A DNA stretch of 64,000 nucleotides from Arachis hypogaea (lineage: Eukaryota > Streptophyta > Magnoliopsida > Fabales > Fabaceae). The DNA lies in contig NC_092038.1 of the NCBI RefSeq assembly GCF_003086295.3, positions 101,959,837 to 102,023,836 on the forward strand. The letters are read 5' to 3'. The notes below the pieces were generated by a model. That model was not told the origin of the DNA and searched no databases. It saw only the letters and a program-made list of their open reading frames with translations. The translations under genes and the position numbers were made by a program. Within the stretch, counting starts at the first letter, position 1, and the number at the start of each line of letters is the position of its first letter. Positions 1 through 64,000 of this stretch are shown piece by piece.

Positions 1-278
1 AAAGAGCATTAATCCAGAAGAACAAGCATCTCCGAGGCCTTAACTGCGTTCTTATCATTGTTTCTACATCAAGTTGGTATTACCTTCGTTCTTATTTTGT
101 TTGATGAGTTTCTACAACAACCACTCTTTTCTATTCGCCTGACTAAGATCTGCAAGAGAACCATTGCTTGCTCAATCCGACAATCCTCATGGGATCGACC
201 CTCACTCACCTGAGGCATTACTTGGACGATCTGATTCACTTGCCAGTTCAGCTATGCGAGTTCTAATTTCACGCACCA
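1..278 (+). mobile_element. 3' end of an LTR (left copy)
   Basis: Ends in the LTR-type terminus ACGCACCA. It carries the U5 block shared by all gypsy LTRs of the window: a GGGATCGACCC core followed by a hairpin CCTCAC-TCAC-CTGAGG and a TACTTGGACGA motif. No primer-binding site follows, so this is a solo LTR, a 3' LTR or a fragment. It abuts the mobile-domain pseudogene. The longer version is at 20773-21669. Confidence 0.75.
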
Positions 279-3200
279 GTAGGTTTGGCTTTATCGACGT
301 GAGTTGTTGTTTCACTAGCTTGTAGATTAGCTTGAGAGATGAGTTCAATGTTTTTCTTTGGTTTTTTCAATGGAATCTTCTCAATAGAAGGGGAGGAAAG
401 GGTGGTGAGATCAACATTGATCCTTTCAGGGGAAGCTTCATTTTTGATGGATTGAGTTTTTGAAGGTTGTTCTTTTTCTTATTGAGCTCCGGCATCTTCT
501 TCTTTGTTAGATTGATCGACCTCCTTTTCATTTTGTAGATAGTGTGACAAACATGCCCAATTGATGATGAGGAAGGTGATTTTTCTTTATTTTCTATGAC
601 TGAAGATTTACTCTTGGTTGTTGTTGCATTCAGATTTGAAGCTGGTTCTTTGATGAATTTTTCAACTTAAAGTGGTTAGCGATAAGTGTCGAAAACAAGT
701 ATTTGATGCTATGATTTTGTTGAAATAAAAATAGAGTTATCGATATACCTCAGCTTCTCGAGCAAGTGAGCTTGAAGAGTGCATCGAGTCTGTGGAAATG
801 TTACTTGAGTTCGAAGTATTTGAGGACGCAATTGATGTGTTTGAATTGTTTGGAGTGTTTGCTGTCGACATGTCAGTGGGTTTATCGATCGATTTTTGAG
901 GTGAAGTTCTTCCCTGTACAGTGATATGATTAAAAGAAATATGCGAAAACTTATATTGAAAGGAAGATAGAATAAAAACTTTAAAAGTTACCTTATCAGT
1001 TTGTTTGATTCATGGTGAATTTTTTCATTTCTTTTTCTTTCCTGGTGTTGAGGTGCTTCGGCTTTCCTTTTCGAAGCTTTGGAAGTTGAGATATCGAGGA
1101 AATCTGTAGGAGATTTGATAAGTCTTTGGAAAATGTTTTCCAATGTTCGATCGTAGCGGGAATAGTAGTTCCCCCACCAATCAACAAATGACTTGGTAAT
1201 GTAATCTATGTGATTATTGAATTTTTTGGTTGGTAAAGAATTCACAAATGAAATCTCGTTGCAAGTATAGTTTCTAAGCCAACAATAATCCTTTCATATA
1301 AAAATTTGTTTGTCACAAGTAACAAACCCCTAATTAATCCTAATAACTGAAGTATTCAAACCTTTGGTCATCTTCTCAAAGGAATTGCAGGGTAGTATTC
1401 TTGTTATTGGTTATGAGTTGTATATTTTGGAGTTTTGGATAAGGAACAAGAAAAGTAAATTACAATGGAAAACAAATGATAAAGCGGTTTTGGCAAGGTT
1501 TGATGGTCAAGGATCTCTATCTTTATCACTAATCACAACATGATAATTGCAATGATCAATCCCATTGAATCATCCTCTAACAAGTAAAGGAAGGTCAAAT
1601 GAGCTATATCAATCCAAGTCCACAGGTCCTAACAATTCACTAATTGAATTAATGAGAGCTAGAATCAACGGCTATCAATCATCAATCACTCGAATATTAG
1701 TAACTCAAGAGTTCCTAAGTTACCTTTTCAAGCCAAGAACATAAAGTTCTACTCTAACATCCTTCTAAACATTTTATCAAACACTTGGAAGGCATAAAGG
1801 GAAAGCATAGTAAATTGACAACAAGAATGAAATCTAACAACAATTAATTGCAAAGAATTAACAACAACAATTAATAAAAAACACAATTAAAACATGAATT
1901 ACCTCAAATTGCATTAAAAGAAAATAAGAAGAACAAGAGTAGATCAACTTACAAAGTATGGAAACAAAATAGAGGAAATTACAACAAGAGAATAGAAGAA
2001 CAAGATGTAGGAATGTAGAATTGAAAAGTAGAAGTAGATGAAAGCAAAGATTAAAGCCTAGATCTAAGAAATTCTAACCTAAACCTAATCCTAATTCTAG
2101 AGAGAAGAGAGAGCTTCTCTCTTTATAAAACTAACTCTAAAACTAGATCTAAAGTCCTAATGTCTAAAATGATGGGATCCCCCCCTTTTCCTTCAATCCT
2201 AGGTCCTTTTAAGCATTTTGGCGCCAAAGTTGGTTCCAAACTGGGTCCCACAGCCTCTGTGAATTCGCTGGGCATGATTTCACTCAAAAATCACGTGCCA
2301 GCATCGACGCGTACGCGTACAGCACGCCTGCGCGTCCATGGATTTTTGCGCGGTCCGCGCGTATACGTCTAGTGCGCGTGTGCGTCCATGGACGTATCCC
2401 AAATCTTTGGCTTTTCATGACTTTTTCACCTTGTATACTTTCTCTTCACTCCTTTCATCCATTTTTAGCCCTTTTCAATCTGAAATCACTAGCAAACACA
2501 TCAAGGCATCTAGTGGAATCAAAGAAAGATTAAAATTATCAAATCAAGGGTCTAAAAGTATGTTTTCATATTTGAGCACAAATTAGGAGACAATTATTAA
2601 ACTATGCTATTTTATTGAATAAATGTGAGAAAAGGTTAGCAAAAATGCTCTAGATACAACACAAGATAAACCCTCAAAACGGGGTTTATCACTATGCAAA
2701 CAAAAGAAAGTGGGAAGTAATTTTTTTATGTTTCTCATTATGCTCAAGGAATTTGTCGATTTATTTCCTACTCTTGAAGTTAATTTTACAAAGAGGAGGA
2801 GTTTTGCTTGGAAATGGTGCAGAAATGGCTTAAGAGAAACCTATTTGTCTTGCCACATAATTGGGGGGGGGAGGGCACGGAGTGTGACTCAAAATTGGTA
2901 TTTTTTTATATTGAGGTATACCTGTCGATACCACTTGAATTATAAGGAAGTTCGACCACATTTCGTCATTCAAGTGCTGACCATTATCATCGTTGTTCTT
3001 TCAAACCATTGGGCGTCGAAACCAAGTTGGTCCACATTTACGGTCGACAAATGGAGTAAAATTTAAATCTTCACTTTGGAAATGTTTGCTTGAATAAAGC
3101 TTGGCAAAAACTTCCCAAAAATATTTAGTGGTCGAGTGTGAATGGATGAAATTTGGTTGTAAGGTAACCAATCGGAGGCCTTCGGTGCTTGGTTTCTCGG

Positions 3201-4195
3201 GAAGAAGTGTCCCTCCTTTGTGTTTCATATGTTTTTCAAAAACTGCATTTAGCTAAAGTTGTAGCAACCAAAGTGGCCCTCCAGCACTGATTGAGGATCT
3301 GGTATGGAGACTATCGACTATTTGACCCAATTCATCATACAAATTTCCTAGAAGAAGCAAAGGTAGGTTAAACTTCTGTTTTTCATGAATGAGGACAGCA
3401 AAAGGGATATAATTTTCGCATTGAGACGTTTCTTGAATAAAAAACTATGACATTAAGCCAATAGTAAAGGAAGGCCACATGTTCATCATTTGTAACTGGT
3501 GTACGTTGTTCTCCTATGACATTAAGCCATAAGAACTTTTTTCGATGATGTTGTATATGTGTTCAGGCTTCATGTCAAAAGTAATTGTAAGGCCATTTGA
3601 TGGGAGTCTTATGATAGTTGCTATATCAAAGAGAGTGGGACCCACCATACTACATGGTAAATAAAAATTGTTAGTTGTTTTGCTCCAAAAATATAAGTAG
3701 CTCCGATTATCCAATGATGAGTTGATTGTTGGTATTGTAAAAGTTTGAGAAGGTCATAGATTCCTCAAAATTTTCTTGCACCGGTTTTAAAAGGTTCTAA
3801 TATTTGAAACCAGGCAAAAAAATTTGCACCTTTGAAAGAAGTCTTGGAATTGTTACGAAATGGATGAGAATTATCAAAAAAAGGGGCAACAAAAAAGTTC
3901 TGTTTGATTAGCGAATCCTGATTTTCACTACTCAAAAAATAGTGAAAAATCTTTTTTGCTTGTTCAAAAGGCTAAGGAAACAATGAAGTTCATTATCAAC
4001 AGAAAAGGAAAATAAAATTTTCTTGCCATTAGTGGTATCTTCTGGGTCTTCAATGACAATATCTGCATCAGTAGAAAAGATTTTTAAATTTGAATATTTA
4101 AAGAGTTTTGTAGTTTCTTTTCTTTCTTTGTGTTTCTCAATTTGTTTTCCTTTATTTTTTGATGGGGATGATACTATAGAAGGAGAGGCATCCAT
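279..4195 (-). pseudogene. Decayed plant-mobile-domain (PMD) gene, left copy
   Basis: Minus-strand fragments read in order. A start at 4195 gives a basic N-terminus. A segment at 3514-3714 has the pattern FYLPCSMVGPTLFDIATI, typical of the plant mobile domain found in MAIN-like proteins and some Mutator-like transposons. A segment at 3001-3228 contains GPTWFRRPMV, and one at 988-1210 has SFVDWWGNYYSRYDRTLE, also PMD-like. A Lys/Ser-rich tail is encoded down to about 280. Stops and frame changes separate the pieces and a solo LTR (1211-2691) interrupts the tail region. Family assignment rests on remembered motif similarity, so it is moderate. The gene could have been part of a MULE or a domesticated PMD gene. 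Confidence 0.5.
1211..2691 (-). mobile_element. Solo LTR, TSD CTATG (left copy)
   Basis: 1481 bp in minus orientation: read on the minus strand it starts TGATAAACCCC and ends AATAATCA. The 5-bp duplication CTATG flanks it at 1206-1210 and 2692-2696. It contains a GC-rich patch of CGCG-type motifs (about 2305-2390) like that of the pol-less element at 56783, and the LTR start is alike, so it belongs to that group. There is no internal region, so it formed by LTR-LTR recombination. It splits the PMD pseudogene. Confidence 0.82.
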
Positions 4196-6644
4196 TCTTG
4201 CATAAAACTGAAAGAAAAAAAAGATTCAATGTTGATTTTAGTAGAATGTAGAAGAAATAATCTCATGCTTGTGTAAAAACCCTAGCGATTAAACAAGGTT
4301 GTCATTCAATTTCATGAATTAAAAATTGAATAGAAGTTGTTCATTATAATAAAAGTGAGAAAAAAAAGAGGAACATACTAGTAAAATGAAGAAGGAAAGT
4401 AAGGATTAAAACTTGAATCCCTCTGTAGCGGCAAAAATGGAGTTAGAAGTTGAAAGGATAGTTTTCTTAAGATAAACGGACTCAGAGAAAATTTTTGAAT
4501 TTTTGAAGGGAAAGTTGCTCTTCATAAATTTATAACCCTAAAAAATTGAAATGTATTTAATTAATGGCATGCGTAATGTTCGCAATTAATGGGGTCGTGC
4601 TTATTAATGCAGTTATTAAGCATGAGAATGGACTTTTTTTTCTTTTAATTATTATTGGTATTGAATGAAATTTATTTAGGATTAACTATTTTCATCTTAT
4701 TAAAAATTTCGATGACAATAATAATCTTAGGGACAATTTGTTGGTCGAAGATTTTCGATCGATTGGATTAATCTGGGATGTCGACTCAAGAAGATGAAAA
4801 TCGATACCGAAGGTCTCAATTCACTCAAAATTGTCGAAGCGTGAAGTTTACACGTCGAAATATGGAGATCAAAGACAACATGTGCGAAGGGAACAGTTAC
4901 TTGGATTTGCGTTTGACAGGAATAACTTTTTTGAATCCTTCGAGGTGTGACACTTGGCGAAATAAGATTGGTTGGGTTGCTTTATAAATTTAAAAGGTTT
5001 AGTAGCATCAAAAGATTAAAATTCGTTCTCAGAAAAATACTCACGTACACTCACATACTAGCGACTTTCTAAATCTGCCTCGAATTTCTTTTCTGTAGGA
5101 TTCCTTCTATATTTTTACTTTTTATTTTAAAATTCTTGTAATTTACTTTTTTATAATATATTTTTTTTTTGCAAATTATTTTTTCTTCTTTTAAATTTTT
5201 GCATTTTTTTAAATTCAAAATCTTTCGACTATATTAAAAGTATTTTATTGTTTTCTTTTAATTTGAAATCATTTAAAAATATGCATAACACCTGTATAAT
5301 AACCGAAACTAAATATGTATAAAATTAAGTTAAACAAATGAAAGAGACTGCTTCTACAATCAATTTGTCGTCTCTTTTCACAAACAAAATAGTGTGATAA
5401 TGATAACAAAAGATTCAGCCGGAAATTCATCCCCTAGATTTATTTATTAAAATTAGAGGCATACGCTTAAGTCATTAAAGCAACGTGAATTACTTTTGTA
5501 CATATAAAGCATAATTTTTCCCCTTAGACAACACCTCAATACACGAGTCTCTATTTTCATCCATATATCAAGTGTTGAAGCAAACAACATTCTCCTTTTA
5601 AGAAGGAGAAGATTTGGACCACATTCGGTGGACCCTTCTTCCTGATTATTTGATCGATGCCAATTATTAATGTCAACACTTAAAATTTTCACCGGTGACA
5701 ATTGACGGAATACTTAACACGTGGTCCATGTTGTCTTCGTTTAGTACTCACCCTCTTCTTATAGCACCCTTTTTAGTTTTTACCATGTTCTTTCCCAAAT
5801 GCCATTAATAACTTTTCACGTTAAACTCAATTTTGATTAATTATCCAAATAAAAGAAGAACGGCAAGGAAAAACCAATTCGAATTTCTCCGGGTTCCATG
5901 CACAACTAGCAAATAATCAAGCGATGTGGTAGTAAAAAACAAAATATAAACCCTTCGAGGGGGTCAATGGATTCGTGCTACGCGTTCTGGGCTTTCTGAA
6001 TTTTGCAGTCTTATTTTTCTTGTCCTTTTTCCCAACCAAGCACGTAGGAGGAAAGCACACGCATAAATTTTTGCTTTTGACTATAAAGATTATTCATTTA
6101 TTCTACTACCATCTAAGAATTGTCAACACATAAAGACAAACCGTGTCACTTATTTGAGGCATTTGACATCAGTTTTTCTTTTTTAAATTCGAGACTCTCA
6201 GTTGTTTCAACATGTTAGAATAAAAAATTAAAAAATAAGTTAGCTGTATAGTGTTTCCGATCATTATATGAACTATGAACACAAGCAGCGTGTAAAAGAG
6301 GAGAGAGGTCAACTTCTGAGTTCCAAACAACCTTTTTCGTATTTCAATCTCTTGTTATGATATTCCAAGAACCTTACAAACCTTAAACCTACAGCATGGA
6401 GAAGTTCAGAAAAGATAGTAAACCATCTACCAAGGAAAAGGTGTCCTTTTCTTGGTGCAAACAAAACAACCTCAAATCTAATGTCACATTAAAGTAAGGG
6501 AAGAATGGGGGAAGTACCCACTAACCAAGTCACATGCAACTTGAATATGGGCGGCAAAAATTAATCATTCTTGTTCAGAACTTTCAGTAAAACATTGACA
6601 GATACAATCAAATCAAATAAAGCCAATAGATTTCTTTCTCTCTT
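4196..6644. other. Intergenic region between PMD pseudogene and receptor kinase (left copy)
   Basis: AT-rich. Near 4980 (plus strand) there is a TATA-like TTTATAAAT followed by a short non-AT-rich block to about 5100, promoter-like and perhaps an old LTR, but I see no LTR ends. 6500-6644 is presumably the 3' UTR of the minus-strand kinase. An 82-codon frame at 5453-5701 on the minus strand has no recognisable content and I do not call it. The right copy is 25513-27955. Confidence 0.5.
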
Positions 6645-9239
6645 TCATTCACTTCCTTTTGGCAAGGGTGAGGGAGAGGAAGAAGGGGAATTATCGATGT
6701 CATGTTGTGGTAATTTCTGTTCTGCTTGGTTGTCCGACGACGGCCGAGTCTCTGCATCAATTTGCCTCACATTTTCTATCATCTTCACAACTTCAGACAT
6801 CTTTGGTCTCTGGTCGGGCATCCTTACCACGCATGACATTGCTATCTGTAGCATTTCCACCATCTCTTCCTCTATATTTGGATACCTCATCAGCTCTAAG
6901 TCAAACACCTCAGCTGTCCACTCCTCTCGCACAACCGAATGAACCCATCTCACCAGGTGGATAATCTCATCCCCACCAGTTGTGTGAATAGGAGATTTCC
7001 CTGTCAGAAGCTCAAGTAACACCACGCCAAAGCTGTAAACATCTGAAGGTTGTGCCGCTTTCCTGGTGTCCGTAACTTCAGGTGCTCGGTAACCAGCAGC
7101 TCGTGAGATGGGTAAGGCAAGTGAGCTCATTATGGATGCGAGACCAAGGTCGGATACACAACCATACTGTTTAGCATTGAGGAAGATATTTGAGGATTTG
7201 ATGTTGCCATGCACGAGTTTACCTCCATTCTCAACATGGATACGAGCAATGCCTCTTGCAGCACCTAGGGCTATTTTCAGCCGAGTATCCCAATCTAGAG
7301 CCACTCTTTCCTCTCCTCTTTTACCTGAAAATCTCAGAAGCATGACAAATGTTACACATTCCAACAGTATATGGACATAGTTTGCAATGTGTACAATTGA
7401 CTAAAATAACATTTTTAACTCAGATTGCTTTTAATTGATTATTTGGTTGCAAAGTTTGAATCCTGACTTCTCAAGCAAACTGCATATGTAAGAAACCCTG
7501 TTAAAATTATCTGCCCTCAAGAGGAAAAAGCAAAAATTTATATGAGCGATATATCATGTACAACGTAATGATCCAGTGTTTCTGAAAAGTGAAAACAATA
7601 AATGGGAAGCCAAACTTTCTAACTTCAAAGTTAACACTTCCATCAAAATTGTTATAGCCGAGTTCTTAGTCAGACTTGCATTACATAAAGAATGTTTCAA
7701 ACAATTGAGAAACAATAGCAGTTCTTAGGAAAGAAAGTTAAATTTCCCTCGTGAGATGCAGAGTATTTCTTCAAACCAACTCAGGTAAACACATGATAAG
7801 CTAGGGAGGTGAAATCATACAAAAAGCTAATTGAAGATCCAAGTCCCCTTTTTATGATGAATCAAGTTCATCTGAAATAGTAAATATGAGGGATCATATA
7901 TTTCTACTAGTAGCAGATTAAGGATATTAAGTCTAAGAACAAGTAAGATGGCAGACATTTATTATTGACAAAACAATGGTCTAAAATTATGCTACATACC
8001 GTGTAACATTGACGAGACACTCCCCTGGCTATAGTAATCATATACCATTAATTTCTCATCTTTGGAATAATAATATGCCTTGAGCTCAACCACATTCTCA
8101 TGTTTAAGGTTTCCTACTATTTCCATGTGTTGCTCAAAATCCTTCTTTCCAACTGCTACCTCCTTTAACCTCTTCACAACAACCGTGGTTGCATCTTCCA
8201 GTATTGCCTTGTATGCAGTACCAAACGTTCCCTTTCCCAGTACCTCAGCAGAAGCCCTGAGTAAATCCTCCAAATCAAAAGCATAATTACACCCCTCAAA
8301 GAAAGACAGCTTATTATTCGCATCCTGGTTCCTCGATACAGCTTTCTCGGGAGACATGTCACCCTTGTGCAACTTCCCACTGAAGGCATCATCATCTTCA
8401 CCCCTCCTTCTTGAGCAGCATACAAAGATCAAGAAAACAAATGCCACAAGGCCTAGAACACCACAGGCAATAGTAATTCCCAGCAGTGCTGTTTCGCTGA
8501 GCCTTCCATGCTTCTTAGATCTTGAAGAAGGCCCATAAACCGGAGGAGGCACTGGCGGAACAACAGGAGAGCTCCCAAGAGAAATATTATTTCCAAAAAA
8601 TGACGAATCAGGAAACCTCTGGAGGGATTTAGGCACACTCCCATGCAAATTGTTGTTAGACAGATTCAGCAGCTGCAGTCTTGGCAACTGGAGATTGGGA
8701 ATTTCGCCAGAAAGCGAGTTGTTTGCAAGGTTCAAACCAGCAATCTCGGTCAAATTGGAAAGGGAATCAGGAATGCTGCCATTGAAATGGTTATTGGACA
8801 GATTGACAATAGTAAGATTCTTCCAAACTGAGAAATCAGGCAAAGGACCAGAGAAATTGTTGAACTGAAGATACAGTAAAGTTAAGTTCTTCAAATTAGA
8901 AAAGTCAGAAGGTATCCGCCCAGTTATGACATTGGATCTGAGGCTCAAAGTTTGCAGTGCCGAGAGGCGGCTAACAGTATCCGGCGGAATTGGGCCACGA
9001 AATCCAACCCCCGGCAGACGAATGGCGATGACCCGGGACTCATCTTCACTGCAAGTGACTCCGGTCCAATTGGCACACATGGAGGAGGTCTCATCCCAAT
9101 TCAGAGGTCTAGAAGGAGGGAATTTGTTCACAAAATCAAGCAAAGCTTCCTTATCTCCGACAGGTTCAGCATTTCCTTGCCAGTGATCAATCACAACCAA
9201 CAAACAAATGGAAGATAACAAAATACGTAGGAACTCCAT
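6645..9239 (-). CDS. LRR receptor-like kinase, probable pseudokinase (two exons)
   Basis: Exon 1 is 9239-8000 and exon 2 is 7324-6645. The 675-nt intron (7999-7325) has GT/AG ends and the join is in frame, giving 639 residues, usual for this short-LRR subfamily (LRR-III type, like Arabidopsis At4g23740). The start is the ATG at 9239, directly before the signal peptide; the frame is open further upstream but has only a TTG there. Layout: signal peptide 1-24, N-terminal LRR cap 27-64, about six LRRs 75-209, Pro-rich stretch 225-237, membrane helix 251-274, kinase about 325-600, Ser/Pro-rich tail. The P-loop GKGTFG (335-340) and ATP-binding Lys356 are present. The catalytic loop reads HGN (452-454) instead of HRD, and DFG is DLG (472-474). 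Expected at the plasma membrane as a signalling scaffold; ligand unknown. Confidence 0.93.
7325..7999 (-). other. Intron of the receptor kinase gene (left copy)
   Basis: 675 nt with donor GTATGT at 7999-7994 and acceptor TTTTCAG ending at 7325. It interrupts the Gly codon after residues SSMLH, in the middle of the kinase domain. AT-rich, with no feature inside that I recognise. The right copy has the same intron at 28635-29309. Confidence 0.9.
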
Positions 9240-9350
9240 TTCCACCCTTTTCCAAGTATTTTCCACTTCCAGCAGCAAAAGGGAACGAGGTGTTTCGGCT
9301 TGTTTATTTACACTGCAAGCATACTACTAAACTGCTGCACGAGCTGAAAA

Positions 9351-9380
9351 TGAAGACAAGAAGAAGAAGAAGAAGAAGGA
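9351..9380. repeat. (GAA)n microsatellite in the kinase 5' leader
   Basis: A run of GAA/AAG triplets (CTT on the coding strand). The same run is in the right copy near 30660-30689. Confidence 0.85.
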
Positions 9381-10015
9381 CCAAGTGTTAGTGTAAACAT
9401 AAGATACAAAATCTGGCTCTCATTCCCGCTTTGGAAAACAGAATAAAAGGGGAAAAAGGGGGAGGGTTTGAGAAGTTGAGACAGAGAAAAAACCGAAAGA
9501 GCGTGGGAAAGAGAAATCTGATTCCTAGAAGGTTGTCGATGAAAGCAGGAGGGGACACTGAGAAACTTGTGCATAAAAGAATGAGCGCTGGCAGGTTCTG
9601 TTTTTAATCCCTCTCTTTCCTTTTTTTCAAAATAAATTAGAAAAGGGAACACAAATTAATTTAATCCAGTAAAAATAAAGAAACAAAAAAGGGAAAGTGG
9701 TTCCAAGAGAGTGAGAAGCAAGCAGATACGGTGCTCCTTTTTGGCTTTTTATTCCGAATTCAAAAATTGAAAGCGAGGAAGGGGCTACTACTCACTCAGT
9801 TGGGTAGAACCTATTCTTGCTTCGTTCCAGATCTGTGCCTGTTACCTGCGCTATGAGATTGTGATGTATTGTGACGAGTAATGGAGGTATATAAATGCAG
9901 AAATAGAAGAAAAGTGTGAGAGTAAATAGAATAAATACCAAGTGAATGAGGTGTTGCAGTGAAGAAACGGCTCTATGGTGTTGGTGTGTGCGGTGGATGT
10001 AACTGAAGGCGAAGG

Positions 10016-10050
10016 GCGTTAGACGTTAGAAGTTAGACGTTAGACGTTAG
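10016..10050. repeat. 7-bp tandem repeat (AGACGTT)n
   Basis: About five consecutive 7-mers of AGACGTT type, one of them AGAAGTT, roughly 780 bp upstream of the kinase ATG. The right copy is near 31325-31359. It is not the plant telomere repeat. Confidence 0.8.
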
Positions 10051-11360
10051 CTTAATGGGTGGAGGAGCCCCGCTACCGCTGGGTGAGTCAATGCGAGTAT
10101 GACTCCGAAGCGTAACGGTTAGAACTGAGAAGGGAAACTCAAAACCGCTGTTGATGGCTGTGGCTTACTGGCTTTGTGGGAAGGAATCAAGGAAATACTG
10201 AACGAGTAAGTGTGACTGTTTTATGGATGATGGTCGATGGGATGGACACTCATGTGGTCCCTATGGGTCACATGTGGGCCTTCCCTTCCCTAATTATACT
10301 TAATTAATTAATTAATACTTTCATTCCACATTGCATAATAAATATCAATTTAATTTAATTCTCTCGTTATCTAATCTAGTTCCTCTCCAACGAGGACACC
10401 CCCCAAAAAAAGAGATGTTTCTTTCAAAATCAATTAAAAAATTTTGTTCTAATTGCCTTTTCTTTTTATCTATACAAAAAACTTTGAATATAAGAAAAAT
10501 ACATCATTTATTTATTGAGTTTTAGAAATAGAATTAAATGGCTTATTTTTTAAAACTTTGCCATCATATTCATATCTAGATTGTTTGATAATTGACTTAA
10601 AAAAATTGTTTGACAACTTTAACTTTCGTTTTCATAGAATTCAAAGAATAAAATCTGTTATACTATTTTTATCATATCTCAAACAAGGAATCCAAAATGT
10701 TCGTAGTATTCCAAATAAAAATACATCCTGTATTAGTATATATGTAGGATCTGTAATTATATTTTACCATCTATTTGGAATTAGAAATAAGGAAAATATA
10801 GCCAACTAAATGAGGGAAGTAAGCCAGTAAGGTATATTATACTTAAAAATTGGATGGTTGAACTAGTGATATTGAGGTTCCTAATTAAGGTAAATCATCA
10901 TTTTAGCTTCTTTTTTCATGGTTAACTTATTGCAATTCAAAAAAGTACTTGTGCAATTATACATCATAATAGGAATGGTTATCTTCTTAAAACATTTAAA
11001 TATTTATCTGCTAATACTGCTACTATGTATGGACAGGATCTTGCGTTCGAATCAGTTGTTATACAATACTGTTAATTAACTTTCTTATTAATTATGAACT
11101 TAAGTCCTTTGGTAGACTTGGATCCTGGCTCTTTATTATTTATCATTTTTGGAGAATAATAGCATTTGGGAAGGTGGGGACAACGAGTAGCAGGTTAAAG
11201 TGGCTGGTGAGTGGTGAAATGATCATTAGCCCTTTTACGATAACGACAAATAGTCAATGTTGTCAATGGTCCAACATAAATTAGGAAATTGTACAAACTA
11301 CCCCAGACATCCAACCATGATTATATTATGCGTGTATATTTGCTTTTTATTTTTTTTTAA

Positions 11361-11977
11361 GTAAAATATCGTTGTTTATTTTTAATATTTGAGATAAATT
11401 TTAAAATTATCTAAATATTTAAGTTGTCTTATTTAAATTTTTAATATTTTAAAATTATTTCAATATTATTATGTTATTATGCTGTGTTTAGTTCATATAT
11501 GAGTGAAGACATAAACACAAATATATAAATATTGAAGACATATATAAGAAGACACAAATTTTTACTTTGTTTGATAATTATACACAAAACAGAATATAAA
11601 TTACAAATGTCAATATTATCCTTATTTCAGAAAAAAAAAATCACTACCATCACTGCCATTAAAGATAGAAGTGAAAAAATGTATGTCTTAACCTTTGTGT
11701 CTTAGTGTCTCAATAAAGTGGTAATACACAAATTTTATGTATTTATGTATTAATATATACTACAGTGTTCCTTCTTATTTTATTTATTTAAAAATCAAAC
11801 ATAAAACATAAGTGTGAGTGTGTTACTATGACTCAAAATTTGGTGGATCACACCTACTAAACAAACACTGCATTAGTGATTTATTAACAGAATTGACAGT
11901 GAGACAAAATCGAAACGATTTTAAAATGTTAGAAACTTAAATAAAACAAAAAATTAGGAACAAAAATAATACATTAC
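11361..11977. mobile_element. Foldback MITE split by a second MITE (left copy)
   Basis: The left arm (11361-11476) and right arm (11876-11977) are imperfect inverted repeats of the same type as the intact foldback element at 12439-12655; both ends read GTAA...TTAC. The loop is interrupted by the 393-bp insertion at 11480-11872. The right copy is 32667-33283, also 617 bp. Confidence 0.5.
11480..11872. mobile_element. Tourist-like MITE, TSD TTA (left copy)
   Basis: 393 bp flanked by TTA on both sides (11477-11479 and 11873-11875). The ends are inverted: TGCTGTGTTT at the left and the complement of TGCAGTGTTT at the right. A TTA target and short TIRs fit PIF/Harbinger-derived Tourist MITEs. No coding capacity. 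It sits in the loop of an older foldback MITE. The right copy is 32786-33178, the same length. Confidence 0.55.
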
Positions 11978-12438
11978 CCTTAAAAAGATTACCAAATCAA
12001 ATAAAATAAAAGTAAATTTTAACGAAATAAATTGTATTATGAATTTAAATTTTTTTATTTTTATTTTAAATAAATTTATTTTTTAATTTTACTCTTAATT
12101 ACATTACTTTTTATTCTAAGTAAAATTATTTTTTAATTAAGAAAAAATTAAAAAATATATAATTATCTGTCGTAAAAAAATTAAAATTATTGAAAAAAAT
12201 TAAAATATATTTAAAGTTAAAAATAAAGTTTAATTAAATTAAACATTAAAAAAGTTTAGTATATTATAGAATAAAATGTATAATTTATACCTTGTATATA
12301 TACGATGCTTTTTTTTTCTTTTCCAAAAGTTTATATATAAGTCATTCTATAAGTATGAGTAAAAATTTTGAATTCATAATACAATTCATTCTATTAAAAT
12401 TTATTGTCATTTTATTTGATTTGGTAATTTTTCTAAGA

Positions 12439-12655
12439 GTAATATATTATTTTTATCCTAATATTTTTGTTCTATTTAAGTCTTTAACGTTTTAAAATTA
12501 TCTCAATTTTGTCTCATAATTAATTCTATTAATAGATCACTAATGGTAGGACAATATTAAGACGATTTTAAAACATTAGTGACTTAAATAAGACGATTTA
12601 AATGTTAGAAATAATTTTGGAAGGTATGCCAAACGCTAAAGACAAAAAATAATAC
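12439..12655. mobile_element. Foldback MITE (left copy)
   Basis: 217 bp made of two long imperfect inverted arms (about 12439-12515 and 12547-12655) around a short loop; the termini read GTAATATATTATTTTT and the complement of GTATTATTTTTTG. Non-coding. It resembles the foldback MITEs common in legume intergenic DNA. The right copy is 33746-33962, also 217 bp. Confidence 0.6.
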
Positions 12656-13683
12656 TTCACTTTTCTTTTTACTGGTTGCAAAAGTGAATTTGTTTCTTAT
12701 ACTTAACTAAATTTATTTATATATATAAAAATAAATTTTATATTTTAATAAATTTAATGAATGAATCAAATATTATTAGTCTTTCTTTTTTTTCTAAAAA
12801 AATGTTCATGTGTTAAAAATATTCTAGTATTCACTAGTAATAACATATTCTTATTATCAATCATATCATTGACTACATATTTAAATTCTTCTGTGATTAA
12901 CACTTTAACTTGTTGAAAACACAGTAATTGCTTTTTTATTAAAATATCAAAATTGAATTGAACATGAAAGATTATAGTATTTGTTTTTGTTTGTAAAGAG
13001 TCTGTTTGAGGCACAGCTCATTATAAAAGGAGATATTGTCCTATCTTTTTTATCAGGTTGAAATATACGTTAGACTTCAAAAAACATTAAACAAGGTGAG
13101 TATTTACAAAAAAGTATTTTGATATTTAAGTCATTAATAATTTAAAAAAGAAAATAATAATAACTTAAGTGAGTATTAAACTTTCAGATGCATTTTACCT
13201 TTTATCTCATATAGACTTACTTTTGAAGATATGATTGTTTTTTAATATCTTCGATTGTTAAGATGTCATTAAACATGTATGTGAATCACATTGTAATTAT
13301 GTTTAGAGTTTCAACATCTGTTTCAACTTCTTCTCCAAATTATTAAGAGGTAATGTATGAGGAGGTTATTTTTCTATTTCACTTGAATGATTCTGTCTCT
13401 TTGTTTGAATGCTCTTTGAGTTATAGATAGAAGTTGCCAAGTTATAGGTATAGGTTGAATTATGCACAACAACATTATAACTCATGAAAGCCCTGACATT
13501 CTTTTGACCAAATCTCAAAATTATAAGTTACAACGTTGAGTTATAGTGATCAGATCAACGTTGATAAATTTAACTATAAAAAAAAACTAAAACTAACTTG
13601 TAATCATAAAAAGTGAATTTCGGTAGATAAAATTATTCGAACACTAAAAAATTATTCAAAATTCTAAAATTATCCCTATACCC

Positions 13684-14945
13684 TGATACGGAATTTTACC
13701 GCAAATTACCGGCAAGTGCACCGAGTCGTATCAAATAACAAGTTCATGGTGAGTGAGTATCGATCCTACAAGAATTAACGGAGTAAACAAGCAATGATTA
13801 ACTAATTATTCTAGTTAGACAAATGAAATTAAGAGTTTTGAATATCAAATAGTATAAAAGACAGTGAATTGAAGAATGCAAACAACAAACATGTGAGAAA
13901 ATAATATGAAAAGAGAGTTAACGCTTTGGAGATGATTAAATTTTCAAATTAACAATCATTGTCAACTACCTTGATCGTACAAAGATTTAGTTCATGACAA
14001 ACCTTAGGTGATTGAATTTCAATTCCTTGACAATTCAATCTCTTCTAACCCAATCAACCGTCAATTTCTTGATCAATCAATTGTGATAAAAGATTAAGTT
14101 CAAATTCTGATTTATAAGTCACACAATCCCTATGAACCCAAAAATAATCCAATTATATATCACGTATCACATTAATTCTTGATAATTGAAGAATTGTGAG
14201 AAAAGAGTTTCAAGCTTTAATTCCAGTGATTTAACTTTTCCAAGATTCAAAGGAATTCAATTTAGTTTAGGGTTATTTTCCAATATGCTCTAATCCATAT
14301 GATGAAGAATGAAACCAATTCTTAAACAGAAATCAATGCATTAATCAAGAGTAGAAAAATAAATAGTTATTAATCCATCAAAATAAATAGAGCTCCTAAC
14401 CTTAACGATGGAGATTTAGTGGCTTACGGTGCTGAGAAAATCCTCAAGTGTAAAAATGTAAATTGTAAAGTGCCGAAGTAGAGAAGAGAAAAGAGCCCGC
14501 ACGGCTTCTAATCTTCCCTATTTATAGTCCTAATCCTAATTGATACAAGACTTAAATTAAAACCTAATAGTATCTTTTTCTATTTTAAAACTTGATTTGA
14601 ATTCAATTGATTCCTCCGTGTTGATCTACGCACAGACGTGGGATCACTCCAAATCTTGCTATTGGCGCTAAATGCCGGTGACACCTATCCTACAAGGTTA
14701 TGTATGCTTTCCAAAGACACGGCGCTAAACGCCAGTGATGTGGCGTTTAGCGCCACCTATCCCAAGACGAATGGAGAGTTTGTGTGATCCGGCGCCAAAC
14801 GCTAGTGATGTGGTATTTAGTGCCACCTTACCAAAAAACGGATACTCCGACGATCTAGTTACTCAAACCTCTCTTTGATACGGTTGCACCACAAGCATAT
14901 AGCTGAAACTATAATCCCAAACATTGATGCCCAGAGCCTCTTTGG
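13684..14945 (-). mobile_element. Minus-strand LTR-like fragment hosting element 1 (left copy)
   Basis: Begins TGATACGGAATTTTACCG, which on the minus strand is an LTR 3' end of type CCGTATCA. A TATA box CTATAAATAG lies on the minus strand at 14527-14518. Five GGCG-type palindromes occur between 14663 and 14825. There is no primer-binding site at its end, so it is a solo LTR or remnant. Element 1 is inserted just beyond it. The opposite end is not defined. The right copy is 34990-36250. Confidence 0.55.
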
Positions 14946-14950
14946 ACTGC

Positions 14951-16506
14951 CGATGAGCGGATATTTTATACACTTTTTGGGGGTAATTTCATGTAGATTT
15001 TAGTATGTTTTAATTAGTTTTTAGTAGAATATTATTAGTTTTTAGGAAAAAATAATATTTCTGGACTTTACTATGAGTTTGTGTGTTTTTCTGTGATTTC
15101 AGGTATTTTCTGGCTGAAATTGAGGGAGCTGAGCAAAAATCTGATTTAGGCTAAAAAAGGACTGCTGATGCTGTTGGATTCTGACCTCCCTGCACTCGGA
15201 ATGGATTTTTTGGAGCTACAGGTTTCCAATTGGTGCGATCTCAATTGGGTTAGAAATTAGACATCCAGGGCTTTCCAGAAATATATAATAGTTCATACTT
15301 TGCGCGAAGATAGATGACGTAAACTGGCATTCAACGCCAGTTCCATGTTCCAGTCTGGCGTTCAGCGCCAGAAATAGGTTACAAGTTGGAGTTCAACGCC
15401 CAAAACACGTTACAACCTAGCGTTCAACTCCAGAAACAGCCCAAGCACGTGAGAGGCTTAAGTCTCAGCCCCAGCACACACCAAGTGGGCCCCAGAAGTA
15501 GATTTCTACACCAATTATCTTAGTCTACTCATTCTCTGTAAATCTAGGTTACTAGTTTAGTATTTAAACAACTTTTAGAGATTTATTTTGTATCTCATGA
15601 CATTTTTAGATCTGAATTATATACTCTTTGACGGCATGAGTCTCTAAACTCCATTGTTGGGGGTGAGGAGCTCTACAGCGTCTTGATGAATTAATGCAAT
15701 TGTTTATGTTTTTCCATTCAAACATGCGTGTTCTTATCTAAGATGTTCATTCGCGCTTAATTATGGAGAAGGTGGTGATCCATGACACTCATCACCTTCC
15801 TCAATCCATGAACGTGTGCCTGACAACCACCTCCATTCTACATCAGATTGAATGAGTATCTCTTAGATTCCTTAACCAGAATCTTCGTGGTATAAGCCAG
15901 ATTGATGGCGGTATTCATGAGAATCCAGAAAGTCTAAACCTTGTCTGTGGTATTCCGATAGGATTCTGGGATTGGATGACTGTGACGAGCTTCAAACTCG
16001 CGAGTGTTGGGCGTGATGACAAACGCAAAAGAATCAATGGATTCTATTCCGACATGATCGAGAACCAACAGCTGATTAGCCGTGCTGTGACAGAGTATTT
16101 GGACCATTTTCACTGAGAGGATGGGAAGTAGCCATTGACAACGGCGACACCCTACATAGAGCTTGCCATGGAAGGAACTTTGCATTTTGCTATTGAGTTG
16201 AATATTACATTACAGGAATTCAGAAGACAACACCTCTCCAAAACTCCAACATATTCTCCATCACTGCACAACAAGTAATCATTTCGCACTCTTTTATTTT
16301 TCTAATAAGTCAAACTGATAATTATAATTGATATCCTAACTAAGAATAATAAAATAAACATAGCTTGCTTCAAATTAATAATCTCCGTGGGATCGACCCT
16401 TACTCACGTAAGGTATTACTTGGACGACCCAGTGCACTTGTTGGTTAGTGGTACGAAATCATAAGAAATCTTGATTTTGATATTAGGATTAAAATTTCGT
16501 GCATCA
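14951..16506 (+). mobile_element. 5' LTR of element 1 (left copy)
   Basis: 1556 bp, preceded by the target duplication ACTGC (14946-14950). It starts CGATGAGCGG, where related LTRs start TGATGAGCGG, so the terminal T is mutated, and it ends GTGCATCA. It carries GGCG palindromes at 31-nt spacing and the U5 hairpin. It is the same locus as 36256-37811. Confidence 0.85.
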
Positions 16507-17462
16507 AGTTTTTGGCGCCGTTGCCGGGGATTATTCGAGTTTGAACAACTAAAGATTTATTTTGTTGCTTAGATTAGGAATATAGTATTGATGCTATAGA
16601 GTCATTAAATTTGAGTCCTTTAATTTCTCTTCAAATTTTTTCAAAAATATTACTTTTCCTTATTAATTTTTAATTTTTCGTGAGTTAGTGTCTTTTTCTA
16701 AGTTTGGTGTCAATTGCATATTTTATATTTTCCTTTTAAATTTTTGAATTTGTGTTCTTTTATCTTCAAGTTGTTCTTGTTTATTTTTCTTGTTTGATTT
16801 TTAGTTTTTCTTGTTCTGTGTCTTTTCTTGTTTTTCTTGTTCTTTTCCAAAAGCATTAGTCTTCCAAAAGGAATAATATAAATATACCTCTTCAAAACAA
16901 GTGTTACATTTATAGCTCAGTTGGCTAGAGCGTTGGCTTATGTTCTTGGCAATTGGGTATCTTCCTTTTAAAACCTTTTTTCAAAAATAATTTTTCTCTG
17001 ATTAAATCTTGTGCCAAACTTTAAGTTTGGTGTTTTCTTGTTAATCTTTCTTTAATTTTCTAAAAATTTTAAGTTTGGTGTTCTTTCTATTGTTCTTGGC
17101 GTTCTTGTGAATCTTCAAGGTGTTCTTGAGTCTTTCTTTGTGTTTTGATCTTAAAATTTTTAAGTTTGGCGTTCCTTGGTGTTTTCCCTCCAAAATTTTT
17201 GAAACAAGGAGCATTAGATCTAAAAATTTTAAATCTTGTGTCTTTTGTGTGTTTTTCTCTTTCATCATAAAATTCAAAATTCAAAAAATATCTTTTCTAA
17301 CTATTTTTAAGCCATATTTTCGAATTTTTTTTATAAAAATTCAGATTTCAATTTCAAATTTTTCAAATCTTATCCTTTTAAGATTTTTAAAAAATATTTA
17401 TTATATCTTTTTCAAACAAATCTATATCTTTTCCTTCTTAAAATCTTTTCACTCATAAATAT
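16507..17462 (+). mobile_element. PBS and leader of element 1 (left copy)
   Basis: The primer-binding site complementary to plant tRNA-Asp is at 16513-16530. The T-rich leader follows, with repeated AAGTTTGGTGTT motifs and a tRNA-like D-arm/A-box (16913-16924). No gag follows: at about 17463 the sequence joins an antisense gag fragment of another element. Same locus as 37812-38786, with more base losses here. Confidence 0.75.
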
Positions 17463-17550
17463 CTTTTTTCAAATCTTTGTGAGTCCAACCATATCCTAGC
17501 TCTGTCTCTTACAGCAAAGGAATAGCATAAGTCTGTAGACCTCAGGGTCA
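17463..17550 (-). pseudogene. Antisense gag remnant of the minus-strand element (left copy)
   Basis: Minus-strand translation gives a gag-type core stretch with an RARIWLDSQ pattern. It is the same fragment as 38787-38865, with consensus errors here; one A is missing from the target duplication before the element-2 LTR. Confidence 0.6.
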
Positions 17551-19772
17551 TGATGAGCGGATATTTTATACGCTTTTTGGGGTAATTTCATGTAGATTTT
17601 AGTATGTTTTAACTAGTTTTTAGTAGAATATTATTAGTTTTGAGGCAAAAATCATATTTCTGGACTTTACTATGAGTTTGTGTGTTTTTCTGTGATTTCA
17701 GGTAATTTCTGGCTGAAATTGAGGGAGCTGAGCAAAAATCTGAGTTAGGCTGAAAAAGGACTGCTGATGCTGTTGGATCCTGACCTCCTGCACTCGGAAT
17801 GGATTTTTTGGAGCTATAGGAGTCTAATTGGTGTGCTCTCAACGGCGTTGAAACTAGATATCCAGGGCTTTCCAGCAATATATAATAGTCTATACTTTGC
17901 GTGAAGATAGACGACGTAAACTGGCGTTTAACGCTAGTATCATGCTGCTGTCTGGCGTCCAGCGCCAGAAACAGGTTATAAGTTGGAGTTCAACGCCAGA
18001 AACAGGTTACAACCTGGCGTTGAACGCCCAAAACAGCCCCAAGCACGTGAAAGCTTAAGTCTCAGCCCCAGCACACACCAAGTGGGCCCCAGAAGTGGAT
18101 TTCTGCACTATCTATCATGGTTTGCTCATTTTCTGTAAACCTAGGTTATTAGTTTACTATTTAAACAACTTTTAGAGATTTACTTTGGACCTGATGACAT
18201 TTTCAGATCTGAATTTTATACACTTTGACGGCATGAGTCTCTAAACTCCATTGTTGGGGGTGAGGAGCTCTGCAGCGTCTCAATGAATTAATGCAATTGT
18301 TTCTATTTCATTCAAACGTGTGTGTGTTCCTATCTAAGATGTTCATTCGCGCTTAATTGTGAAGGAGGTGATGATCCGTGACACTCATCACCTTCCTCAA
18401 TCTATGAACATGTGCCTGACAAACACCTCCGTTCTACATCAGATTGAATGAGCATCTCTTAGCTTCCTTAATCAGAATCTTCGTGGTATAAGTTAGAACT
18501 GATGGCGGCCATTCTTGAGGATCCGGAAAGTCTAAACCTTGTCTGTGGTATTCCGAGTAGGATTCAAGGATTGAATGGCTGTGACGAGCTTCAAACTCGC
18601 GATTGCTGGGCGTGATGACAAACGCAAAAGGATCAATGGATCCTATTCCAACATGATCGAGAACCAACAGCTGATTAGCGTGCTATGACAGAGCATCTGG
18701 ACCGTTTTCACTGAGAGGATGGGAAGTAGCCACTGACAATGGTGACACCCTAGATACAGCTTGCCATGGATGGAACTTTACAAATAATTGAGTTGAATAT
18801 TACATTGCAGAAATTCAAAGGACAAAGCATCTCCAAAGCTCCAACATATTCTTCATTAATAAAGTAACAATTCCTTATTCCAAACATTTTACTTCTTACA
18901 ATTAAATCCAAATAATCTTATTGGCATCCTGACTAAGATTAATAAATAAACATAGTTGCTTCAAACCAATAATCTCCGTGGGATCGACCCTTACTCACGT
19001 AAGGTATTACTTGGACGACCCAATGCACTTGCTGGTTAGTTGTACGGATTACAAATTGGTGCACCAAGTTTTTGGCGCCGTTGCCGGGGATTATTTGAGT
19101 TTGAACAACTAAAGGTTTATTTTGTTGCTTAGATTAGGAATAATTTATTTTTGTTGTTATAGAGTCATTAAATTCTGAGTCTTTATTCCTTTTCAAAAAA
19201 TTTTTCAAAAATATTATTTTTCTTTATCAATTTCTAATTTTCGTGAGTTTAGTGTCTTGTTCTAAGTTTGGTGTCAATTGCATGTTTTTCCTTATCATTT
19301 AATTTTCGAATTGCATGTTCTTGTTCTTCCTTGATCTTCAATTGTTCTTGTCATTTTTCTTGTTTGATCTTGGTTTGTCTTGTTCTGTGTCTTTTCTTGT
19401 TTTTCTTGTGCTTTTTCAAAATAGTATTTTCAAAAAATTTTTTTTATCTATAAAAATAATAATCTTTAAAATACGTTACATTTTAACTCAGTTGGCTAGA
19501 GCGTTGGCTTATGTTCTTGGCAATGGGTATCTTCTTTTTAAATTTTTCTTCAAAAATAATTTTCTTGATTTAATCTTGTGCCAAACTTAAGTTTGGTGTT
19601 TTCTTGTTGATCTTTCTTTAATTTTCGAAAATTTATCTTGGTTTTCTAAAAATTTTAAGTTTGGTGTTCTTTCTTTTGTTCTTGAGTCTTTCTTGTGTTT
19701 TGATCTTAAAATTTGTAAGTTTGGTGTTCTTGGTGTTTTCCCTCCAAAATTTTGAAAATAAGGAGCATTGAT
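17551..19772 (+). mobile_element. 5' LTR, PBS and leader of element 2 (left copy, cut by gap)
   Basis: The LTR is 17551-19066 (1516 bp, 8 shorter than its twin at 38866-40389). The tRNA-Asp PBS is 19073-19090, the tRNA-like A-box is 19484-19495, and the leader is truncated by the N run at 19772. It is the same locus as element 2 in the right contig. Single-base losses are frequent here. Confidence 0.85.
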
Positions 19773-20772
19773 NNNNNNNNNNNNNNNNNNNNNNNNNNNN
19801 NNNNNNNNNNNNNNNNNNNNNNNNNNNNNNNNNNNNNNNNNNNNNNNNNNNNNNNNNNNNNNNNNNNNNNNNNNNNNNNNNNNNNNNNNNNNNNNNNNNN
19901 NNNNNNNNNNNNNNNNNNNNNNNNNNNNNNNNNNNNNNNNNNNNNNNNNNNNNNNNNNNNNNNNNNNNNNNNNNNNNNNNNNNNNNNNNNNNNNNNNNNN
20001 NNNNNNNNNNNNNNNNNNNNNNNNNNNNNNNNNNNNNNNNNNNNNNNNNNNNNNNNNNNNNNNNNNNNNNNNNNNNNNNNNNNNNNNNNNNNNNNNNNNN
20101 NNNNNNNNNNNNNNNNNNNNNNNNNNNNNNNNNNNNNNNNNNNNNNNNNNNNNNNNNNNNNNNNNNNNNNNNNNNNNNNNNNNNNNNNNNNNNNNNNNNN
20201 NNNNNNNNNNNNNNNNNNNNNNNNNNNNNNNNNNNNNNNNNNNNNNNNNNNNNNNNNNNNNNNNNNNNNNNNNNNNNNNNNNNNNNNNNNNNNNNNNNNN
20301 NNNNNNNNNNNNNNNNNNNNNNNNNNNNNNNNNNNNNNNNNNNNNNNNNNNNNNNNNNNNNNNNNNNNNNNNNNNNNNNNNNNNNNNNNNNNNNNNNNNN
20401 NNNNNNNNNNNNNNNNNNNNNNNNNNNNNNNNNNNNNNNNNNNNNNNNNNNNNNNNNNNNNNNNNNNNNNNNNNNNNNNNNNNNNNNNNNNNNNNNNNNN
20501 NNNNNNNNNNNNNNNNNNNNNNNNNNNNNNNNNNNNNNNNNNNNNNNNNNNNNNNNNNNNNNNNNNNNNNNNNNNNNNNNNNNNNNNNNNNNNNNNNNNN
20601 NNNNNNNNNNNNNNNNNNNNNNNNNNNNNNNNNNNNNNNNNNNNNNNNNNNNNNNNNNNNNNNNNNNNNNNNNNNNNNNNNNNNNNNNNNNNNNNNNNNN
20701 NNNNNNNNNNNNNNNNNNNNNNNNNNNNNNNNNNNNNNNNNNNNNNNNNNNNNNNNNNNNNNNNNNNNNNNN
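19773..20772. other. Assembly gap of exactly 1000 Ns
   Basis: An uninterrupted run of N. The round length marks a scaffolding placeholder, not a measured gap. Any reading frame drawn through it is meaningless. Confidence 0.99.
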
Positions 20773-21669
20773 AGGGACTTCCTTCCTTCTGAGGAGGATG
20801 CCTCCAGGAGGGGAGAAGCACATACATTACTTCTATTTTCTTTGTACATTATGAGCGGCTAACCCTCCTAGGTTAAGGATAGGAGCTCTGCTCAATCGTA
20901 TGGATTAATATCATTACTTTTCTACTTTAACATATGTTTGATTTCATTCTATGATGCATTTTTATTCTTCATCCTTATGAATCTGGGGTGGAACTGGCGT
21001 ATGACCCCTTATTCTACATGAGTTCTTACGAGTCCTTGGCAGGATAGTATTGAGCTGCAGCTTGAGAATCCATCACATATTCCAATAGAGTATCTAGGCT
21101 AATTAGGATATGTGACATAAAATTCTGTTAGTCATGGGTAATTGAGGTTTCTGTGGCGCTAAGGCTAGAATCATAGAGCTTTGTTCTCCAATCCGGAAGA
21201 TACGACCTTGTCTGTGGTGTTTGAGTAGGATCATTAAAAATTGAATTGTGTGAGCTTCACCCTTGTTCAAACCAATTGACCATTGGTGTGGCATTTGATG
21301 TGGATCAGCAGAGATTAATGACCACTGGCCCTGACTTTAATCACGTACAGCCTTGCCATTGAATGGATTACTCATTGTTAAAGTAGTTAGTAAAGAGCAT
21401 TAATCCAGAAGAACAAGCATCTCCGAGGCCTTAACTGCGTTCTTATCATTGTTTCTACATCAAGTTGGTATTACCTTCGTTCTTATTTTGTTTGATGAGT
21501 TTCTACAACAACCACTCTTTTCTATTCGCCTGACTAAGATCTGCAAGAGAACCATTGCTTGCTCAATCCGACAATCCTCATGGGATCGACCCTCACTCAC
21601 CTGAGGCATTACTTGGACGATCTGATTCACTTGCCAGTTCAGCTATGCGAGTTCTAATTTCACGCACCA
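20773..21669 (+). mobile_element. LTR fragment beginning at the gap (right copy)
   Basis: The first 619 bases after the gap are unique in the window and the rest equals 1-278. It includes a diverged form of the block with the ACCTTGTCTGTGGT motif seen in the LTRs of elements 1 and 2, the U5 hairpin at 21591-21606 and the terminus CGCACCA at 21669. The 5' end is lost in the gap. The next base starts the pseudogene flank, not a primer-binding site, so this is a solo LTR or a 3' LTR. Confidence 0.75.
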
Positions 21670-24600
21670 GTAGGTTTGGCTTTATCGACGTGAGTTGTTG
21701 TTTCACTAGCTTGTAGATTAGCTTGAGAGATGAGTTCAATGTTTTTCTTTGGTTTTTTCAATGGAATCTTCTCAATAGAAGGGGAGGAAAGGGTGGTGAG
21801 ATCAACATTGATCCTTTCAGGGGAAGCTTCATTTTTGATGGATTGAGTTTTTGAAGGTTGTTCTTTTTCTTTATTGAGCTCCGGCATCTTCTTCTTTGTT
21901 AGATTGATCGACCTCCTTTTCATTTTGTAGATAGTGTGACAAACATGCCCAATTGATGATGAGGAAGGTGATTTTTCTTTATTTTCTATGACTGAAGATT
22001 TACTCTTGGTTGTTGTTGCATTCAGATTTGAAGCTGGTTCTTTGATGAATTTTTCAACTTAAAGTGGTTAGCGATAAGTGTCGAAAACAAGTATTTGATG
22101 CTATGATTTTGTTGAAATAAAAATAGAGTTATCGATATACCTCAGCTTCTCGAGCAAGTGAGCTTGAAGAGTGCATCGAGTCTGTGGAAATGTTACTTGA
22201 GTTCGAAGTATTTGAGGACGCAATTGATGTGTTTGAATTGTTTGGAGTGTTTGCTGTCGACATGTCAGTGGGTTTTCGATGTTTTTGAAGTGAATTCTTC
22301 CCTGTACAGTGATATGATTAAAAGAAATATGCGAAAACTTAATGAAACGAAGATAAAAAAAACTTTAAAAGTTACCTTATCAGTTGTTTGATTCATGGTG
22401 AATTTTTCATTTCTTTTTCTTTCCTGGTGTTGAGTGCTTCGGCTTCCTTTTCAAGCTTGGAAGTTGAGATCGAGGAAATCTTAGAATTTATAAGTCTTTG
22501 AAAATTTTCATGTTCGATCGTAGCGGAATAGTAGTTCCCCCACAATCAACAAATGACTTGTAATGTTTATGTGATTATTGAATTTTTGGTTGTAAGAATC
22601 CAAATGAAATCTCGTGCAAGTATAGTTTCTAAGCCACATAATCCTTCATTAAAAATTTGTTTGTCACAAGTAACAAACCCCTAATTAATCCTAATAATGA
22701 AGTATTCAAACCTTTGTCATCTCTCAAAGGAATTGCAGGGTAGTATTTCGTTATTGGTTATGAGTTGTATATTTTGGAGTTTGGATAAGGAACAAGAAAG
22801 TAAATTACAATGGAAAACAAATGAAAAGCGGTTTGGCAAGGTTTGATGGTCAAGGATCTCTATCTTTATCACTAATCACAACATGATAATTGCAATGATC
22901 AATCCCATTGATCATCCTCTAACAAGTAAAGAAGGTAAATAGCTATATCAATCCAGTCCACAGGTCCAACAATTCACTAATTGAATTAATGAGAGCTAGA
23001 ATCAACGGCTATCAATCATCAATCACTCGAATATTAGTAATCAAGATTCCTAAGTTACCTTTTCAAGCCAAGAACATAAAGTTCTACTCTAACATCCTTC
23101 TAAACATTTTATCAAACACTTGGAAGGCATAAAGGGAAAGCATAGTAAATTGACAACAAGAATGAAATCTAACAACAATTAATTGCAAAGAATTAACAAC
23201 AACAATTAATAAAAAACACAATTAAAACAAATTACCTCAAATTGCATTAAAAGAAAATAAGAAGAACAAGAGTAATCAACTTACAAAGTATGGGAAACAA
23301 AATAGAGGAAATTACAAACAAGAGAAATAGAAGAAAAGATGTAGGAATGTAGAATTGAAAAAGTAGAAGTAGATGAAAGCAAAGATTAAAGCCTAGATCT
23401 AAGAAATTCTAACCTAAACCTAATCCTAATCTAGAGAGAAGAGAGAGCTTCTCTCTTTATAAAACTAACTCTAAAACTAGATCTAAAGTCCCTAATGTCT
23501 AAAATGATGGGATCCCCCCTTTTCCTTCATCCTAGGTCCTTTTAAGCATTTTGGCGCCAAAGTTGGTTCCAAACTGGGTCCCACAGCCTCTGTGAATTCG
23601 CTGGGCATGATTTCACTCAAAAATCACGTGCCCAGCATCGACGCGTACGCGTACAGCACGCCTGCGCGTCCATGGATTTTTGCGCGGTCCGCGCGTATAC
23701 GTCTAGTGCGCGTGTGCGTCCATGGACGTATCCAAATCTTTGGCTTTTCATGACTTTTTCACCTTGTATACTTTCTCTTCACTCCTTTCATCCATTTTTA
23801 GCCCTTTCAATCTGAAATCACTAGCAAACACATCAAGGCATCTAGTGGAATCAAAGAAAGATAAAATTATCAAATCAAGGGTCTAAAAGTATGTTTCATA
23901 TTTGAGCACAAATTAGGAGACAATTATTAACTATGCTATTTATTGAATAAATGTGAGAAAAGGTTAGCAAAAATGCTCTAGAACAACACAAGATAAACCC
24001 TCAAAAAGGGGTTTATCACTATGCAAAAAAGAAAGTGGGAAGTAATTTTTTTATGTTCTCATTATGCTCAGGAATTTGTCGATTTTTTCCTACTCTTGAA
24101 GTTAATTTTACAAAGAGGAGGAGTTTGCTTGGAAATGGTGCAGAAATGGCTTAAGAGAAACCTATTTGTCTTGCCACATAATTGGGGGGGGGGAGGGCAC
24201 GGAGTGTGACTCAAAATTGGTATTTTTTTATATTGAGTATACCTGTCGATACCACTTGAATTATAGGAAGTTCGACCACATTTCGTCATTCAAGTGCTGA
24301 CCATTATCATCGTTGTTCTTTCAAACCATTGGGCGTCGAAACCAAGTTGGTCCACATTTACGGTCGACAAATGGAGTAAAATTTAAATCTTCACTTTGGA
24401 AATGTTTGCTTGAATAAAGCTTGGCAAAAACTTCCCAAAAATATTTAGTGGTCGAGTGTGAATGGATGAAATTTGGTTGTAAGGTAACCAATCGGAGGCC
24501 CTTCGGTGCTTGGTTTCTCGGGAAGAAGTGTCCCTCCTTTGTGTTTCATATGTTTTTCAAAAACTGCATTAGCTAAGTTGTAGCAACCAAAGTGGCCCTC

Positions 24601-25512
24601 CAGCACTGATTGAGGATCTGGTATGGAGACTATCGACTATTTGACCCAATTCATCATACAAATTTCCTAGAAGAAGCAAAGGTAGGTTAAACTTCTGTTT
24701 TTCATGAATGAGGACAGCAAAAGGGATATAATTTTCGCATTGAGACGTTTCTTGAATAAAAAACTATGACATTAAGCCAATAGTAAAGGAAGGCCACATG
24801 TTCATCATTTGTAACTGGTGTACGTTGTTCTCCTATGACATTAAGCCATAAGAACTTTTTTTCGATGATGTTGTATATGTGTTCAGGCTTCATGTCAAAA
24901 GTAATTGTAAGGCCATTTGATGGAGTCTTATGATAGTTGCTATATCAAAGAGAGTGGGACCCACCATACTACATGGTAAATAAAAATTGTTAGTTGTTTT
25001 GCTCCAAAAATATAAGTAGCTCCGATTATCCAATGATGAGTTGATTGTTGGTATTGTAAAAGTTTGAGAAGGTCATAGATTCCTCAAAATTTTCTTGCAC
25101 CGGTTTTAAAAGGTTCTAATATTTGAAACCAGGCAAAAAAATTTGCACCTTTGAAAGAAGTCTTGGAATTGTTACGAAATGGATGAGAATTATCAAAAAA
25201 AGGGGCAACAAAAAAGTTCTGTTTGATTAGCGAATCCTGATTTTCACTACTCAAAAAATAGTGAAAAATCTTTTTTGCTTGTTCAAAAGGCTAAGGAAAC
25301 AATGAAGTTCATTATCAACAGAAAGGAAAATAAAATTTTCTTGCCATTAGTGGTATCTTCTGGGTCTTCAATGACAATATCTGCATCAGTAGAAAAGATT
25401 TTTAAATTTGAATATTTAAAGAGTTTTGTAGTTTCTTTCTTTCTTTGTGTTTCTCAATTTGTTTTCCTTTATTTTTTGATGGGGATGATACTATAGAAGG
25501 AGAGGCATCCAT
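21670..25512 (-). pseudogene. Decayed plant-mobile-domain gene (right copy)
   Basis: Counterpart of 279-4195 with the start ATG at 25512. The C-terminal Lys-rich tail (21660-21923) is one continuous frame here, while the left copy has lost a T in it, so errors occur in both copies. Split by the solo LTR 22572-24018. Same decayed fragments and same limits on the family call. Confidence 0.5.
22572..24018 (-). mobile_element. Solo LTR (right copy, error-rich)
   Basis: Counterpart of 1211-2691, 1447 bp against 1481 bp. The right target duplication CTATG is intact (24019-24023); the left one reads TTATG. The scattered missing bases look like poor consensus rather than age. Confidence 0.8.
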
Positions 25513-27955
25513 TCTTGCATAAAACTGAAAGAAAAAAAAGATTCAATGTTGATTTTAGTAGAATGTAGAAGAAATAATCTCATGCTTGTGTAAAAACCCT
25601 AGCGATTAAACAAGGTTGTCATTCAATTTCATGAATTAAAAATTGAATAGAAGTTGTTCATTATAATAAAAGTGAGAAAAAAAAAGAGGAACATACTAGT
25701 AAAATGAAGAAGGAAAGTAAGGATTAAAACTTGAATCCCTCTGTAGCGGCAAAAATGGAGTTAGAAGTTGAAAGGATAGTTTTCTTAAGATAAACGGACT
25801 CAGAGAAAATTTTTGAATTTTTGAAGGGAAAGTTGCTCTTCATAAATTTATAACCCTAAAAAATTGAAATGTATTTAATTAATGGCATGCGTAATGTTCG
25901 CAATTAATGGGGTCGTGCTTATTAATGCAGTTATTAAGCATGAGAATGGACTTTTTTTCTTTTAATTATTATTGGTATTGAATGAAATTTATTTAGGATT
26001 AACTATTTTCATCTTATTAAAAATTTCGATGACAATAATAATCTTAGGGACAATTTGTTGGTCGAAGATTTTCGATCGATTGGATTAATCTGGGATGTCG
26101 ACTCAAGAAGATGAAAATCGATACCGAAGGTCTCAATTCACTCAAAATTGTCGAAGCGTGAAGTTTACACGTCGAAAATATGGAGATCAAAGACAACATG
26201 TGCGAAGGGAACAGTTACTTGGATTTGCGTTTGACAGGAATAACTTTTTTGAATCCTTCGAGGTGTGACACTTGGCGAAATAAGATTGGTTGGGTTGCTT
26301 TATAAATTTAAAAGGTTTAGTAGCATCAAAAGATTAAAATTCGTTCTCAGAAAAATACTCACGTACACTCACATACTAGCGACTTTCTAAATCTGCCTCG
26401 AATTTCTTTTCTGTAGGATTCCTTCTATATTTTTACTTTTTATTTTAAAATTCTTGTAATTTACTTTTTTATAATATATTTTTTTTTGCAAATTATTTTT
26501 CTTCTTTTAAATTTTTGCATTTTTTTAAATTCAAAATCTTTCGACTATATTAAAAGTATTTTATTGTTTTCTTTTAATTTGAAATCATTTAAAAATATGC
26601 ATAACACCTGTATAATAACCGAAACTAAATATGTATAAAATTAAGTTAAACAAATGAAAGAGACTGCTTCTACAATCAATTTGTCGTCTCTTTTCACAAA
26701 CAAAATAGTGTGATAATGATAACAAAAGATTCAGCCGGAAATTCATCCCCTAGATTTATTTATTAAAATTAGAGGCATACGCTTAAGTCATTAAAGCAAC
26801 GTGAATTACTTTTGTACATATAAAGCATAATTTTTCCCCTTAGACAACACCTCAATACACGAGTCTCTATTTTCATCCATATATCAAGTGTTGAAGCAAA
26901 CAACATTCTCCTTTTAAGAAGGAGAAGATTTGGACCACATTCGGTGGACCCTTCTTCCTGATTATTTGATCGATGCCAATTATTAATGTCAACACTTAAA
27001 ATTTTCACCGGTGACAATTGACGGAATACTTAACACGTGGTCCATGTTGTCTTCGTTTAGTACTCACCCTCTTCTTATAGCACCCTTTTTAGTTTTTACC
27101 ATGTTCTTTCCCAAATGCCATTAATAACTTTTCACGTTAAACTCAATTTTGATTAATTATCCAAATAAAAGAAGAACGGCAAGGAAAAACCAATTCGAAT
27201 TTCTCCGGGTTCCATGCACAACTAGCAAATAATCAAGCGATGTGGTAGTAAAAAACAAAATATAAACCCTTCGAGGGGGTCAATGGATTCGTGCTACGCG
27301 TTCTGGCTTTCTGAATTTGCAGTCTTATTTTTCTTGTCCTTTTTCCCAACCAAGCACGTAGGAGGAAAGCACACGCATAAATTTTTGCTTTTGACTATAA
27401 AGATTATTCATTATTCTACTACCATCTAAGAATTGTCAACACATAAAGACAAACCGTGTCACTTATTTGAGGCATTTGACATCAGTTTTTCTTTTTTAAA
27501 TTCGAGACTCTCAGTTGTTTCAACATGTTAGAATAAAAATTAAAAAATAAGTTAGCTGTATAGTGTTTCCGATCATTATATGAACTATGAACACAAGCAG
27601 CGTGTAAAGAGGAGAGAGGTCAACTTCTGAGTTCCAAACAACCTTTTTCGTATTTCAATCTCTTGTTATGATATTCCAAGAACCTTACAAACCTTAAACC
27701 TACAGCATGGAGAAGTTCAGAAAAGATAGTAAACCATCTACCAAGGAAAAGGTGTCCTTTTCTTGGTGCAAACAAAACAACCTCAAATCTAATGTCACAT
27801 TAAAGTAAGGGAAGAATGGGGGAAGTACCCACTAACCAAGTCACATGCAACTTGAATATGGGCGGCAAAAATTAATCATTCTTGTTCAGAACTTTCAGTA
27901 AAACATTGACAGATACAATCAAATCAAATAAAGCCAATAGATTTCTTTCTCTCTT
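25513..27955. other. Intergenic region (right copy)
   Basis: Equivalent of 4196-6644, nearly identical; nothing further is called. Confidence 0.5.
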
Positions 27956-30548
27956 TCATTCACTTCCTTTTGGCAAGGGTGAGGGAGAGGAAGAAGGGGA
28001 ATTATCGATGTCATGTTGTGGTAATTTCTGTTCTGCTTGGTTGTCCGACGACGGCCGAGTCTCTGCATCAATTTGCCTCACATTTTCTATCATCTTCACA
28101 ACTTCAGACATCTTTGGTCTCTGGTCGGGCATCCTTACCACGCATGACATTGCTATCTGTAGCATTTCCACCATCTCTTCCTCTATATTTGGATACCTCA
28201 TCAGCTCTAAGTCAAACACCTCAGCTGTCCACTCCTCTCGCACAACGAATGAACCCATCTCACCAGGTGGATAATCTCATCCCCACCAGTTGTGTGAATA
28301 GGAGATTTCCCTGTCAGAAGCTCAAGTAACACCACGCCAAAGCTGTAAACATCTGAAGGTTGTGCCGCTTTCCTGGTGTCCGTAACTTCAGGTGCTCGGT
28401 AACCAGCAGCTCGTGAGATGGGTAAGGCAAGTGAGCTCATTATGGATGCGAGACCAAGGTCGGATACACAACCATACTGTTTAGCATTGAGGAAGATATT
28501 TGAGGATTTGATGTTGCCATGCACGAGTTTACCTCCATTCTCAACATGGATACGAGCAATGCCTCTTGCAGCACCTAGGGCTATTTTCAGCCGAGTATCC
28601 CAATCTAGAGCCACTCTTTCCTCTCCTCTTTTACCTGAAAATCTCAGAAGCATGACAAATGTTACACATTCCAACAGTATATGGACATAGTTTGCAATGT
28701 GTACAATTGACTAAAATAACATTTTTAACTCAGATTGCTTTTAATTGATTATTTGGTTGCAAAGTTTGAATCCTGACTTCTCAAGCAAACTGCATATGTA
28801 AGAAACCCTGTTAAAATTATCTGCCCTCAAGAGGAAAAAGCAAAAATTTATATGAGCGATATATCATGTACAACGTAATGATCCAGTGTTTCTGAAAAGT
28901 GAAAACAATAAATGGGAAGCCAAACTTTCTAACTTCAAAGTTAACACTTCCATCAAAATTGTTATAGCCGAGTTCTTAGTCAGACTTGCATTACATAAAG
29001 AATGTTTCAAACAATTGAGAAACAATAGCAGTTCTTAGGAAAGAAAGTTAAATTTCCCTCGTGAGATGCAGAGTATTTCTTCAAACCAACTCAGGTAAAC
29101 ACATGATAAGCTAGGGAGGTGAAATCATACAAAAAGCTAATTGAAGATCCAAGTCCCCTTTTTATGATGAATCAAGTTCATCTGAAATAGTAAATATGAG
29201 GGATCATATATTTCTACTAGTAGCAGATTAAGGATATTAAGTCTAAGAACAAGTAAGATGGCAGACATTTATTATTGACAAAACAATGGTCTAAAATTAT
29301 GCTACATACCGTGTAACATTGACGAGACACTCCCCTGGCTATAGTAATCATATACCATTAATTTCTCATCTTTGGAATAATAATATGCCTTGAGCTCAAC
29401 CACATTCTCATGTTTAAGGTTTCCTACTATTTCCATGTGTTGCTCAAAATCCTTCTTTCCAACTGCTACCTCCTTTAACCTCTTCACAACAACCGTGGTT
29501 GCATCTTCCAGTATTGCCTTGTATGCAGTACCAAACGTTCCCTTTCCCAGTACCTCAGCAGAAGCCCTGAGTAAATCCTCCAAATCAAAAGCATAATTAC
29601 ACCCCTCAAAGAAAGACAGCTTATTATTCGCATCCTGGTTCCTCGATACAGCTTTCTCGGAGACATGTCACCCTTGTGCAACTTCCCACTGAAGGCATCA
29701 TCATCTTCACCCCTCCTTCTTGAGCAGCATACAAAGATCAAGAAAACAAATGCCACAAGGCCTAGAACACCACAGGCAATAGTAATTCCCAGCAGTGCTG
29801 TTTCGCTGAGCCTTCCATGCTTCTTAGATCTTGAAGAAGGCCCATAAACCGGAGGAGGCACTGGCGGAACAACAGGAGAGCTCCCAAGAGAAATATTATT
29901 TCCAAAAAATGACGAATCAGGAAACCTCTGGAGGGATTTAGGCACACTCCCATGCAAATTGTTGTTAGACAGATTCAGCAGCTGCAGTCTTGGCAACTGG
30001 AGATTGGGAATTTCGCCAGAAAGCGAGTTGTTTGCAAGGTTCAAACCAGCAATCTCGGTCAAATTGGAAAGGGAATCAGGAATGCTGCCATTGAAATGGT
30101 TATTGGACAGATTGACAATAGTAAGATTCTTCCAAACTGAGAAATCAGGCAAAGGACCAGAGAAATTGTTGAACTGAAGATACAGTAAAGTTAAGTTCTT
30201 CAAATTAGAAAAGTCAGAAGGTATCCGCCCAGTTATGACATTGGATCTGAGGCTCAAAGTTTGCAGTGCCGAGAGGCGGCTAACAGTATCCGGCGGAATT
30301 GGGCCACGAAATCCAACCCCCGGCAGACGAATGGCGATGACCCGGGACTCATCTTCACTGCAAGTGACTCCGGTCCAATTGGCACACATGGAGGAGGTCT
30401 CATCCCAATTCAGAGGTCTAGAAGGAGGGAATTTGTTCACAAAATCAAGCAAAGCTTCCTTATCTCCGACAGGTTCAGCATTTCCTTGCCAGTGATCAAT
30501 CACAACCAACAAACAAATGGAAGATAACAAAATACGTAGGAACTCCAT
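27956..30548 (-). pseudogene. LRR receptor-like kinase, right copy with two frameshifts
   Basis: Same gene as 6645-9239: exon 1 is 30548-29310 and exon 2 is 28634-27956. Two single-base deletions break the frame. One is in a GGG run, now GG at 29659-29660, just after the membrane helix. The other is in a CC pair, now C at 28246, in the late kinase domain. Apart from these I see identity with the intact copy. Because both changes are homopolymer deletions in a duplicated contig end, I think they are assembly errors; a true recent pseudogene copy is the alternative. Confidence 0.85.
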
Positions 30549-31638
30549 TTCCACCCTTTTCCAAGTATTTTCCACTTCCAGCAGCAAAAGGGAACGAGGT
30601 GTTTCGGCTTGTTTATTTACACTGCAAGCATACTACTAAACTGCTGCACGAGCTGAAAATGAAGACAAGAAGAAGAAGAAGAAGAAGGACCAAGTGTTAG
30701 TGTAAACATAAGATACAAAATCTGGCTCTCATTCCCGCTTTGGAAAACAGAATAAAAGGGGAAAAAGGGGGAGGGTTTGAGAAGTTGAGACAGAGAAAAA
30801 ACCGAAAGAGCGTGGGAAAGAGAAATCTGATTCCTAGAAGGTTGTCGATGAAAGCAGGAGGGGACACTGAGAAACTTGTGCATAAAAGAATGAGCGCTGG
30901 CAGGTTCTGTTTTTAATCCCTCTCTTTCCTTTTTTTCAAAATAAATTAGAAAAGGGAACACAAATTAATTTAATCCAGTAAAAATAAAGAAACAAAAAAG
31001 GGAAAGTGGTTCCAAGAGAGTGAGAAGCAAGCAGATACGGTGCTCCTTTTTGGCTTTTTATTCCGAATTCAAAAATTGAAAGCGAGGAAGGGGCTACTAC
31101 TCACTCAGTTGGGTAGAACCTATTCTTGCTTCGTTCCAGATCTGTGCCTGTTACCTGCGCTATGAGATTGTGATGTATTGTGACGAGTAATGGAGGTATA
31201 TAAATGCAGAAATAGAAGAAAAGTGTGAGAGTAAATAGAATAATACCAAGTGAATGAGGTGTTGCAGTGAAGAAACGGCTCTATGGTGTTGGTGTGTGCG
31301 GTGGATGTAACTGAAGGCGAAGGGCGTTAGACGTTAGAAGTTAGACGTTAGACGTTAGCTTAATGGGTGGAGGAGCCCCGCTACCGCTGGGTGAGTCAAT
31401 GCGAGTATGACTCCGAAGCGTAACGGTTAGAACTGAGAAGGGAAACTCAAAACCGCTGTTGATGGCTGTGGCTTACTGGCTTTGTGGGAAGGAATCAAGG
31501 AAATACTGAACGAGTAAGTGTGACTGTTTTATGGATGATGGTCGATGGGATGGACACTCATGTGGTCCCTATGGGTCACATGTGGGCCTTCCCTTCCCTA
31601 ATTATACTTAATTAATTAATTAATACTTTCATTCCACA
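30549..31638 (-). promoter_or_regulatory. 5' leader and promoter region of the kinase (right copy)
   Basis: Equivalent of 9240-10330, including the (GAA)n run and the 7-bp repeat. No independent feature. Confidence 0.5.
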
Positions 31639-34600
31639 TTGCATAATAAATATCAATTTAATTTAATTCTCTCGTTATCTAATCTAGTTCCTCTCCAACG
31701 AGGACACCCCCCAAAAAAGAGATGTTTCTTTCAAAATCAATTAAAAAATTTTGTTCTAATTGCCTTTTCTTTTATCTATACAAAAAACTTTGAATATAAG
31801 AAAAATACATCATTTATTTATTGAGTTTTAGAAATAGAATTAAATGGCTTATTTTTTAAAACTTTGCCATCATATTCATATCTAGATTGTTTGATAATTG
31901 ACTTAAAAAAATTGTTTGACAACTTTAACTTTCGTTTTCATAGAATTCAAAGAATAAAATCTGTTATACTATTTTTATCATATCTCAAACAAGGAATCCA
32001 AAATGTTCGTAGTATTCCAAATAAAAATACATCCTGTATTAGTATATATGTAGGATCTGTAATTATATTTTACCATCTATTTGGAATTAGAAATAAGGAA
32101 AATATAGCCAACTAAATGAGGGAAGTAAGCCAGTAAGGTATATTATACTTAAAAATTGGATGGTTGAACTAGTGATATTGAGGTTCCTAATTAAGGTAAA
32201 TCATCATTTTAGCTTCTTTTTTCATGGTTAACTTATTGCAATTCAAAAAAGTACTTGTGCAATTATACATCATAATAGGAATGGTTATCTTCTTAAAACA
32301 TTTAAATATTTATCTGCTAATACTGCTACTATGTATGGACAGGATCTTGCGTTCGAATCAGTTGTTATACAATACTGTTAATTAACTTTCTTATTAATTA
32401 TGAACTTAAGTCCTTTGGTAGACTTGGATCCTGGCTCTTTATTATTTATCATTTTTGGAGAATAATAGCATTTGGGAAGGTGGGGACAACGAGTAGCAGG
32501 TTAAAGTGGCTGGTGAGTGGTGAAATGATCATTAGCCCTTTTACGATAACGACAAATAGTCAATGTTGTCAATGGTCCAACATAAATTAGGAAATTGTAC
32601 AAACTACCCCAGACATCCAACCATGATTATATTATGCGTGTATATTTGCTTTTTATTTTTTTTTAAGTAAAATATCGTTGTTTATTTTTAATATTTGAGA
32701 TAAATTTTAAAATTATCTAAATATTTAAGTTGTCTTATTTAAATTTTTAATATTTTAAAATTATTTCAATATTATTATGTTATTATGCTGTGTTTAGTTC
32801 ATATATGAGTGAAGACATAAACACAAATATATAAATATTGAAGACATATATAAGAAGACACAAATTTTTACTTTGTTTGATAATTATACACAAAACAGAA
32901 TATAAATTACAAATGTCAATATTATCCTTATTTCAGAAAAAAAAAATCACTACCATCACTGCCATTAAAGATAGAAGTGAAAAAATGTATGTCTTAACCT
33001 TTGTGTCTTAGTGTCTCAATAAAGTGGTAATACACAAATTTTATGTATTTATGTATTAATATATACTACAGTGTTCCTTCTTATTTTATTTATTTAAAAA
33101 TCAAACATAAAACATAAGTGTGAGTGTGTTACTATGACTCAAAATTTGGTGGATCACACCTACTAAACAAACACTGCATTAGTGATTTATTAACAGAATT
33201 GACAGTGAGACAAAATCGAAACGATTTTAAAATGTTAGAAACTTAAATAAAACAAAAAATTAGGAACAAAAATAATACATTACCCTTAAAAAGATTACCA
33301 AATCAAATAAAATAAAAGTAAATTTTAACGAAATAAATTGTATTATGAATTTAAATTTTTTTATTTTTATTTTAAATAAATTTATTTTTTAATTTTACTC
33401 TTAATTACATTACTTTTTATTCTAAGTAAAATTATTTTTTAATTAAGAAAAAAATTAAAAAATATATAATTATCTGTCGTAAAAAAATTAAAATTATTGA
33501 AAAAAATTAAAATATATTTAAAGTTAAAAATAAAGTTTAATTAAATTAAACATTAAAAAAGTTTAGTATATTATAGAATAAAATGTATAATTTATACCTT
33601 GTATATATACGATGCTTTTTTTTTCTTTTCCAAAAGTTTATATATAAGTCATTCTATAAGTATGAGTAAAAATTTTGAATTCATAATACAATTCATTCTA
33701 TTAAAATTTATTGTCATTTTATTTGATTTGGTAATTTTTCTAAGAGTAATATATTATTTTTATCCTAATATTTTTGTTCTATTTAAGTCTTTAACGTTTT
33801 AAAATTATCTCAATTTTGTCTCATAATTAATTCTATTAATAGATCACTAATGGTAGGACAATATTAAGACGATTTTAAAACATTAGTGACTTAAATAAGA
33901 CGATTTAAATGTTAGAAATAATTTTGGAAGGTATGCCAAACGCTAAAGACAAAAAATAATACTTCACTTTTCTTTTTACTGGTTGCAAAAGTGAATTTGT
34001 TTCTTATACTTAACTAAATTTATTTATATATATAAAAAATAAATTTTATATTTTAATAAATTTAATGAATGAATCAAATATTATTAGTCTTTCTTTTTTT
34101 CTAAAAAAATGTTCATGTGTTAAAAATATTCTAGTATTCACTAGTAATAACATATTCTTATTATCAATCATATCATTGACTACATATTTAAATTCTTCTG
34201 TGATTAACACTTTAACTTGTTGAAAACACAGTAATTGCTTTTTTATTAAAATATCAAAATTGAATTGAACATGAAAGATTATAGTATTTGTTTTTGTTTG
34301 TAAAGAGTCTGTTTGAGGCACAGCTCATTATAAAAGGAGATATTGTCCTATCTTTTTTATCAGGTTGAAATATACGTTAGACTTCAAAAACATTAAACAA
34401 GGTGAGTATTTACAAAAAAGTATTTTGATATTTAAGTCATTAATAATTTAAAAAAGAAAATAATAATAACTTAAGTGAGTATTAAACTTTCAGATGCATT
34501 TTACCTTTTATCTCATATAGACTTACTTTTGAAGATATGATTGTTTTTTAATATCTTCGATTGTTAAGATGTCATTAAACATGTATGTGAATCACATTGT

Positions 34601-34989
34601 AATTATGTTTAGAGTTTCAACATCTGTTTCAACTTCTTCTCCAAATTATTAAGAGGTAATGTATGAGGAGGTTATTTTTCTATTTCACTTGAATGATTCT
34701 GTCTCTTTGTTTGAATGCTCTTTGAGTTATAGATAGAAGTTGCCAAGTTATAGGTATAGGTTGAATTATGCACAACAACATTATAACTCATGAAAGCCCT
34801 GACATTCTTTTGACCAAATCTCAAAATTATAAGTTACAACGTTGAGTTATAGTGATCAGATCAACGTTGATAAATTTAACTATAAAAAAAAACTAAAACT
34901 AACTTGTAATCATAAAAAGTGAATTTCGGTAGATAAAATTATTCGAACACTAAAAAATTATTCAAAATTCTAAAATTATCCCTATACCC
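31639..34989. other. AT-rich intergenic region with MITEs (right copy)
   Basis: Equivalent of 10331-13683. It contains the foldback MITE 33746-33962, and the split foldback 32667-33283 with the Tourist-like MITE 32786-33178 (TTA at 32783-32785 and 33179-33181). Lengths equal those in the left copy. No gene seen. Confidence 0.6.
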
Positions 34990-36250
34990 TGATACGGAAT
35001 TTTACCGCAAATTACCGGCAAGTGCACCGAGTCGTATCAAATAACAAGTTCATGGTGAGTGAGTATCGATCCTACAAGAATTAACGGAGTAAACAAGCAA
35101 TGATTAACTAATTATTCTAGTTAGACAAATGAAATTAAGAGTTTTGAATATCAAATAGTATAAAGACAGTGAATTGAAGAATGCAAACAACAAACATGTG
35201 AGAAAATAATATGAAAAGAGAGTTAACGCTTTGGAGATGATTAAATTTTCAAATTAACAATCATTGTCAACTACCTTGATCGTACAAAGATTTAGTTCAT
35301 GACAAACCTTAGGTGATTGAATTTCAATTCCTTGACAATTCAATCTCTTCTAACCCAATCAACCGTCAATTTCTTGATCAATCAATTGTGATAAAAGATT
35401 AAGTTCAAATTCTGATTTATAAGTCACACAATCCCTATGAACCCAAAAATAATCCAATTATATATCACGTATCACATTAATTCTTGATAATTGAAGAATT
35501 GTGAGAAAAGAGTTTCAAGCTTTAATTCCAGTGATTTAACTTTTCCAAGATTCAAAGGAATTCAATTTAGTTTAGGGTTATTTTCCAATATGCTCTAATC
35601 CATATGATGAAGAATGAAACCAATTCTTAAACAGAAATCAATGCATTAATCAAGAGTAGAAAAATAAATAGTTATTAATCCATCAAAATAAATAGAGCTC
35701 CTAACCTTAACGATGGAGATTTAGTGGCTTACGGTGCTGAGAAAATCCTCAAGTGTAAAAATGTAAATTGTAAAGTGCCGAAGTAGAGAAGAGAAAAGAG
35801 CCCGCACGGCTTCTAATCTTCCCTATTTATAGTCCTAATCCTAATTGATACAAGACTTAAATTAAAACCTAATAGTATCTTTTTCTATTTTAAAACTTGA
35901 TTTGAATTCAATTGATTCCTCCGTGTTGATCTACGCACAGACGTGGGATCACTCCAAATCTTGCTATTGGCGCTAAATGCCGGTGACACCTATCCTACAA
36001 GGTTATGTATGCTTTCCAAAGACACGGCGCTAAACGCCAGTGATGTGGCGTTTAGCGCCACCTATCCCAAGACGAATGGAGAGTTTGTGTGATCCGGCGC
36101 CAAACGCTAGTGATGTGGTATTTAGTGCCACCTTACCAAAAAACGGATACTCCGACGATCTAGTTACTCAAACCTCTCTTTGATACGGTTGCACCACAAG
36201 CATATAGCTGAAACTATAATCCCAAACATTGATGCCCAGAGCCTCTTTGG
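34990..36250 (-). mobile_element. Minus-strand LTR-like fragment hosting element 1 (right copy)
   Basis: Equivalent of 13684-14945; minus-strand TATA box at 35832-35823. Its continuation beyond element 1 may be the sequence at 55520-56782: both flanks contain a TTGATGCYCAGAGC motif close to the insertion site. Confidence 0.55.
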
Positions 36251-36255
36251 ACTGC

Positions 36256-37811
36256 CGATGAGCGGATATTTTATACACTTTTTGGGGGTAATTTCATGTA
36301 GATTTTAGTATGTTTTAATTAGTTTTTAGTAGAATATTATTAGTTTTTAGGAAAAAATAATATTTCTGGACTTTACTATGAGTTTGTGTGTTTTTCTGTG
36401 ATTTCAGGTATTTTCTGGCTGAAATTGAGGGAGCTGAGCAAAAATCTGATTTAGGCTAAAAAAGGACTGCTGATGCTGTTGGATTCTGACCTCCCTGCAC
36501 TCGGAATGGATTTTTTGGAGCTACAGGTTTCCAATTGGTGCGATCTCAATTGGGTTAGAAATTAGACATCCAGGGCTTTCCAGAAATATATAATAGTTCA
36601 TACTTTGCGCGAAGATAGATGACGTAAACTGGCATTCAACGCCAGTTCCATGTTCCAGTCTGGCGTTCAGCGCCAGAAATAGGTTACAAGTTGGAGTTCA
36701 ACGCCCAAAACACGTTACAACCTAGCGTTCAACTCCAGAAACAGCCCAAGCACGTGAGAGGCTTAAGTCTCAGCCCCAGCACACACCAAGTGGGCCCCAG
36801 AAGTAGATTTCTACACCAATTATCTTAGTCTACTCATTCTCTGTAAATCTAGGTTACTAGTTTAGTATTTAAACAACTTTTAGAGATTTATTTTGTATCT
36901 CATGACATTTTTAGATCTGAATTATATACTCTTTGACGGCATGAGTCTCTAAACTCCATTGTTGGGGGTGAGGAGCTCTACAGCGTCTTGATGAATTAAT
37001 GCAATTGTTTATGTTTTTCCATTCAAACATGCGTGTTCTTATCTAAGATGTTCATTCGCGCTTAATTATGGAGAAGGTGGTGATCCATGACACTCATCAC
37101 CTTCCTCAATCCATGAACGTGTGCCTGACAACCACCTCCATTCTACATCAGATTGAATGAGTATCTCTTAGATTCCTTAACCAGAATCTTCGTGGTATAA
37201 GCCAGATTGATGGCGGTATTCATGAGAATCCAGAAAGTCTAAACCTTGTCTGTGGTATTCCGATAGGATTCTGGGATTGGATGACTGTGACGAGCTTCAA
37301 ACTCGCGAGTGTTGGGCGTGATGACAAACGCAAAAGAATCAATGGATTCTATTCCGACATGATCGAGAACCAACAGCTGATTAGCCGTGCTGTGACAGAG
37401 TATTTGGACCATTTTCACTGAGAGGATGGGAAGTAGCCATTGACAACGGCGACACCCTACATAGAGCTTGCCATGGAAGGAACTTTGCATTTTGCTATTG
37501 AGTTGAATATTACATTACAGGAATTCAGAAGACAACACCTCTCCAAAACTCCAACATATTCTCCATCACTGCACAACAAGTAATCATTTCGCACTCTTTT
37601 ATTTTTCTAATAAGTCAAACTGATAATTATAATTGATATCCTAACTAAGAATAATAAAATAAACATAGCTTGCTTCAAATTAATAATCTCCGTGGGATCG
37701 ACCCTTACTCACGTAAGGTATTACTTGGACGACCCAGTGCACTTGTTGGTTAGTGGTACGAAATCATAAGAAATCTTGATTTTGATATTAGGATTAAAAT
37801 TTCGTGCATCA
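36256..37811 (+). mobile_element. 5' LTR of element 1
   Basis: 1556 bp ending GTGCATCA, with a mutated first base (CGATGAGCGG). GGCG-type palindromes lie at 36631, 36662, 36693 and 36724, exactly 31 apart. The U5 hairpin CCTTAC-TCAC-GTAAGG is at 37703-37718. Confidence 0.88.
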
Positions 37812-37817
37812 AGTTTT

Positions 37818-37835
37818 TGGCGCCGTTGCCGGGGA
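37818..37835 (+). other. Primer-binding site, tRNA-Asp (element 1)
   Basis: TGGCGCCGTTGCCGGGGA is the exact complement of the 3' end of plant tRNA-Asp including CCA, starting 7 nt after the LTR end. Athila-type elements are known to use this primer. Confidence 0.9.
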
Positions 37836-38786
37836 TTATTCGAGTTTGAACAACTAAAGATTTATTTTGTTGCTTAGATTAGGAATATAGTATTGATGCT
37901 ATAGAGTCATTAAATTTGAGTCCTTTAATTTCTCTTCAAAATTTTTTCAAAAATATTACTTTTCCTTATTAATTTTTAATTTTTCGTGAGTTAGTGTCTT
38001 TTTCTAAGTTTGGTGTCAATTGCATATTTTATATTTTCCTTTTAAATTTTTGAATTTGTGTTCTTTTATCTTCAAGTTGTTCTTGTTTATTTTTCTTGTT
38101 TGATTTTTAGTTTTTCTTGTTCTGTGTCTTTTCTTGTTTTTCTTGTTCTTTTCCAAAAGCATTAGTCTTCCAAAAGGAATAATATAAATATACCTCTTCA
38201 AAACAAGTGTTACATTTATAGCTCAGTTGGCTAGAGCGTTGGCTTATGTTCTTGGCAATTGGGTATCTTCCTTTTAAAACCTTTTTTCAAAAATAATTTT
38301 TCTCTGATTAAATCTTGTGCCAAACTTTAAGTTTGGTGTTTTCTTGTTAATCTTTCTTTAATTTTCTAAAAATTTTAAGTTTGGTGTTCTTTCTATTGTT
38401 CTTGGCGTTCTTGTGAATCTTCAAGGTGTTCTTGAGTCTTTCTTTGTGTTTTGATCTTAAAATTTTTAAGTTTGGCGTTCCTTGGTGTTTTCCCTCCAAA
38501 ATTTTTGAAAACAAGGAGCATTAGATCTAAAAATTTTAAATCTTGTGTCTTTTGTGTGTTTTTCTCTTTCATCATAAAATTCAAAATTCAAAAAAATATC
38601 TTTTCTAACTATTTTTAAGCCATATTTTCGAATTTTTTTTATAAAAATTCAGATTTCAATTTCAAAATTTTTCAAATCTTATCCTTTTAAGATTTTTAAA
38701 AAAATATTTATTATATCTTTTTCAAAACAAATCTATATCTTTTCCTTCTTAAAATCTTTTCAACTCATAAATATCTTTTTTCAAAT
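37836..38786 (+). other. Leader of element 1, truncated
   Basis: T-rich, with recurring AAGTTTGGTGTT motifs, an 8-bp hairpin CCAAACTT-T-AAGTTTGG (38320-38336) and a tRNA-like A-box at 38219-38230. It should lead into gag but joins antisense gag at about 38787. Confidence 0.7.
38215..38258 (+). other. tRNA-like D-arm with pol III A-box in the leader (element 1)
   Basis: TAGCTCAGTTGG matches the A-box consensus and the flanking GCTC/GAGC form a perfect D-stem. No B-box follows within 60 nt, so this is a tRNA-derived 5' part, not a tRNA gene. The homologous site in element 2 is 40823-40834. Confidence 0.6.
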
Positions 38787-38865
38787 CTTTGTGAGTCCAA
38801 CCATATCCTAGCTCTGTCTCTTACAGCAAAAGGGAATAGCATAAGTCTGTAGACCTCAGGGTCAA
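38787..38865 (-). pseudogene. gag fragment of the minus-strand element, left of element 2
   Basis: Minus-strand translation gives a typical Athila gag core segment. Its frame continues exactly from the gag fragment at 51475-51083 once element 2 and one GTCAA are ignored, so element 2 inserted in this gag. The similarity stops at about 38787, where plus-strand leader sequence of element 1 begins. Confidence 0.75.
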
Positions 38866-40389
38866 TGATGAGCGGATATTTTATACGCTTTTTGGGGGTA
38901 ATTTCATGTAGATTTTAGTATGTTTTAACTAGTTTTTAGTAGAATATTATTAGTTTTGAGGCAAAAATCATATTTCTGGACTTTACTATGAGTTTGTGTG
39001 TTTTTCTGTGATTTCAGGTAATTTCTGGCTGAAATTGAGGGAGCTGAGCAAAAATCTGAGTTAGGCTGAAAAAGGACTGCTGATGCTGTTGGATCCTGAC
39101 CTCCCTGCACTCGGAATGGATTTTTTGGAGCTATAGGAGTCTAATTGGTGTGCTCTCAACGGCGTTGAAAACTAGATATCCAGGGCTTTCCAGCAATATA
39201 TAATAGTCTATACTTTGCGTGAAGATAGACGACGTAAACTGGCGTTTAACGCTAGTATCATGCTGCTGTCTGGCGTCCAGCGCCAGAAACAGGTTATAAG
39301 TTGGAGTTCAACGCCAGAAACAGGTTACAACCTGGCGTTGAACGCCCAAAACAGCCCCAAGCACGTGAAAAGCTTAAGTCTCAGCCCCAGCACACACCAA
39401 GTGGGCCCCAGAAGTGGATTTCTGCACTATCTATCATGGTTTGCTCATTTTCTGTAAACCTAGGTTATTAGTTTACTATTTAAACAACTTTTAGAGATTT
39501 ACTTTGGACCTGATGACATTTTCAGATCTGAATTTTATACACTTTGACGGCATGAGTCTCTAAACTCCATTGTTGGGGGTGAGGAGCTCTGCAGCGTCTC
39601 AATGAATTAATGCAATTGTTTCTATTTCATTCAAACGTGTGTGTGTTCCTATCTAAGATGTTCATTCGCGCTTAATTGTGAAGGAGGTGATGATCCGTGA
39701 CACTCATCACCTTCCTCAATCTATGAACATGTGCCTGACAAACACCTCCGTTCTACATCAGATTGAATGAGCATCTCTTAGCTTCCTTAATCAGAATCTT
39801 CGTGGTATAAGTTAGAACTGATGGCGGCCATTCTTGAGGATCCGGAAAGTCTAAACCTTGTCTGTGGTATTCCGAGTAGGATTCAAGGATTGAATGGCTG
39901 TGACGAGCTTCAAACTCGCGATTGCTGGGCGTGATGACAAACGCAAAAGGATCAATGGATCCTATTCCAACATGATCGAGAACCAACAGCTGATTAGCTG
40001 TGCTATGACAGAGCATCTGGACCGTTTTCACTGAGAGGATGGGAAGTAGCCACTGACAATGGTGACACCCTAGATACAGCTTGCCATGGATGGAACTTTA
40101 CAAATAATTGAGTTGAATATTACATTGCAGAAATTCAAAGGACAAAGCATCTCCAAAGCTCCAACATATTCTTCATTAATAAAGTAACAATTCCTTATTC
40201 CAAACACTTTTACTTCTTACAATTAAATCCAAATAATCTTATTGGCATCCTGACTAAGATTAATAAAATAAACATAGTTTGCTTCAAACCAATAATCTCC
40301 GTGGGATCGACCCTTACTCACGTAAGGTATTACTTGGACGACCCAATGCACTTGCTGGTTAGTTGTACGGATTACAAATTGGTGCACCA
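38866..40389 (+). mobile_element. 5' LTR of element 2
   Basis: 1524 bp from TGATGAGCGG to GGTGCACCA. GGCG-type palindromes lie in about 39240-39350 at 31-nt spacing; the U5 hairpin is at 40312-40327. Confidence 0.93.
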
Positions 40390-40395
40390 AGTTTT

Positions 40396-40413
40396 TGGCG
40401 CCGTTGCCGGGGA
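40396..40413 (+). other. Primer-binding site, tRNA-Asp (element 2)
   Basis: TGGCGCCGTTGCCGGGGA, an exact 18-nt complement of the tRNA-Asp 3' end, 7 nt after the LTR. Confidence 0.92.
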
Positions 40414-41365
40414 TTATTTGAGTTTGAACAACTAAAGGTTTATTTTGTTGCTTAGATTAGGAATAATTTATTTTTGTTGTTATAGAGTCATTAAATTCTG
40501 AGTCCTTTATTCCCTTTTCAAAAAATTTTTCAAAAATATATTATTTTTCTTTATCAATTTCTAATTTTCGTGAGTTTAGTGTCTTGTTCTAAGTTTGGTG
40601 TCAATTGCATGTTTTTCCTTATCATTTAATTTTTCGAATTGCATGTTCTTGTTCTTCCTTGATCTTCAAATTGTTCTTGTCAATTTTTCTTGTTTGATCT
40701 TTGGTTTGTCTTGTTCTGTGTCTTTTCTTGTTTTTCTTGTGCTTTTTCAAAATAGTAGTTTTCAAAAAAAATTTTTTTTCTTATCTATAAAAATAATACA
40801 TCTTTAAAATACGTTACATTTGTAACTCAGTTGGCTAGAGCGTTGGCTTATGTTCTTGGCAAGTGGGTATCTTCTTTTTAAAATCTTTTCTTCAAAAATA
40901 ATTTTTCTTGATTTAATCTTGTGCCAAACCTTAAGTTTGGTGTTTTCTTGTTGATCTTTCTTTAATTTTCGAAAATTTATCTTGGTTTTCTAAACAAATT
41001 TTAAGTTTGGTGTTCTTTCTTTTGTTCTTGAGTCTTTCTTGTGTTTTGATCTTAAAATTTGTAAGTTTGGTGTTTCTTGGTGTTTTCCCTCCAAAATTTT
41101 TGAAAATAAGGAGCATTGGATCTAAAAATTTTAAGTCTTGTGTCTTTTGTGTGTTTTTCTCTTTCATCATAAAATTCAAAATTCAAAAAAATATCTTTCC
41201 TAACTAATTTTAAACTACATTTTCGAAAATTTTATATAAAAATTCAGATTTCAATTTCAAAATATTTTCAATTTCTTTTATTTATTTCGTTTTTATTTTA
41301 TTTTATAAAATAAATTTTTATAAAATAAATAATATCAACATACATATCATCTCCCTTGTTCTATC
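40414..41365 (+). other. Leader of element 2
   Basis: T-rich untranslated leader. AAGTTTGGTGTT-type motifs occur at 40591, 40933, 41003 and 41063. The tRNA-like A-box TAACTCAGTTGG with its D-stem is at 40823-40834. There is no open frame before the gag ATG at 41366. Confidence 0.7.
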
Positions 41366-42854
41366 ATGGAATTAAGTGGAAATGAACCATCCAGAAAGAC
41401 TCTGGGGTCATATGCTAACCCCACTACTGCTTCATATGGGAGCAGTATATGTATACCCTCCATTGGAGTTGGTAGTTTTGAGTTGAATCCTCAGCTCATT
41501 ATCATGGTGCAGCAAAGCTGTCAGTATTCCGGTCTTCCACATGAAGAACCTACAGAGTTTCTGGCACAATTTTTACAAATTGCTGACACAGTACATGATA
41601 AAGAAGTAGATCAGGATGTCTACAGATTATTACTGTTTCCATTTGCTGTAAAAGATCAAGCTAAGAGGTGGTTAAATAACCAACCTAAGAACAGCATAAA
41701 GACATGGAAACAGCTGTCAAAAAAATTCCTGAATCACTATTTTCCTCCAAAACGGATGACACAGCTAAGGCTAAGCATCCAAGGCTTCAAACAAGGAGAT
41801 AATGAATCCCTTTTCAGAGTGGGTACAATTAGACATCTTCTACTATGGGCTTACAGAAAAAGCTCAGATTTCTCTAGATCACTCAGCTGGTGGATCTATA
41901 CATATGAGAAAAACAATTGAAGAAGCTCAAGAGCTTATTGATACAGTTACCAGAAATCAGCATCTATACCTAAGCAGTGAATCTTCCATGAAAGAAGAAG
42001 CTAAAACAGTAACTGCTGAACTCAGTCCTGTAGATCAAGCTAATGAGTTCAATCAGCAATTAGACTTTCTAACTCAGCAGCTAGCTGAATTCAAGGAAAT
42101 ACTACAGGAAACAAGAATGGCTAACAGGAATATGGAAGTACAGTTAAAGCAAACAGAAAAGCAACTGTCAAAACAAATAACAGAAGAATGCCAAGCAGTT
42201 CAATTAAGAAGTGGGAAAACATTAGATACCTCACTTCAAGGCAGCAAGAAGCCAAGAAATGAACAAATGGCTACTCAAAATCCCTTTGAGGACAATCAGA
42301 GCCTAGAGAGGAATAAAGCTGGCGCTGAACGCCCAGACCATGCTCATTTCTGGCGTTCAACGCCAGAAACAAGCATGAATTCGGAGTTGAACGCCCAAGG
42401 GAAGCACAGTTCTGGCGTTCAGACGCCAGTAACAGATAAGGAGTTGGCGTCTAACGCCACTCCAGCTTCCACCTCTGGCATTCAAACGCCAGTGCGGGAT
42501 CAGTCACATACAAGTGCTGATAACAACCCTTCTAAAAAGGCTTCCCAACCCACTTCTACAGGTAATAAACCTGCAGCAACCAAGGTTGAGGAATACAAAG
42601 CCAAAATGCCTTATCCTCAAAAACTCCGCCAAGCGGAACAGGATAAGCAATTTGCCCGCTTTGCAGACTATCTCAAGACTCTTGAAATAAAGATTCCGTT
42701 TGCAGAAGCACTTGAGCAAATACCCTCTTATGCTAAGTTCATGAAAGAGATCTTAAGTCATAAGAAGGATTGGAGGGAGATTGAAAAAGTTTACCTCACT
42801 GAAGAATGCAGTGCAGTCATTCTGAGAAGCTTAAAGATCCCGGGAGCTTCATGA
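41366..42854 (+). pseudogene. gag: gag of element 2, frameshifted
   Basis: Capsid-type polyprotein. The ATG at 41366 opens a frame with the retrotransposon gag core (AKRWLNNQPKNSIKTW pattern, about residues 113-128). At about 41815 the frame changes and family-typical sequence is missing, consistent with a small deletion. The second frame runs to 42854 with a coiled, Gln/Glu-rich middle and a basic C-terminal part. Six GGCG-type palindromes, 31-32 nt apart, lie inside the coding sequence (42321-42490). No CCHC zinc knuckle is visible. A second frame change near 42825 separates it from protease; the two frames overlap at 42806-42854. Confidence 0.85.
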
Positions 42855-45800
42855 TACCATGCACATTAGAGGGTAATTGCACCAAGCAAGCTCTATGTGA
42901 CCTTGGGGCAAGTATCAACCTAATACCTGCATCTATTATCACAAAGCTTGGTTTGACTGAAGAAGTCAAACCAACCCGGATATGTCTTCAACTTGCTGAT
43001 GGCTCCATTAAATACCCATCAGGCGTGATTGAAGACATGATTGTCAAGGTTGGGTCATTTGCCTTTCCTACTGACTTTGTGGTGCTGGAAATGGAGGAGC
43101 ACAAGAGTACAACTCTCGTTTTAGGAAGACCTTTCCTAGCAACTGGCCGAACCCTCATTGACGTCCAAAAAGGGGAAGTAACCCTGAGAGTCAATGAGGA
43201 GGAGTTCAAGTTGAATGTTGTCAAAGCTATGCAACATCCAAACACCCCAAATGACTGCATGAGTGTTGATATCATTGACTCTCTGGTAAGAGAGGTCAAT
43301 ATGGCTGAGAGTCTCGAATCAAAACTAGAGGACATCTTTAAAGATGTTCAGCCTGACTTAGAGGAAGCAGAGAGAATAATAGAACCTCTGAAAATCCCTC
43401 AAGAAGAGGAGAAACCTCCCAAACCCGAGCTCAAACCATTACCACCATCCCTGAAATATGCATTTCTGGGAGAAGGTGATACCTTTCCTGTAATCATAAG
43501 CTCTACCTTAGAACCACAGGAAGAGGAAGCACTAATTCAAGTGCTAAGGACACACAAGACAGCTCTTGGGTGGTCCATCAGTGATCTTAAGGGCATTAGT
43601 CCAGCCAGATGCATGCACAAGATCCTATTGGAGGGTGACGCCAAGCCAGTGGTCCAACCACAAAGGCGGCTGAACCCAGCCATGAAGGAAGTGGTGCAGA
43701 AGGAGGTTACTAAATTACTAGAGGCTGGGATTATTTATCCTATTTCTGACAGCCCCTGGGTAAGCTCTGTCCATGTCGTCCCTAAGAAGGGAGGCATGAC
43801 AGTGGTTCATAATGAAAAAAATGAACTGGTTCCTACAAGAACAGTTACAGGGTGGCGTATGTGTATTGATTATAGAAGGCTCAACACAGCCACCAGAAAG
43901 GATCATTTTCCTTTACCATTCATAGACTAGATGCTAGAAAGACTAGCAGGTCATGAATACTACTGCTTCCTGGATGGATATTCAGGTTATAATCAAATTA
44001 CAGTAGATCCCCAGGATCAGGAGAAAACGGCATTCACATGTCCATCTGGAGTATTTGCATACAAAAGGATGCCATTTGGCCTGTGCAATGCACCTGCAAC
44101 CTTTCAGAGGTGCATGCTCTCAATTTTCTCTGATATGGTGGAAAAATTTATGAAAGTTTTCATGGATGACTTTTCAGTATTTGGAGACTTATTCAGCTCC
44201 TGTCTTGACCATCTAGCACTTGTTCTAAAGAGATGCCAAGAGACCAACCTAGTTTTAAACTGGGAGAAATGTCACTTTATGGTGACTGAAGGAATTGTCC
44301 TTGGGCACAAAATCTCGAACAAAGGAATAGAGGTGGATCAAGCTAAGGTAGAGGTAATTGAAAAATTACCACCACCAGCCAATGTTAAGGCAATCAGAAG
44401 CTTTCTGGGGCATGCAGGATTGTATAGGAGGTTTATAAAGGACTTCTCAAAAATCGCCAAACCTCTAAGCAATCTGCTAGCTGCTGACACGCCATTTATC
44501 TTTGATAAGGAGTGTCTGTAGGCGTTTGAGACCCTGAAAGCTAAGCTGGTCACAGCACCAGTCATCTCTGCACCAGACTGGACATTACCATTTGAATTGA
44601 TGTGTGATGCTAGTGACCATGCCATTGGTGCAGTATTGGGACAGAGGCATGACAAGCTTCTGCACATCATTTACTATGCCAGTCGTGTTTTAAATGACTC
44701 ACAGAAGAATTACACAACCACAGAAAAAGAGCTGCTTACAGTGGTTTACGCCATTGACAAGTTCAGATCCTATTTGGTAGGATCAAAAGTAATTGTGTAC
44801 ACTGATCATGCTGCTCTTAAATATCTACTCACAAAGCAGGATTCAAAACCCAGACTCATCAGATGGGTGTTGCTTCTGCAAGAGTTTGATATAGAAATAA
44901 GAGATAGAAAAGGGACAGAAAACCAAGTAGCAGATCACCTGTCCCGAATAGAACCAGTAGAAGGGGCGTCCCTCCCTCTCACTGAGATCTTTGAGACCTT
45001 TCCGGATGAGCAACTCTTTGCCATCCAGGAAGTGCCATGGTTTGCAGACATTACAAACTACAAGGCAGTAAGATTCATACCCAAAGAGTATAGTAGGCAG
45101 CAATCAAAGAAGTTGATCACAGATGCAAAGTACTATCTTTGGGATGAACCATATCTCTTCAAGAGATGTGCAGACAGAGTAATCCGTAGATGTGTGCCTA
45201 AAGAAGAAGCACGGAGAATCCTATGGCATTGTCATGGATCACAGTATGGAGGACATTTTGGAAGTGAGCGAATAGCCACAAGAGTCCTCTAATGTGGCTT
45301 CTACTGGCCTACTCTCTATAAAGATTCCCGAGTGTTTGTGCTTAATTGCGATAGTTGCCAAAGATCTGGCAATCTACCTCACAGTTATGCCAGGCCTCAA
45401 CAAGGGATCTTGGAGATTGAGTTGTTTGATGTATGGGGTATTGACTTCATGGGACCTTTCCCACCATCATACTCAAACACTTATATTCTGGTGGCAGTGG
45501 ATTATGTATCCAAATGGGTGAAAGCTATTGCAACACCTACTAATGACACTAAAACAGTGTTAAAATTCCTCCAGAAACACATCTTCAACAGATTTGGTAC
45601 CCCTAGAGTATTAATCAGTGATGGGGGCACTCATTTCTGCAATAAACAGCTTTACTCTACTTTGGTTCGTTATGGAGTTAGCCACAGGGTAGCCACTCCA
45701 TATCATCCACAGACAAATGGGCAAGCTGAAGTCTCTAACAGAGAACTTAAAAGAATCCTGGAACGGACTGTAATTAACCGTAGAAGGGATTGGGCAAGAA

Positions 45801-46303
45801 GCTTAGATGATGCTTTGTGGGCATACAGAACAGCATTCAAGACCCCTATAGGGACCTCTCTATACCAGCTTGTGTATGGAAAGGCATGTCACTTGCCAGT
45901 GGAACTGGAACATAAGACCTACTGGGCAACCAGATTCCTGAACCTTGATGCCAAGTTAGCTGGAGAAAAACAATTGCTTCAGTTAAATGAGCTAGAGGAA
46001 TTTAGACTCAATGCTTTCGAGAATGCAAAAATTTATAAAGAGAAAGCAAAAAGATGGCATGATAAGAAATTGTCATCCAGAGTCTTTAAGCCGGGGCAGA
46101 AAGTTCTGCTATTTAATTCTAGGCTCAAATTATTCCCCGGGAAATTAAAATCCCGGTGGAGAGGTTCATATGTAATTACAAGTGTATCACCATATGGATA
46201 CGTAGAGCTTCAGGATAATGACTCTAACAAAAAGTTCATTGTTAATGGACAATATCTTGAAAGCAATTTTGAGCAAGAATGCTCAAAACTGAGACTTAAT
46301 TAA
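42806..46303 (+). pseudogene. pol: pol of element 2: protease, RT, RNase H, integrase, three in-frame stops
   Basis: A single frame throughout. Protease with active-site DLGAS, Asp codon at 42899. Reverse transcriptase with FMDD at 44159-44170. RNase H starting with the CDAS motif near 44600. Integrase with an HHCC zinc finger (about 45229-45365) and catalytic residues D 45443, D 45620, E 45728; the last two are spaced as DD35E. A basic C-terminal domain closes it, without an obvious chromodomain. Stops: TAG 43928-43930 in RT, TAG 44519-44521 between RT and RNase H, and TAA 45290-45292 inside the zinc finger. The frame is open on both sides of each. In the family each stop lies where a Gln codon is usual, so each could be one C-to-T change. 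The element is not autonomous as it stands. Confidence 0.93.
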
Positions 46304-46344
46304 AGCTCAGTAATAGTCCAGCTAACGACATTAAAGAAGCGCTT

Positions 46345-46362
46345 GCTGGGAGGCAACCCAGC
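46345..46362 (+). other. Post-pol hairpin of element 2
   Basis: GCTGGG-AGGCAA-CCCAGC, a 6-bp perfect stem 42 nt after the integrase stop. The pol-less element has GGTGGG-AGACAA-CCCACC at the equivalent place (60005-60022), with one compensatory pair change. Confidence 0.7.
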
Positions 46363-46520
46363 CAATCACAAAATTTAATTTTATTCGTTTTGATTAATTA
46401 ATTGATTTTTACAGGTATATGTCAAAGTATCTTCAAGGTAAAATAGCAATTGATTGGATTCACAGAGTTACAAGGGAATTTGGAAGCTCACTGGCATGAA
46501 AAAGCCAGTAAGAAACATTT

Positions 46521-46821
46521 TGGGCGTTGAACGCCCAAAAGAAGCACCCACTGGGCGTTCAACGCCAGTAAGGGTAGCCATCTGGGCGTTAAACGCCAGA
46601 AAGGAGCGTCTTCTGGGCGTTGAACGCCAGAAAGAAGCACCTTCTGGGCGTTTAATGCCAGAACTACAGCATCCTGGGCGTTTAGAAAAACGCTCAGTGA
46701 CAAAGGACTTCCTGGCGTTCAACGCCAGAAAGAAGCAACAGCTGGGCATTGAACGCCCAGGAGAAGCATCAATTGGGCGTTAAACGCCTAAAACGTGCAG
46801 CAGTTGGGCGTTTAACGCCAG
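46521..46821 (+). repeat. Array of ten GGCGTTNAACGCC palindromes, 31-nt period (post-pol)
   Basis: Units begin (first G of the GG core) at 46522, 46553, 46584, 46615, 46646, 46676, 46714, 46744, 46775 and 46806. Steps are 30-31, except one of 38 where the unit itself carries 7 extra bases. Spacers differ in sequence. The period is not a multiple of 3, which argues against coding. Confidence 0.92.
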
Positions 46822-47367
46822 GATGGTGGGGAGGAGGTAAAATTCGTTTTCCTTTACAAATTTTCTAATTTTTTATGTTTCAAATCATGATTTCTTGCAT
46901 AAACATGTTTCAAAATGTCATCCTTCAAATCATAATAGTTTTCTAAGAACCCTGATTTCTAAAATCCCTTTTTCAAAAATAATAGAGCTTCATACATAAA
47001 CATAAACCTTTTTCCAATCCAATCCAACTCTTTTTCCAATTTCTTTTTAAACTTAATTATCTTTTAAAATCTTTTTCAAATTATAAATTTCAAATTTATT
47101 TTTAAATATCATTCATATCTTTTTAAATTATACCCTTTTCTTGTCATATTTATCTTTTATAAATCATATCTTTTATCTTATATCTTTTCTTATTTTCGAA
47201 AACCCACCCCCTCCCTTTAAATCCACTTTCGGCGCCCCTCTCATCATCCACCATTCCACACCTGCTCTCCTTCTATCCCTCTTCTCTCTTTTCTTTTGCT
47301 TGAGGACAAGCAAACCTCTAAGTTTGGTGTGCTTATCCGTGATCACAAAAACATACTCACTTTGATC
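46822..47367 (+). other. Non-coding region upstream of the extra ORF
   Basis: AT-rich to about 47200, then a pyrimidine-rich tract (47200-47295). A hairpin TTGCTTG-AGGA-CAAGCAA follows at 47296-47313, then six bases, then AAGTTTGGTGTG at 47320-47331. The same module lies at the 3' end of the element. The CT tract resembles a splice acceptor or an internal 5' UTR. Confidence 0.6.
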
Positions 47368-48429
47368 ATGGCCCCTAAAGGAAAACAACCCAACCCAAGA
47401 GGTAAGAAAGAGAATATTCCAAAACCACTTTGGAATCAAGGGAAGTTCTTAACTAAAGAACATTCAGACCATTACTACAAAATAATGAGTCTAAGATCAG
47501 TGAACCCGGAAGTCAAGTTCGATCTGAAAGAAGATGAATATCCGGAGATCCAAGAACAAACTCGAAACAGGAACTGGGAAATCCTAGCTAATCCTGAAAT
47601 GAAAGTGGGAAGAAATATGGTTCAGGAGTTCTATGCAAATCTATGGCAGACAGACAGGCAAAGAATAATTGGAGCTGCCCTCTATGATCATCGGACCTTA
47701 GTCAGAGGAAAGATTGTTCACACCCATCCTGACAAAATCAGGGAGATCTTTAAGCTTCCTCAACTGAAGGATGACCCAGACTCCTTTAATAGGAGAATGA
47801 TGAGGGTAAACAAAGGCCTGGACAAGATTCTAGAGGATATATGTATCCCAGAAGCCAGGTGGACCACCAGCACAACTGGCATCCCAAATCAACTCAAAAG
47901 AGAAGATCTCAAACCAGCTGCCAGAGGCTAGCTGGATTTCATTGGGCGTTCCATATTGCCCACCAGCAACCGTTCTGAAGTTACTGTTAAAAGAGCAGTG
48001 ATGATTCACTGTATCATGTTGGGAAAAGAAGTAGAAGTCTATCAACTGATCTCGTGTGAACTATACAAAATAGCAAATAAGAATTCCAAGGACGCCAGAT
48101 TGGCCTATCCAAGCTTAATTTCTATGCTCTGCAGAGATGCCGGAGTGAAGATGGGAATAACAGAATATATTTCAGTTGAGAGGCCAATCACTAAAATATC
48201 AATGGAAAGACAACAGCTGCAGGATGATCCAATCAAGAAGAGAGCACAAGAAGTCCTCCCAGAACTTCCTCAATTCGAATATTGGGAACATCTTGAAGCA
48301 TCTATTTCCAAATTGCAAGAAGCTATGAACCAAATAAAGGAAGAACAGAACAATCAAAGTAGCATGCTTTGCAAACTGCTTAAGGAACAAGAAGAGCAAG
48401 GGCGTGATTTAAGGGAGCTGAAGCGCTAG
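47368..48429 (+). pseudogene. Athila-type extra ORF ('putative plant transposon protein'), one stop
   Basis: Lies where retroviruses have env. ATG at 47368; one frame to 48429 (353 codons), broken by TAG at 47929-47931, where Trp is usual in the family. It resembles the domain annotated as putative plant transposon protein in Athila/Tat elements; the function is not established. The N-terminus is basic (MAPKGKQPNPRGKK) and the C-terminal 45 residues are a likely coiled coil rich in Glu, Gln and Leu. I see no signal peptide or membrane helix, so an envelope role is not supported by the sequence. Similar to the ORF at 62016. Confidence 0.8.
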
Positions 48430-49558
48430 AAATTAATCCTTGAAGGACCAAGCACCCCACAGATCAAGGAACATCTACTTCCCAAAACACAGGTTGTTGA
48501 GTTCTAATTTTAGCTTTAACTCTGTGATAGTATTATTATAGAAATTTACCTTAGAAGATATATAGTAGTAGTAGTAATTAGCATATCTATTCTGGTTTTA
48601 TTTCCAATTAAGTTATAATTTATTTTTCTCATCATCATCAGACATGAATAAAGTAGTAGATTTTTAGAATAAAGAAGTAATTTATATTTTTCGAGTTCTT
48701 AATAATAAAAATTATAATTAATTACATGTGGTGGCAATACTTTTTGTTCTCTGAATGAATGCTTGAACAGTGCATATTTTATCCTGAATTTGAAGAATGT
48801 TGGCTCCTGAAAGAATGAGGAACACGAAAAATATTATTGATGATCTGAAAAATCATGAATTTGATTCTTGAAGCAAGAACAAGCAGTAAAAAAAAAAGTT
48901 ACAAGGAATCATTAGATCAAGAAGAGGAACAAAAGCCAATAGCCCTTAAAACCAAAAGGCAAGGGTGAAAAGGATCCAAGGCTTTGAGCATCAGTGGATA
49001 AGAGGGTCCAAGGAAGTAATTCCAGGCCTAAGCGGCTAAATCAAGCTGTCCCTAACCATGTGCTTGTGGCATGCAGGTCCAAGTGAAAAACTTGAGACTG
49101 AGTGGTTAAAGTCGTGATCCAAAGCAAAAAGAGTGTGCTTAAGAGCTCTGGACACCTCTAACTGGGGACTTTACCAAAGCTGAGTCACAATCTAAAAAGG
49201 TTCACCCAATCATGTGTCTGTGGCATTTATGTATCTAGTGGTAATACTGGAAAACAAAGTGCTTAGGGCCACGGCCAAGACTCATAAAGTAACTGTGTTC
49301 AAGAATCAACATACTACACTAGGAGAATTAATAATACTATCTGAATTCTAAATTCCTATGGATGCCAATCATTCTGAATTTCAAAGGATAGAGGGAGATG
49401 CCAAAACTATTCAGAAACAAGAAGCTACAAGCCCCGCTCATCAAATAAGAATCTGAGCTCATTTAAAACTCTAAGATATTATTACTTCTTAATTTCTTTT
49501 CATCCTATTTTATTTATGTAGTTGCTTGAGGACAAGCAACAGTTTAAGTTTGGTGTTG
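48430..49558 (+). other. 3' untranslated region of element 2
   Basis: Non-coding, AT-rich then mixed. It ends with hairpin TTGCTTG-AGGA-CAAGCAA (49522-49539), six bases, and AAGTTTGGTGTTG (49546-49558), directly abutting the 3' LTR. There is no polypurine tract at the usual place. Confidence 0.7.
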
Positions 49559-51082
49559 TGATGAGCGGATATTTTATACGCTTTTTGGGGGTAATTTCAT
49601 GTAGATTTTAGTATGTTTTAACTAGTTTTTAGTAGAATATTATTAGTTTTGAGGAAAAAATCATATTTCTGGACTTTACTATGAGTTTGTGTGTTTTTCT
49701 ATGATTTCAGGTAATTTCTGGCTGAAATTGAGGGAGCTGAGCAAAAATCTGAGTTAGGCTGAAAAAGGACTGCTGATGTTGTTGGATCCTGACCTCCCTG
49801 CACTCGGAATGGATTTTTTGGAGCTACAGGTTTCCAATTGGCGTGCTCTCAATGGAGTTGGAAGGTAGACATCCAGGGCTTTCCAGGAATATATAATAAT
49901 CCATACTTTGCGCGAAGATAGATGACATAAACTGGTGTTCAACGCCAGTATCATGCTGCTGTCTGGCGTCCAGCGCCAAAAACAGGTTACAAGTTGGAGT
50001 TCAACGCCAGAAACAGGTTACAACCTGGCGTTGAACGCCCAAAACAGCCCCAAGCACGTGAAAAGCTTAAGTCTCAGCTCCAGCACACACCAAGTGGGCC
50101 CCAGAAGTGGATTTCTGCATTATCTATCATGGTTTACTCATTTTCTATAAACCTAGGTTATTAGTTTACTATTTAAACAACTTTTAAAGATTTACTTTGG
50201 ACCTGATGACATTTTCAGATCTGAATTTTATACACTTTGACGGCATGAGTCTCTAAACTCCATTGTTGGGGGTGAGGAGCTCTGCAGCGTCTCAATGAAT
50301 TAATGCAATTGTTTCTATTTCATTCAAACATGTGTGTGTTCCTATCTAAGATGTTCATTCGGGCTTAATTGTGAAGGAGGTGATGATCCGTGACACTCAT
50401 CACCTTCCTCAATCCATGAACGTGTGCCTGACAAACACCTCCGTTCTACATCAGATTGAATGAGCATCTCTTAGCTTCCTTAATCAGAATCTTCGTGGTA
50501 TAAGCTAGAACTGATGGCGGCCATTCTTGAGGATCCGGAAAGTCTAAACCTTGTCTGTGGTATTCCGAGTAGGATTCAAGGATTGAATGGCTGTGACGAG
50601 CTTCAAACTCGCGATTGTTGGGCATGATGACAAACGCAAAAGGATCAATGGATCCTATTCCAACATGATCGAGAACCAACAGCTGATTAGCCGTGCTGTG
50701 ACAGAGCATCTGGACCGTTTTCACTGAGAGGATGGGAAGTAGCCACTGACAATGGTGACACCCTACATACAGCTTGCCATGGATGGAACTTTACAAACAA
50801 TTGAGTTGAATATTACATTGTAGAAATTCAGAGGACAAAGCATCTCCAAAGCTCCAACATATTCTTCATTAATAAAGTAACAATTCCTTATTCCAAACAC
50901 TTTTACTTCTTACAATTAAATCCAAATAATCTTATTGGCATCCTGACTAAGATTAATAAAATAAACATAGTTTGCTTCAAACCAATAATCTCCATGGGAT
51001 CGACCCTTACTCACGTAAGGTATTACTTGGACGACCTAGTGCACTTGCTGGTTAGTTGTACGGATTACAAATTCGTGCACCA
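49559..51082 (+). mobile_element. 3' LTR of element 2
   Basis: 1524 bp from TGATGAGCGG to CGTGCACCA, followed by GTCAA. GGCG-type palindromes begin at 49934, 49965, 49996 and 50027, exactly 31 apart. About 47 substitutions from the 5' LTR, mostly transitions. Confidence 0.93.
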
Positions 51083-51475
51083 GTCAACCCCATTAGTCTT
51101 GACAGTGTCACAGATTTGCAAGAATTCAGCTAAAAACTGATGAGGATCTTCCAATGGAAGTCCATGGAACTTGTAATTCTGTTGCATTAGAGAAACTAAT
51201 TGAGGCTTAAGCTCAAAGTTGTTTGCTCCAATGGCAGGGATAGAGATACTTTTCCCATAGAAGTCGGGAGTAGGTGTAGTAAAGTCACCCAGCACCTTCC
51301 TTACATTGTTGGCATTGTTGTTGTTTTCGGCTGCCATGTCTTCTTCTTGTTTGAAGATTTCTGTTAGGTCCTCTACAGAGAATTGTGCTTTAGCTTCTCT
51401 AAGCTTTCGCTTCAAGGTCCTTTCAGGTTCAGGGTCAGCCTCAACAAGAATGCTTTTGTCTTTGCTCCTGCTCAT
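51083..51475 (-). pseudogene. gag: gag N-terminal part of the minus-strand element
   Basis: ATG at 51475 on the minus strand. The protein opens basic and acidic, then shows the same Athila gag pattern as element 2 (segments such as SISIPAIGANNFELKPQLV and FLAEFLQICDTV). It stops where element 2 inserted, at the GTCAA duplication, and continues in frame at 38865-38787. The remaining gag and all of pol are gone. Confidence 0.82.
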
Positions 51476-52997
51476 ATGAAAGAGAAGAAAATAAGAAAAT
51501 ATGGAATCCTCTATGTCACAGTATAGAGATTCCTTGAGGTGTCAGAGGAAAAGAAAAATAGAAGGAGAAGGTAGAAGAATTCGAACTTATCAAGAGGGAT
51601 AGAGTTCGGATTGTGCATGTTAGTCCATAAATAGAAGGACGTGAGAAGAGGGGAAGAAATTTTCGAAAATTAAAGTGAATTAATTAAAAGAAATTTTGAA
51701 AAATGGTAATTGATTTTCGAAAACCAAGAGTGGGAAAGAAATTAAGTAATTTTTGAAAAAGATTTTGAAATTAGAAAGCAAAAAGATATGATTGAAAACT
51801 ATTTTGAAAAAGATGTGATTAAAAAGATATGATTGAAAAGTTATAGTTTTAAAAAGATATGATTGAAAAGATATGACTGAAAAACAATTTAAAAAGATTT
51901 GATTTTTAAAATTAATGACTTGGCTAACAAGAAAAGATATGATTCAAACATTAAACCTTTCTCAACAGAAAAGGCAACATACTTGAAATATTGAATCAAA
52001 TCATTAATTGTTAGCAAGTATTTTTGAAAATGGAAAGAAATTGATTTTGAAAATATATGATTGAAAAGATATGATTTGAAAAAGATTTGATTTTGAAAAA
52101 CTATGAAAACTTGAAAAAAAATTGAATTAAAAACAGAATCTTCCCTCTTGTGCCATCCTGGCGTTAAACGCCCAGAATGGTATCCATTCTGGCGTTTAAC
52201 GCCCAAAATGCTACCCTTTTGGGTGTTAAACGCCCAGCCAGGCACCCTGGCTGGCGTTTAAACACCAGTTTTCCTTTCTTACTGGGCGTTTTGAACGCCC
52301 AGCTTTTTCTGTGTAATTCCTCTGCTGTATGTTCTGAATCTTCAATTCTCTGTATTATTGACTTGAAAAGACACAAATTAAAAAATTTTTTGGATTTTTT
52401 TAATGATCAAAATGCAACTAAAATCAAATAAACAATGCATGCAAGACACCAAACTTAGAAGTTTGTACACTACTGACACTAACAAATTGAGAATGCATAT
52501 GAGAAACAACAAAAAACACAAAACAAGAGAATTTAAAGATCAGAGCAAGTAAATCATCAAGAACAACTTGAAGATCAATGAAGACACATGAATGAATTCG
52601 AAAAATGCAAGATGAACAGAAACATGCAATTGACATCAAACTTAAAATGAGACACTAGACTCAAACAAGAAATATTTTTGGTTTTTTTATGATTTTGTAA
52701 ATTTTTTTGGATTTTTCAAAAATTATATGGAAAAGAAAATAAAGAGATTCAAAATTTTTAATAAGAATTTCAGGAATCATGCAATGTTAGTCTAAAGCTT
52801 TAGTCTAAAGAAATTAGACATGGCTAGCCAAGTTTCAGCAGGACATTACATTCAAGAGCTAAATTGATGAAAATCAATCAGTTTTGGTGATGATAAGAAC
52901 ATCACCTTGAAACTCTAGAATTCATTCTTAAAAATTCTGAAGAAAAATATCTAATCTAAGCAACAAGATGAACCGTCAGTTGTCCAAACTCAAACAA
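51476..52997 (-). other. Leader of the minus-strand element with palindrome array
   Basis: Untranslated, between PBS and gag. A GGCG-type array at 52160, 52191, 52222, 52253 and 52285 has steps of 31, 31, 31 and 32. AAGTTTGGTGTC on the minus strand is at about 52446-52457. AT-rich elsewhere; no gene seen. Confidence 0.75.
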
Positions 52998-53015
52998 TCC
53001 CCGGCAATGGCGCCA
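52998..53015 (-). other. Primer-binding site of the minus-strand element
   Basis: Minus strand TGGCGCCATTGCCGGGGA, the tRNA-Asp site with one mismatch, 6 nt after the LTR end. Confidence 0.85.
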
Positions 53016-53021
53016 AAAACT

Positions 53022-54622
53022 TGGTGCACGAAATTGTGATCATCAATGGCCCCATCAACATGGTACACTCAATTATAATCTCAACTCTTTATCACAACTT
53101 CGCACAACTAACCAGCAAGTGCACTGGGTCGTCCAAGTAATAAACCTTACGCGAGTAAGGGTCGATCCCACGGAGATTGTTGGTATGAAGCAAGCTATGG
53201 TCATCTTGTAAATCTCAGTCAGGCGAACTCAAATGGTTATGGAGGATAACATAAAACATAAAATAAGGATAGAGATACTTATGTAATTCATTGGTGAGAA
53301 TTTCAGATAAGCGTATGGAGATGCTTTGTCCCTTCCGTCTCTCTGCTTTCCTACTGTCTTCATCCAATCCTTCTTACTCCTTTCCATGGCAAGCTGTATG
53401 TTGGGCATCACCGTTGTCAATGGCTACAGTCCCGTCCTCTCAGTGAAAATGTTCAACGCGCTCTATCACAGCACGGCTATTCAGCTGTCGGTTCTCGATC
53501 ATGTCGGAATAGAATCCAGTGATTCTTTTGCGTCTGTCACTAATGCCCCACAATCGCGAGTTTGAAGCTCGTCACGGTCATTCAATTCTCGAATCCTACT
53601 CAGAATACCACAGACAAGGTTTAGACCTTCCGAATTCTCTTGAATGCCGCCATCAATTCTAACTTATACCACGAAGATTCCGGTTAAGAAATCCAAGAGA
53701 TATCCACTCAATCTAAGGTAGAACGGAGGTGGTTGTCAGGCACATGTTCATTGGTGAGAATGATGATGAGTGTCACAGATCATCACATTCATCAAGTTGA
53801 GGAACAAGTGATATCTTAGAACAAGAATAAGCTGAATTGAATAGAAGAACAATAGTAATTGCATTGATACTCGAGGTACAGCAGAGCTCCACACCTTAAT
53901 CTGTGGTGTGTAAAAACTCCACCGTTGAAAATACATAAGTGATAATGGTGATCATTGGCTTCGGCCCCAGAGAGGGAACCAGAAGAACCAAGATGAAAAT
54001 ACAATAGCAAAAGGTCCTATTTATAGAGAACTAGTAGCTTAGGGTTTACAAAAATGAGTAAATGACATAAAAATCCACTTCCGGGCCCTCTTGGTGTGTG
54101 TTTGGGCTGAGCATTGAAGCTTCTATGTGTAGAGACTTTTCTTGGAGTTAAACGCCAGCTTTTGTGCCAGTTTGGGCGTTTAACTCCCATTTTTGTGTCA
54201 GTTCCTGCGTTTAACGCCGGGCAGTCTTGAGCTGAATTGGAATGCCGGTTTGGGCTATCAAATCTCAGGCAAAGTCTAGACTATTGTATATTGCTAGAAA
54301 GCCCAGAATGTCTACTTTCCAACGCAATTAAGAGCGCACCAATTGGGCTTTTGTAGCACCAGAAAATCCACTTCGAGTGCAGGGAGGTCAGAATCCAACA
54401 GCATCTGCAGTCCTTTTCAGCCTCTGAATCAGATTTTTGCTCAGGTCCCTCAATTTCAGCCAGAAAATACCTGAAATCACAGAAAAACACACAAACTCAT
54501 AGTAAAGTCCAGAAAAGTGAATTTTAAATAAAAAATAATAAAAATATAATAAAAACTAACTAAAACATACTAAAAACATACTAAAAACAATGCCAAAAAG
54601 CGTATAAATTATCCGCTCATCA
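53022..54622 (-). mobile_element. 5' LTR of the minus-strand element
   Basis: 1601 bp; on the minus strand it starts TGATGAGCGG at 54622 and ends CGTGCACCA at 53022. TATA box CTATAAATAG at 54026-54017. Palindromes at 54144, 54175 and 54206 (31-nt steps). U5 hairpin at 53145-53160. It lies inside the 3' LTR of element 1; the base after it (54623) resumes that LTR. Confidence 0.87.
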
Positions 54623-55519
54623 TATCTCATGACATTTTTAGATACTCTTTGACGGCATGAGTCTCTAAACTCCATTGTTGGGGGTGAGGAGCTCTGCAGC
54701 ATCTCGATGAATTAATGCAATTGTTTATGTTTTTCCATTCAAACATGCGTGTTCCTATCTAAGATGTTCATTCGCGCTTAATTATGGAGAAGGTGGTGAT
54801 CCGTGACACTCATCACCTTCCTCAATCCATGAACGTGTACTTGACAACTACCTCCGTTCTACATCAGATTGAATGAGTATCTCTTAGATTCCTTAACCAG
54901 AATCTTCGTGGTATAAGCCAGATTGATCATGAGAATCCGGAAAGTCTAAACCTTGTCTGTGGTATTCCGAGTAGGATTCTGGGATTGGATGACTATGGCA
55001 AGCTTCAAACTCGCGAGTGTTGGGCGTGATGACAAACGCAAAAGAATCAATGGATTCTATTCCGACATGATCGATAACCAACAGCTGATTAGCCGTGCTG
55101 TGACAGAGCATTTGGACCATTTTCACTGAGAGGATGGGAAGTAGCCATTGACAACGGCGACACCCTACATAGAGCTTGCCATGGAAGGAACTTTGCATTT
55201 TTCTATTGAGTTGAATATTACATTACAAAAATTCAGAAGACAAGGCATCTCCAAAACTCCAACATATTCTCCATCACTGCACAACAAGTAATTATTTTGC
55301 ACTCTTTTATTTTTCTAATAAGTGAAACTGATAATTATAATTGATATCCTAACTAAGAATAATAAAATAAACATAGCTTGCTTCAAGCCAATAATCTCCG
55401 TGGGATCGACCCTTACTCACGTAAGGTATTACTTGGACGACCCAGTGCACTTGCTGGTTAGTGGTACGAAATCATAAGAAATCTTGATTTTGATATTAGG
55501 ATTAAAATTTCGTGCATCA
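54623..55519 (+). mobile_element. 3' LTR of element 1, downstream part
   Basis: Matches the last ~900 bp of 36256-37811, from TATCTCATGACA to GTGCATCA, apart from substitutions and an 11-bp deletion near 54645. ACTGC follows, matching the 5' flank of element 1, which identifies it as that element's 3' LTR. Confidence 0.85.
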
Positions 55520-56782
55520 ACTGCTAAATGTCTTATTTCAAGGTGACTTGTGTAACAGGTTGTCAATCGATAATCCCAGACCAGTTGGTCTAAGTTACCC
55601 GGTGATGAAGCATCCCTCGAATCTAATCACTTAAGCTGTCCCTTGGATAATAGACACCATAGACACATAATTGGGTCTCAACCATTGATGCTCAGAGCTT
55701 TGCAACTTGATTTTCTTTTGATCTTTTCATAAGCTTTTTCTCTTTTTCTTAGCTTTTTCTTTTCTCTTTTTTTTTCTTTTCTTGCCAATTATTTTGGTTC
55801 AAGGATCAACCTCTTGTTCATTTTTGGAGGTTTCATAAAACTTCTCTAAGTCCTTGTTCCTCAAGAATCAATATTCTTCTTTTTCAAGGTAATTCATACA
55901 TCATTCTCTCTATGCAATCATAATCACAAGTATATATACCACCACATGTAATATGACAAGACAATTATAAAAATTAACTCAACCTCTAATATAATAACAC
56001 CATGTTTCTCTTTATTTTTTTGTTTTTTTTAATACTACTTGAAGACATTACATGAGACATCATTAAAATAAAAACATCAATATAAAAAATAACTAAAAAC
56101 TAATGAAAGATAGAAAAATAGAAATCATGCAAATAAACGGAAATAAATAGGAAACAGAAAACATAATCATAATCATAAAGGAAGAAACGAAAAAGCGAGC
56201 ACGAAAAGAATTCAACCACCTCAATGATCATAATGGTCATCCCTTCGTCATGTTGTGCTTCTTGTGGTCCTCTCAGCCTCCCTACTCTTGTCTCACTCGA
56301 AGAAGCTCAAGGCGTTGATTCTCTTGCTCACCCATAATCTGATTGAGAAGAATGTCGTGACTGTCTTGATTCAGCCTCATTTGCTCAAGGGATGTAGTGA
56401 GTTGTTGCCAATACTCTTAAAGTGGGAAATAGTATTCTTAAGGAATGAGGGGTTTCTCTTGTTGTGGTATAGGATCTTGCGATGCTATTGATGAAAGAAA
56501 AATAAAGAGCTTACTCGACAACACTAAACTTAAAGATTTGCTTGCTCCCAAGCAAAAAGAATAGAAAAAAGGGGAAGAACAGAAAATATAGGGGCCAAGA
56601 GGGGGTTAGGTTGGTTGAGGGTAGGAACACAAATAAAGGAATAATAAAAAGGAGAAGGGTTAGGGAATTGGGAAAAGGAAAAGGAATCAGGAAATTTGAA
56701 TTCAAAATTTGAAACCGAAAAGGGGAGGGGACGTTGCAGTGCACCAGGCACTAATGCTAGCTTAGGTTTTTTTTTTTTTTAC
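55520..56782 (-). mobile_element. Internal remnant of an older minus-strand element
   Basis: No gene. On the minus strand the module TTGCTTG-GGAG-CAAGCAA (56555-56538), six bases, then AAGTTTAGTGTTG is present, the same arrangement as in element 2, so this is the internal part of another gypsy-type element read leftward. The rest is AT- and CT-rich. It is the right-hand flank of element 1 and the left-hand flank of the pol-less element (5-bp flank TTTAC). Confidence 0.5.
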
Positions 56783-58253
56783 TGATAAACCCATATTTTA
56801 TGACATATTTTGTGCTGAATTTAAGTGATTTATTCAATCCTTCATCCACTTATGCATGTGAAATTACATGGTTTTACTTTCCCTTCTTATTATGTGATGT
56901 ATGTGAAAAACATGTTTCCTAGGCTTTAAAAATATTAATTTTAATTACCTTGTATTTCCATTCGATGCCGTGATTTGTGTGTTAAGTATTTTCAGATCTT
57001 CTAAGGCAGGAATGATTTAAAGGATGGAAAGGAGACATACAAAAATGGAAGGAAAGCATAAAATGGAGTTTTTGAAGAAACTGGCAGTGACGCGTCCGCA
57101 TGGACGACGCGGACGCGTGGTTCGCACAAAAAGGGATCGACGCGAGCGCATGGATGAGGCGAATGCGTGACTCGCAAAATACAATTGACGCGGGCGCATG
57201 ACTGACGCAACCGCGTGGAAGGACAACACTCCAGATGACGCGACCGCGTGACCCACGCAGACGCGTGACGTGCGCGATCTGTAGAATTTGCAGAAGTTGT
57301 CCTCAGCGATTTTCAGGCCTTTTTGGCCCAGATCCAAACCCAGAGGACACAGATTGAAGGATTATAAATGGAAGGATCCACCCATTCATGAAGGAGGAGA
57401 AAAATACACAATTTTAGGATTTAAATGTAGTTTTTAGTGAGAGAGGTTCCCTCCTCTCTCTTAGGATTAGGATTAGGATTTTTAGAACTTAGGAATATTT
57501 TTATCTCATCTTTATATCAGGTTCAATATCTTTTTATTTCGACTTCTCTTAATTGTTGATTATTGATGTTGCTTATTTGGCTTATGACTCTTCATATTTG
57601 GATTGATTTTATTTTATTAATGCAATTGAGGTATTTCAGACTTATATGTTATTGATGCTTGGGCTCTATCCAAATTATTTTCATTCAAGTAGATTTTATT
57701 CCCTTTTGGCTTTGGTTGATTAATTGGTAACTCTTGAGTTGTCGAACTCAGCAGTGATTGAAATTGGCAGATTCTAATTGATCTAGTTCGCTCTAAAACT
57801 AGTCTTCCCATAGGGATTGACTAGGACTTGAGGATCAAACTAATTAGTCCACTTGACTTTCCTTTGCTTTAGTAAAGGTTAACTAAGTGGAAGAAAAATC
57901 CAATTCTCATCACAATTGATAAGGACAACTGGATAGGACTTCCAGTTTTCATACATTGCCAAGAGTTTCTATTAGATATTAATTTATTAATTCTTGCAAT
58001 CTATTTCGCTTGCTTAAAACCTTTTTAAAACCCCAAAATATACCTCTGCATAACCAATAATAAGAACACCTCCTTGAAATTCCTTGAGAAGACGACCCGA
58101 GGTTTAAATACTTCGGTTATCAATTTTCTCAGGGTTTTGTTACTTGTGACAACCAAGTGTTTGTACGAAGAGATTTTCTGTTGGTTTAGAATCTATGCTT
58201 ACAACGCTACTATATTTTTATAAAATTCTTTACTAGCAAAAATCCTAACGTCA
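56783..58253 (+). mobile_element. 5' LTR of the pol-less element
   Basis: 1471 bp from TGATAAACCC to TAACGTCA. GACGCG-type palindromes form doublets at 57089/57106, 57187/57204 and 57237/57254, each 17 nt apart; a diverged pair at 57139/57156 keeps nearly the same spacing. The doublet period is 48-50 nt. U5-type hairpin CCGAGGT-TTAAAT-ACTTCGG at 58097-58116. Related to the solo LTR at 1211-2691. Confidence 0.85.
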
Positions 58254-58256
58254 AAA

Positions 58257-58274
58257 TGGCGCCGTTGCTGGGGA
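58257..58274 (+). other. Primer-binding site of the pol-less element
   Basis: TGGCGCCGTTGCTGGGGA, the tRNA-Asp site with one mismatch, 3 nt after the LTR. Confidence 0.85.
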
Positions 58275-58389
58275 ATTACAAACGTGTGCCTTATTTTTAG
58301 TTATTGTAAATATTTTTCAAAAAAAATATATATTTTTCTTTTACTTGTTTATTTGTTTTCTCTCTTCCCTCTTATTTCTGATAGCTATT

Positions 58390-59883
58390 ATGAATTCTCA
58401 CCCCTCTCGCTTTGAGTTTGGTTCTAATTTTGTTGAAAGGAATGGAAGCCATAATAGGACTATGCATCACGGTCTAAGCAATCAAAGATGGATGGAGCCA
58501 AGAGGATCTGATCACCCCTTTAGGCAACAACACCCTCCCAGATATCATGGACAGAGACCATTCTACAATGCATACCAAGCTAATAGATATGGTGGACCGC
58601 CTTGTAGCTACCATCAAGCCCCACCCTATGCTCAAAGACCATCCTTTCAACACAACCTCAACCCACCATACTCACAAGCTTCTTTTCACCATTCGCCACC
58701 ATATGATCCTTATCCTCCCCAACGCCAATCCAATTACTCCCAAAAACCACCACTCTCCTACACACCATGTCTATATCCATCAAGCCAAGAATCACAGGTT
58801 CGCTCTGAAGAATCAGTAAACCAGTTCAATGCAACCCTTCATCAATTGGAGTAAGCGATAAATCAATTATCTTCCAGACGTTCGGACACTCAACAGACTC
58901 CCATGGCTTCATGTGGAGAATCTAATGAAAAATGTATTGTGAAGAAGACATAAGAAGCTCCAGTGGACAGCATTGAGCATAACTTCGTACTGGAACAAGT
59001 AGAGGATGCTGTCATTGTAGAAGAAGAAGAGTTGGTTGAAGATTTAGGAGATGCTGAACCTCCGCAGGAAGCCAGAGTTGTGGAGAATTCCGTCAAGAAC
59101 GTTACAATTAATGCTAAGGAGGATAGTGCACAATCCCCAAGGCAAGTATCTTATGAGGAACTGGGCGGAATGACCCAAGACTCAAGTTTTCTTGATGATG
59201 ATAGTCACCACTCAAGTTCTCCTAGTAATGCTCTTGCATCCACAAGTGAATTCTTTGAGACAGAAGAATCTTCCCCAAGTGAATACGAAGATGATGCAGA
59301 GGCCGACTTCTCTCAACCTCCCAATTATGACTCGAGTGATGAAGAAGATATCGGTGACCTTGATCAAGACATGGTTGAAGTGGAAGAAATTTTCCAAGAA
59401 GTGGAGGAATTCACAGAAGACCATAAGGAAGTAGAGCTTGCAGAACCACCGGAAACACCTATCCCACGGCCATTACCACCCAATACGAACTTTAAGTGGG
59501 TAAAATCCTTAACTTTCATCTTTACTTTTCCACTTGAATATGGTTTACTTGAGATAGATGGCCAGCTTAGAGCTCTTTGCGGCTTTAAAAGCAAACGGGA
59601 AATGACTCACACTCAGAGCTGGTATGTAAGATTCACTAAGGTTTCACACTCCAATTTGAGGTGCAAGAATTGGTGTCAAGCTCAATTGAAAGGATCTTGG
59701 AAGTTGTTTGGTCACTGCAGTAAGAATTCAGACTACTCACCACCTGGCTGGAAAAATGTAGATCAAGGCAAAGACGGGTGTAGAAGAAAAGTTTGGGATC
59801 CTGGAGTCTGTTATGACATTCAACACCCTGGGAGCCTTAAAGCCTGTTGGAACTCACCTAAGGGCTTTGCGTACCTTGTGTAG
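58390..59883 (+). pseudogene. Pro/Tyr-rich plus acidic ORF of the pol-less element, two stops
   Basis: One frame from the ATG at 58390 to the stop at 59881-59883, about 497 codons, interrupted by TAA at 58852-58854 and TAA at 58951-58953. The first part (about 155 residues) is rich in Pro, Tyr, His and Gln. The second is strongly acidic with Asp/Glu and Ser runs, then has a Trp/Cys-rich end. It has neither a gag core nor protease, RT or integrase motifs, yet occupies the gag-pol position between PBS and the post-pol hairpin. I do not recognise the function. A nucleic-acid-binding structural role for a non-autonomous element is a guess. Confidence 0.6.
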
Positions 59884-60004
59884 GACCCCGGAGGATGCTG
59901 GCATTCCAAACACTGGTGGAGATTTCTGGACGAATTTAAGCACAAGCCACCATAGCAGGAAGCTCATCAAATGTCCAACTTAAGGACTTTAACTAAAAGT
60001 GCTA

Positions 60005-60022
60005 GGTGGGAGACAACCCACC
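60005..60022 (+). other. Post-ORF hairpin of the pol-less element
   Basis: GGTGGG-AGACAA-CCCACC, at the same relative place as 46345-46362 in element 2, within similar flanking sequence (GCTAG/GCTTG before it). Confidence 0.7.
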
Positions 60023-60159
60023 ATGGTATGATCGTTCCCCCTCTGTTTTGCTCTGTTTCTGAATTTTGTTTGAACTTGAAGTTTTTGCACGACATTCACT
60101 GTATTTTGCATCCTGCATACTGCATAAAAAAAGAGAGAAAGCACGTGACACGACAGCAT

Positions 60160-60720
60160 CGCTGACGCATCCGCGTCACACGTGCAGTAAAAGAAAAGGA
60201 AAGTGAACAGAGAGTTATGCTGAAGCAGGGCTGGAAGTATGCCTTTGGCTCCAAATTGTTGCACGCGACCACGTGCCCCACGCGATCACGTCATTTGCGG
60301 AAAATACCTCCCACGCGTCCGCGTCACTCACGCGAACGCGTGATCTGGATATCAGCGTAACGCTCCAACGCCCTGAAAGTTGGGCTGGAATCGTGCGGCT
60401 AGTGTGCGTTTAGCACAAAACACCCACGCGTGCGCCTCCCTGACGCGAACGCGTCACTTACACGACACCCATCCCACGCGAAAGCGTGAGCGACGCGATT
60501 GTGTCGCGCGGATATTTTGACCCCCTATATCAAACAGAGAGTTGTGCTAAAACGACGCTGGAATTGTGCGTCTAGCACAAATTCCAGCGACGCGGTCGCG
60601 TGCTTCACGCGTCCACGTCACCTATCTTACACCCAACCCAAGCGATTGCATCACCCATACATCCGCGTCAACCCCATTCCACACCAGCCACGCGACCGCA
60701 TGCCCCACGCGTTCGCGTGG
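60160..60720 (+). repeat. CACGCG/GACGCG palindrome doublets, 17-nt spacing
   Basis: Doublets at 60262/60279, 60312/60329, 60425/60442, 60589/60606 and 60689/60706, each exactly 17 nt apart, plus single degenerate copies. This is the same motif class as in the element's LTR, and CpG-rich in an otherwise AT-rich sequence. Confidence 0.88.
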
Positions 60721-60739
60721 ATTGCAATTTATTAACCTC

Positions 60740-62015
60740 CTGTGACGCGAACCCTACCCATCGCGCGCCCCCAACCCCTTTCTTCTTCCTCTTCCCTGCA
60801 ACCACCCCCTCTCTCTCTGTCCTTCGCTGCCGCACCTCCGACGACCACCCAGATCCCACCACAACGCCCCCTTCTCTCTTTTCCCTCTCTTTCTTCTTCT
60901 CCCCTCCACCACTCTTAACCCCCCTCCGACCACCACGCCCACCGCACCGCCTTAACCACCCCATCAGCCACCACCACCATCCCTCAGCCATCTCTCTACC
61001 CCACTTTCTTTCCCACGCCTACCAGGTTCCACCGAACACCATTCTTCTTTCAATTCCTAGTTAATTGCATATTTTTCTGTTTATGTTCATCATTAGGCTA
61101 GTTAGATATGCATGTTGTAGTGGATTCTAGGTGGTTAGGTAGCTAGGATCTGGATAGTGGATTTAGGCCTGATAATTGCACTGTTCATGTTATCTATTTA
61201 TCTATTCTGCAAATTATTCTGGCTATGATATTAATCCTGTTCATATGTTGCTCTTAACTGTTACTTGCTGCTCTTTCTTATTCTTGCTATTTGTGCAACC
61301 TTATTTCAATTCATATGAACTTATTCTTGCTATTTGTTTTCTGGGAACATCCGATTTTAGCCGGAATGCTGCCCAATTTTCTGCAAACTGTTTCCTTTTT
61401 ACATTCAAGACTTGGTTTTGGCATTTCTCAATTTTTCAATTATTCAACCATACCCATTCTTGGATGCACGGCCAGCATTTTTATCCCTTTTGATTTCCTG
61501 GTTAATAAATCGCATTATTGATGATTAAATTCTGCTTTTTACTCTTTCTATATATATATGAATCATCATCAATAGCCTGTTATCCCTGCTTGAATATAAG
61601 TTAACTGTTGCTTAAATTTGTGAACTTCTTGTTACTTAGGAACCAATCATCATGCCACTTACTCTGACTCCTTTTTTACTAATTCACTGATTTTTGCTTT
61701 CTAACATCTTTTTCAATTTTACCCATTTTTAGCTTTCTAACTTCCCACTTCCCCTTTTCACTACCTCTTTAAATTTATTTCACTCATGGCATGGTAATTA
61801 TTTTTCCTAATTAACAAGCTTTCCACTTCTAATATATTTTGGAATGTGATTTCTCATCTCAGCTTTTCAACTCCAACACAATCCAAAATATACGTTTCCT
61901 TAACTCACCTCATTTTTCTACTGATCCTTTGCCACTTACTCCTTATCTTGTTAATTGCCTACTTGTTTTCCTGCTTTTATTCCTCAATTATATCTTGAAA
62001 ATTCTATTTTTCAGG
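60740..62015 (+). other. Pyrimidine-rich region before the extra ORF (pol-less element)
   Basis: 60770-61020 is C/T-rich like a 5' UTR; 61020-62000 is T-rich without a convincing gene. It ends in CTATTTTTCAG (AG at 62013-62014), a good 3' splice site one base before the ORF's ATG. Confidence 0.6.
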
Positions 62016-63038
62016 ATGTCTGAATCTCAAGACAGAGGAAAGGGCAAAGTCACCACTGGCAAACAAAAAAGAGGAGAATCCCCTGGTTCCATCCTTGGCA
62101 TCTTACATGATGATTCCTGGCAAGAGAAGAACTTTACCCCGCAGGAAAAAGCTGATCAGTTGGTACCTTCAGCTGACCCAGTAAAATTTGCAAACAAATA
62201 CTGTGAGCTGAAATACCCAACCTTTGCCACCGCCAGAAACCTACACATGGAAAGGACCCTCAAAATTCCAGAAGAACTCCAGCAGTACACCTCAGAACAG
62301 ATCAAACAGAGAGGCTGGTTCTTCCTGGAAAGGAACCTAACTGAGGTCAACTCATCCTGGGTTAGAGAATTCTACTGTAACTACTTTCTCTCTTCCCTGG
62401 ATGTAGTACAACTTAGAGGCAAACTGATTCTGGTTACTAAGGAAGCAATTGAAGAAATCCTCCATCTTCCACCTAAATCCGATCAACCAGATGGTTATCA
62501 GAAAGCTGAGGAAGATATGAGATTTGAGGTTTAATTGGGATGCAGTAAAGAAGGATATCACTCTTGATCCTACTGTTCCTTGGGTCATGGGAACTAGCAC
62601 ATTGGTACCCAAAGGAATCAGGCTTATATATCTGAATGACGAGGCTCGGCTATGGCAACAGATTCTGAGCAACTATGTGATGCCGAGTACTCATGAGACG
62701 GAGGTACCAGCTGCCATGATTACCCTCATCTGGTGTGTGATGACGGGTAAGGACCTTTATCTACCTCGCTTCATCCGGCATTACATGGCCAGGGTCCTTA
62801 TTAGAGGCACCCTCTCTTTTCCTTACCTGATTACTCAGTTGGGTCACCGAGCTGAGGTCCCTTGGGAGGCTGTTGATGAAAAGCCCCCCACAGCAGAGTG
62901 CCAAAAGATCATCCCATATAGTCGGAAGTTCCTGGCTTTTGGCTACCGCCCTCTATTTCTCACTGACACTACTGAGGTAGCCACATCTTCAGCTACCCCT
63001 TCTGCCTCCACTGGCCCAGCACCACTCACTACGCCCCC
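62016..63038 (+). pseudogene. Athila-type extra ORF of the pol-less element, frameshifted and cut
   Basis: ATG at 62016. The first frame runs to 62534, and from about 62524 the protein continues in another frame up to 63038. The change fits a 7-nt insertion near 62520. Features shared with 47368-48429: a basic N-terminus and segments such as SSWVREFYCNYF near residue 110. The C-terminal part becomes Thr/Pro/Ser-rich and is then interrupted by the minus-strand LTR at 63039. The function of this family is unknown. Confidence 0.75.
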
Positions 63039-64000
63039 TGGTGCACGAAATTGCAATCACACTTTTGCAATCCGCACAACTAACCAGCAAGTGCACTGGG
63101 TCGTCCAAGTAATACCTTACGTGAGTAAGGGTCGATCCCACGGAGATTATTGGTTTGAAGCAAGCTATGTTTATTTTATTATTCTTAGTCAGGATTTCAA
63201 TTAAAATTATCAGTTTGAATTATTAGAAAAATAAAAGAGCGTGAATTAATTACTTGTAATGCAGTAATGGAGAATATGTTGGGGTTTTGGAGATGCTTTG
63301 TCCTCTGAATCCCTGCAATATAATATTCAACTCAATAACATAATTGCAAAGTTCCTTCCATGGCAAGCTCTATGTAGGGTGTCACCATTGTCAATGGCTA
63401 CTTCCCATCCTCTCAGTGAAAATGGTCCAGATGCTCTGTCACAGCACGGCTAATCATTTGTCGGTTCTCAATCAGGTTGGAATAGAATCCAATGATTCTT
63501 TTACGTCTGTCACTAACGCCCAGCCTTCAGGAGTTTGAAGCTCGTCACAGTCATTCAATCCCAGAATCCTACTCAGAATACCACAGACAAGGTTAGACTT
63601 TCCGGATTCTCATGAATGCCGCCATCAATCCGGCTTATACCACGAAGATTCTGATTAAGGAATCTAAGAAATATTCATTCAATCTGATGTAGAATGGAGG
63701 TGGTTGTCAGACACACGTTCATGGGTTGAGGAAGGTGATGAGTGTCATGGATCATCACCTTCTCCATAATTAAGCGCGAATGAACATCTTAGATAGGAAC
63801 ACGCATATGTGAATGGAAAAATATAAGTAATTGCATTAATTCATCGAGACGCTGCAGAGCTCCTCACCCCCAACAATGGAATTTAGAGACTCATGCCATC
63901 AAAGAGTATGTAGTTCAGATCTGAAAATGTCATCAGGTACAAAATAAGTCTCTAAAAGTTGTTTAAATAGTAAACTAGTAACCTAGGTTTACAGAAAATG
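63039..64000 (-). mobile_element. Minus-strand LTR running off the window
   Basis: Starts TGGTGCACGAAATT, the reverse of an LTR end, and carries the U5 block and hairpin on the minus strand. It closely resembles the LTRs of elements 1 and 2. 962 bp are visible. The preceding five bases are CCCCC, the expected left copy of a target duplication. Whether it is solo or part of a full element cannot be seen. Confidence 0.85.

Follow-up and report, generated by a model that had tools for sequence, protein, structure and literature searches.

We analysed a window of 64,000 nucleotides of the Arachis hypogaea genome, which holds a full-length Athila-type Ty3 retrotransposon, here called element 2 (Table 1). 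Its LTRs are 1,524 bp each and 96.9% identical, its termini are TGATGAGC...GTGCACCA (TG...CA), and GTCAA flanks it on both sides (38861-38865 and 51083-51087). The Pfam domains run in the order gag (PF03732), protease, RT, RNase H, integrase and a PF20167 ORF, and the reading frames of this copy are interrupted. The PF20167 match in the third ORF falls into two halves in a single frame with one stop separating them.

The assignment to Athila is by layout, from the Ty3 order, the long LTRs and the third ORF after pol. A Sirevirus is excluded, as RT and RNase H precede the integrase in the Ty3 and not the Ty1/copia order. The primer binding site is presumably the Athila/tRNA-Asp one, and we take the third ORF to stand where Athila/Calypso elements have their env-like gene. 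This positional comparison comes partly from an excerpt of PMC1142308.

Table 1. Element 2 and the dyad arrays of the window
Feature	Position	Strand	Remark
U3 array in LTR of element 1	36631..36736	+
Element 2, full-length Athila-type Ty3 retrotransposon	38866..51082	+	12,217 bp; carries arrays
5' LTR of element 2	38866..40389	+
U3 array of 5' LTR, element 2	39241..39346	+	four units (one perfect), 31-nt steps, CpG-island-like
TATA-like box TATTTAAA	39477..39484	+	pattern match only; 130 bp downstream of the U3 array
Primer binding site TGGCGCCGTTGCCGGGGA	40396..40413	+	element 2
gag region	41333..42854	+	two open stretches that overlap in different frames, the first with PF03732
gag array	42321..42490	+	six units, steps 31, 31, 31, 32, 31; second gag stretch, upstream of protease
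RT	43931-44518	+	Pfam, element 2
RNase H	44522-45289	+	Pfam, element 2
Integrase (end of PF17921, PF00665)	45293..46303	+	Pfam match 45293-46300, stop at 46303; 217 nt upstream of the main array
Main array	46521..46821	+	ten palindromic units between integrase and third ORF
Third ORF, PF20167 'putative plant transposon protein'	47221..48429	+	element 2
3' LTR of element 2	49559..51082	+
U3 array of 3' LTR, element 2	49934..50039	+
Array in leader of minus-strand element	52160..52299	-	five units; three of four spacers themselves dyads
Array in LTR of diverged minus-strand element	54144..54218	-	three units, homologous place

Two further elements carry arrays, namely element 1, which is apparently truncated and has a U3 array in its LTR, and a diverged relative on the minus strand. 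The nearest named gag relatives among the matches listed are from A. duranensis, A. hypogaea and A. stenosperma. Positions 1-19770 and 21392-41118 are 99.1% identical duplicates with a 1000-N gap at 19773-20772 between them, perhaps an assembly artefact rather than a biological duplication. Pairs of GGCGCTAAACGCC/GGCGTTTAGCGCC recur with a 21-nt step at 35969-36129, upstream of the element 1 LTR, and in the duplicate at 14664.

Within element 2, a short inverted repeat, CTGGGAGGCAACCCAG, lies directly after the integrase stop (46346-46361). Repeats of AAGTTTGGTGT are found at 40591, 40933, 41003, 41063, 47320 and 49546, some within the leader and others ahead of the third ORF and of the 3' LTR. 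They may be related to the extra polypurine tract of the Athila4/Calypso linkers (PMC2829016, in part).

The main array is composed of seven exact copies of GGCGTTNAACGCC, two copies with one mismatch and one interrupted by extra bases in its centre. A first-pass annotation of this DNA had reported ten dyads after the integrase with steps of 31, 31, 31, 31, 30, 38, 30, 31 and 31, and the same steps are obtained by counting from the T of TGG. It had ascribed the step of 38 to 7 extra bases within one unit, and the interrupted dyad indeed has a 7-base gain. The arrays it had listed at 36631, 49934, 54144 and 52160 are likewise present with 31-nt steps, and it had missed the 5' LTR and gag arrays of element 2.

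Allowing up to one mismatch, the whole window holds 38 dyads against 0.02 expected (100 shuffles). Of these, 8 fall in the 99.1% duplicate of 21392-41118, which doubles dyad counts. Only one of the four dyads in each element 2 LTR is perfect. The dyad centre is 1 base long, or 2 in gag, 3 in the minus-strand leader and 8 in the interrupted unit. A two-dyad pattern matched no viral contig and five bacterial ones, the latter taken as chance.

The dyad 13-mers are printed in no paper of the open-licence PMC library searched, and the arrays are undescribed in its titles and abstracts on palindromes or tandem repeats of Arachis, Athila and Ty3 elements, among the matches listed. The motif is also absent from the available parts of PMC10578108 (enod40), PMC1142308 (Diaspora) and PMC13175896 (peanut genomes).

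The arrays are a degenerate tandem repeat. Their spacers had been called unrelated in sequence, but those of the main array are 43% identical in register (0.433), against 27.5% (0.275) either shuffled or circularly shifted (0/5000 each), as measured on trimmed spacers of nine of the ten units with the interrupted one left out. The spacers in register are 0.45–0.54 identical in the LTR arrays against 0.26–0.27 (p at most 0.0004) and 0.314 in the gag array against 0.242 (p 0.012). Tandem Repeats Finder reports 46521-46788 with a period of 31, 8.5 copies, 69% matches and 11% indels. Spacers that align as a 31-bp tandem repeat are the very outcome that had been named beforehand as speaking against the phasing proposed for these palindromes.

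The spacers align also between arrays, as compared with every between-dyad spacer except those adjoining the interrupted and shortened main units (7 from the main array, 5 from gag and 9 from the LTRs, the last including several near-identical copies). Identity is 0.430 against 0.271 for main and LTR spacers and 0.359 against 0.269 for gag and LTR spacers (0/2000 shuffles each), and weaker for main and gag spacers, 0.357 against 0.273 (p 0.01). Since the spacers align across its three arrays, a single repeat is the most likely ancestor of all the arrays of element 2 compared here. The main spacers resemble also those of the minus-strand leader (0.347 against 0.274, p 0.03), which match neither gag nor LTR spacers (p 0.66 and 0.98). 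The minus-strand LTR spacers match none of the main, gag and LTR ones (p 0.89, 0.88 and 0.46). As judged by these alignments, the arrays arose by tandem multiplication of a 31-bp unit, whose spacers drifted with the dyad GGCGTT-N-AACGCC kept.

Two comparisons among the copies within the 64,000-nt window support a stronger preservation of the palindromes than of the intervening DNA. Inside the main array, the 12 arm positions deviate 2/108 times over nine units and the spacers 32/126 times over seven spacers (Fisher p 1e-7). The centre base is free (G3, C2, A2, T2), and the TT and AA beside it are kept in 9/9 scored units. Uneven divergence of this kind speaks against a purely neutral 31-bp repeat, for which even divergence along the unit is expected.

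The other comparison sets the U3 of element 2 against that of the minus-strand subfamily. Three of the four dyads, the last three being chosen as the minus-strand element has three, are 32/36 identical (0.89) against 0.39–0.45 for the spacers and about 0.75 for the rest of the LTR. This dyad identity alone is unexceptional, because at least 0.86 is reached by 30% of the 36-column windows in the remainder of the LTR; what is notable is how far the spacers fall below it. A dyad-minus-spacer difference as large as the observed 0.50 occurs in 0.08% of 1247 overlapping control placements in the same alignment. The minus-strand element has not retained the first LTR dyad, so that all four together are 38/48 identical, 0.79 versus 0.75. 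Closer LTR pairs have no excess dyad conservation, neither element 1 versus element 2 (0.90 vs 0.89–0.90 for the rest) nor the 5' versus the 3' LTR of element 2 (46/48 vs 0.97).

The CpG content also sets the arrays apart. The main array has an observed-to-expected CpG ratio of 0.93, the gag array 0.87 and the 5' LTR 0.64, against 0.24 in gag-pol and 0.27 downstream of the main array. By an island test in 150-nt windows (GC at least 0.5 and CpG ratio at least 0.6), the stretches of element 2 that pass are 39221-39400, 42271-42560, 46461-46860 and 49901-50090, namely its four arrays only, and the longest of them, 46461-46860, encloses the main array. The minus-strand LTR array is not island-like (GC 0.46–0.49). 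The whole window has 23 island-like stretches, and 6 of the 15 examined are without a CpG dyad.

Between LTR copies, CpGs are retained more in the dyads than elsewhere in 6/6 ordered comparisons, although the counts are small. The values are 4/4 against 17/37 from the minus-strand element to element 2 and 4/6 against 17/29 in reverse, 5/5 against 23/33 and 5/6 against 23/29 in the element 1 comparisons, and 6/7 against 24/32 and 6/6 against 24/29 between the two LTRs of element 2.

The gag array lies in coding sequence, an unusual place to weigh DNA-level dyads against protein coding. Because each 31-nt step moves on to another frame, its dyads are translated as GAERP, WRSTP, ELNA, GVQTP, ASNA and GIQTP. 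Of 145 gag relatives from two protein searches, 31 have two or more of these peptides no further than 70 nt apart, 10 of 120 among the matches listed by the first and 21 of 25 added by the second, which is not a prevalence because the query of the second search was itself an array carrier. Three of the 31 are named, all from A. hypogaea. No named gag protein of another genus among the matches listed is a carrier, and several Arachis-named relatives also lack the array peptides.

The carriers imply 83 steps of up to 70 nt, namely 31 (43), 32 (27), 30 (3), 33 (3) and 61–68 (7), by peptide patterns that were loosened by hand and with each peptide pair permitting steps of one class modulo 3. Since the frame limits the measurable steps, these relatives attest the array in other copies and not free spacing. 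GVQTP and ALNA alternate in many carriers with a 63-nt in-frame period.

Our preferred reading, in which our confidence is about even, is that the arrays are cis-regulatory dyad boxes of an Arachis Athila-type Ty3 retrotransposon, akin to the RM boxes of Sireviruses and multiplied by tandem duplication. It is favored because of the conserved arms, the CpG islands, the position upstream of the TATA-like box and the Sirevirus precedent. The box TATTTAAA of element 2 aligns with TATAAATA in the diverged minus-strand LTR, where the TATA-like box is 118 bp downstream of the array. A TATATA upstream of the U3 array of element 2 also fits the TATA pattern.

Tandem duplication multiplied the 31-bp unit, with related arrays in U3, in gag and in the stretch between the integrase and the third ORF. 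The spacers drifted, and the dyad would be kept by a dimeric protein binding it as DNA. The putative binder would be a host transcription factor, an element-coded protein being less likely. The U3 array would act on the TATA-like box some 120–130 bp downstream, driving transcription from it or conditioning it, and the array ahead of the third ORF could act as an internal promoter or enhancer. Rows of many weak sites would raise the occupancy. On this reading, the 31-nt step is a by-product of the tandem duplication and carries no phasing signal. The dyads are candidate sites, probably bound by protein as DNA.

Several observations count against the dyad boxes. The centres vary among 1, 2, 3 and 8 bases, which a rigid dimer should not tolerate. 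The minus-strand LTR array is not CpG-island-like, and some islands of the window have no dyads. The coding location of the gag array is odd for a promoter box. The unexceptional dyad identity as such, the lack of excess conservation in close LTR pairs, the loss of the first LTR dyad in the minus-strand element, the single perfect dyad per element 2 LTR and the strong RNA folding of the main array weigh in the same direction.

The first-pass annotation knew of no described system of this kind, but the Sirevirus RM boxes come close. According to the compared parts of Bousios et al. 2010 (PMC2829016), RM boxes are palindromes in 13 elements with 8–32 copies, and 117 of 127 LTR copies are in the upper LTR half. 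They are the sole CpG islands in 7 elements, with the TATA box on average 37 bp past the island. The core is CGG-CCG in 12 of the 13 described, and the flanks diverge as the boxes stay. Extra copies lie between pol and ENV in elements with an ENV gene. RM boxes are termed Sirevirus-specific in a copia set, and a common binding factor was not found.

As compared with these parts of PMC2829016, element 2 likewise has multi-copy short palindromes with a CG-rich core, and its 4 + 6 + 10 + 4 units, not all perfect, reach at least 8 copies. Its LTR cluster is in the upstream half, at positions 376-481 of 1524, and the TATA-like box, recognised only by its pattern and alignment, is at 612. Its islands are its four arrays, although the LTR array of its minus-strand relative fails the test. 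One array lies between the integrase and the PF20167 ORF, which is only putatively env-like.

The differences, on the same parts of that source, are also several. The host here is Ty3/Athila-type whereas Sireviruses are copia, and the core here is GGCG-TTNAA-CGCC (GGCG-CGCC) instead of CGG-CCG. The step is near-constant at 31 nt with traceable tandem-repeat spacers, whereas RM spacing is unstated there. Element 2 has an extra array inside gag, and its TATA-like box is about 76 bp past the island and not 37 on average.

A similar layout in Ty3 with a different core would suggest that plant retrotransposons with a third gene have converged on dense CpG palindromes close to their two ends. It would also give a second sequence-defined case, GGCGTTNAACGCC, for seeking a binding factor, as none in common was found for RM boxes (PMC2829016, in part). 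More broadly, the CpG-palindrome boxes of Arachis Ty3/Athila, in U3, before the third ORF and in gag, with its frame bent through alternating 31/32-nt steps and rotating frames so that the DNA dyads are kept, may have arisen independently of the copia Sireviruses, with one factor opening or demethylating the element and the dyad code serving as a general anti-silencing device of plant LTRs. We consider this extension fairly unlikely as a whole.

The BII box of Tnt1 has a unit length of 31 bp. These boxes are repeated in U3 and are reported to bind defence-induced nuclear factors (PMC3316501, in part), and they are arranged in tandem (PMC2829016, in part). The repeated boxes in U3 are the likeness to element 2, but Tnt1 is a copia element of tobacco and is likened by layout, not by sequence. 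The target motifs of VANC proteins in VANDAL elements could serve as a model for how such arrays arise. There too, a short motif is multiplied by tandem repeats in non-coding parts, and it is recognised where it is dense, but VANDALs are DNA transposons whose motif, YAGTATTAY, differs from the palindrome here and whose binding protein is element-coded (PMC5735166, in part).

Instead of DNA sites, the conserved thing might be hairpins of RNA or nascent single-stranded DNA, for packaging, for translation or splicing control, or as small-RNA templates for silencing. A template role has been proposed for Sirevirus palindromes, and those of maize are small-RNA hot spots (PMC10760457 and PMC5311732, in part), a precedent in its favor. 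The main array folds strongly as RNA (z -10.6, 0/100 shuffles) and so does the minus-strand leader (z -9.9, 0/200 shuffles), but this is expected anyway because any DNA dyad folds as RNA. The interrupted unit has turned into a stem with a loop. The would-be loop, the TT/AA at the centre, is nevertheless kept in all nine scored main units.

The arm deviations decide little for hairpins. Over 31 dyads, with changes shared by LTRs counted once and longer-centre dyads left out, independent deviations comprise 4 G-U, 7 A-C and 6 transversions, hence G-U is favored no more than A-C. The four dyads left out would add 3 G-U and 1 A-C by eye, supporting hairpins more, yet the totals become 7 versus 8. 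The flanking bases extend the dyads beyond permuted flanks (p 0.016, or 0.0005 with a bulge allowed, an option chosen after looking), again in the direction of hairpins.

Strong spacer pairing occurs in the minus-strand leader. There, three of the four spacers form dyads with sequences of their own, such as CCAGAATGG-ATA-CCATTCTGG and CCAGCCAGG-GTG-CCTGGCTGG, with pair scores of 7, 6 and 7 of 8 (shuffle 0/4000, arm permutation p 0.08). Pooled with the main array, the spacer pairing has a shuffle p of 0.002 and an arm permutation p of 0.16. It is absent in the main array alone (arm permutation p 0.93, shuffle p 0.28), and all 25 spacers give no general covariation signal (p 0.68 and 0.16, respectively), spacer pairing being absent outside the leader. 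On balance, we lean to conservation as DNA rather than RNA and regard the hairpins as possible but somewhat unlikely.

A functionless minisatellite in the hypervariable 3' region of plant Ty3 elements is improbable. Its dyads would persist by quasi-palindrome correction or template switching in reverse transcription. The arrays are tandem repeats, and the constancy of the step is the neutral expectation. The spacer dyads of the minus-strand leader resemble correction products, and the close LTR pairs are without excess dyad conservation. Among Retand elements of recent activity, about half carry tandem arrays in the stretch from pol to the 3' LTR (PMC11963269, in part), a precedent for such a minisatellite.

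Correction, however, keeps complementarity but lets the sequence drift, as in the spacers of the minus-strand leader, whereas a single arm sequence persists from array to array and between subfamilies. The uneven divergence within the unit (2/108 vs 32/126), the CpGs retained in a CpG-poor element and the presence in U3, gag and the stretch between pol and the third ORF are all unexpected for a minisatellite. The main array shares its location with the known post-integrase tandem arrays of non-chromovirus Ty3 elements, but a conserved dyad in a drifting unit is undescribed in the parts of that literature compared, and element 2 has arrays also in U3 and gag.

The first-pass annotation had read the 31 nt, about three helical turns, as suggesting same-face binding of a dimeric protein on DNA, or else evenly spaced RNA hairpins. 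In the phasing version, the distance itself would be selected, placing dimers on one face of DNA or a nucleosome. The 31-nt step recurs in the U3, gag, pol-ORF3 and leader arrays, and the 31 gag relatives imply steps of 31 in 43/83 and of 32 in 27/83 cases, as such phasing would have it. The spacers are, however, homologous inside arrays and also from one to another of the three in element 2, and these steps can therefore be inherited from one repeat, and the step needs no helical cause because it equals the unit length. In gag, steps of 31 and 32 preserve the frame.

The length changes are informative here. LTR copies in the window have one internal indel for every 17–24 substitutions, and between the 5' and 3' LTRs of element 2 there are 47 substitutions and no indel. 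With 32 substitutions in seven main spacers, about two length changes are therefore expected over the main array, against three observed, namely two losses of a single base and a gain of 7 bases within a dyad. The steps 30 + 38 + 30 displace the later sites by 5 bases, about half a helical turn, a net shift that the array has tolerated. Selected same-face phasing is thus unneeded, the spacers being homologous and length changes about as frequent as the substitutions predict, and very improbable. The earlier proposal of dyads retained for protein binding is supported by the conserved arms beside drifting spacers and by the array positions, but selection of the 31-nt phase is not supported.

Two other CpG-rich stretches of the window may be control regions of another element. 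In 57021-57390, a tandem repeat with a 50-bp unit occupies 57088-57217, and TATAAA lies beyond it near 57363; no perfect dyad of this stretch passes the threshold applied. Positions 60131-61080 contain six CpG dyads such as TGACGCGAACGCGTCA, versus 0.4 in shuffles.
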